A stretch of 40,485 nucleotides of DNA from an uncultured Acidobacteriia bacterium (GTDB lineage Bacteria; Acidobacteriota; Terriglobia; Bryobacterales; Bryobacteraceae). Shown in pieces: positions 1 through 40,485 of this stretch (positions are counted from its first letter, which is position 1; each line of letters begins with the position of its first letter). The notes beneath the pieces were generated by a model. It was not told the origin of the DNA and did no database searches. It was given only the letters and a program-made list of their open reading frames with translations. The stretch is from contig CAIYDY010000243.1 in NCBI GenBank assembly GCA_903925015.1, positions 1 to 40,485 of the forward strand. Reading direction: 5' to 3'. The translations under genes and the position numbers were made by a program.

Positions 1-311
1 CCAGGGGCGGAGCCGCGGACGGTGTGGTTCATTACAAGCATGTAGGCCTATACGTGTACCGGCGCGACTTCCTATTGCGCTACTCCGGTATGCCTGTGGG
101 GCCATTGGAACAAGCGGAGAGACTGGAGCAATTGAGAGCACTAGAGAACGGCTTTAAGATTCGGGTGGTGGAAACCGGCTACGAATCGCTGGGCGTGGAC
201 ACGCCCGAGGACTTGGAACGCGTGCAAGGGCTATTCGCAGCCAGCCGCGCCGCCGTCAGAACATACATAGACAAGTCCCTTGCAGGGCCTTTGGAGACCC
301 CCCGTGGCTGA
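1..311 (+). CDS. kdsB: 3-deoxy-manno-octulosonate cytidylyltransferase, C-terminal part (gene enters from the left edge)
   Basis: KdsB activates Kdo with CTP to give CMP-Kdo for lipopolysaccharide inner-core synthesis in the cytoplasm. Only about the last 100 residues are in the window, and the reading frame is open from base 3. The family's C-terminal signatures are clear: [15 protein letters not shown], then [16 protein letters not shown], then [20 protein letters not shown]. The nucleotidyltransferase N-terminus lies outside the window. The stop codon overlaps the GTG start of pyrG by 8 bases, so the two genes are probably translationally coupled. The product of the next enzyme, CTP, is the co-substrate here. 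The identification is secure; the true start cannot be seen. Confidence 0.93.
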
Positions 312-2004
312 GAACGCACAAGAAGCACCCGCAAAGCGCGCCAAACATATTTTCGTAACCGGGGGCGTGGTGTCCTCGCTAGGAAAAGGCATAGCGGCGG
401 CCTCCATCGGTTGCCTGCTCGAAAACCGTGGCTTGAAGGTTACGCTGCAGAAGTTCGACCCCTACCTGAACGTCGACCCGGGCACCATGAGCCCCTTCCA
501 GCACGGCGAAGTCTTCGTAACCGACGACGGGGCTGAGACCGACCTCGATCTGGGCCACTACGAACGCTTCACACACGCCCACCTGACGCGTGCCAACAAC
601 CTGACCAGCGGACGCATCTACGAGCAGATCATCCAACGCGAACGACGCGGGGACTACTTGGGCAAGACCGTGCAGGTGATCCCGCACGTCACAAACGAGA
701 TCAAGGCCGCAATCAAGAAGCTGGCGATGGAAAACGACGTCGTCATCTGCGAAATCGGCGGGACGGTCGGCGACATCGAATCGCTGCCGTTCCTCGAAGC
801 CATCCGGCAGGTACGGCACGAGGTTGGGCGCGAAAACTGCATCTTCGTACACGTGACCCTGGTGCCGTGGATCAACGCCGCGCAGGAGCTCAAGACCAAG
901 CCCACGCAACACTCGGTGAAGGAATTGCGTGCCCTCGGCATCCAGCCGGACATCCTGTTGTGCCGCGCCGAGCGTTTCCTTCCGACGGAGATGAAGGACA
1001 AGATCGCACTTTTCTGCGACGTGGACCCGGAGGCGGTCATCACCGCTAAGGACGTCAAATCCGTCTACGAAATCCCCTTGGTCTTCGCCGAGGAAAAGGT
1101 GGACGAGATCATCCTCCGCCATCTCCATTTGGACATGACCGGCCCCCGCAACCTGGAAAAATGGTCGGCGATGGTGCACCGGATGCAGAATCCATCCGAC
1201 GAGGTCGATATCGCCGTTGTCGGCAAGTACATCGAGTACGAGGATTCCTACAAGAGCCTAAAAGAAGCCCTGCTGCATGCGGGCACCGGTCACAATATCA
1301 AGGTCAACGTGCATTGGTTCGAGGCTGAATTGTTCGAGCCCGGTGCCCCAACCAGCGTGCTTCCTAGCGATGTTCTCGCGCAGTACGACGGAATCCTGGT
1401 TCCCGGAGGGTTCGGCAAGCGGGGGATCGACGGCATGATCAACGCCATCAAGTATGCCCGCACAGCCAAGGTGCCTTATTTCGGCATCTGCCTGGGCATG
1501 CAGACGATGGTGATTGAATTTGCCCGCAACGTCTGTGGCCTGAAGGGTGCCGATTCCTCCGAATTCAACCCGACGGCAGCGCAGCGGGTCATCTACAAGC
1601 TGCGCGAGTTGAAGGGGATCGACGAACTGGGCGGCACGATGCGCCTCGGGGCATGGCCCTGCGTGCTAACGCCCGGCACCTTCGCCCACAAGGCTTACGG
1701 GACTACGGAAATCAGCGAACGCCACAGGCACCGTTTCGAGTTCAACCGCGAATTCGAGGAGCAAATGACGTCGAAGGGTCTGCGAATCACCGGTGTCACC
1801 TCGAACGGCACCTACGTGGAGATCTGCGAGATCGAAGACCACCCGTACTACCTGGGCTGCCAATTCCACCCGGAATTCAAGTCCAAGCCGATGGAGCCGC
1901 ATCCGTTGTTCAGCTCGTTTGTTGGAGCGGCCCGCAAGTTCCGGGCACACCGCATCGCCAGCGAGATGGCACCGTTGCTGCCGGAGCCGGAATATCCCGA
2001 GTAG
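304..2004 (+). CDS. pyrG: CTP synthase (glutamine-hydrolysing)
   Basis: CTP synthase converts UTP to CTP with ATP and glutamine. The N-terminal synthetase domain opens with [18 protein letters not shown], the ATP-binding P-loop region of the family. The C-terminal class I glutamine amidotransferase domain carries the nucleophile in YFGICLGMQ (Cys about residue 396) and the His-Glu pair in QFHPEF. I chose GTG at 304 because GGAG at 293-296 lies 7 bases upstream and because it leaves a short pre-domain tail. A TTG at 280 would add 8 residues. The product is about 566 residues, normal for the family. It overlaps kdsB by 8 bases and abuts kdsA, an arrangement seen in many Gram-negative bacteria that tie CTP supply to Kdo activation. 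Confidence 0.97.
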
Positions 2005-2814
2005 GTGGCTTTGATTTTTCCCGACTTCCAAGACCCTTCGCGATTGGTCCTGATCGCAGGCCCCTGCGTGATCGAAAGCGAGGAACATGTCCACAGGATG
2101 GCCGGGGCGATCTCGGCCATCGCGTCGGAGTATGGCTTCACCTGCGTCTTCAAGGCATCCTACGACAAGGCCAACCGGTCGAGTTTGGCTGGATTCCGGG
2201 GACCGGGCCTGACAGAAGGGTTACGGATCCTGAAGGGCATTCGGGACCGTGGCTTCTCCGTGTTGACGGACATCCACGAAACCTCGCACGTCGGACCAGC
2301 TGCCGAGGTAGTCGACATTCTGCAAATTCCGGCTTTCCTCTGCCGGCAGACCGACCTGCTGCTGGAAGCAGGACGCTCGGGCCGCATCGTCAACATCAAA
2401 AAGGGGCAATTCGTGGCCCCGAATGACATCCGACACGCGGCCGACAAGGTTGCGTCCACCGGCAACAATCAGATTGTCCTGACGGAACGCGGCTCGTCCT
2501 TCGGCTACAACAATCTGGTGGTGGACATGCGAAGCCTTCGGATCATGGCTGAAACTGGCCATCCCGTTGTCTTCGATGCAACACACAGCGTTCAACTTCC
2601 GGGAGCAGGGGGAACGGCTTCGGGAGGCCAGCCCCAATTCATCGAACCGTTGGCAGCCGCTGCCGTCGCCGTGGGTGTATCCGGCATCTTCGTCGAAGTA
2701 CACGATTGCCCCGAGAAGGCGTTGTCGGACGGCGCCAACGCGCTGCGATTGGACCTGCTGCCGAAGTTCCTAAAGAGGCTGAAGGCCATCAACGACGCCC
2801 AACTCGCGGTGTAA
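2005..2814 (+). CDS. kdsA: 3-deoxy-8-phosphooctulonate synthase (Kdo-8-P synthase)
   Basis: KdsA condenses arabinose-5-phosphate with phosphoenolpyruvate to make Kdo-8-phosphate. The roughly 269-residue TIM barrel shows the family blocks AGPCVIESEEH, FKASYDKANRSS, LTERGSSFGYNN, FDATHSVQLPG and PEKALSDGANAL. The Cys in GPCVIES, where metal-independent enzymes such as E. coli KdsA have Asn, marks it as the metal-dependent type. The His of DATHS, the Glu of FVEVHD and the Asp of ALSDGAN are the other expected metal ligands. The GTG at 2005 directly follows the pyrG stop. A TTG at 2011 is an alternative start, and neither has a strong ribosome binding site. It is the last gene of the kdsB-pyrG-kdsA operon and converges on the gene ending at 2827. 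Confidence 0.95.
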   Translation: MALIFPDFQDPSRLVLIAGPCVIESEEHVHRMAGAISAIASEYGFTCVFKASYDKANRSSLAGFRGPGLTEGLRILKGIRDRGFSVLTDIHETSHVGPAAEVVDILQIPAFLCRQTDLLLEAGRSGRIVNIKKGQFVAPNDIRHAADKVASTGNNQIVLTERGSSFGYNNLVVDMRSLRIMAETGHPVVFDATHSVQLPGAGGTASGGQPQFIEPLAAAAVAVGVSGIFVEVHDCPEKALSDGANALRLDLLPKFLKRLKAINDAQLAV

Positions 2815-2826
2815 GCAGCCGAAAAC

Positions 2827-4986
2827 CTAATAAGGCACGACGTAGGTCACTGCGGGGGACGTCCCGGAAGAGTTATCGACATCGACAGAAATCGATTTGA
2901 AGATGTCCGAAATCGTCAGCGTAGTGCTGACCAGCGATGTGGGAATCGTCAGGACCACGGGAATGGAGACGGTAAACAACCCTCCGAAGCTATTGGAAGC
3001 CGAACTTCGGAACCATGCGTTGGCGACGGCCGTTAAATCCACGGTGAAATCCGTGGTTGAAAACGGAATGCGGCCGGTTGGGGAGAACTTCAGATGGGCA
3101 TGCCCCAGATTGCGCGGACTGGACACACCCGTCATCTGCACAAGATAGGCACCGCCACTGGCAACAAGATTCACCGTAAACAGGGTGGGAGACAACTGCG
3201 GGACCACCAAATGAAGGATATTGGGGATGGACGGGGTGAGATCATACCCAGCAGCCGTCCGCACCGTTGGCGAGACCTGAATTTCCCCAGCCACGCTTCC
3301 GGTCTGTATCCGCACCAAACTGCTTCCGCTATTGAAAACGGCCTTCAGCGTGCCCGTTGGGATCTTGAACGACACTTTGGACCCGCCTGTGGAAAACTGG
3401 ACGGACGGGTCGGCGGTGAAGGCCGGCGAGTCAAAACTCAAAGTCAGGTCCCCCGCCAGATCAACCGGCCACGGGCTGTCAATCGTTACGGAAAGCGGTA
3501 CCTGCATCAACGGCGTGACGGAGGCAGGAGCACCGGAAATCACCAAAACGGGCAGCTTGGAAGGGACGGTCGCCGACGCGGAGAGTGTATACGAGTAGGA
3601 ATCGAAGGCCAGGGTACCGGAGAAAGGCCCGGTGGTGACCGGCGCAAACAAGACTGTGAATCGCGACTCCTGCTGCGGGTCCAAAACCAAGGGAAATTTG
3701 GGCAACCCCGACAAACTGAACGCCGACCGGTCATTTGCCAAGCCCGCACTCGAAAGGGAAATGGTGGCGGCTGTGAGGTTGCGGATCACAACCTGGGCCG
3801 CACCGGTGGTGCCAAGCGTTGTGATTGGAATCGGAATCGTGCCATTCGTCGCGATCTTGGTTTCGCCTTGGGCTCCCAAAACTGAAACTTCCAAGGCGCT
3901 GCTCAACCCTGCACCGGACAAAAGCAGCGCGTCGGTGCCAATCTTGAGCCTGGAACTGAAGATCTCCCCCTTGGAGGGGACAAAATTGACCGGCAGGTCC
4001 AGCGTGGCACCGCTGGCCAAAACGAAGGGCAAAACCGGCAGTATCGGCAGTTGAAAATTGGTCGAATCGCTGAGTGAAATGTCGGAAATGGAATATGTGC
4101 TTGGAGTCTGGTTCGCCACCCGGATTAGAAGGCCCGACTGGCGACCAACCAAGGTCGCTGGATACGTCACAGTGGAATTGGCAGCCAGCGCGGTGGTCGC
4201 GCCAGCGTCGGAAACCAGACTGTAGGTCAACTGCGGCGAGTACGCCGATCCGCTGACCGTGAACTGCAGAGGGTCTCCGGGACCATCCACTTGGACTGTA
4301 CCTGTGAGCGCTCCCGGACTTGCCGACTGCAGCCGCACCCCGAACGACACGCTGCGGGCCGGATCGACGACGACCGGCAAAAGCGGGAGGTTGAAAAGCT
4401 CGAGCGCACCCGTAACAGTCACCCGACGGACGTTGGCGGCCGCCGAACCAATATTGTTCAGGGTAATTGTAGCTTGGGCGGAGGTGTTTACCGACACGGC
4501 CGGGAGCTGAATCTGGCCGCCTGTCACCACGGGCCGAGCGTTGCCGTCGGTCGGCAGCGAATATGTCGCCACCACTTGGGGAGCCGTACCGGAAATACCA
4601 AAACTGGCTGTCGCAATGTCTCCGCCGGTTTCGCGAAAGGTGACGACCAACAGCGCTTGGGTGGCGGAGGCGGTGGATGCTGTGTAGCGGACGGTGAAGG
4701 TGTAGGTGTCTGTCGGCTGGAGTGTCGGCGTGGCGGTTGAACCCAGGACAAAGTCCTTGGTACCGAGTAGTTCCGTGCGCAGAATCGCGGCAGCCTTGGC
4801 ACCTGAATAGAATGCGCTGACGGTGATTTCCGATGTTTGGCCCAACGCGCTGACGGGAAGGACCACGGTACCCGAGTTGGCAACCGTAAAGACGTTCCCG
4901 GAACTCTGGACGCGGAACTGGAGCACCTGGGCGGCAAGGCCCCCGCAGGTCAACAAACACAGCGCAATTAGACGTAGGATACGCAT
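2827..4986 (-). CDS. secreted choice-of-anchor-D (ASPM-SPD-2-Hydin-like) repeat protein
   Basis: A 719-residue exported protein of unknown function. It starts with a Sec signal peptide (MRILRLIALCLLTCGG, cleavage near LAAQ). Several Ig-like beta-sandwich modules follow. Recurrent phrases such as ITLNNIGSAAANVRRVTVTG, NLPLLPVVVDPARSVSFGV and FSGTLAFDSYSYTLSASA are typical of choice-of-anchor-D/HYDIN-type domains. Roughly four to five copies lie in the first 480 residues, and the last 200 residues are also beta-rich. No transmembrane anchor, PEP-CTERM or enzymatic motif is visible. The ATG lies 5 bases after the stop of the upstream propeller-like gene, so this is the third gene of a minus-strand operon. 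A structural or surface-binding role is inference. Confidence 0.8.
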   Translation of the reverse strand: MRILRLIALCLLTCGGLAAQVLQFRVQSSGNVFTVANSGTVVLPVSALGQTSEITVSAFYSGAKAAAILRTELLGTKDFVLGSTATPTLQPTDTYTFTVRYTASTASATQALLVVTFRETGGDIATASFGISGTAPQVVATYSLPTDGNARPVVTGGQIQLPAVSVNTSAQATITLNNIGSAAANVRRVTVTGALELFNLPLLPVVVDPARSVSFGVRLQSASPGALTGTVQVDGPGDPLQFTVSGSAYSPQLTYSLVSDAGATTALAANSTVTYPATLVGRQSGLLIRVANQTPSTYSISDISLSDSTNFQLPILPVLPFVLASGATLDLPVNFVPSKGEIFSSRLKIGTDALLLSGAGLSSALEVSVLGAQGETKIATNGTIPIPITTLGTTGAAQVVIRNLTAATISLSSAGLANDRSAFSLSGLPKFPLVLDPQQESRFTVLFAPVTTGPFSGTLAFDSYSYTLSASATVPSKLPVLVISGAPASVTPLMQVPLSVTIDSPWPVDLAGDLTLSFDSPAFTADPSVQFSTGGSKVSFKIPTGTLKAVFNSGSSLVRIQTGSVAGEIQVSPTVRTAAGYDLTPSIPNILHLVVPQLSPTLFTVNLVASGGAYLVQMTGVSSPRNLGHAHLKFSPTGRIPFSTTDFTVDLTAVANAWFRSSASNSFGGLFTVSIPVVLTIPTSLVSTTLTISDIFKSISVDVDNSSGTSPAVTYVVPY

Positions 4987-4991
4987 GGCTG

Positions 4992-5972
4992 TCAGTTGTT
5001 TGGAGGCGGAGTCGCGGGCACAAAAAATACGGAGCCCGACTTTACTTCCAGCAACAGCGCGCTACTGGCTTCCTGGCGGCGCAGCGCCAATGTGAACAAG
5101 CCCGTCGCACCGTAAGCGTCCAACCCTTCGGGCGCGCCCTCAAGGAGAACCTCGAACGGTAGATCGGTTGAATTCGCGTCGAAAACCAAGAGCCTGTCCG
5201 GATTGGCGTAGGCAAGCGCCACGCGGCTTCCATCCGCCGGGGTGGCCAACCAGCAAGGACACCTGACTTCGGAAGGAACCGGAGCATCCAGTTGGGCAGG
5301 TGCATCCAAAACCGGATCAAATTTCAAGAGCGTCCCTGAACTGGAACTAAAACCGTACAGGAAAGCGCCCGAGGGGTCCAACGTGATCGCTTCCAGTTGC
5401 TCAACGGCGGCAATTCGACTGGCTTCACCCGTAAACGCGACCCGGTAAAGTCCACTGCCGCCCTCCTGCTGAACCGCAAGCAGGATCTCCGACGTTTGGG
5501 CCTTTACAACAATGCTTCGAATAGCCGCAAACGCAAAGCCGGACTGGATTTGAGGGTCTGGAATCGGCTGGTCCGTACGCCACACCTGAAACGCGGCCGA
5601 TCCGTCGGGCCTGATCATCGCAAAAGCCACTGCCTTGCTATCACGCGACCAGACAATCTTGAAGCGCTCGGGGGCCTCCCCCAAGGGCATGGACGCAATG
5701 ACGTCCGCACCCTTCAGGCGCACCAAATCAAATTGGCCCGCGACGAGCGTGACCACCGCATTTCCGTCCGGCGATGTCCAAGCGTTGTCTACCCCAGTCA
5801 GGATGCCGACACCGAATCTGGCACCACCGGGCACACCCAACACCTGCCGCACACTTCGGGAAGGCGGATCGAACAAGACGCCCGACGTCACACCAGCAAG
5901 TTGCACTTGGCCGACCACAGATGTTGCGGCCAGACCTGCAATTGCGCACGCGATGGCGGAACGTAGAATCAG
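4992..5972 (-). CDS. exported beta-propeller-like protein, probable CTG start
   Basis: About 326 residues. The fold looks like a WD40/TolB-type propeller: short strands with SPDGNAVVTLV, WSRDSKAVAFAMIRPDGS, LDPSGAFLYGFS and TPADGSRVALAYANPDRLLVFD recur about every 40-50 residues. A clean Sec signal (LRSAIACAIAGLAATSVVGQ) begins only after codon 39 of the longest frame. The upstream extension is rich in Arg, Trp and Cys and overlaps the preceding gene. The start that fits is CTG at 5972-5970: GGAGG lies 7-8 bases upstream and the codon overlaps the upstream TGA as CTGA. ATT at the next codon is the only close alternative. It sits between an Ig-like anchored protein and a choice-of-anchor-D protein. 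The substrate is unknown. Confidence 0.72.
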   Translation of the reverse strand: MILRSAIACAIAGLAATSVVGQVQLAGVTSGVLFDPPSRSVRQVLGVPGGARFGVGILTGVDNAWTSPDGNAVVTLVAGQFDLVRLKGADVIASMPLGEAPERFKIVWSRDSKAVAFAMIRPDGSAAFQVWRTDQPIPDPQIQSGFAFAAIRSIVVKAQTSEILLAVQQEGGSGLYRVAFTGEASRIAAVEQLEAITLDPSGAFLYGFSSSSGTLLKFDPVLDAPAQLDAPVPSEVRCPCWLATPADGSRVALAYANPDRLLVFDANSTDLPFEVLLEGAPEGLDAYGATGLFTLALRRQEASSALLLEVKSGSVFFVPATPPPNN

Positions 5973-6565
5973 GCTCCACCTCCAACGGTCGGCGTTCCCA
6001 ATTTGATGGTGCCTGACGAGGCGCTGCGGGTAACCAGGATCGCGACCACAATGCCAACCGCAGCAGCTACGCCCAAGATCAGCCACTTCGAGCCAATGAC
6101 ACCACGACCGGACTTTTCATCAAAAGTAATGACCTGCGGCTGCTTGCCGTTGCGTTGGATGATGGTAACCGAAGCCCATCCGCCCGGCGCTTGGGCGGTG
6201 GCCTTCATTGTCACCAGACCGGTTTTGGTCGGGACATAGCCGCGTCCAGTTGCCTGTCCACGGGAGTCGGTGACGGTCTCGAAGACCAAGGGTTGGGCTG
6301 TAAAGTGCCCGAACTTTGTGTCCTGCAATTCGAATCGTACCGGAATACCGCTTAGAATCTGCCCTTGGGCGGAGCGCACAACAACGATTGGAGCGAACGC
6401 GTCCTTCGACGGCACACTGTTGACCGCCCGGTTACCGGAGTAGATCGCAACCACCGGCGGTTCTTTAGGAGCATCCTGGGCCGGCAGGTCCGCCGCCAAC
6501 AGGTTGGCCAGGGAAAGCGCGATGCACAGTAAGGGCGTAAGTCTCAGGAAACTACTCCTTTTCAC
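5969..6565 (-). CDS. exported Ig-like domain protein with C-terminal membrane anchor
   Basis: A 198-residue protein, first gene of a three-gene minus-strand operon. A signal peptide (TPLLCIALSLANLLAA) is followed by one bacterial Ig-like (Big_1/invasin-like) domain: VVAIYSGNRAVNSVPSKDAF, then GIPVRFELQD, then TDSRGQATGRGYVPTKTG. A single C-terminal helix (WLILGVAAAVGIVVAILV) comes next, followed by a short Gly-rich tail. The longest plausible start is GTG at 6565, which has no good ribosome binding site. An AAGGAG sits inside its first codons about 7 bases before a CTG at 6547, an alternative start directly in front of the signal peptide. The TGA stop overlaps the next gene's CTG. It could tether the two downstream exported proteins to the membrane; that is inference. 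Confidence 0.72.
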   Translation of the reverse strand: MKRSSFLRLTPLLCIALSLANLLAADLPAQDAPKEPPVVAIYSGNRAVNSVPSKDAFAPIVVVRSAQGQILSGIPVRFELQDTKFGHFTAQPLVFETVTDSRGQATGRGYVPTKTGLVTMKATAQAPGGWASVTIIQRNGKQPQVITFDEKSGRGVIGSKWLILGVAAAVGIVVAILVTRSASSGTIKLGTPTVGGGA

Positions 6566-6595
6566 TTCAATTCTACTACCCGATGGCAGGGCGGC

Positions 6596-8152
6596 CTAGC
6601 GGGCGGGATAGGGGTTGTAAAGCGCCTCCAATTGGAGCGGCACTCCATGGGAAACCAGCCGGGCCAGTGCACGCAGAATCGAAACCTCGCTGGGCTGGCC
6701 TTTCAGGTCGCAGGGGACCGCGGCATGGGGCCGGTCCTTCAGGATTTTCTCGATCCAAGTGCAGCAATTGCGTCGGCCGCCCAGTTCCAGGAAGATTTTA
6801 GGACCCGTCGCATAGATATTCCTTACGAGCCGGGGGAAATCGGCAACTCGGCAGTAGGCCTCTGCGGTCGTGTGCGCAGGCGATTCCTTGGCAAAGTCGA
6901 TGGGGCGGCAATAGGCGGACGAGAAGAAGTCGATGCCGGGTTCGGGGATCACTGTCAGCGAGTGGATGGCCACCAAGTTGTCGTATTCACCCCGGGTTGC
7001 CTCGCAGTGCATGGTGACGGGGATCGGGACGGGGCTGGCCACCGACGCACCGATCCGTTCCAGTGCCCGGTTGCAGCCATTGCGCTCCCCGGCAATCACC
7101 ACTTCCCCGGGTGTGTTGATATTGCACAGGAAAACGTTCTTTTCCGGTTTGATGGCCGCAAAAGCGAGGGCAGGAGTAGTCCGCACAGTCCACGAGTCCC
7201 ATTCGACCTTCGCGCCAACCGGCAACCCCCATTGTTCGCGAATTGAATCCTTCGGTCCGTGGAGCCGGGTGCTGAAAGTGGGAATGCGGTCCAAATTTTG
7301 GGCTAGCTCCACCGGATCGGGCCACACCCCCAAACAGGCAAGCATGATCGCTTCCCCGAAACTGTAGCCGGCAGCCGCGCGCGGCTTGACTTGGAACAGT
7401 TCCCGCAGAATCCACGTGTAAATCAGTGACGTCGCAATGGCGCAGTGTCCCAGCATCACGACATCGCGGTAGAAACTGGCTTCGTCGGCCGGTCCATGGG
7501 GGTACATCTCGTCAACATGCAAGTAATGGTGCGCTTGGCCCCGCGTCATGGCCTCGAAGCGGTCCAGCAACGGGGGCGACAAGGAGAAGAGGTCCGCCCC
7601 GAGACCGGGATATGGGCTGCCAATGCCCGGATACAGGAAGCAGACACCATCCTGGCCCAGTGGAGATGCTGTGAAATAGCTGCCTCCGGGCGTTTTCCAC
7701 TCCCCGTTGGTCTCGAATGCGCGGGGAATGCCGATGGCGGCCTGGGCGATTTCGCGTGCGAGATCTTCCGGATTGCGTGCCAGAATAACGGCGGAATGCC
7801 GTGCGGGCGACCATTCGCGGAATGCGTGATCCGGGGTCTTTCCGGCAAGACCGGAAACGGCGGCCAGCAAACCGGCTTGGCTGTCACCAGAAACTGGATA
7901 CAGTTTGAGCGCCCGGAACGGGAAAGTGGACAGCGGGAGGGCATGGTCAATCCCAGGTTCCGTAAATCGCCGCCCGCCCACCGTCGCAACGCGCGGTCCG
8001 GAGCCGATCCACGGCCCGAACTTCAACTGGCGGTAGAAGAGGGCAAGTTGCGCGGACTCAACGGAATCAAAGGCTTCGGCATCGCCTTGGAGAGTGCTGC
8101 CAGTACCTCCGCTGGCGAAGAACTGTTCGGACAATTCGGTAAATGTAGACAT
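6596..8152 (-). CDS. PfaB-like acyltransferase (orphan polyunsaturated fatty acid synthase AT protein)
   Basis: A 518-residue protein with the acyltransferase fold of PfaB from omega-3 PUFA synthases. The AT domain runs from about residue 165 to the end. It has CFLYPGIGSPYPGLG, the nucleophile motif GYSFGEA with Ser about 264, LGVWPDPVELAQ and WDSWTVRTTPA. It also has the PVTMHCEAT stretch carrying the likely catalytic His, FLELGGRRNCCTWIEKIL, and VSILRALARLVSHGVPL. These match the order and wording of marine PfaB AT domains as I remember them. The first 150 residues are divergent; I cannot see a functional ketosynthase there. No pfaA, C, D or E genes occur in the window. Its start is 1 base beyond the ftsK stop, so it is probably co-transcribed with ftsK. 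The acyl substrate is unknown. Confidence 0.75.
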   Translation of the reverse strand: MSTFTELSEQFFASGGTGSTLQGDAEAFDSVESAQLALFYRQLKFGPWIGSGPRVATVGGRRFTEPGIDHALPLSTFPFRALKLYPVSGDSQAGLLAAVSGLAGKTPDHAFREWSPARHSAVILARNPEDLAREIAQAAIGIPRAFETNGEWKTPGGSYFTASPLGQDGVCFLYPGIGSPYPGLGADLFSLSPPLLDRFEAMTRGQAHHYLHVDEMYPHGPADEASFYRDVVMLGHCAIATSLIYTWILRELFQVKPRAAAGYSFGEAIMLACLGVWPDPVELAQNLDRIPTFSTRLHGPKDSIREQWGLPVGAKVEWDSWTVRTTPALAFAAIKPEKNVFLCNINTPGEVVIAGERNGCNRALERIGASVASPVPIPVTMHCEATRGEYDNLVAIHSLTVIPEPGIDFFSSAYCRPIDFAKESPAHTTAEAYCRVADFPRLVRNIYATGPKIFLELGGRRNCCTWIEKILKDRPHAAVPCDLKGQPSEVSILRALARLVSHGVPLQLEALYNPYPAR

Positions 8153-8153
8153 G

Positions 8154-10688
8154 CTAGTTATCGGAATCGACTTCCCTCAGCCATTCCGGCCGTTTGAGAA
8201 CCTCGCGCGGCTTGCTGCCGTCAGGCGGTCCGATCACCCCGTCCTTGTACATCATGTCGAGGATTCGGGCTGCCCTGCCATAGCCCAGCCTGAGACGGCG
8301 CTGGAGTGTCGACGTCGAGGCCTTGCCCATTTCGAGCACAACGCGCATGGCTTCCTCGTACATCGGATCCTGCTCGCCGGTGGAAACTTCTTCCGGAGTA
8401 CCATCGCCATCCTCGGTCGGCGGCGCGATCAGGTACGACTGATCATATTCCGGCTTGGCTTGGGCCTTCCAGAAATCCACCACGCCGCTGATTTCCGTTT
8501 CCGTCACAAACGCGCCGTGGACGCGGGTCAGCCGCGAGGATCCCGGCGGTAGGAACAGCATGTCACCCTTGCCGAGTAGGTGCTCCGACCCCATAACGTC
8601 CAGAATCGTGCGGCTGTCCACGCGGGTCGCCACCCGGAAGCTGATGCGGGCTGGAAAATTGGCTTTGATAATACCGGTGATGACGTCGACGGACGGACGC
8701 TGCGTTGCCAGAACCAAGTGCATGCCGACGGCACGCGCCATCTGGGCTAGACGGGTCACGGACTCCTCGACGTTCTTGCCTTCCAGCATCATCAGATCAG
8801 CTAACTCGTCGATCAGGATCAGGATGTAGGGCAGTGGGCGGAGTTCGTCCTTCTGCGGGTCGTCACTTTCCTCCTCGAAAAGGCTTCGTGGCTGGTTGCG
8901 GAGGCTGAGAACCTTCTTGTTGAACTGGTCGATGTTGCGCGCGCCTTGTTCGGCCAACAACCGCAGACGCCGCTCCATTTCGAGCACAGCGTTCTTGAGG
9001 GCGTTGGTTGCCTTGCGGGGATCTGTGATGACCGGCGTCAGCAAGTGCGGAATCCCCTCGTACATGCCCAATTCCACACGTTTCGGATCGACCATGATCA
9101 TCCGGACCTCATCCGGGGTCGATTTGTACAGGATCGACATGATCAAAGAATTGATCATGACCGACTTGCCCGAGCCCGTGGACCCGGCGATCAGCACGTG
9201 GGGCATTGTTTCCAGCGTCGCAACCTTGATGCGACCGTTGATATCCTTGCCCATCGAAATCGTCAGATGGGAGGGCGAACTTTCGAATTCCTCGGATTCC
9301 AAAACGGCCCGGAGGCTGATGACCTCGCGCTTTGTGTTCGGGACCTCGATGCCGACGGTCGGCTTGCCGGGGATGCGCTCGATAAGAATGGACTCGGCTT
9401 GGAGACCGAGGCACAGATCTTCCGTGAGATTGGTGATGCGGCTGTACTTGACACCAGCATCCGGCTTGAACTCAAACGTGGTAACAACCGGTCCGGGGTT
9501 GATTTGGACGACGCTGCCGAGCACGTTGAACTCTTCAAACTTCGACTTGATCGCTGCGGCGGTGTTTTTCAGTTCCTGCTCATCGAATGCGGAGCGTTGC
9601 GGAATAGCATTCAGGAGTTCCGTCGACGGCAGGCGATAGATTGTAGGCAGCTTGACTGCGGATTCGCGGGCCTTGGCCGGCTTGTTGAACGGAAAGTCGG
9701 CGGCGTGGGCAGGTGTGAGATCTTCCTCGTCCAAGCGGCGAATGGGAATTTCACCGGGGATTGCAGAGAGATCTGTGAGTTCGCCGACCTGCTCCGGCAG
9801 CAGTGAACGCGAAGACGGTTGGTCCCAAGGCATGGTCTCGGAGAACGTGTCGTTGGAGGCCGCCGGGCGACGGGGTGATTGCGTCGGCTGCGGCACGATG
9901 GGCGGACCCGCATGGGCCCTGTAATCGGTGGAAGTCGGCGACGCGAATGCCTCCCGCACCTCGACGATTTCCGTGTCCACCAATTTCGAGTCAGTGTCAC
10001 TCGAAGCTGACAACTTCCTACGCTCAGCCTTTAAGGCTACGGCCTGCGCCTTGGCCTCCTGCTTCAAGCGTTTGCGTTCCAAGGCAGCCTCTCGGCGTTC
10101 CCGCCGCCAATTCACCCAGCTCGTTTGGATGCCCCTGAAGAAGGTTCCGATGGGAGCCAGGAAGTTCCAAAGGACCGACAGGGTAAAAGTGGAGACCAGA
10201 TAGGTAGAGACAAGCAGACACGTCGCCATCAGCACGATGGCTCCCGCTGAGTTGAATCCCCTACGGAGCGCCCCCGCCAGCAGAAACCCTGCCGCGCCGC
10301 CCGGCAGAACGGTGCGCTCGAACATGCGCCAGTCCGGTAGCATGGCCGCCAAGCCACATGCCGAGAGGATCATGAGAACGGCTCCAGGAACCTTCACCCA
10401 GGGCGCTGCCAAGGCCTCCGAGCGTATCCACTTCCACCCGAGGCCGAACATCAGGACCGGCAGCAGGAACGCGGCAAATCCGAAGCTTTGGAGGAACAGG
10501 TCTGCTATGAACGCACCCACGGGGCCGATCAGATTCTCGGCGGTTTCGCGCCCTGTCACGGTGTTCCATGACGAATCTCCGGGGTGGAACGACGCGAAAC
10601 TCAGGAGTGCAAGAATCCCGCTCGCAAGGAACAGAACTCCCATCACCTCGTTGAGGCGCTTGTGTTGGGTCGGGGTAAAAATTCTCAT
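8154..10688 (-). CDS. ftsK: DNA translocase FtsK/SpoIIIE
   Basis: FtsK is the septum-anchored ATPase that pumps chromosomal DNA and helps resolve dimers at division. The 844-residue product has four N-terminal membrane helices (about residues 14-170) and a charged, Ala/Arg-rich linker. The motor follows, with Walker A AGSTGSGKS near residue 500 and Walker B ILILIDELADLMM. A C-terminal winged-helix gamma domain (STSTLQRRLRLGYGRAARIL) recognises KOPS-type DNA. I chose ATG at 10688 (MRIFTPTQHKRL). The frame stays open another 133 codons, but that extension lacks FtsK character and would run through the divergent kinase gene. It lies head-to-head with the kinase fragment, with an 87-base spacer. 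Confidence 0.96.
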   Translation of the reverse strand: MRIFTPTQHKRLNEVMGVLFLASGILALLSFASFHPGDSSWNTVTGRETAENLIGPVGAFIADLFLQSFGFAAFLLPVLMFGLGWKWIRSEALAAPWVKVPGAVLMILSACGLAAMLPDWRMFERTVLPGGAAGFLLAGALRRGFNSAGAIVLMATCLLVSTYLVSTFTLSVLWNFLAPIGTFFRGIQTSWVNWRRERREAALERKRLKQEAKAQAVALKAERRKLSASSDTDSKLVDTEIVEVREAFASPTSTDYRAHAGPPIVPQPTQSPRRPAASNDTFSETMPWDQPSSRSLLPEQVGELTDLSAIPGEIPIRRLDEEDLTPAHAADFPFNKPAKARESAVKLPTIYRLPSTELLNAIPQRSAFDEQELKNTAAAIKSKFEEFNVLGSVVQINPGPVVTTFEFKPDAGVKYSRITNLTEDLCLGLQAESILIERIPGKPTVGIEVPNTKREVISLRAVLESEEFESSPSHLTISMGKDINGRIKVATLETMPHVLIAGSTGSGKSVMINSLIMSILYKSTPDEVRMIMVDPKRVELGMYEGIPHLLTPVITDPRKATNALKNAVLEMERRLRLLAEQGARNIDQFNKKVLSLRNQPRSLFEEESDDPQKDELRPLPYILILIDELADLMMLEGKNVEESVTRLAQMARAVGMHLVLATQRPSVDVITGIIKANFPARISFRVATRVDSRTILDVMGSEHLLGKGDMLFLPPGSSRLTRVHGAFVTETEISGVVDFWKAQAKPEYDQSYLIAPPTEDGDGTPEEVSTGEQDPMYEEAMRVVLEMGKASTSTLQRRLRLGYGRAARILDMMYKDGVIGPPDGSKPREVLKRPEWLREVDSDN

Positions 10689-10775
10689 CCGGCTGGCGGT
10701 CGGAAGAAAAGCTGGAGCAACACCAGTATCGCAGAAACGTGACCCGAATGCCACGGCCTCTGCGACAATGGCAGC

Positions 10776-11220
10776 GTGGCGGACTGGCTGCGAATTGAAG
10801 AGTTGTTCCTCGGCGCATTGGATCTGGAGCCCGGCAAGAGGGACGCGTATCTGGAAGCAGCATGCGCCGGGGACCGCGAACTCAAGCGGGAAGTTGAGCA
10901 GATGCTCGCGGTGGATGCACCCGGTCAGACCGGAATATTCGGCAGATCCGTGGTTGCGGCGGCGCGCGAATTGGCAGAGGACGAATGGGGCGGCAGACAG
11001 ATCGGGCCTTGGCGGATTGTGCGGGAGATCGGCCGCGGAGGCATGGGATCGGTCTACCTTGCCGCTCGCGCAGAAGAACAGTATCAAAAGTTAGTAGCCA
11101 TCAAGGTGTTGCGCCAGGGAATGGACTCGACCGAACTGGTCGGAAGGTTTCGCCATGAGCGGCAAATCGTAGCGCAGCTCGACCACCCTTACATAACCCG
11201 GCTGCTGGACGGCGGCACGC
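10776..11220 (+). pseudogene. truncated Ser/Thr protein kinase (N-lobe only)
   Basis: The first ~148 residues match the N-terminus of acidobacterial membrane Ser/Thr kinases. A helical leader (LRIEELFLGALDLEPGKRDA) is followed by the kinase start, with glycine loop IGRGGMGSVYLA, lysine in VAIKVLRQG and the C-helix Glu in RFRHERQIVAQL, ending at HPYITRLLDGGT. There the kinase homology stops: no HRD, DFG or APE motif follows in any nearby frame. The frame continues about 22 meaningless codons, through sequence that in another frame is an IS110 transposase, and stops at 11288. The GTG at 10776 is the start. The leader and loop resemble the intact TPR kinase at 24943, so both are members of one paralogous family. 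It is a broken gene and not expected to phosphorylate anything. Confidence 0.8.
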
Positions 11221-11224
11221 TCGC

Positions 11225-11529
11225 GCCGAACGAAGAACAGGGCCGGAACCCTGTTTCGACTGGCAGTTCATTCCCTGCATCGCGATAAGACCCAAATGGG
11301 GGATTATCTCCGCCGCATGAAGGCCAAACTAGGACCGGCGGCCGCAACCACTGCCACCGCCCATAAAATCGCAGTCATCTTCTACACGATGGTGAAGAAT
11401 CAGCAGGAATATGACGCTTCGATCTGGGCCCAACGCGACAAGATGCGCGAGAAACGGCTCGAAGCTCGACTACATCGTCAGGCGGCACAGCGCGGCTACA
11501 AACTTGTCCCTTTGGATCGTGCCGCCTGA
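11225..11529 (+). mobile_element. 3' remnant of an IS110-family transposase gene
   Basis: In the frame of the ATG at 11296, but readable back to about 11230, the translation matches the C-terminal (transposase_20) tail of IS110/IS116/IS902 transposases. The run begins RAGTLFRLAVHSLHRDKTQ and continues with LRRMKAKLGPAAATTATAHK, AVIFYTMVKNQQEYD and AQRGYKLVPL. Only about 95 codons survive; the DEDD catalytic N-terminus is absent. The element's 5' portion and the 3' portion of the kinase gene are both missing, so insertion followed by deletion is the simplest history. IS110 elements usually lack clear inverted repeats, and I see none. A 77-residue ORF (11296-11529) could still be translated, but a function is unlikely. 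Confidence 0.72.
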
Positions 11530-11570
11530 CTCATTGAAAACAAACACTCACCGTAGAAGTTCCTCAGAAG

Positions 11571-12341
11571 CTATTCGCCGGATTCCTTGCGGGCGCCCCG
11601 GTCCTTCCAGCTAGCCTTCAGGTAGTCGGCGTTCATGCGGGCGATCACTTCGACGCTGATTCCCTTGGGGCATACCGCCTCACACTCGGCGACGTTGGTG
11701 CATGCACCGAACATTTCGGCATTCACCTGGGCCACCATGCCAAGAGCACGACGGTCGCGTTCGGCCTGACCTTGCGGTAACAGGCCCAAGTGGGAAATCT
11801 TGGCACCCGTAAAAAGCGCTGCGGCGGCATTTGGGCAGGCCGCAACACATGCACCACATCCGATGCAGGCTGCGGCGTCCATGGCGGAATCCGCTACACC
11901 CTTCGGGATAGGAATCGTGTTGGCGTCCTGCGTGCTCCCAGTCCGAGCCGTTATGTAGCCGCCGGAGGCAATAATACGGTCGAAGGCGGACCGGTCAACA
12001 ACCAGATCCTTCATCACCGGGAACGCCTTGGCGCGCCACGGCTCCAGGAACAGTTCGTCGCCGTCCTTGAAGTACCGCATGTGGAGCTGGCAGACCGTTG
12101 TACCCTTGTTGGGCCCGTGCGGGATGCCGTTGATCACAAAACCGCAGGAACCGCAGATACCCTCGCGGCAGTCATGCTCGAACGCGATCGGCTCCTTGCC
12201 TGCTGTGATGAGGCCTTCGTTGACCACGTCCAGCATTTCGAGGAACGACATGTCGGGATTGACGTCGTTCGCAGCATAGCGCTCCATGCTGCCCGGCGCA
12301 CCCGAATTCTTCTGTCTCCAAACGTGCAGGGTAAGGTTCAC
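11571..12341 (-). CDS. sdhB: succinate dehydrogenase/fumarate reductase iron-sulfur subunit
   Basis: SdhB passes electrons from the flavoprotein to the membrane cytochrome b in complex II. The 256-residue protein carries the [2Fe-2S] motif [10 protein letters not shown], then [13 protein letters not shown] and [14 protein letters not shown] for the [4Fe-4S] and [3Fe-4S] centres. I chose GTG at 12341, where the family's N-terminus begins (NLTLHVWRQ). It overlaps the sdhA stop as GTGA. The frame extends 68 codons further upstream, but that part is an Arg-rich shadow of sdhA. It is the last gene of the sdhC-sdhA-sdhB operon, which runs on the minus strand toward the IS110 remnant. Confidence 0.96.
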
Positions 12342-14257
12342 TTGTAACTCCGTTGCGCGGGATGCACGTAGGCGAAATCGAGGGGCTCCTTGTTCAGTTC
12401 TGGAGCCACGCCCTCGCCTTTGTACTCCCAGGCGGAAACGTACTGGTAGTGGTCGTCGTCGCGCATGGCTTCGCCGTCCGGGGTCTGGTATTCCTCCCGA
12501 AAGTGGCCGCCGCAGCTTTCGTTTCGCTCCAAAGCGTCCAGGCACATCAATTCGCCCAGTTCGAAGAAGTCGGCCACGCGACCGGCGTTCTCCAACTGCT
12601 GGTTGATTTCGCCCTCGGAACCGGGGACATTGACGTCCTTCCAGAATTCCTGCCGCAGCGCCCGAACCTCGGAAATTGCGCCGCGGAGGCCTTCGGCGTT
12701 GCGGGCCATTCCGCAGCGGTCCCAGATGATCTTGCCGAGTTCGCGGTGGAACGATGACACTGTGCGCTTGCCCTTGATGGAGAGCAATTGCTTGGTGCGG
12801 TCCGCCACACCGGCCACCGCAGCCGTGAATTCCGGGGCGTTCGTCTTCAAGCCGTCGGGCTTGTTGGACGCCAGGTAGTTCCCGAGGGTGTACGGAATGA
12901 TGAAGTAGCCGTCGGACAGACCCTGCATCAGTGCGCTGGCTCCGAGCCGGTTGGCACCATGGTCGGAAAAGTTTGCCTCGCCCAGCACAAACATGCCGGG
13001 AATGGAACTCATCAGCTCGTAGTCAACCCATAACCCACCCATCGTGTAGTGGATGGCGGGGTAAATGCGCATTGGAACCTTGTAGGGATCCTCGCCGGCA
13101 ATCCGCTCGTACATCTCGAAGAGGTTGCCGTAGCGCTCCTCGATGGTGGACCGGCCAAGCCGATTGATGGACTCGGCGAAGTCCAAATAAACGCCGAGGG
13201 CGGTCTCGCCGGAACCGGCTCCGCGTCCCTCGTCGCAGACTGCCTTTGCGGCACGCGAAGCGACGTCCCTGGGAACCAGGTTGCCAAAGCTGGGGTAGCG
13301 GCGTTCCAGGTAATAGTCCCGCTCGTCTTCGGGAATCTGGCCCGGGTTGCGCTTGTCACCAGCCTTTTTGGGAACCCAAATGCGCCCGTCGTTGCGGAGG
13401 CTCTCGCTCATCAGGGTCAGCTTGGACTGATATTCGCCGGAGACCGGAATGCAGGTTGGGTGGATCTGCGTGAAGCAGGGATTGCCGAACGCCGCGCCTT
13501 TTTTGTGCGCCCGCCAGATCGCAGTGCAGTTCGAACCCTTCGCGTTGGTGGAAAGGTAGAACACGTTTCCGTACCCGCCGGTGGCGAGAACAACGGCGTC
13601 GGCTACATGGGATTCGATCTGTCCGGTGACCAAGTTGCGGGTGATGATCCCCCGCGCCTTGCCGTCGACAATCACCACGTCCAACATTTCGGTGCGCGGG
13701 ACCATCGTCACCCGGCCCGTGGCAACCTGCGCTTCGAGAGCCTGGTAGGCACCGATCAGCAGCTGCTGACCCGTCTGCCCCCTTGCGTAAAACGTTCTGG
13801 AAACCTGTGCTCCGCCGAACGACCGGTTGGCAAGCAACCCGCCATACTCCCGGGCAAACGGCACGCCTTGGGCAACGCATTGGTCGATGATCTTGACCGA
13901 ATTCTGCGCCAACCTGTACACGTTGTACTCGCGTGCGCGGAAATCTCCGCCCTTGACCGTGTCGTAGAACAGGCGATAGATGCTGTCGCCGTCGTTCTGG
14001 TAGTTCTTGGCGGCATTGATTCCGCCTTGGGCAGCAATCGAGTGGGCTCGGCGGGGGCTGTCCTGGAAGCAAAAACACTTCACGTTGTAGCCCAGTTCGC
14101 CAAGCGAAGCCGCCGCCGACGCGCCGGCCAAGCCCGACCCGACGACGATCACGTTGAACCTGCGCTTGTTGGCCGGATTCACCAGCTTCATGCTGAAGCG
14201 GGCGTTGTCCCAAGCTGTTTCGATGGGTCCCTGGGGAACTCTGGAGTCCAGTTTCAT
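12338..14257 (-). CDS. sdhA: succinate dehydrogenase/fumarate reductase flavoprotein subunit
   Basis: The catalytic FAD subunit of complex II, oxidising succinate to fumarate. At 639 residues it matches the longer form found with single-cytochrome type B enzymes (Bacteroidetes, epsilonproteobacterial and Bacillus-like). The Rossmann motif [12 protein letters not shown] comes near residue 38. The covalent FAD site follows in [20 protein letters not shown] (the His). [10 protein letters not shown] and the substrate-loop region [20 protein letters not shown] are also present. ATG at 14257 is the first start and lies 21 bases after the sdhC stop. The GTGA overlap with sdhB indicates coupled translation. 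Confidence 0.97.
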
Positions 14258-14278
14258 GCGGGTCCTAATAATGCGGCG

Positions 14279-14980
14279 TTATAGATGGACGCTCGGTGCG
14301 CGCAGGATTCCAAGCATTACTGCGGCTGGAATCGAGGCGTACCCTGCGAAATACAAAATCCCGACCAGTCTCGCTACAGCTTTGATGCGTGGCGTGTGCT
14401 GCGGGTGGGAAAATCCAAGCGATTGGAACAAGCTCGACACGCCGTGGCTCAGGTGCAGGCACAGCAGGCCGACCGCCACGATGTAGGAAATCGCAACTGG
14501 CAGCCGCTGGAAGCCGACGACGACATTCGAGTACACATCGACCGGCGAAAACTCTGGGTGGAGGGTGCCTGTCGTGAAATGCAGCAAATGGTAAACCACG
14601 AACGCCGCCACCATGGGACCGCTGTAGTACATGGTCCGCGACGCGAGCGTCGAGTGGGAATTGTTCTTCTTGGCATAGCCGACGGGACGCGCGGTCTGGT
14701 TGATCCTCATCAACTGGACCGTGGTCACGATATGGGCCGTGACGCTCAACAGGAGGACGGTGCGGGCAATCCAAAGGACTTCCATGTTGCTCTTGAGGAA
14801 AGCCGCGTACTCGTTCAGCCTGTCGGGGCCAAGGAAAATTTGGAGGTTGCCGAGGAGGTGGCCGGAGACAAACCCGAAGAGGATCGCTCCAGTCAAAGCC
14901 ATTACGGCCTTCTTGAAGATCGTCGATTCGAGGAACCGGAGAGTGCCGCCGGACCCGCCTGAAATGGCTGTTGGACTCAT
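14279..14980 (-). CDS. sdhC: succinate dehydrogenase cytochrome b subunit (type B, single-polypeptide anchor)
   Basis: A 233-residue membrane anchor that binds haem b and quinone in complex II. Five hydrophobic helices are visible: VMALTGAILFGFVSGHLLGN, LWIARTVLLLSVTAHIVTTV, YYSGPMVAAFVVYHLLHFTT, VAISYIVAVGLLCLHLSHGV and LVGILYFAGYASIPAAVMLG. His residues in helices 1 to 4 (GHLLG, TAHIV, VYHLLH, HLSHG) are the expected ligands of two haems, as in di-haem type B enzymes. There is no separate sdhD. I chose ATG at 14980; the frame stays open far upstream, but only as antisense to the EF-G-like gene. It is the first gene of the sdh operon and divergent from the gene at 15095. Confidence 0.93.
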   Translation of the reverse strand: MSPTAISGGSGGTLRFLESTIFKKAVMALTGAILFGFVSGHLLGNLQIFLGPDRLNEYAAFLKSNMEVLWIARTVLLLSVTAHIVTTVQLMRINQTARPVGYAKKNNSHSTLASRTMYYSGPMVAAFVVYHLLHFTTGTLHPEFSPVDVYSNVVVGFQRLPVAISYIVAVGLLCLHLSHGVSSLFQSLGFSHPQHTPRIKAVARLVGILYFAGYASIPAAVMLGILRAPSVHL

Positions 14981-15094
14981 GTGGGGTCTACTTAATCGTA
15001 CAATCCCGTCTCGGACGAGGGCCGGATCGGACCATTTCCGCTCCGCCGCCCATGTTTCAGAAGTGATACGATCCAGGCGTGAACGGAGGTTTCC

Positions 15095-17194
15095 GTGAAG
15101 ATATACGAAACGAAGGACATCAGAAACGTTGGCATTGTCGGGCACGGCCACTGCGGCAAGACCTCGGTGGTGGCCGGACTCCTTTATGCGGCGGGAGCGA
15201 CCACCCGCCTTACGCGTGTTGACGAGGGCAACACGGTCACCGACTTCGACGAGGAGGAGATCGCCCGCAAATTGACCATCTCCACCGGCATCGCCGCCGC
15301 CGAGTGGCAGAAATGCAAGATCAACCTGCTCGACACCCCGGGCTTCAACATGTTTGTGCACGATGCCCGGACGGCCTTGATCGCCGCGGACTCGGCCATC
15401 GTGGTGGTCGACGCCGTCTGCGGAGTGGAACCTGGAACCGAGCGGATGTGGCAAACCGCCGCTGAATACAACCTTCCACGATGCATCGTGGTCAACAAAC
15501 TGGACCGTGACCGGGCCAGTTTCGGGCGCACCATGGAGTCCATCCGGGCCCGTTTTGGCCCGGACGCCGTTCCGATACAACTGCCTTTGGGCAAGGAGAA
15601 AGATTTCCGGGGGGTGATCGACCTCATCCGGATGAAGGCGTTTGTCTATACATCCGACGGCGACGGAAAGGGAAAGGAGATCGAAATCCCGGCCGAGTAC
15701 GCGGATGCCGCGCGCGAAGGCCACGAAAGGCTGGTCGAGGCCGTCGCAGCAGGCAAGGACGAGCTGATGGAAGAGTTTTTCGCCGACGGCACACTTCCCG
15801 AGGAACACGTCATTAGCGGGCTCGATGAGGAAATGCGCGAGGTCCGAATCTTCCCGGTCCTGTGCCTCTCGGGTCTGCACGACATAGGTTCCGACTGGCT
15901 CTTGAACCTCATCGTGGAGGCGTTTCCGTCGCCCTCCGACAGGCCCCCGTACAAGATTGCGCTTGCCGGCAATGAACTGGAGAGAACATACTCCGATACT
16001 CTCCCTGCAGCGGCCTTCGTGTTCAAAACCACCGCCGACCCCTTTGCGGGCCGCATCAGCTTTTTCAAAGTCCTTTCCGGAATCATCAGAAACGATGCAC
16101 ACATGTTCATCTCCGGCAAAGGTTCCGAGGAACGACTGGCCCACATCGGAGCGCCGCTGGGAAAGACCCTGCTTCCGGTCACGGAACTGCACGCAGGCGA
16201 CATCGGTGCCGTCGCCAAACTCAAGGACACGCTTACGGGCGACACTCTCACGGAAAAATCCTCGCCGGTCGCTTTTCCCAGCATCCACGTACCGGAACCG
16301 TCGATCGCTTTCGCCGTCGAGGCCAAGAGCCGGGGCGACGAGGACAAGATGGGGAATGCCCTGCACAAGCTTCTCGAGGAGGATCTCGCATTGCGGTTCT
16401 TCAGGGACCCGCAAACCAAGGAGTTCCTCGTAGCGGGGTCTGGGCAGCAACACGTTGAAATCGCGGTCAGCCGATTGAAGAAACGGTACGGCGTGGATGT
16501 CACCTTGAAAGCCCCCAAGGTTCCTTACCGGGAGACGATCCGCGGCATCGCGGACGTCCAAGGGCGCCACAAGAAGCAGACCGGAGGGCACGGGCAGTTC
16601 GGAGACTGCTGGATCCGGATGGAACCACTGCCGCGTGGCGGGAATTTCGAATTCTCCAACGGCACCTTCGGTGGCTCGATCCCGCGGAACTTCATCCCGG
16701 CCATTGAAAAAGGAATCATCGAGACCGCCGAACGCGGCTTCCTCGCGGGATTTCCAATGGTGGATTTCAAGGTCACGGTCTACGACGGCTCTTACCACGA
16801 TGTGGATTCGTCGGAACTGGCGTTCAAGATGGCTGCAAGGAAGGCGTTCCGCGCCGGTATGGCTACCGCCAAACCCAGCATTCTGGAGCCGGTTATGAAC
16901 GTCGAAATCCATGCGCCGGTGGAGTTCGCCGGCGACCTGATGGGTGACCTCAATACCCGCCGGGGCCGAATCTCCGGCATGGATACTGAGGGCGCAACCC
17001 AAATCCTGAGGGCGCAGGTCCCAATGTCCGAAATGCTCGCCTACCAGAGCGACCTCACCTCGATGACACAGGGCCGCGCATCCTTCTCCATGGAGTTCGA
17101 CCACTACGACTTCGTTCCCGGACCGCAGGCCGAAAAAATCATCGCCGCCGCCAAAGCAGCGCGCGGTGGAGAGGAGGAATCCGAGGACGACTAG
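15095..17194 (+). CDS. elongation factor G-like GTPase (EF-G2 type)
   Basis: A 699-residue translational GTPase with the five-domain EF-G layout. Motifs include the P-loop GHGHCGKT (residues 16-23), DTPGF (80-84) and NKLD (134-137). The later domains III-V include GSGQQHVEIAVSRLKKRYGV, GGSIPRNFIPAIEKGI and MDTEGATQILRAQVPMSEML. In canonical EF-G the segment after DTPG begins with the catalytic His; here it is Phe84. Switch I (KLTISTGIAAAEW) also departs from the usual RGITI. Both are known features of the second, EF-G-like class (for example EF-G-2 of Thermus), which is not a simple substitute for FusA. GTG at 15095 has GGAGGT at 15085-15090. It stands alone, with no rpsL/rpsG/tuf neighbours. 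Confidence 0.92.
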   Translation: MKIYETKDIRNVGIVGHGHCGKTSVVAGLLYAAGATTRLTRVDEGNTVTDFDEEEIARKLTISTGIAAAEWQKCKINLLDTPGFNMFVHDARTALIAADSAIVVVDAVCGVEPGTERMWQTAAEYNLPRCIVVNKLDRDRASFGRTMESIRARFGPDAVPIQLPLGKEKDFRGVIDLIRMKAFVYTSDGDGKGKEIEIPAEYADAAREGHERLVEAVAAGKDELMEEFFADGTLPEEHVISGLDEEMREVRIFPVLCLSGLHDIGSDWLLNLIVEAFPSPSDRPPYKIALAGNELERTYSDTLPAAAFVFKTTADPFAGRISFFKVLSGIIRNDAHMFISGKGSEERLAHIGAPLGKTLLPVTELHAGDIGAVAKLKDTLTGDTLTEKSSPVAFPSIHVPEPSIAFAVEAKSRGDEDKMGNALHKLLEEDLALRFFRDPQTKEFLVAGSGQQHVEIAVSRLKKRYGVDVTLKAPKVPYRETIRGIADVQGRHKKQTGGHGQFGDCWIRMEPLPRGGNFEFSNGTFGGSIPRNFIPAIEKGIIETAERGFLAGFPMVDFKVTVYDGSYHDVDSSELAFKMAARKAFRAGMATAKPSILEPVMNVEIHAPVEFAGDLMGDLNTRRGRISGMDTEGATQILRAQVPMSEMLAYQSDLTSMTQGRASFSMEFDHYDFVPGPQAEKIIAAAKAARGGEEESEDD

Positions 17195-17444
17195 CATCAT
17201 CTTGACAATCCCGGAGGAGGAGAACATGAAATCCCCGTCCTCCAGCTATCGGCAGGTGTAGGCAAACAGTTGTAGGCAAAAACGTTAGGCCGTCCCATTT
17301 TGGGGCGGGACGACACGGACCGTGTCATTTTGACCCACTTCACCGGCCCCTACGGTTGACGCACCTGCACAGGTTGGGGTACGCTTGGAGATGCGCCATG
17401 GCTTACCGGTTCCGGTGCGCAAATCCACAAATCGAGGCGAATGG
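17195..17444. other. intergenic spacer with short repeats and possible IS-end debris
   Basis: No convincing gene. It holds an 11-codon ORF at 17226-17261 (MKSPSSSYRQV) behind a GGAGGAGGAG stretch. A 10-base direct repeat (TGTAGGCAAA) lies at 17257-17266 and 17271-17280. GTCCC/GGGAC arms flank CATTTTGGGG at 17292-17311. A short inverted repeat GACACG-GAC-CGTGTC lies at 17312-17326 and is followed by ATTTTGACCC. The repeated CATTTTG phrases resemble the multiple end repeats of IS21-type elements, but no transposase is present. The promoter of the lytic transglycosylase must also lie here; I could not place it. Confidence 0.4.
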
Positions 17445-19169
17445 ATGGCTTGGAGACGAAACCCGGCAACGCGGTTATTTTTCTGTAGCGCCATTTTCTG
17501 CAGTCTAATTGTCTCCAATTCCCTTCCCGCCCAGCAGTCCGGTTTCACCGGTTCCCTTCTAGCCCCGGCCGCAGTTCGCGTCCCCCCGCCCGCTTCGCAC
17601 CCTACCATCGCCGAGACCGAAAAGCTCAGCTATCTCAGCCAGCTGGCGAAGAACACGAAGGAGAGCCGTCGCGGAGTTTTTACTGCCAACACCTCGGACC
17701 TCCTGGTGGAGAAGGCCGAGGAGCGGTTCCGTTCCGGACGCAAGGCCTACTCCGAAGGCGACTTCACCCGCGCCCGCATGGAATTCGACGCAGCCATCGA
17801 CGCAATGCTCAAGGCTTCCGAAAATCCCACAGACCGTGCCTTGTACGAGTGCCATCTGGACGATATGGTCGACGCCATACACCGATGCGATTTGGATGGC
17901 CTTGGCGCGGCCGCAGTCGAAACATCGCAACAATTCGACAAGGCGCCCCTTGAGGACATTGTTCAGATGACCTTCCCCGTCGATCCGAGGATCAAGGAGA
18001 AGGTGCAGTCCGAACTGAAAACTACGAGCTCCGCACTGCCCTTGGTGATGAACGATGTCGTCCTTGGCTACATCAATTACTTCAACGGCCGCGGTCGACG
18101 CACAATTGAATATGGTCTGTCGCGGGCGGCCAGGTACCAGCCCATGATCTCGAAGATTTTGGCGGAGGAAGGCGTGCCGCAGGAGTTAATCCACTTGGCA
18201 CAGGCCGAATCTGGATTCATGCCCCGTGCGGTCAGCCGCGCCGCAGCCCAAGGAATGTGGCAATTTGTCAAATTTCGCGGCAACGAATACGGTCTGACAC
18301 AGACCCCCAGTTCCGATCTCCGCTTCGACCCCGAGAAATCCACAAGGGCCGCAGCCCGGCACCTGCACGACCTCTACAACGAATTCCACGACTGGTACCT
18401 TGCGATTGCCGCATACAATTGCGGCCCCGGGAACGTGGAACGCGCAGTGGAACGTACGGGTTACGCCGACTACTGGGAACTCCGTGCCCGCGGTGCCCTC
18501 CCGGCGGAAACCACCAACTATGTCCCGATCATTCTCGCCATGACCATTATGGCCAAGAACGCACCGGAGTACGGCTTGGAGATCCACCCCGAGACCCCGA
18601 TCGAATACGACACCATCAGAACCGCGGCACCTACCAATCTAGCCTTGATAGGCGACCTGACCGACTCCAGTATCCCTGAGTTGCAGCAACTCAATCCCGC
18701 GTTATTGAGGAATGTCGCACCCGGGGATTTCGATGTCCGGGTACCCAAAGGAATGGGCCCGATGGTCGCCGCGAGCTTGGACGTTGTGCCTAGGGAGAGT
18801 TTGGCGTCGGCCCGCATGCACACAGTGGAATCCGGCGAGACGCTCGCGCTGATCGCAAAACGTTTCAACGCCACCCCCAAAGCAATCCTTGCCGCCAACA
18901 AGATCGAAGACCAGGAACCGACCACGGGAGCCAAGCTCATCATTCCGGGTGCCTATAAGGAAGCACTTGTTGCCAAGGCTCAGCCACGAAAAGGCGTCAG
19001 CACCTCCAAAAACACCGTCGCTCGCAGGACCCCGGCCAAGTCTGTATCCAAGACTGTGGCCAAAGGTCCCAGCACGGCTTCTTCCAAGACCTTGGCGTCC
19101 AAAGCTCCCGCCAAGTCGGCAGTCAAGCCTCAGGCACCCAAGTCGTCCGGCACTCTAGCCCGGAAATAA
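17445..19169 (+). CDS. MltD-like membrane-bound lytic murein transglycosylase with LysM domain
   Basis: A 574-residue exported enzyme that cleaves peptidoglycan glycan strands with 1,6-anhydro ring formation. A signal peptide (FFCSAIFCSLIVSNSLPAQQ) is followed by an N-terminal helical, TPR-like region. The SLT domain comes next, with the catalytic Glu in LAQAESGF (about residue 255), then AAAQGMWQF and AIAAYNCGPGNVERAV. One LysM domain for glycan binding follows (HTVESGETLALIAKRFNATP, residues 458-502). The C-terminus is a low-complexity, Lys/Ala/Ser-rich tail of about 60 residues. I chose ATG at 17445, with GAGG 7 bases upstream and the signal peptide following. TTG 17385 and ATG 17391 are in frame but give a long hydrophilic leader. 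Confidence 0.9.
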   Translation: MAWRRNPATRLFFCSAIFCSLIVSNSLPAQQSGFTGSLLAPAAVRVPPPASHPTIAETEKLSYLSQLAKNTKESRRGVFTANTSDLLVEKAEERFRSGRKAYSEGDFTRARMEFDAAIDAMLKASENPTDRALYECHLDDMVDAIHRCDLDGLGAAAVETSQQFDKAPLEDIVQMTFPVDPRIKEKVQSELKTTSSALPLVMNDVVLGYINYFNGRGRRTIEYGLSRAARYQPMISKILAEEGVPQELIHLAQAESGFMPRAVSRAAAQGMWQFVKFRGNEYGLTQTPSSDLRFDPEKSTRAAARHLHDLYNEFHDWYLAIAAYNCGPGNVERAVERTGYADYWELRARGALPAETTNYVPIILAMTIMAKNAPEYGLEIHPETPIEYDTIRTAAPTNLALIGDLTDSSIPELQQLNPALLRNVAPGDFDVRVPKGMGPMVAASLDVVPRESLASARMHTVESGETLALIAKRFNATPKAILAANKIEDQEPTTGAKLIIPGAYKEALVAKAQPRKGVSTSKNTVARRTPAKSVSKTVAKGPSTASSKTLASKAPAKSAVKPQAPKSSGTLARK

Positions 19170-19214
19170 TCCACGAAACTTGCAGCCCCTTTCTGGCTGT
19201 GATATGGTCTCCCT

Positions 19215-20210
19215 ATGTTTGGTTCCAGCGTTGTGGAAGTCGCATTGGGATTGGTTTTTGTCTACCTTTTCCTCAGCTTGGTGTGTACCGCGGTCAACGA
19301 AGCAATCGCACAATTCTTCAACCAACGCGGCAAGAATCTTCTGGAAGCTGTCAAGAATTTACTCAACGACCACGGCTTCAAAGATCTCGCCAGGGACGTC
19401 TACGACCATGGCTTGGTAGGCGCGATCTCCCGGAATGCGGCAAATCCCAACAAGGCCAACGGCTTGCCGTCGTATATGTCTGACCACGTTTTCGCAACAT
19501 CGCTGGTGGATGCGTTGGCCGCCCGCCACCCGCAAGTCCGGGAAGCCGAAGATGCGATGTCCGCAGGTCGCCAATTGCTGGCTGCCCACCCGGATCCCCT
19601 GGGTGAATTGCTAGGCATCGTCAAGCAATTACCGAACGGACACACAAGGGACTCCCTGTTCGCGCTCCTCGACAAAACAAGGCGGCAGAGCGTGATTGCG
19701 GGAACCGCGGCGCAAGAGCAAATCCAAAACTTCCAGAACAACATAGAAATCTGGTTCAACGAAGCAATGGACCGCGCAGGCGGCTGGTACAAGCGCTGGA
19801 CCCAGAAAGTGCTGTTTGCCGTAGCCGCCACATTGGTGATCGCGGGCAACGCGGATACCCTGATGATGGCAAAACGTTTCTTCCGGGACGGAAGTCTGCG
19901 GGCCGCTGTTATTCAGGCGGCCGAGAAGAGCGTTGCCAACGCCCAACAAGCCGGAGCCCAGAAGCAACTGCTGGACCAGGCAAACAGCCTCGACCTCCCC
20001 TTGGGCTGGAATGCCTCCGACAAATCCTCCCTCAACGCTGTGCCGACCCTCGACGACCCATTGGGCATCGCTGGAAAAATCTTCGGCCTTTTCCTAACCA
20101 TCGGGGCGGTTTCACTCGGCGCGCCGTTTTGGTTCGACACCTTGGGCAAGATCGTCAACCTCAGAAGCTCCGGAGCACCCCCGGTACCGGACAAGCCCAA
20201 GATCCCCTAG
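19215..20210 (+). CDS. uncharacterised membrane protein
   Basis: A 331-residue protein that I do not recognise as a named family with known function. An N-terminal membrane helix (VVEVALGLVFVYLFLSLVCT) runs straight into an amphipathic segment (AVNEAIAQFFNQRGKNLLEA). A mostly soluble helical part follows to about residue 200. Then come a second hydrophobic stretch (LFAVAATLVIAGNADTLMM), a Gln/Ala-rich segment, and a third near the end (IFGLFLTIGAVSLGAPFWFD) before a conserved-looking LGKIVNLRSSG and a Pro-rich tail. The start ATG lies 45 bases after the lytic transglycosylase stop, same strand, so co-transcription is possible. No enzymatic residues are evident. The ends look more conserved than the middle, which suggests a membrane scaffold or pore; that is a guess. 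Confidence 0.75.
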   Translation: MFGSSVVEVALGLVFVYLFLSLVCTAVNEAIAQFFNQRGKNLLEAVKNLLNDHGFKDLARDVYDHGLVGAISRNAANPNKANGLPSYMSDHVFATSLVDALAARHPQVREAEDAMSAGRQLLAAHPDPLGELLGIVKQLPNGHTRDSLFALLDKTRRQSVIAGTAAQEQIQNFQNNIEIWFNEAMDRAGGWYKRWTQKVLFAVAATLVIAGNADTLMMAKRFFRDGSLRAAVIQAAEKSVANAQQAGAQKQLLDQANSLDLPLGWNASDKSSLNAVPTLDDPLGIAGKIFGLFLTIGAVSLGAPFWFDTLGKIVNLRSSGAPPVPDKPKIP

Positions 20211-20215
20211 CTGCG

Positions 20216-21157
20216 CTAGTCCTGGCCCGAGCCTTTCACAATCCGAATGCTCCCGTTACTGGTCGCAAGGTCCAGCATGGGACCACCGCCACCAATCACG
20301 CCCGCCAAGTGGTTGCGCTGTCTCTCCTCGTCGCCCCGCGGAGAACCCGCCACATCGAAATCCGACGACACACGCGAGTTCGAGGTGTCAGCGGTCACCC
20401 TCGCGCCCGACCCCTGGGGCAGGTGCACCGTTATCGAGCTATTTTTGGTTTCTGCCCGGACATCGGCCTTCGGCTGGGCCGCAAACCCAACATCAATCGA
20501 TCCGTTGGAAGTATTCAGGCGGACAGACGAGGATCCGTCCAGACTGGCCTTGATGGAACTATTCGAAGTCTCAGCGTCAACCCGCTTGGTAACCCGTTCG
20601 ATCGAAATTCGCCCGTTCGACGTCTTGAGCTGGACCTCGCCGCTGATTCCGTCCACATCAATGGAGGAATTGGACGTCCTCGCATCCACATCGCTGGACA
20701 CGTTCTCCACCTTCACAGAGCCGTTCGAGCTCCGCAGATGTGTCGCCGCCGCCACATCCCGGACATGCACCGATGCATTCGAAGTCTCTGCACGATCCAC
20801 CAAGGCAGACTTCGGAACTCTCAACATAAAACGAACGCCCGTGCCACCCATCTGGACACTGGGCTTCACAGCACGGATCTGAAGGGAGGTGGCTGATTTC
20901 TGGATGTCAATCTTCAAAGAATCCAAGAGCGATTCCGAAGAGGCGGACTTGGTGCCGGACACCTCGGCGTCCGTCCGGTCCCAACCAATGATTTCCACGG
21001 AGCCGTTATGGCTTTCCACGGAGATCCTCGCCGCGGCTCCCAAGGGAAACACATGGTGGAAATCCTCTTTGAAGCGATCCGAGGAGCCCCCGATATCTAC
21101 ATGGACACATCCGCCCAAAACAAGGGCTGCGCTAACAAGCAACAAGCGAGACAACAC
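20216..21157 (-). CDS. DUF4097-type lipoprotein with tandem beta-strand repeats
   Basis: A 313-residue predicted lipoprotein. The signal ends in the lipobox LGGC (residues about 14-17), so Cys would be lipidated. From about residue 45 it is built of short repeats of 17-25 residues, each carrying a (S/T)(S/K)N-x-(S/R)-(I/V) turn: ESHNGSVEI, RSSNGSVKV, RTSNSSIDV, KTSNGRISI, ETSNSSIKA, NTSNGSIDV, ETKNSSITV, ATSNGSIRI. This is the DUF4097/adhesin-like beta-solenoid pattern. It starts with GTG at 21157, with GGAGG 11 bases upstream. It converges on the membrane protein gene; the two stop codons lie in a 13-base hairpin-forming CTAG repeat (20207-20219). Function unknown; a surface or envelope-stress role is conceivable. 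Confidence 0.82.
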   Translation of the reverse strand: MLSRLLLVSAALVLGGCVHVDIGGSSDRFKEDFHHVFPLGAAARISVESHNGSVEIIGWDRTDAEVSGTKSASSESLLDSLKIDIQKSATSLQIRAVKPSVQMGGTGVRFMLRVPKSALVDRAETSNASVHVRDVAAATHLRSSNGSVKVENVSSDVDARTSNSSIDVDGISGEVQLKTSNGRISIERVTKRVDAETSNSSIKASLDGSSSVRLNTSNGSIDVGFAAQPKADVRAETKNSSITVHLPQGSGARVTADTSNSRVSSDFDVAGSPRGDEERQRNHLAGVIGGGGPMLDLATSNGSIRIVKGSGQD

Positions 21158-21241
21158 GAATTTACGATCCTCCGAATCCGTTATTACGCACCACGGATGC
21201 CTTCAGTTCAAGTAAATTTTGCAGCCCCGGGCGCAACACAT

Positions 21242-21640
21242 CTAACGATACTCGTCCGTCCACAAACCGGCCTTGATCCGTCGGCGCACCTGAGGGGAAT
21301 TGGGCTGGATATCGCCAACCGGAGCGGCATCCAGAACCAGCAAATTGGCAGGCTGTCCTGGCATCAGGGTGTAGCCGGGCTCCGGAACAATCCACTGCCC
21401 TGTAGCGTCGGAGCGTGCCGAATCCTGCGGAATTGGAACGTCCCGTCGCTCGCCAACGGCACGAATCTTCCCGCCGACCATCACGATCACCGAATCCTCA
21501 ATCGAACGGACCCCGGGGGCCGGTACAGCCCGCGCACCCATCACCACTTGAATCTTGGGATTGGTGCCGTTCGTGGTCGTGCGCCGTCCGCACGAAAACA
21601 ATACACCCACCAGTAAAAGAAACATCACGCGAAATGACAT
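21242..21640 (-). CDS. small lipoprotein: amidohydrolase lacking its catalytic barrel
   Basis: A 132-residue protein with a lipoprotein-type signal (MFLLLVGVLFSCG). The mature part begins like the beta-sandwich of metal-dependent amidohydrolases/imidazolonepropionase relatives (ARAVPAPGVRSIEDSVIVMV, then GGKIRAVGE), up to QWIVPEPG. In the family this point leads into the TIM barrel with its HxH metal site. Here it jumps directly to the family's C-terminal sandwich strand (TLMPGQPANLLVLDAAPVGD, then RRIKAGLWTDEY). About 300 residues including all metal ligands are missing in frame, with the join near 21365-21385. It is either a deletion relic or a protein reduced to the sandwich domain. ATG 21640 is chosen because longer starts would overlap the divergent ligase gene. 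Confidence 0.65.
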   Translation of the reverse strand: MSFRVMFLLLVGVLFSCGRRTTTNGTNPKIQVVMGARAVPAPGVRSIEDSVIVMVGGKIRAVGERRDVPIPQDSARSDATGQWIVPEPGYTLMPGQPANLLVLDAAPVGDIQPNSPQVRRRIKAGLWTDEYR

Positions 21641-21693
21641 GGCCAAGAAGCAGTATCCCATGCCGCATGGCTCCTGTACCATGAAGAATTCAC

Positions 21694-23103
21694 ATGAATC
21701 TAGTCCATCTTTTCGATTCATCACTCATCGGTCGCCGCGATGCAGTCGCACTGGAATACAGGAACGACACATTCACTTTCGGTGAATTGGAGGCGCGCAG
21801 CAACCGCCTCGCGCGCGAATTATCGAGTCGCGGGCTCGGGCGCGGCGACCGCCTGTGCGTGTACCTCGCGAATTCCGTCGAAATGATCGATCTGTATTTG
21901 GCCTGCGTGAAGCTGGGAATCATCTTCGTCCCGATCAATATCCTGTACCGGGACCGCGAAATTTCCCATATCCTGACTGATGCCGACCCCATGGCTTTGG
22001 TATCGGCCACCGAGGTCGTTTCGCCCGTGCCTGTGTGGTCCCCCGAGGAACTGACGACCGCCGCGAGCGCGCAAGACCATGCCCGACCGGCACTTCACGC
22101 CATCGATGGCGATGACCCCGCGGGCATCATCTACACATCCGGCACAACAGGCACCTCAAAAGGCGCGGTTCTCAGCCACAACAACTTCGCCGCCAACGCG
22201 GTGAATCTGGTCACCTGCTGGGAAATCCAGGCCGCCGACCGCTTCCTGCTCGCACTCCCGCTCTTCCACGTCCACGGACTCGGCAACGGCCTCCACTGCT
22301 GGCTCATGTCCGGCTGCCGCACACGGCTCTTGGAGCGATTCGAGCACCAGACCGCAGCCGCGACCTTCCTCGATTTCCGCCCGACGCTGTTTTTCGGCGT
22401 CCCGACCGTCTATGTCCGCCTCCTCGGTTTCGACCCCGCGATAGCACGGGAAATCGGCGGGTTCATGCGGTTGTTCGTGTCGGGCTCGGCCCCGCTCCCA
22501 CCCCAAGTGCACCAGGACTTCCTAGCGCTCTTCGGCCACACCATCCTGGAGCGCTATGGGATGAGCGAAACACTGATGAATATCGGCAATCCCTACCACG
22601 GCGAACGGCGGCCGGGTACTGTTGGATTCCCCTTCCCGGGCATTTCCGCCCGGATCGTCGACGGTGAGGTGCAGCTGAAAGGACCGAATGTGTTCACCGG
22701 CTATTGGAGACGCCCCGAAGCCACCCGCGACGCATTCATCGATGGATGGTTCCGGACCGGCGACGTCGCCACGGTGTCGGACGACGGTTACTACACGCTC
22801 TGCGGGCGCAAGAGCGATCTGATCATTTCCGGCGGCTTCAATATCTATCCCAGGGAGATCGAGGAATTCCTGCAGGAGCACCCGGCCATCACGGAAGCCG
22901 CCGTGGCCGCGCGCCAGGACAAGATGCGGGGAGAGGTTCCGGTGGCCTTCATCGTCACTGCAGAGCCGCTGGACTTGGCCGAACTGGAGCAGCTATGCCG
23001 CGAGAAACTGGCATCGTTCAAAGTGCCCCGCGCTTTCGTGGTACTCGAAAAGCTCCCGCGCAATGCGCTGGGCAAGGTCCAAAAGCACCTCCTGCCCGCG
23101 TAA
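21694..23103 (+). CDS. acyl-CoA synthetase, malonyl-CoA synthetase (MatB/ACSF3)-like
   Basis: A 469-residue AMP-forming ligase that makes an acyl-CoA via an acyl-adenylate. Adenylation motifs are all present: IIYTSGTTGTSKGA (P-loop), LPLFHVHGL, RLFVSGSAPLP, ERYGMSETLMNIGNPYHG, DGWFRTGDVA, GRKSDLIISGGFNIYPREIE and the C-terminal catalytic Lys in PRNALGKVQKHLL. The short length and the GMSETLMNIGNPY and GTVGFPFPGISARI regions match malonyl-CoA synthetases (MatB; compare GMTETNMNTSNPY) better than long-chain ligases. Neither malonyl-CoA decarboxylase nor a dicarboxylate transporter is adjacent. The ATG at 21694 lies 53 bases from the divergent lipoprotein start. Enzyme class is secure; malonate as the substrate is likely. 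Confidence 0.88.
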   Translation: MNLVHLFDSSLIGRRDAVALEYRNDTFTFGELEARSNRLARELSSRGLGRGDRLCVYLANSVEMIDLYLACVKLGIIFVPINILYRDREISHILTDADPMALVSATEVVSPVPVWSPEELTTAASAQDHARPALHAIDGDDPAGIIYTSGTTGTSKGAVLSHNNFAANAVNLVTCWEIQAADRFLLALPLFHVHGLGNGLHCWLMSGCRTRLLERFEHQTAAATFLDFRPTLFFGVPTVYVRLLGFDPAIAREIGGFMRLFVSGSAPLPPQVHQDFLALFGHTILERYGMSETLMNIGNPYHGERRPGTVGFPFPGISARIVDGEVQLKGPNVFTGYWRRPEATRDAFIDGWFRTGDVATVSDDGYYTLCGRKSDLIISGGFNIYPREIEEFLQEHPAITEAAVAARQDKMRGEVPVAFIVTAEPLDLAELEQLCREKLASFKVPRAFVVLEKLPRNALGKVQKHLLPA

Positions 23104-23153
23104 AAGTAAAAAGCCGGGGCCCGGCGGATTCTCCGCTCCGTGGGCCCCGGCTT
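23102..23153 (-). terminator. intrinsic terminator of the PEP-CTERM gene
   Basis: A perfect 12-bp stem, AAGCCGGGGCCC (23111-23122) with GGGCCCCGGCTT (23142-23153). The loop holds a further GCGGA/TCCGC pairing. Read on the minus strand the stem is followed by TTTTTACTTTTA, so it works best for the minus-strand PEP-CTERM gene that ends at 23196. On the plus strand, just after the ligase stop, the hairpin has no U-tract and would be weaker. Confidence 0.8.
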
Positions 23154-23195
23154 GCCTGATTCGTGGGAAACTTCGCTCCCATCGACCACAGACTC

Positions 23196-24194
23196 TTAGT
23201 TTGCAACCGTCGCGAATCGCCGCCGGCCCAAGGCGCACAAGCATCCGGCACCGAGGAGTAGGAGACCCGTCGAGGGTTCGGGCGTTGCAGCACCGGTATC
23301 CAGCACCGCCACCGAGAAAGCCTGCAGGCCGCTGTTGGACAGATCGAAGTTGGTCAGCGTGCCGTTGGCTGTGATCTTGTAGAGCGAGCCATAGCCCTGC
23401 GCCAGCCAAATGTTGTCATTGCCGTCGATTGCGAAGCTGTTCGGATCCTGGCTGCGTCCGCCACCGAGGGTCCCCGGCAATCCGCTCTTGAAAACGCCCA
23501 AGTAGCTGCCTGTTGAGTTCCATTCGACCAAGTTGTTTCCACTCAGGCCGAAAAGATTTCCGTGGCTGTCGAAGGCCAGTTGCGAAACCCCAACACCCGA
23601 GTAGGCTGCGAACTGCCCCGCGTCCGCACCGCCGGTGGTGTACTTTTCAATGACTCCCGTGGAGAACGGCTGGGTATACAAGTAACCGTCGGGACCGATG
23701 GTAAGCCCATTGCTGCCGGTACTGGTGATCAGTCCTCCAGATCCATCGGGAGCAATCTTGGCAATCTTGGACGTGTTGACCTGCTTCACGTAGGCGTTAC
23801 CGAAGGAGTCCTCTACGCTCTGGCACTGGTCGCAGTCCGAGACCGGCTGTGCGTATTGCTGGGACACGCCCGTGGTGCTGTACCGGTTGATACCGGCGTA
23901 GGCATCGGTCTCCCAGAGGTAAGGCACCGTCGCACCTGCAGGACCCTGCACCAACCAGTTCGAATTCCGCAAACTGCTCGTCAGCAGCGTCCGGCTGGAG
24001 GCGACGAAGTTTCCGTTGCTGTCGGGTGCGTACGAATAGGTGGCGATACCACCATGCACGCTGTCAATTGCGTTGACGAGCAGAATCTGACCGGCGTTGG
24101 CGGCGGTCGCGGTGCCGAGCAGCGCCAACAGCGCAGCAAGCGGCAGGGTCTGGCGGGAAGCGGATTGGGTCTTGCCTTGTTCGTTGGTCGTCAT
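23196..24194 (-). CDS. PEP-CTERM sorting domain protein with NHL/propeller-like repeats
   Basis: A 332-residue exported protein. A signal peptide (LPLAALLALLGTATAANA) is followed by a beta-propeller-like body with repeats such as SFGNAYVKQV, GLTIGPDGYLYTQP, QLAFDSHGNLFGLS and SFAIDGNDNIWLAQGYG, typical of NHL/streptogramin-lyase-like blades. The C-terminus has the PEP-CTERM signal: TPEPSTGLLLLGAGCLCALG, then an Arg cluster. In such bacteria exosortase processes this tail at the inner membrane; no exosortase is in the window. An AAAGGA sits 8 bases before the ATG, and a strong terminator follows the gene, so it is probably monocistronic. What the propeller binds is unknown. Confidence 0.9.
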   Translation of the reverse strand: MTTNEQGKTQSASRQTLPLAALLALLGTATAANAGQILLVNAIDSVHGGIATYSYAPDSNGNFVASSRTLLTSSLRNSNWLVQGPAGATVPYLWETDAYAGINRYSTTGVSQQYAQPVSDCDQCQSVEDSFGNAYVKQVNTSKIAKIAPDGSGGLITSTGSNGLTIGPDGYLYTQPFSTGVIEKYTTGGADAGQFAAYSGVGVSQLAFDSHGNLFGLSGNNLVEWNSTGSYLGVFKSGLPGTLGGGRSQDPNSFAIDGNDNIWLAQGYGSLYKITANGTLTNFDLSNSGLQAFSVAVLDTGAATPEPSTGLLLLGAGCLCALGRRRFATVAN

Positions 24195-24370
24195 GGTGAT
24201 TTCCTTTGTTAGATCGTGGAGCTGAATTTTCGGGGCCCGTTTCCGTCTCGCGGCTCACTTGCTCCCTGATTAGGAAACACGGTGGGAACCCCGAATCGGA
24301 CAACGAAGCCAAAAGTTTTTTGGGGTCCTTCAAATATTCCGTGGGCAGGGCATAAAATTGTGGGTACGGC

Positions 24371-24946
24371 ATGGAAGACGACACAGGCGAAGTCACAAGA
24401 CATCTGAAAGCTTGGACGGGGGGGGACGAGGATGCCCTGAACCGGATGATGCCCCTCGTCTATCAGGAACTGCACAAGATCGCCCGGCGTGTCTGGCGCG
24501 GCCAGGATCCGGACCATACCCTCCAGCCCACCGCACTGATCCACGAAGCGTACGTGAAGCTGGCCGGGGCCGGAATGGAATTCCAAGACCGGAATCATTT
24601 CTACGCCGTCGCGGCAGTTGCCATGCGGCAGATTTTGGTCAACCACGCGAGGTCGAATATGGCGGGTAAACGCGGCGGCGGGCAAGTGAAAGTGTCGCTC
24701 GATGATGTCCAGGCGTCGGTCCAGAAAGAATCGGAGGAAGTACTCGTGGTCCACGAATCCCTGGAGCGGCTGGAAAAATTAGATCCGCGCAAGTGCCGCG
24801 TCGTCGAATTCATATACTTCGGGGGTTTTGGGATGGAGGAAACGGGTGCGGCGCTGGGGATCTCCCCGCGCACAGTCACCCGTGAGTGGACCGCCGCCCG
24901 CGCATGGATGGCGAAGGATATTGGTTTCAGGCAGCTAAGTGCATGA
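24371..24946 (+). CDS. ECF-type RNA polymerase sigma factor (ECF_sigma/Sig-70_X6 group)
   Basis: A 191-residue extracytoplasmic-function sigma factor. Region 2 is seen in ALNRMMPLVYQELHKIARRV and TALIHEAYVKLAG, followed by the RNHFYAVAAVAMRQILVNHA stretch characteristic of the PF07638 group common in Acidobacteria and Planctomycetes. Region 4 is the helix-turn-helix in VVEFIYFGGFGMEETGAALG, then ISPRTVTREWTAARAWM. It ends in an ATGA overlap with the Ser/Thr kinase gene, so the pair is translationally coupled. No anti-sigma factor is adjacent. In this group a neighbouring kinase is thought to take that regulatory place; that is inference here. Confidence 0.92.
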   Translation: MEDDTGEVTRHLKAWTGGDEDALNRMMPLVYQELHKIARRVWRGQDPDHTLQPTALIHEAYVKLAGAGMEFQDRNHFYAVAAVAMRQILVNHARSNMAGKRGGGQVKVSLDDVQASVQKESEEVLVVHESLERLEKLDPRKCRVVEFIYFGGFGMEETGAALGISPRTVTREWTAARAWMAKDIGFRQLSA

Positions 24947-27900
24947 ATCGCGAACAATGGCACTTGGTGGACCGGCTCTACTTGGAACTGGCCTCGCTCG
25001 ACCCTCCGGAGCGCGCCGCCAAGTTGGACGTGGCCTTCGCAAGCGGCGAGCTAGCCGAACACCCCGACTTGCGGCAGGAAGTCGAAAGCCTGCTGTCGGC
25101 GGATGAAACCGGAGGGAGTTTCCTCGGTCAATCCCCTGCGAACCTGGCCCAATCGGCGATTGCCGCCAAAGAGCCCGGCACCGAGGTCCCTGCCACGATA
25201 GGTCCGTACCGCATCCTGAGGGTGCTCGGGCAAGGCGGCATGGGTACCGTGTACCTCGCCGAACAGGACGCGCCCAGACGCCCCGTCGCGCTGAAAGTGA
25301 TCCGCGTGGGGCTGGCCACGGACGAGGTGCGTCGCCGCTTCCAGCTCGAGACGGAAGCACTCGGGCGGCTGCAGCATCCCGGAATTGCCCGGATCTACAG
25401 CGCCGGAACTACCGATGCCGCCAACGGTTCCCAGCCCTACATTGCAATGGAGTACGTCTCCGGCAAGACCCTCCTCGAATTTCTCGAACACCAACCCGAG
25501 ACGGCCGCCCGGATGGAACTGTTCGTCAAAATCTGCGATGCCGTCTCCCACGCGCACAAACAGGGCATCATCCACCGCGATCTGAAACCGAACAACATCT
25601 TGGTGGATGAATCGGGACAACCCAAAATTGTGGACTTCGGCGTCGCCCGGCTAACCGACAGCGATACCAGCGCGACGAGGCAAACAGACATCGGACAGTT
25701 GATCGGCACCCTGGCCTACATGAGCCCGGAACAGGCACTGGGCGACCCTTCCGCGCTGGACACCCGCAGCGACGTCTATGCACTGGGCGTGATTTTGTAC
25801 CAGTTGCTGGCCGGACGGTTGCCCTATGACATCAACCGGTTCGCGATCGCCGAAGCGGTTCGGGTCATCCGCGAGGAGGATCCGAGTCCCCTCAGCAGCA
25901 TCAACCGGAGCTTCCGGGGCGACATCGAGACCATCGTCGCCAAGGCTCTCGAAAAGGAGCGTACCCGGCGCTACACCACCGTTGGCGACATGGCCGAGGA
26001 CCTGCGGCGGCACCTGCGCAACGAGCCCATCGTCGCGCGACCCGCGAGCGCCGCCTACAGGGCTGGAAAATTCTACCAGCGAAACCGCCTCTTGGTATTG
26101 AGTACACTCGCCATCATCGTGGCATTGTCCGTGGGTGCCGTCGCGAGCACCTTGCAGGCGATTCGTGCGCGCCAAGCCGAAATAAGAGCGCTGGAACAGA
26201 AGGAACGCGCAACATCCGCCCAGAAGATGGCGCTTGACCAATCCGCCATCGCTCAACGGGAGCGGAACACCGCATTGGAACAACGGACCCTGGCCGAGCG
26301 CGAAAGAAATACCGCGCAGACACAGCAAAAACGCGCTGATGAATCGGCGGCCGAGGCCCGGGCGGTGAACGAATTCCTTCTGCGCGACCTTCTGTCGCAA
26401 GCCGATATTCAAAACCAAGGTCCCGGGGACCGGCCCGATCCCGACATCAAGGTGCGCACGGCATTGGATCGCGCGGCAGCCAGTTTGTCGGGTCAATTCG
26501 CAGCGCAACCGCTTGTGGAGGCCTCGGTCCGCCGAACACTGGGTCAGAGCTATGCGGGCTTGGAACTGCTCCCGTCGGCACGCAAGCAGTTCGAACGCGA
26601 ATTGGCATTGCGGCTCCAACACCAGGGTCCACAGCACCCGGACACGATTGAATGCCGCATCCATCTGGCCTGGCTCCGGATCTCGGAGGGTAAGTATGCG
26701 GATGCCCATGCGGAGGCGTTGGCCATCGACACGCTGACCAGCAAGCCGGGAGTAGTGGGAGAAACGCAGCGCCTCGAAGCATTGCATCTGCTGGGTACAA
26801 CCTACATCCGGACAGGCAAGTTCCCCACGGCAATCCAACTCTACACCAAGATGCTGGAAACGGTTCGCCGGACCCATAAGGAAGAATCGCAGCAAGTGGT
26901 CAACACCATCTCGTCCCTCGCCGCCGCCTACGAGGGCGACCGGCAATTCTCCAAAGGTGCCGATCAGTTGGAGCCCCTGATCAAAATCCTGCAGGTCAAA
27001 CTTGGGCCCGAGCATCCAGAAACCTTGGCCGCCCGCATGCGCCTAGCGGGCGATCTGAACGAGATGAAGCATTGGGACGAGGCGCAAAAGATGATTCGGG
27101 AAATTGTCCCGGCCTATGAACGCCTGCGCGGTCCCGACCACCCCGCGACCCTTGCCGCGATGAACGAATTGGGTGCCGTACTCCGGTCTTCCGGCCAAGC
27201 CGACCAAGCCCTGCCGTTGTCCCAACAGATCTATGAGCGGCGGCTGCGAACGCAGGGGCCGGACCATCCCGCCACCATCAATGCGATGAACAACATCGCA
27301 AACAGCTACTCCTTCCTCCACCAATTCGACAAGGCCATTCCCTTGGCCGAAAAGGTGCTGGCGGACCGGCGCCGGGTGCTGGGACCGGAGCACACCAGCA
27401 CCCTGGTCGCCTTGATGAATATTGCGGTCGACCACGCCAAGATGAAGGATTACGCCAAGGCTGAAACCTACTACCGGCAACTCTGGGACATCTGCAAGAA
27501 CCAAAAAGAGCCCATCTTCAACAACATCATCAGTGGCATGAACGGCACCCAGGGAATGATGTACCGGCAGGGCAAGTACGCGGAGTCGGAGGCCCTGGAG
27601 AAGGAGATCATCGCCTACAGGCGCAAGGTTCGCGCCTTCGCACCAGAGAAAATACTCCAGGAGGAAGTCATCCTGGCGGATATCTACTATCACGAAAAGA
27701 AATTCGCCGACGCCGAACAACTGCTCCTCGTCTGCCTGAAGAAGGAAAATGCCGAGAAGCTGCCGACGATGTTCCTCCACCTTGCCGAGAGCCTGATGGG
27801 CGGTATTCTCGCCCGGCAAGGGAAATCCCCGGAAGCCCGGCCACTGCTGGAACGGGGCTATCAAGGCCTGGAAGCGGAACGGCCCCGGATTATCGAGCTG

Positions 27901-27957
27901 GAGCTTTACTACATCGACGAGGCAAAGACGCGGCTCGCGAAGAACGGCTTGGACTAG
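24943..27957 (+). CDS. membrane Ser/Thr protein kinase with C-terminal TPR repeats
   Basis: A 1004-residue Hanks-type kinase. Residues 1-80 are a helical leader (WHLVDRLYLELASLDPPERA) shared with the broken kinase at 10776. The kinase domain covers about 87-360: glycine loop LGQGGMGTVYLAE, Lys118, Glu137, HRDLKPNN (211-218), DFGVA (231-235) and MSPEQA. All catalytic residues are intact. One membrane helix follows (LLVLSTLAIIVALSVGAVAS, 383-402), then a coiled coil rich in Ala, Glu, Arg and Gln (about 405-475), then an extracytoplasmic array of TPR units of the kinesin-light-chain/TPR_12 type from about 540 to the end (GPEHPETLAARMRLAG, GPDHPATLAAMNELGAV, GPDHPATINAMNNIANS, GPEHTSTLVALMNIAV). 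ATG 24943 is chosen because it overlaps the sigma-factor stop (ATGA). Confidence 0.93.
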   Translation: MNREQWHLVDRLYLELASLDPPERAAKLDVAFASGELAEHPDLRQEVESLLSADETGGSFLGQSPANLAQSAIAAKEPGTEVPATIGPYRILRVLGQGGMGTVYLAEQDAPRRPVALKVIRVGLATDEVRRRFQLETEALGRLQHPGIARIYSAGTTDAANGSQPYIAMEYVSGKTLLEFLEHQPETAARMELFVKICDAVSHAHKQGIIHRDLKPNNILVDESGQPKIVDFGVARLTDSDTSATRQTDIGQLIGTLAYMSPEQALGDPSALDTRSDVYALGVILYQLLAGRLPYDINRFAIAEAVRVIREEDPSPLSSINRSFRGDIETIVAKALEKERTRRYTTVGDMAEDLRRHLRNEPIVARPASAAYRAGKFYQRNRLLVLSTLAIIVALSVGAVASTLQAIRARQAEIRALEQKERATSAQKMALDQSAIAQRERNTALEQRTLAERERNTAQTQQKRADESAAEARAVNEFLLRDLLSQADIQNQGPGDRPDPDIKVRTALDRAAASLSGQFAAQPLVEASVRRTLGQSYAGLELLPSARKQFERELALRLQHQGPQHPDTIECRIHLAWLRISEGKYADAHAEALAIDTLTSKPGVVGETQRLEALHLLGTTYIRTGKFPTAIQLYTKMLETVRRTHKEESQQVVNTISSLAAAYEGDRQFSKGADQLEPLIKILQVKLGPEHPETLAARMRLAGDLNEMKHWDEAQKMIREIVPAYERLRGPDHPATLAAMNELGAVLRSSGQADQALPLSQQIYERRLRTQGPDHPATINAMNNIANSYSFLHQFDKAIPLAEKVLADRRRVLGPEHTSTLVALMNIAVDHAKMKDYAKAETYYRQLWDICKNQKEPIFNNIISGMNGTQGMMYRQGKYAESEALEKEIIAYRRKVRAFAPEKILQEEVILADIYYHEKKFADAEQLLLVCLKKENAEKLPTMFLHLAESLMGGILARQGKSPEARPLLERGYQGLEAERPRIIELELYYIDEAKTRLAKNGLD

Positions 27958-28670
27958 GCCGCGCCCGGAACCACCAGGAAGCCCGTCTCGCCATCCCCAA
28001 AAACCCGGTTCCGTTCCGGGCCCCACCACCAATAGTGGGCGGCGGTATAGGCGCAGATGACGGCGTCCAAGCGGTCCTCAACACCTTTCCGTGCCGCACC
28101 GCCATCGGGAACTTGGGGCAACAGGTCCCCAACCAGGCACGGTGGGTCGGCCTTTTCGAGCTCAAACAGGAACTCTCTCAACCGGCGCAATTGGACGACC
28201 CGTTCCGGCACGGTGCCCTTCTTGTATTTCAATCGATAGGGAAGGCCGAACAGCCAGACAATCGACGCGTGCGGGAACACCTCAATTTGGTGCCGCCCAG
28301 GCACTCGAGCCTGTATTTCGGGCGCATGGGCAAAACCCAGCCCTTCCAACGCCGCCGCGAAAGCATTCGTCTTCGCCGCAAAAGGACGACCGAGATTCGC
28401 CGGATGGCAGCCCAAGCCATACTTGCGGAACGCTGCATTCAGAAGTCGTTCCCCCGGACGCTGCCCGCTTGGATTCCGAATGATTGTCGGCGCGTCCACG
28501 GCAACCAACGCCGGACCATCACCCGCCTGTGCCCGGATCCACGCCAACACGGACTCGTGGTCCGCCGCAAGCTCCAGCGCCACCAGATGCAGCGCCCCGG
28601 AACGGAACTCCAGCGCGGCCAATCCGGTGGCCCCGTTCACCCACCCGAGATCAACCCCAAGAAAACGCAC
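27954..28670 (-). CDS. DUF429 family protein
   Basis: A 238-residue protein of the DUF429 family, proposed on fold grounds to be RNase H-like nucleases. The N-terminus RFLGVDLGWVNGATGLA has the acidic first strand. VAVDAPTIIRNPSGQRPGER, EVFPHASIVWLFGLP and the late acidic GVEDRLDAVICAYTAAHYW are further conserved acidic blocks. I chose GTG at 28670, preceded by a GGGAAGAGGGGG purine run; a longer in-frame start adds a basic leader without homology. It starts 26 bases after the sulfatase stop, so it is probably co-transcribed with it. Its stop codon shares the tetranucleotide CTAG with the stop of the convergent kinase gene. Biochemical role unproven. Confidence 0.85.
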   Translation of the reverse strand: MRFLGVDLGWVNGATGLAALEFRSGALHLVALELAADHESVLAWIRAQAGDGPALVAVDAPTIIRNPSGQRPGERLLNAAFRKYGLGCHPANLGRPFAAKTNAFAAALEGLGFAHAPEIQARVPGRHQIEVFPHASIVWLFGLPYRLKYKKGTVPERVVQLRRLREFLFELEKADPPCLVGDLLPQVPDGGAARKGVEDRLDAVICAYTAAHYWWWGPERNRVFGDGETGFLVVPGAA

Positions 28671-28696
28671 GCATCCCCCTCTTCCCTTCCCCGCCC

Positions 28697-30148
28697 CTAG
28701 TCCTCGGGAATGTGGAACGTATCCCCGGTATCGGCCACCCACTGTTTTAGCCGCGAAATCAATTTCCGGCGCTCCGCCCGGAATTTATTGTTGTAGGCCA
28801 TATTCACCTGCTCGTACGGGTCCTCGTTCAGGTTGTACATCATCCAGCTGATGCCGTCGAAACAGGTGTATTTCCAGCCATCCCGCGTCACGATCCCGCG
28901 GTACGCCTTGTTCACGGAATCCGCATGTCCCGTCGGCACCACCGTTTGCAGGTAGGCCGAATCCGGCATCTCCGGCATCGGACTCCCCTGCGCCCGAAGA
29001 CGGAACTTCGAGTAATCCCGGCCCTCCATCCACGCCGGAGCCTTCACGCCGCACAAACCCAACGTGGTCGGCGCGATGTCCGGGGAATTCAGCAGCGCCG
29101 GAATCCGCCCCGTCATGTGCCCTTCGTAGGTCGGCTGGCCCCCCGCAATGAAGAAGGGAATCCGGATCGACTCTTCATAAGCCGTCATCTTCCGGAACTG
29201 CCCCTGCGAACCCAGCATGTCCCCGTGATCCGCAAAGAACAGCACATGCGTATCCTCAAACAACCCCTCGTCACGCAGCGTCTGCACTACGCGCCCAAAG
29301 TTGAAGTCCAGGTTCTCAATCATTCCGTAGTAGCCCGAAAGCTCCCGCGCGGCCTGTTCCCGAACCGACTTCACCATCGGCACGTTGGGACGGAACTCGA
29401 TATTCCCCGCCCCCAACCGCGCCCGGTAATTCGGCGGCGCAACCGGCGGATCGTGCGGCGGCTGCACCGAGCAAACGGCGAAGAAGGGCTTTCCCCGCCC
29501 CTCGCGCTGCGCCACAGCCTGCTCGCGGACATATTTAACCAACAGATCCGTCAGCGCATCGGTTTCATAACCCGGCAAACGGTAGTGGAACGCGTCCTTG
29601 CCCTCACCCCCGTGCACCCACGAATCGTACTGCGAGTTATTGTTCTCATACCCGACCCAAGTGTCGAAGCCGCCCCGCTTCCTCGGATCGGTGATGAAGT
29701 GGGCCGCCCGCCCCGTGCTCTCGTGAAACCCGCCCAGATGCCACTTCCCGAAATACGCCGTGTTGTATCCGGCGGCTTTGAGTGGTTCCGTGATCGTGGC
29801 CTGTCCATCGGGCAATGGGTACTCGTGCCCGACGACGCAGTGGTGCGGATACCGGCCCGTCAGCATCGACCCGCGGAACGGACAGCACAACGGAAACCCG
29901 GAAACAGCCTGGGTGAACTGCACCCCCATCGACTGCAGGTTGTCCAGATTCGGGGTCCGCACATTGGGATCGCCGTTGATCCCCAGCGCCTGTGCCCGGT
30001 GCTGGTCGCCCAGGAACCAGATCACGTTGGGATGGGGCACTTCAGGACGGACCGAGCTGGCACGGTTCTGCTGGGCGGACGCCAACTGGGCAGCGCCCAA
30101 AGTACTGGTGGCAAGGAATTCGCGACGGTTCATGGCTCGGCCCACCAT
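28697..30148 (-). CDS. Tat-exported sulfatase (alkaline phosphatase superfamily)
   Basis: A 483-residue sulfatase. A twin-arginine signal (NRREFLATSTLGAAQLASAQ) points to folded export. NVIWFLGDQHRAQALG supplies the first metal aspartate. The signature CCPFRGSMLTGRYP (residues 88-101) contains the C-x-P-x-R motif whose Cys becomes formylglycine. GYNTAYFGKWHLGG and VLFFADHGDMLGSQGQFRK are further active-site and metal-binding segments. A maturation enzyme is not in the window. ATG 30148 has GGGAG close upstream. ATG 30133, right before the Tat signal, is equally possible. The natural sulfate ester is not deducible; the sequence style is that of choline-sulfatase/heparan-sulfatase-like enzymes. 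It is followed at 26 bases by the DUF429 gene. Confidence 0.92.
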   Translation of the reverse strand: MVGRAMNRREFLATSTLGAAQLASAQQNRASSVRPEVPHPNVIWFLGDQHRAQALGINGDPNVRTPNLDNLQSMGVQFTQAVSGFPLCCPFRGSMLTGRYPHHCVVGHEYPLPDGQATITEPLKAAGYNTAYFGKWHLGGFHESTGRAAHFITDPRKRGGFDTWVGYENNNSQYDSWVHGGEGKDAFHYRLPGYETDALTDLLVKYVREQAVAQREGRGKPFFAVCSVQPPHDPPVAPPNYRARLGAGNIEFRPNVPMVKSVREQAARELSGYYGMIENLDFNFGRVVQTLRDEGLFEDTHVLFFADHGDMLGSQGQFRKMTAYEESIRIPFFIAGGQPTYEGHMTGRIPALLNSPDIAPTTLGLCGVKAPAWMEGRDYSKFRLRAQGSPMPEMPDSAYLQTVVPTGHADSVNKAYRGIVTRDGWKYTCFDGISWMMYNLNEDPYEQVNMAYNNKFRAERRKLISRLKQWVADTGDTFHIPED

Positions 30149-30202
30149 TATCTCCCATGGTGACCCGGTCGAGCCGAAAAAACTGTAGCAAAACGAAAGC
30201 CG

Positions 30203-30811
30203 CTACCTGCGCCGACGCAAATACAAGCCCATCAACCCGGCGCCCGACGCGAGCGTCATCCAAGTCGAAGGCTCCGGGGTAGCTCCCGTATCGACCGGGG
30301 TATCGACATTGATCGCAGCCGCCACGCTGAAGCTTTGCGTATCCACACCGTCCCCCAAATCCGGGTTCCCGTGGGTAATATCGAAATTGAAAACCAGATT
30401 CCCAAGCTCCGACGCCGTCGGCAGGGCGGTCGACAAGATGTCGTAGGTGCCTGCACTCCGGGTCACATCCACCGGTCCCAGATAGAACGCGCCCCCACCG
30501 GTGAACGTGCCAAGCGACTGCGCCCCGTCATAGTCGATGCTGGAGATCGCCAGCCAGTCGCCCACGTTGCTCGAAAAGCTCGCCGTGAAGCCGAAGTGGA
30601 TCGTGTTCCCCGGCAACTCGATGAACTGCCCGACTCCGTTGCCGTCCGTGTTGTCGAGGGTGATGGTCAGCGTGTCGATGCGTTGCACCGGCGCGTTCAT
30701 CCCGTCGTTGTAGTCCGGCAGCGTCAGCGTCACCGAGCCCGCCGACAGGTTGCCTACAGCCAGCAGCCCGCCGACCAGCGCAGCCAGAAAGCTCGTATTG
30801 GTTCTCTTCAT
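30203..30811 (-). CDS. small PEP-CTERM protein
   Basis: A 202-residue exported protein. A signal peptide (FLAALVGGLLAVGNLSAGS) is followed by an all-beta body (VTLTLPDYNDGMNAPVQRID, WLAISSIDYDGAQSLGTFTG, LGNLVFNFDITHGNPDLGDG) and a C-terminal PEP-CTERM signal (ATPEPSTWMTLASGAGLMGL, then YLRRRR). GGAGA 7 bases upstream of ATG 30811 decides the start; an in-frame ATG at 30838 would place charged residues first. It lies 30 bases downstream of the giant secreted protein gene on the same strand, so it may be its operon partner. Function of the body is unknown. Confidence 0.87.
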   Translation of the reverse strand: MKRTNTSFLAALVGGLLAVGNLSAGSVTLTLPDYNDGMNAPVQRIDTLTITLDNTDGNGVGQFIELPGNTIHFGFTASFSSNVGDWLAISSIDYDGAQSLGTFTGGGAFYLGPVDVTRSAGTYDILSTALPTASELGNLVFNFDITHGNPDLGDGVDTQSFSVAAAINVDTPVDTGATPEPSTWMTLASGAGLMGLYLRRRR

Positions 30812-30841
30812 GATTCTTTCTCCGATTTTCTTTTCCACACC

Positions 30842-33800
30842 TTACCGCAGTGTTGTAATCGACACGGTCGCCGGCGTTCCCCCGTCGCGCGTGTATGTAA
30901 CATCCATCGTCACCTTCGTGGCCAGCAAGCCCCAGTCGAAGTAGATGGCCGCCGAACCCTTGCCGCCCGAAGCCCCGATCGTGCCGAATGAGGCTGGCAG
31001 ATAGCCCGCCAACGGGGCTACGGTCGGCCTCGAAATCGAACTAGAGCAAGCCCCGCCGCTGGCCGCCGCCAGAAGCGCCGCGGCAGCCGGGCCCGGTACC
31101 GGATCGACCAGGAACACACAGGACGAGGTGCCCGTCACCGTCTGGATCGCCGTCACATGCACATCCGTGATCCGCGCATTGCTCGCCGCCGCGTTGCCGC
31201 TGTTGGTGGCATTGAAGAGGACAATGCGGTAGCCGGAGCCAACGTCGGTGCTCCGTGTCCCGATACTCACGTTCAGGATCGGGTTCAGCGGTATGTAGTT
31301 TGCCACCATCGTCACGGCGGATGCGTTCGCCGTAAAGGTTTGGGTCGCTTGGTTCACCAACCCGGCCACTGCCAAAGCCGCAGTCCCCGGCGGGATCACA
31401 ACACTGGCCCCGGTGAAGCTCCAGTGGTCGAACTTGTAGTTGCCGATACTGCTGGCGCTGACCGTGAAGTTGGGCGAGGCCATCGGGAATGTTCCCCCGC
31501 CCGTCACCGTTCCTGCACCCGCCGGAGAGGCGCCCGTGGTCACCGTATACGCCGGAATGAAATTCGCCACCGGGTAGTCCGGCCCGTTGTGGCTGACATT
31601 GAGCAGCAGCGGATTGACCGTGGACGTGTTCGAATTGCCCTGGAAGGTCCACTTGCTGAACATGTACCCGGGGTTCGGCACCGCCGTTACCGTCCAGATC
31701 GTGGCTACCGGATAGAAGGTGCCGCCGCCCAGCACCGTTCCGCCAGTTCCGGCAGTCGCGGTTTCGTAAACTGCCACGTCCGCGCTGCAGCCCAGGAGCA
31801 GCGGCTGCGATCCAACCGTAATTTGGTGCGTGGCGGCACCGCCGTCGGTCCATGACGAGAACGTGGTTTGGGTGGTCGAACCCGGGATCCCCGAGATTCC
31901 GGTGCATGAAACGCTGTGCGTGCCCGGAGCCAGGTAGAACGGCGTGTTGCTGAATCGCCCAACCCCGTCGGCGCTCAAGAGCACCTGCGACGAGCCGGAT
32001 ACCTGGTACAGATTTACAGACTGGTTCACCACCAATGTCGCCGTGGTGCTGCCCGTGTAGATCGAATCGTTGATCGTGGCCACCACCGTATAAGTCCCGC
32101 CGGTCGTCGGCAGATACTGCGTGCCGTTGTACGTCAGCGTATAGTTCAGATTCGCCGGCACCGTGGTCACCGTGACGGCGTTCCCGGCGGGATTGGCGTT
32201 CTGGTTGAGGTTGCCGATGGTGATCTGGCCGGTCGCGTTCGTGATGGTCAGAGTTCCGGTCGCCGTCCCCGTGTAGTTGTCGTTGATGGTCGCCGTCACC
32301 GTATAGCTGCCCGGATTGATGGGCGTCGCCGGCTGGCCATTCTGGGCGTAGGCGAAATCCACACGCAACCCCGCTGGATTCGTCGTCGCCGTGGCGGACC
32401 TCGCGGTGTTTGCCAAGTACGGCTGGCTCAGGCTGCCCAGCGTGACCGTTGCCACGCCCTTCTGGATCACCAGGGTGGCCGTGACGGTCGCCGACGTGTA
32501 ATACGGGCTGGCCGGATCCACCACTGCCGTCACCGAGTGCGTCCCAACCGATGTCGGCAATGTAGCGCTGCCGTCGTACAGCACTTTCAACGGCACGTTG
32601 GCCGCGCCGAGATTCGTGGTGAACGAGAGCGACTTCGGCGTCCCGTCATACACGAACGGGCCCGCCGCGCCTGTCTGGCTCACGACCAATGTCCCCTTCG
32701 CTGTCGTGAAGGTCGCACTGTTCGACGTGCTCGCGCTGTTGTCCACATCGCCCGCGTAGGTCGCTTGGATCGTATGCGAGCCGATATCGAAACCGGTCCG
32801 GATGGTGGCGATACCCGACGCGTTCATGGTGGAACTGCCGAGAGCCGTTGAGCCATCCATGGTGAACGTGACCAGGCCTGTCGCCTTGGCCCCGCCGCCG
32901 ACATAGCTGTAGCCGATCTGCGCCGTCAGGACCACCGACGTGTTGTAGGCCACTGTCGCGGGCACGGTCAATGACAGGTTCGTCGTGCTGCGCGTGTGGA
33001 CGTTCATCACTCCGGTCGCCGAACCGGTATAGTTCGGGTCCGTGATTGTAGCCACCGCGCGGTACATGAAGGATTTGGCCCCGCTGGGGAGGACGGGCAA
33101 GCTCGGGCTCGCCGGGTTGAGGTAGTCGTCGTAGAGCACCTGGTAGCTCAGGCCCGCGGGAGACGTGACAACGGTGACCGGGTTGGCCGTGCCGCCCGGG
33201 CTCACCACGGAATTCAGGTTCCCCACCGTCAGGCTGGCGATCTTCTTGCCGATCAGCAGCGTGCCCGACGGGAACGTGTAGTTGGCGTTGGTCGCCGTCA
33301 CCGTATAGGTTCCCGCGTTGGTCGGGGCGATCGCCGTCGGAGTCCCGCCGGAAATCGGCGCGTAGGCCAAGGTCACGGCCACATTCGGCGTCGGCACCGC
33401 GGCGGCCAAGTGCTGCGTGCCGTCATAGGTGATGCCGGAAACGCCGGTGTAGACGATCGAACCCGCCGCCTTGTTGATGGTAAAGGTACCGCTGATCGAG
33501 CCGGAATAGTTGGTGTCGTTGATGGTTCCCACCACCGCATAGCTGCCTGCGTTGGTCGGGGCCCCGCCGCCGTTGTATGTCAAGTCCACCCGGATGCCCG
33601 GAACCACCGAGCCGTTCGACCCGGTCACGGTAGCCGTCGCCGAGAGCGTGCTGCCCGTGTAGGTCGGGCTCAGGTTGCCGAGCGTGACTTGGGCCTGCTG
33701 CTTGAAGACGCTGACCGTGGCGGCGCTCGAAGTGGAGGTCGCGTTGTTGGGATCCGAATGCGAGGCGTTGTAGGTTGCGGTGAACGTGTGGAGTCCGCCG

Positions 33801-36800
33801 GTCGGGGTGACGCTGAAAGTGGTGTTCAGGGTCGGGTTGGAGCCGGTTGGCGTGTACGTCTGTGCCAGCGTCCCGTCCACGTAGAAGCCGATGGACCCGG
33901 TCATCGGGGACCCGGAATAGCCCCCCACGAAAACGGGGAACTGGAGCTGTGTTCCGTAGGCCACGCTCGTACCGACGTAGTTGTTGGTAAGGACCGTCAC
34001 CGTGGCGGGCGTTGTGTGGATGTCGAGCGTCGCGTCGGCCGTGCCGGTATAGTTCGAGTCGGTCACCGCCACATGGACCGCGTAGGTGCCCACGGCGGAC
34101 GGTGCGGTCGAACTGCCCGCGTAGGTCAGCGAGTAGGCCACGTTGGGGCTCAGGCTGACCGTCACCGGCTTCGGCGAACCATCATAGTTCTGGCTGGTGT
34201 TGGTAATGCTGATGGTAACCGTACCCTGCGTGATTACCAGGGTTGCCGTGCCGGTCCCGGTGTAGCTGGAGTCGCTGACAGTCCCCGTCACGCAGTAGCT
34301 GCCCACGGCGCTGGGCGCGGTTGCCGTCGGTGTCGCGGCGCTGGGGCAGACCCCGTTCACGTAGGTCAGGTTCACGGTCTTGCCTGTCGGGAACGTGGTC
34401 ACCGTCGGAGTCTTCTGGCCCCCGTTGTAGGCTTGGCTCAGATTCGAGAAGTTGACTGTCGCCGATGCCTTGTTCACCACCTGGCTGATCGCCGACGACG
34501 CCGGAGCCGTCACGTTGGCGTCGCCCGAGAGCACGGCCGTGATCGAATGCGTGCCAACCGTCAGCGCGGTGGTCGAGTACATCCAGACGCCGGGCGAAAC
34601 CAACGTGCCGGTCCCGAGCGTGGTCGATCCATCCTTGAACGTGATCGTGCCGAGGCTCGAAGCCGGGCTCAGCGTGGCCGTGAAAGTCGCCGAGTCGCCC
34701 AGATTGGTTGCCACCGGGGACGAAAGAACCAGCGTTCCTGTCGCCTGGGTCACCGTGAAGTTCACCGTGTTGCTGGTGGAGGAGTTGTTCCGGATGTCGC
34801 CGCTGTAAACCGCCTTGGCACCCGAGTAGCTGCCTGCCGGGACGCCCGCGAACGTCCAGGGGCCGCCGGCGGCGCGGGTAGCCGTGGCCAGCGCCGTGTT
34901 GTCGGCCCGGTAGAGCGCCACGTCGCCAGTGGGAGAACTCAAGCCGTTCGCGCCCGCCGCCACCGCCAGCGAAACCGGGGCCGTTGCTCCGTAGATTGCT
35001 GTTGCGCCGCCGGTTGTGGTCAAGGTCGCGGTCGTGCCGGACATCGCGCCGTTCGAGAGGTAGTAGGTCGTGCATCCGCCTAAGGGGCCGTAGGCGGAGA
35101 GGATATCCACGCGGCCGTCGCCGTCAAGATCGGCTGGCGCGAACCACGTCGGCTGGCCGCAGCCGTCTGTGCTGTTGGGAAACTGGATGTCCCGTGTGCT
35201 GAAGCCGCCCGCCCCGTCGCTTAGGGCCGCAATGATGTCGCCACCGATATAGGTGCCGTTGAAGTAGTGCGCGGGGTTGCTGACCAGAATGTCGAGCTTG
35301 CCGTCGCCGTTGATGTCTGCCGTCTCGATCCAGTTGGCGCCATTGTAGTAAGAGGCCCCGAAGCCGAGGCTGGAGAGGGTGTAGGCTGCGACGGGCGTGC
35401 CGGGGAATGAGCTGCCTCCGAAGTAGACATTTGGCCCGGATGAGGTCAACACGATAAAATCCGTGACGCCGTCCCCGTTAACGTCGCCGGAAGCGACGGC
35501 AAGCCCGTAGAGCCCCACGTAGTAAGAGCCGCTAAAGCCCCCGGACCCGTCGCCCTTCAGGACGTAGACCCGCTGGTTGGTCTGCGAGCGGGCCTCGAGG
35601 GCCAGATCCAGGTTGCCGTCATTGTCGAAGTCGCCCACGGCCATGCTCTGGTTGCCGCCGCCTTCGAGTTCGTTGTTGTAGGGGCCGCCGAACACGGTTC
35701 GGCTGCCCGCGAAAGCCAGGTGACCGTGCCCGTCATTCAGCAACATGGCGATTACGCCCCCGGACCGGATCACGAGGTCGGTCCGGCCGTCGCCGTTGAA
35801 ATCCCCGGTGATGACACCCGGGTCCTGGCTGCCGAGGCTGATGGATCCGTAGTATGCCGGCGGGAGGCCCGGCACCGGCACTTGCGTGCCGTAGGTGAAA
35901 TTCCCTGCACCGTCGCCCAGGTGGGTGGACAGACGGTTGCCATATACGTTGAAGGACACCAGATCGAGTTTGCCGTCGCCATTCAGGTCCAGCAATGCGA
36001 CGGAGTCGCTGTAATTCATGTCGCTGTAGCTGGCGACCGTCGTGTAGGTCCCGGATCCGGTATTCAACTGCGCCACGATCTGGTCGCCGAATGTCAGAAT
36101 GTCGGGTTTGCCGTCGCCGTTGATGTCCGCCACCAGCGTGCGCCGCTGGTTCTGGCTGGTCATGGTGGTGGGCGACGCCAGCTTGCCGGACGCCGCAGCC
36201 ACGCTCAGTGTCACGTTGGTGGCTGTGCCCGAATAGCCCGAAGCCGAGTAGGCGACCTTGCCCTTGTAGGTGCCCGCCGCGAGGCCGGTTGTATTCGCCG
36301 TGAAGCTGACCGGTGTCCCCGTGGTGCCGGAGGCCGGGACGGACAGGAACGACGGTGTATTGACCGGAATATAGGTCGATGCGGTGCTGAACCCGGTGCT
36401 GCCGCCCGCGTATGTGCCCACAGTGACTGGCACCGCCGCCGGAGCCGCTTGGCCCGCGCCCGCGTACATCGTAAACTGCCGGGGCGCCTTCAGCGCGGCC
36501 GCCGTGTTCAGCAGCACCGTAGGCGTCCCCACGGCCACCACGTCCGTCAAACCGTCGCCGTTCAAATCCCCGATGGCAATCGTGAAGTTGGAGTTGCCCG
36601 CCTGGTAGCTGGTCTTGGTGAAATTTCCCGCTCCGTCGCCAATCATGAGCGCGATGGTGCCGTCCGTGAAGTAGCCCACAAGGTCCGGTTTGCCGTCTCT
36701 ATTGAAATCCGCGGCGGCAATCCCGTAGGAATACCCCGAAAAATTGATTTCCGGCCACGGGGAACTGAAGGACAGGTTCCCCGGCCCAGTACTGGTGTTG

Positions 36801-37618
36801 CGCAGAAAGTGGACCGTGCTGTTGAATTGCGAAATCGCGAGATCCGGCTTGCCGTCGCCATCGAAGTCCGCCACCGCCACCATGATTGAATTGATGCCGC
36901 TGAAGGTGTACGAGCCCAGCTGGTACTGGCCGCAACCAAAAACCGTAATTTTTTGGACGGAGGAGACGATGAGGTCGGGACAGCCGTCGCCGTCAAGATC
37001 GGCCACTTCCATGTCCCACACTGCGGAGGCGGAAAGGTTGCTGAACAGGCTTGCGGCGTTAAACGTCCCGTCGTTGGAGTGGTTGGCCAGAATCTGCACC
37101 CGTGCGCCGCTGGTGAGGTTGATGTCGCCCACGGCCAAGTCGATGTAGCCGTCGCCGGTGAAGTCGCCCGCAGCCAGACGCCCGGGATACCCGCCCGTAG
37201 GCAGGACATTGCTAATGGTCGACGTGCTGAAGCCGCCTCCATAGTTGGTCAGCAGCGTCACGCTGTTGCTGTGGGAGTTGGCGACAGCCAAGTCGAGCAT
37301 TCCGTCGCCGTTCAGGTCGGCCGCGATGATCTGGAGCGGAAAGTTACCCGAGGAGTAGGTCTGCAGTCCATAGCCCTGCGCGTAGGTCGGGCCGTTGCTG
37401 ATGTAAACCTTGATCGCGCCGGAACCATTCTCGGTTGACGTCACCCAGGCGGTATCGAGGACGCCGTCCTGGTTGAAGTCGCCGGTAACCACATAGGTGG
37501 CCCCGGCGGCTGCCGGGAACGGGTTGGCCGAACTGCTCACATCGTTGAACTGGGCAGCGGCTGTCGAGCACAGAACGGCAATCAGGCCGCTCGCAAGCGA
37601 CAAGGAACGAATCTTCAA
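30842..37618 (-). CDS. giant secreted protein: two FG-GAP/VCBS propellers, then MBG/Ig-like modules
   Basis: A 2258-residue exported protein. A TTG start at 37618 is supported by GGAGGAG 7-8 bases upstream and an immediate signal peptide (KIRSLSLASGLIAVLCSTAA). Block 1 (about 37500-36520) has seven FG-GAP calcium-loop repeats (GDFNQDGVLD, ADLNGDGMLD, GDFTGDGYID, ADLDGDGCPD, ADFDGDGKPD, ADFNRDGKPD, GDLNGDGLTD). One Ig-like module follows. Block 2 (about 36135-35090) has seven more (ADINGDGKPD to ADLDGDGRVD). Then come roughly eight MBG/YDG-type modules (YNGGQKTPTV, YDGSPKPVTV, YTGSTLSATA, YDGTQHLAAA, YDGTPKSLSF and others) mixed with Big_3-like modules. Two bacterial-repeat (InlB-B-like) units (GGTVLGGGTFYPVATIWTVT, AGTVTGGGTFPMASPNFTVS) precede a C-terminal beta domain. 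No anchor is visible. An adhesin or matrix role is inferred from architecture only. Confidence 0.88.
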   Translation of the reverse strand: MKIRSLSLASGLIAVLCSTAAAQFNDVSSSANPFPAAAGATYVVTGDFNQDGVLDTAWVTSTENGSGAIKVYISNGPTYAQGYGLQTYSSGNFPLQIIAADLNGDGMLDLAVANSHSNSVTLLTNYGGGFSTSTISNVLPTGGYPGRLAAGDFTGDGYIDLAVGDINLTSGARVQILANHSNDGTFNAASLFSNLSASAVWDMEVADLDGDGCPDLIVSSVQKITVFGCGQYQLGSYTFSGINSIMVAVADFDGDGKPDLAISQFNSTVHFLRNTSTGPGNLSFSSPWPEINFSGYSYGIAAADFNRDGKPDLVGYFTDGTIALMIGDGAGNFTKTSYQAGNSNFTIAIGDLNGDGLTDVVAVGTPTVLLNTAAALKAPRQFTMYAGAGQAAPAAVPVTVGTYAGGSTGFSTASTYIPVNTPSFLSVPASGTTGTPVSFTANTTGLAAGTYKGKVAYSASGYSGTATNVTLSVAAASGKLASPTTMTSQNQRRTLVADINGDGKPDILTFGDQIVAQLNTGSGTYTTVASYSDMNYSDSVALLDLNGDGKLDLVSFNVYGNRLSTHLGDGAGNFTYGTQVPVPGLPPAYYGSISLGSQDPGVITGDFNGDGRTDLVIRSGGVIAMLLNDGHGHLAFAGSRTVFGGPYNNELEGGGNQSMAVGDFDNDGNLDLALEARSQTNQRVYVLKGDGSGGFSGSYYVGLYGLAVASGDVNGDGVTDFIVLTSSGPNVYFGGSSFPGTPVAAYTLSSLGFGASYYNGANWIETADINGDGKLDILVSNPAHYFNGTYIGGDIIAALSDGAGGFSTRDIQFPNSTDGCGQPTWFAPADLDGDGRVDILSAYGPLGGCTTYYLSNGAMSGTTATLTTTGGATAIYGATAPVSLAVAAGANGLSSPTGDVALYRADNTALATATRAAGGPWTFAGVPAGSYSGAKAVYSGDIRNNSSTSNTVNFTVTQATGTLVLSSPVATNLGDSATFTATLSPASSLGTITFKDGSTTLGTGTLVSPGVWMYSTTALTVGTHSITAVLSGDANVTAPASSAISQVVNKASATVNFSNLSQAYNGGQKTPTVTTFPTGKTVNLTYVNGVCPSAATPTATAPSAVGSYCVTGTVSDSSYTGTGTATLVITQGTVTISITNTSQNYDGSPKPVTVSLSPNVAYSLTYAGSSTAPSAVGTYAVHVAVTDSNYTGTADATLDIHTTPATVTVLTNNYVGTSVAYGTQLQFPVFVGGYSGSPMTGSIGFYVDGTLAQTYTPTGSNPTLNTTFSVTPTGGLHTFTATYNASHSDPNNATSTSSAATVSVFKQQAQVTLGNLSPTYTGSTLSATATVTGSNGSVVPGIRVDLTYNGGGAPTNAGSYAVVGTINDTNYSGSISGTFTINKAAGSIVYTGVSGITYDGTQHLAAAVPTPNVAVTLAYAPISGGTPTAIAPTNAGTYTVTATNANYTFPSGTLLIGKKIASLTVGNLNSVVSPGGTANPVTVVTSPAGLSYQVLYDDYLNPASPSLPVLPSGAKSFMYRAVATITDPNYTGSATGVMNVHTRSTTNLSLTVPATVAYNTSVVLTAQIGYSYVGGGAKATGLVTFTMDGSTALGSSTMNASGIATIRTGFDIGSHTIQATYAGDVDNSASTSNSATFTTAKGTLVVSQTGAAGPFVYDGTPKSLSFTTNLGAANVPLKVLYDGSATLPTSVGTHSVTAVVDPASPYYTSATVTATLVIQKGVATVTLGSLSQPYLANTARSATATTNPAGLRVDFAYAQNGQPATPINPGSYTVTATINDNYTGTATGTLTITNATGQITIGNLNQNANPAGNAVTVTTVPANLNYTLTYNGTQYLPTTGGTYTVVATINDSIYTGSTTATLVVNQSVNLYQVSGSSQVLLSADGVGRFSNTPFYLAPGTHSVSCTGISGIPGSTTQTTFSSWTDGGAATHQITVGSQPLLLGCSADVAVYETATAGTGGTVLGGGTFYPVATIWTVTAVPNPGYMFSKWTFQGNSNTSTVNPLLLNVSHNGPDYPVANFIPAYTVTTGASPAGAGTVTGGGTFPMASPNFTVSASSIGNYKFDHWSFTGASVVIPPGTAALAVAGLVNQATQTFTANASAVTMVANYIPLNPILNVSIGTRSTDVGSGYRIVLFNATNSGNAAASNARITDVHVTAIQTVTGTSSCVFLVDPVPGPAAAALLAAASGGACSSSISRPTVAPLAGYLPASFGTIGASGGKGSAAIYFDWGLLATKVTMDVTYTRDGGTPATVSITTLR

Positions 37619-37761
37619 AACGCTTCTCCTCCGGCCAAGGCGGATTGAATCCGCACCGGCATGTCTTACCAGCGTAACGGGAATAGTAGTCGCGATCAAC
37701 AAAACCGGACCTGTTGGGGTACCTCTAGTACTACAACTGACGTGTTATCCTACAAAGCAAA

Positions 37762-38472
37762 ATGCCGAAGCGGGGACACAGCACGATGGTCCGCATCACC
37801 CACTGGTTGACGGTGATGTGTTTCCTCGCACTGTTGGTTAGCGGCATTGAAATCCTTTTGTCACATCCGCGTTTCTATTGGGGTGAAGTCGGCAACGTGG
37901 GCATGGCACCGCTGTTCACACTGCCTCTTCCCGCATCCCGCGCGCTGGTGCCGACCGGATACCAGTTCGTGCTCCCGGACCAAAACGGCTGGAGCCGTTC
38001 ACTGCACTTCGAAGCCGCATGGGCGGTCGGGCTGACCGGACTCGCCTACGTCCTTTCAAGCCTGCTTGGCGGCCACTTCCGGCGCAACCTTCTACCGGGA
38101 AGGGACCACTTGTCATTGCCCTCACTTTCACGTTCCATCGCCGCGCACCTGAAGTTCCAGCGCCCGCCGGAATCGGAAGCCTGGAGTTACAACGTATTGC
38201 AGCGGATCGCATACACGGCGGTGGTTTTCGGATTATTCCCCTTGGCGATCTGGACCGGCTTGGCGATGTCGCCCGCAGTCGCCGCCGGATTTCCGGCCAT
38301 CGTGGCAACCCTGGGCGGGCAGCAGTCGGCCCGAACCATCCATTTCTTCGTCATGATCCTGCTGGTATTGTTCGTGGCTGTACATGTGGCCATGGTGATT
38401 CTGGCCGGATTCGGAAACCGGATGCGCGCAATGATTACAGGCACGGTCGAAGACGGCAAGGAGCAGTCATGA
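37762..38472 (+). CDS. membrane cytochrome b (b561/DUF4405-like), partner of a molybdoenzyme
   Basis: A 236-residue integral membrane protein with four main helices: THWLTVMCFLALLVSGIEIL, HFEAAWAVGLTGLAYVLSSL, RIAYTAVVFGLFPLAIWTGL and RTIHFFVMILLVLFVAVHVA. His residues in RITHWL, LHFEAA, TIHFF and AVHVAM are the expected haem b ligands of the PF01292-type prokaryotic cytochrome b561 family. The stop overlaps the start of the downstream molybdopterin oxidoreductase as ATGA, so it very probably supplies that enzyme with electrons from the quinone pool, or takes them away. It is divergent from the giant secreted protein gene across a 143-base spacer. ATG 37762 is the first start; ATG 37786 (MVRITHWL) is possible. 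Confidence 0.85.
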   Translation: MPKRGHSTMVRITHWLTVMCFLALLVSGIEILLSHPRFYWGEVGNVGMAPLFTLPLPASRALVPTGYQFVLPDQNGWSRSLHFEAAWAVGLTGLAYVLSSLLGGHFRRNLLPGRDHLSLPSLSRSIAAHLKFQRPPESEAWSYNVLQRIAYTAVVFGLFPLAIWTGLAMSPAVAAGFPAIVATLGGQQSARTIHFFVMILLVLFVAVHVAMVILAGFGNRMRAMITGTVEDGKEQS

Positions 38473-39188
38473 GTGGAATTTCGCGTCGCAATTGGCTCGT
38501 CGGCGGGTTCGCCGCGGCGGCGGGTGGGGCAGTCGCAGTAAAAATGGCGGCCCGCTACGGCTTGCTGCCTCCCGACGCCAGCGGAATCTACGGCCCCGGC
38601 ACCGCGCTCACCTACGCGGCCAACCGCATCCTCGTCGGCAATTCCCCAGCCCGCGAGTTCTCCCGGAGCCAAATCTCCAAACCGTTCGTCAACGGTGATC
38701 CGCCAAAGGAAGCCACTTTCCAAAAACTCCAATCCAACGGATTCCTCGATTGGCGCCTGCAAGTCGACGGGATGGTATCCCGCCCCGCAACCTACTCGCT
38801 GGCGGACTTAAAGGCACTCCCTGCCCGCAGCCAGATCACGCATCTTGCCTGCGAGGAGGGCTGGTCCTATATTTCCGAATGGACAGGCGTGCCCTTGGCA
38901 CACGTGCTCTCGAACGCCGGATTGCCGCCCCAGGCAAGATACGTCGCATACCAATCAATCCAGAAGGACTGGTCCGATTTCATCGACATCGCCGAGGCAC
39001 TCCATCCGCAGACGTTGATCGCCTACGGGCTCAACGGCGGCGACCTCCCGGTCGGCAATGGAGGCCCATTGCGTCTAAGGGTCCCGCGTCAACTGGGCTA
39101 CAAGAGCGTGAAATACATCACCCGGATCACAGTAACCGACCGGATGCCCAAATTCGCGGGCGACTATTCCTGGTACGCCGGTATCTAG
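38469..39188 (+). CDS. molybdopterin-dependent oxidoreductase (sulfite oxidase/MsrP-like fold), Tat-exported
   Basis: A 239-residue protein with the oxidoreductase molybdopterin-binding domain (PF00174). A Tat-like signal (SRRNWLVGGFAAAAGGAVAV) is followed by the domain from about residue 90: LDWRLQVDGMVSRPATYSL, then ITHLACEEGWSYISEWTGVP, whose Cys (about 128) is the expected molybdenum ligand. Later segments include DIAEALHPQTLIAYGLNGGD, then LPVGNGGPLRLRVPRQLGYK and SVKYITRITV, also typical. It lacks the dimerisation domain of true sulfite oxidases, so it is closer to YedY/MsrP-type reductases. It overlaps the cytochrome b gene (ATGA), analogous to msrP/msrQ pairs but with a b561-type partner instead of MsrQ. 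Substrate unknown. Confidence 0.88.
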   Translation: MSGISRRNWLVGGFAAAAGGAVAVKMAARYGLLPPDASGIYGPGTALTYAANRILVGNSPAREFSRSQISKPFVNGDPPKEATFQKLQSNGFLDWRLQVDGMVSRPATYSLADLKALPARSQITHLACEEGWSYISEWTGVPLAHVLSNAGLPPQARYVAYQSIQKDWSDFIDIAEALHPQTLIAYGLNGGDLPVGNGGPLRLRVPRQLGYKSVKYITRITVTDRMPKFAGDYSWYAGI

Positions 39189-39189
39189 C

Positions 39190-39936
39190 CTACTGCGCGG
39201 CGGCCTGAGCCAGCTCGATCCGAATCCCGGTCGGGTCCGCCAGATACGCAATCGGACCTTGGGTTTCCAGCTGCAGTCCGTCCCCGGTTAGCGCCTTTGT
39301 CAGTCCGGCCAAATCGCGGCTCTCGAACGAAAGATGGTCGATCGCCCGCCCCTTGGTGGGAACACCGGCACCGCCCACGGAAAAAACGACGTTCAAATTC
39401 CCCACCCGGCTGGAAGTAACCTTCTCGTCACCACCCGGACGCGCATTCAAGTGGGCCGCAAACCATGCCTGGGTCTCGGCTGGCTTGGGCGTCTGCACGT
39501 GGATGTGGCCGAAATCCAGCGACATGTACATGTCGTTGTCCTCGCTAACCTCGATCTTGACGCCGTCCGGACCATCGATCACAACGGTGTCCCCGTCCTT
39601 GTTGGTCTCGGACTTGAACTTCGTCTTTTCCAGCTGCGTGCTCAGCTTGATCAAGTTGGGGACCTTCACGCCGATGTGGTCGATTGCCGAACCTGCGCTG
39701 GGACCGGTCGGCGCAACCTTGGTGAACAGGATCATCGCGCCCGGCATAATGACGCCGTTGATCCCCTCCCGTGTGTAGGTCTGCGCCCCGATCACATCCT
39801 TCCAAAACGCAATCGCTGCGTCCGGATCAGCCGAATTCAAATGAATATGGGCCAACGTGATATTCCGGGGATTCTGCTGCGCGGCCATCGGCAGGACGGC
39901 TGCAAGACAAAGTGCGACGATGCGGAACTTGGGCAT
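39190..39936 (-). CDS. secreted VOC-superfamily (glyoxalase/bleomycin-resistance fold) protein
   Basis: A 248-residue exported protein. A signal peptide (FRIVALCLAAVLPMAAQQ) is followed by two VOC modules. The first runs from ITLAHIHLNSADPDAAIAFW through AIDHIGVKVPNL to DGVKIEVSED. The second runs from LDFGHIHVQTPKPAETQAWF through AIDHLSFESRDL to PTGIRIELAQ. Both keep His and Glu positions (HIHLN/KIEVSE, HIHVQ/RIELAQ) that bind the metal in this fold. Export of a VOC protein is less common and is often seen in Acidobacteria. It is convergent with the molybdoenzyme gene; the stops are 1 base apart. Substrate unknown. Confidence 0.88.
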   Translation of the reverse strand: MPKFRIVALCLAAVLPMAAQQNPRNITLAHIHLNSADPDAAIAFWKDVIGAQTYTREGINGVIMPGAMILFTKVAPTGPSAGSAIDHIGVKVPNLIKLSTQLEKTKFKSETNKDGDTVVIDGPDGVKIEVSEDNDMYMSLDFGHIHVQTPKPAETQAWFAAHLNARPGGDEKVTSSRVGNLNVVFSVGGAGVPTKGRAIDHLSFESRDLAGLTKALTGDGLQLETQGPIAYLADPTGIRIELAQAAAQ

Positions 39937-40030
39937 GGTTCCCCGTTATGGTACCAAAAAGCGACGGCATGAAAAAAGGGCGCGGAGCCCACGGTCCGTC
40001 GTTGAGCCCGCCGCCGGTTGCCCCAGCCTG

Positions 40031-40485
40031 TTAGGCCTGCGAGCGGAGTTCCCGCTCCGGCAGGGTCTCGTGGAGGAGTGACTGGATGTAGGTCTGGTAC
40101 CGGAGCCCCTTCTCCTCCGCCTGTTTGCGGGCCAAGGCCAGATCTGCTGCCGGGATTCTCCGCGCGGCCACTGCCGCAGCATCTGGTCTGCGATTAGCTT
40201 CCGAGCCGCCCGCGCGATGTCCCCGAAAGCGGACGGGCCGCGCGGGGCACGGCATCGGGTGCGGGAGAAACTGATCGCGGCCAGGTCGTCCGCATGTTTC
40301 TAAAAATTCGGTCCCATTCGGCCAAATAAGAGTCCCGACTTCCGAATCCAGCGTAACGCGCTCGAAGTATGCGGGATCCGACAACGGCCCGTACAACTCG
40401 CCCCGGAGCACCGGTTGGAAATGGATGGTTTGTTCCGTACAGTCGTCGAAGCCAATGCGAATCGTGTGCGGACCTACGATCTCAA
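40031..40485 (-). pseudogene. DUF2442 domain fused to a CopG-antitoxin-like tail, probably decayed
   Basis: The frame is open from the right edge to a stop at 40031. Its first ~60 codons are a good DUF2442 domain: IVGPHTIRIGFDDCTEQTI, FQPVLRGELYGPLSDPAYFE, VTLDSEVGTLIWPNGTEF. The family normally ends there with a DPATLYDW-like tail. Here the frame instead runs about 50 codons through low-quality Arg/Pro-rich sequence and then ends in a different family's C-terminus: ADLALARKQAEEKGLRYQTY, then IQSLLHETLPERE, as in CopG/BrnA-type antitoxins. In the middle, another frame reads FGDIARAARKLIADQMLRQW, which may be the displaced antitoxin N-terminus. I infer two small adjacent genes joined by indels. 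DUF2442 is often paired with DUF4160; any such partner would be outside the window. Confidence 0.55.

Follow-up and report, generated by a model that had tools for sequence, protein, structure and literature searches.

A conserved pfaB gene located away from pfaA, pfaC and pfaD, and most likely serving them in trans, in an uncultured bacterium of the Bryobacteraceae

In the published types of pfa synthase, pfaB is either a gene of its own or fused with pfaC (PMC3098273, PMC8841776, PMC8436480, PMC13291983; these papers and PMC12895367 were available in part, and statements citing them are limited to that text). The pfaBC-fusion synthases include Types C, D and I of Shulse and Allen 2011 (PMC3098273), the myxobacterial Pfa1-3 (PMC8436480) and the pfaD-A-B/C arrangement of the EPA-producing Acanthopleuribacteraceae, which are also acidobacteria (PMC8841776) and whose EPA suggests, by analogy, that a fused acyltransferase (AT) can be enough. 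A shorter Type R cluster has been listed for Ca. Solibacter (PMC3098273). PfaB has been described as the terminal acyltransferase deciding between EPA and DHA, with a preference for long chains of C16 and above (PMC12895367). In the same account the Tyr before the catalytic Ser is required for the activity of M. marina PfaB, the Trp pair W501/W511 is invariant among PfaB proteins, PfaB has neither the Gln nor the Arg of malonyl-specific ATs, and S. baltica PfaB begins with a KS' region (residues 1-255) followed by a linker (residues 256-361). The literature searched, which was mainly open-access text available in part and is weak evidence of absence on both counts, yielded no description of a bacterial pfaB located away from the other pfa genes and none of a fused PfaBC occurring together with a separate PfaB.

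The window, meaning the whole stretch of DNA analysed, is the 40,485-nucleotide contig C243 of an uncultured member of the Bryobacteraceae (genome G000), a 6.33-Mb draft of 459 contigs that is 97.35% complete. The pfaB gene occupies positions 6596..8152 of the minus strand, starts with an ATG at 8152 and encodes 518 amino acids; the plus-strand frame over 6596-8152 is interrupted by stops. All of the motifs quoted in the original prediction of a PfaB-type AT (FLYPGIGS, GYSFGEA, LGVWPDP, TMHCEA and LVSHGVPL) were found in the minus-strand translation, and the assignment itself was confirmed by the NCBIfam model TIGR02816 (pfaB_fam), which matched residues 151-511 with 157.6 bits (E 4.7e-46; cut-off 144.3), and by grouping with S. 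baltica PfaB in trees. The nearest solved structure by sequence (phmmer) was that of S. baltica PfaB, 9RY8 (E 6.4e-42, residues 120-517), and the AT domain was placed from these two matches at residues 161-518 (6599..7672, minus strand). No Pfam family matched the protein at E<=0.01. Identification as FabD was rejected on the score of the FabD model (40.3 bits, equivalog cut-off 260.9), on GYSFG in place of GHSxG and on a tree position apart from FabD.

The GYSFGEA motif (residues 262-268; 7349..7369, minus strand) contains, from sequence and alignment, the catalytic Ser264 and, just before it, the PfaB-type Tyr263, and the catalytic His382 is that of TMHC (7007..7009, minus strand). Trp308 and Trp318 (7199..7231, minus strand) align with the pair W501/W511 (PMC12895367). 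These five residues are kept in all seven acidobacterial PfaB proteins aligned, which were those of G000, G017, G018, G006, G010, G031 and G215 (L075, assigned to this genome by its position). At Ser+25, the malonyl-binding Arg position, the window protein has Arg289 (7286..7288, minus strand) and S. baltica PfaB has Asn482 (PMC12895367); Arg is kept here in 6 of the 7, with Thr in G031. The Gln position of malonyl-specific ATs is occupied by His in G000 (His236), G017 and G018, by Gln in G006 and G010, which thus keep both Gln and Arg, and by Glu in G031 and G215; G012 has the same letters as G006 and G010 in the alignment. Motif IV (NAKGx[DES]) reads CDLKGQPSE in the window protein, with Lys-Gly kept and Asn-Ala replaced. 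The kept Arg289 and the varied Gln position speak, at the level of sequence, against a specificity simply identical to the published one for PfaB.

The first 150 residues had been said to match nothing recognisable and to be perhaps a degenerate ketosynthase (KS)-like remnant. The former held for Pfam but not beyond it, as hhalign matched the N-terminal 152 residues and their relatives, in co-linear order, to the last part of the PfaA KS and the linker that follows (E 5e-4). Against the PfaA KS tail, the match was E 8e-6 with the two longer relatives, G031 and G215, alone and weak (E 0.013) with five genus sequences alone; nothing convincing was obtained against PfaC. Residues 1-78 (7919..8152, minus strand) are a probable relic of the C-terminal tail of a pseudo-ketosynthase, to judge from the hhalign match to the PfaA KS tail and from the 9RY8 match, which begins at residue 79. 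Residues 79-160 (7673..7918, minus strand, the end being approximate) were assigned to a KS-AT linker domain from the AF2 model and its fold match to 9RY8. The notion of a remnant is thereby largely upheld, except that about half of the region is ordinary KS-AT linker. The AF2 model was poor overall (mean pLDDT 47.4, from an alignment of 7 sequences), and its fold matches therefore serve only as backing for the result from sequence; residues 81-160 were modelled best, in 10-residue blocks at pLDDT 70-92, and residues 1-78 received no fold assignment. Residues 79-513 of the model matched residues 260-720 of 9RY8, covering linker and AT, with Z 16.5 and rmsd 3.4 over 209 residues, the next structure having Z 12.8.

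Profile searches of contig C243 bore out the reported lack of pfaA, pfaC and pfaD from the window, as the KS and PfaD models had no match, no other Pfa protein was seen, and the single match of the PfaA model was pfaB itself (34.5 bits). The gene is nevertheless not the orphan it had been taken for, since a genome-wide search placed pfaA, pfaC and pfaD on other contigs of G000. PfaA is split by a contig gap: the KS-AT part and the first part of the ACP region lie on C117 (1195 amino acids, running off the contig), and the KR part lies at the edge of C96, followed by PfaC. The N-part scored 901.1 bits over its main stretch, or 941.7 in another search, which is below the full-length cut-off of 1010.1 because the contig edge cuts the gene; taken separately, neither piece exceeds that cut-off. 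PfaC on C96 has 1946 amino acids with two ketoacyl-synthase and three FabA stretches (Pfam), and PfaD on C318 scored 630 bits (cut-off 449.25). A single copy of pfaB was found, its product being the sole PfaB-family protein found in the genome. The DNA immediately downstream of pfaC was searched by tblastn and blastn for remains of pfaB in G000 (C96, 7422-12000) and in the related genome G018 (C126, 6.2 kb), which gave only chance-level matches, with a best E of 0.15 over both sites. A phosphopantetheinyl transferase (PPTase/AcpS) was not found in G000 with PF01648 at E<=0.001, a search that was positive in 10 of 14 control genomes; the enzyme may be divergent or may fall in a gap.

Across 237 genomes of the family, PfaB was detected over the cut-off in 8 and PfaD in 13, and all 8 were among the 13 (Fisher P 5.9e-12, a value overstated since related genomes were treated as independent; 6 of the 8 belong to one genus). 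In a set of 121 genomes (G000 and 120 relatives), 7 had a long PfaB match of at least 50% identity and 8 had PfaD over the cut-off; some match to the window protein occurred in 81 of the 121, PfaB being counted as the 7 long matches and the remainder being taken, by frame length and identity, as FabD, PfaA, PfaC or PKS ATs. Within the genus, six of the 19 genomes have both pfaB and pfaD, one has pfaD only and 12 have neither. The five PfaD-positive genomes without pfaB over the cut-off are G014, G153, G236, G179 and G183. The first two have a D-A-C(AT) synthase; in G236, D and A occur with a DH part resembling that of PfaC, and the stretch examined showed no PfaC-type AT motif. In G014 an open reading frame (ORF) stretch similar to the AMP-binding protein of the window lies between pfaA and pfaC (L088, 2400-3671). 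In G179 and G183 (L133, L134) a PfaD-family domain occurs in a 782-amino-acid frame beside several KS-rich stretches, and neither PfaB nor a PfaC-type AT motif was found in the stretches examined; these systems may be PKS with a PfaD-type protein and not PUFA synthases.

The gene order differs within the genus. In G006 and G010 the order is pfaD-pfaA-pfaC-pfaB in a row, with pfaB directly after pfaC, and G012 is consistent with this order, one of its contigs carrying D-A-C(start) and a second C(end)-B. In the clade of the window (G000, G017 and G018) pfaB lies away from the other pfa genes. The firmest case is G018, where pfaD lies 127 kb into the 315.8-kb contig C78, pfaA-pfaC within 160-180 kb of the 276-kb contig C126, and pfaB 19.8 kb into the 87.7-kb contig C149, so that no contig end is closer than 19 kb to any of them. 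In G000, pfaB, pfaA-pfaC and pfaD are likewise on different contigs. The dispersal is read as derived, because the clustered state occurs in the sister group; in the AT trees PfaB and PfaC-AT grouped these genomes in the same way. Elsewhere in the family, G031 has pfaB and pfaD-A-C on different contigs and was not counted as dispersed, as its pfaD is about 0.4 kb from a contig end, and G215 has a divergent pfaB about 2 kb from pfaD.

A further AT-like region, with a G[VILM]SSGE motif, was located inside PfaC. Each of the family's 8 pfaB genomes has its Ser motif, as do G014 and G153, both without pfaB over the cut-off. Its His is kept in every one of the 8 aligned rows, which came from G014 and 7 pfaB genomes, G215 and G153 lying outside the alignment. 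The Pfam AT model PF00698 reported PfaA and FabD only in G000, and neither PfaB nor the PfaC AT; PfaC was also not among the matches of the PfaB model at E<=1e-8. The assignment rests on a match to PfaB (E 6.3e-16), on the alignment and on trees. In both AT trees the 8 PfaB rows, including that of S. baltica (the one characterised PfaB in the trees, on a long branch), formed one group with support of 97/95, apart from PfaA-MAT and PfaC-AT in both and from FabD in the first. The PfaC AT lay beside PfaB, separate from both PfaA-MAT and FabD, with long branches. The trees were built without the PfaA of G006, G017, G012 and G215, the PfaC of G012, G215 and G153, the PfaB of G012 and modular PKS ATs, and the second also without FabD and the PfaC AT of G014. 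Within that sampling, neither profiles nor trees placed the window protein with FabD or PfaA ATs, and its reading as a PfaA-type AT was rejected on both trees. From these sequences the synthase appears to have three ATs, namely PfaA-MAT, PfaC-AT and PfaB.

The window gene is most likely a genuine, conserved PfaB that acts in trans with the PUFA-type synthase of its own genome. Service to a distant synthase had been foreseen in the original prediction, and it is the best reading of the pfaA, pfaC and pfaD genes found elsewhere in the genome and of the co-occurrence with pfaD. In the mechanism proposed, pfaB would have moved away from pfaD-pfaA-pfaC through rearrangement, and its product would act at a late stage as a soluble acyltransferase. 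With His382 activating it, Ser264 would take a long unsaturated chain from the ACP of PfaA and pass it on, a step that, as in the reports on PfaB of Shewanella and Moritella, would set the chain length or release the product. The KS-MAT-ACP, KR, KS-CLF-AT-DH and ER set would be expected to yield a polyunsaturated or similar long-chain lipid. PfaB may not be essential, given the conserved Ser and His of the PfaC AT and the synthases of G014 and G153 without PfaB over the cut-off. It is conceivable, if rather doubtful, that two late-stage ATs share one assembly line, with a fixed PfaC AT and a separately regulated, unlinked PfaB whose supply switches the chain length or fate of the lipid, and that the kept Arg would admit a carboxylated (malonyl-type) substrate too.

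Were the PfaC AT to do the job of PfaB, the separate pfaB could be a redundant leftover, dispensable and being lost after leaving the cluster, which we consider unlikely. The presence of the PfaC-AT Ser motif in every pfaB genome of the family, the PfaC ATs of G014 and G153, the loss of cluster linkage and a dN in the G000/G017 pair that is the highest of three pfa genes (pfaB 0.037, pfaC 0.020, pfaD 0.002) all fit a leftover, but pfaB is under purifying selection, with dN/dS of 0.054 (G000/G017), 0.080 (G000/G018) and 0.089 (G017/G018) and a frame that is open in each of the three genomes. By comparison, pfaC gave 0.066-0.075 and pfaD 0.006-0.069, while single pairs gave 0.070 for the PfaA N-part and 0.045 for ftsK; dS exceeded 1 in some pairs, so that those ratios are rough. 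The gene has also been retained throughout the dispersed clade, and its Tyr, Ser, His and Trp pair are kept in every acidobacterial PfaB aligned. A decayed copy, supplementing a complete cluster with its own pfaB, is rejected on the same ratios and open frames, no second pfaB having been found.

It is very improbable that the protein is the lone AT of a separate lipid pathway tied to ftsK or to Ig-like neighbours and not to the Pfa synthase. The ftsK gene (8154..11087, minus strand; FtsK_4TM, alpha, FtsK_SpoIIIE and gamma domains) lies 1 bp upstream of the pfaB ATG, and the spacing makes read-through from ftsK into pfaB plausible in G000. The adjacency that had been remarked upon is therefore real in the window, but it is not conserved among relatives: G017 (L057, 8145-9878) has an ORF for a 577-amino-acid AAA ATPase (AAA_21/AAA_15) on the opposite strand between ftsK and pfaB, G018 has the two genes on different contigs, and ftsK, present in all 19 genomes of the genus, had neither pfaB nor the other window genes tried beside it in 13 further genus-mates (besides G000 and G017, with G005, G011, G013 and G016 left out), over flanks of 1.3 to about 9 kb that were short in G009, G010 and G012. 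Conserved linkage of ftsK and pfaB was rejected on these grounds. The ATPase ORF, missing from the window, represents either an insertion in G017 or a deletion in G000. On the other side of pfaB, three genes on the same strand (2827-6565) stay with it in all three genomes of the clade, as a separate pathway would have it; these are orf5969 (5969..6565), Big_1-like at 21.8 bits against a Pfam cut-off of 34.9 and adjoining pfaB in each, orf4992 (4992..6086), of no family, and a gene for an ASH/choice-of-anchor-D protein (2827..4986). Strong matches to orf4992 (at least 53% identity) are, however, limited to the three dispersed genomes of the 19, with weak ones (27%) in G014 and G009. Against a pathway of PfaB's own, and against the suggestion of a new lipid pathway in the original prediction, pfaB over the cut-off occurs without pfaD over the cut-off in none of the 237 genomes, and it directly follows pfaC in G006 and G010. 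The window also encodes a protein kinase with TPR repeats (24886-27957, plus strand) and a large probable surface protein, a 2286-amino-acid ORF with FG-GAP, MBG_3 and Big_3_5 repeats (30842-37702, minus strand).

An assembly or binning artefact, with pfaB truly beside the pfa cluster or derived from another organism, might be suspected in a 459-contig draft with a split PfaA, but is hardly credible in view of the recurrence of the genes downstream of pfaB in two other genomes, the three large contigs of G018, the 41.8 kb of contig downstream of pfaC on C96, the single pfaB of the genome, the pyrG, kdsA, ftsK and sdh genes on the window contig, and a G+C content of 60.9% for pfaB and 60.7% for the window.

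A PfaB encoded without pfa neighbours need thus not be an orphan, and searches for contiguous clusters would miss the G000 synthase. Compared with S. baltica PfaB (9RY8; PMC12895367), which was used for the sequence comparison in place of that of M. marina, the window PfaB shares the AT fold, GYSxG with its Tyr, the Ser-His pair of residues, the Trp pair and a linker before the AT. It differs in its probable pseudo-KS relic, of about 78 residues against residues 1-255 in 9RY8, in having Arg in place of Asn at Ser+25, His at the Gln position and DLKG in place of NAKG, and in being encoded away from pfaA, pfaC and pfaD, unlike pfaB of the Shewanella and Moritella PUFA synthases. With the pfaBC-fusion synthases, the relatives of the window share the pfaD-pfaA-pfaC order and a PfaC with KS, second KS-like, AT and FabA-like stretches; unlike those synthases, in which the AT is fused and no separate pfaB occurs, G000 and its clade have a separate PfaB in addition to the PfaC AT, and their genes are scattered. 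As in the Type A/B clusters of marine Gammaproteobacteria (PMC3098273), PfaA, PfaB, PfaC and PfaD are separate proteins in G000, but its genes are not contiguous, its PfaC has an extra AT and its host is an acidobacterium. What is unusual here is that the pfa genes are scattered and that one synthase has an AT inside PfaC as well as a separate PfaB, a natural case that bears on the role of PfaB. PUFA-type synthases in acidobacteria were already on record, and to these is added a set of pfaA, pfaB, pfaC and pfaD in relatives recorded as Bryobacterales or Acidobacteriia.
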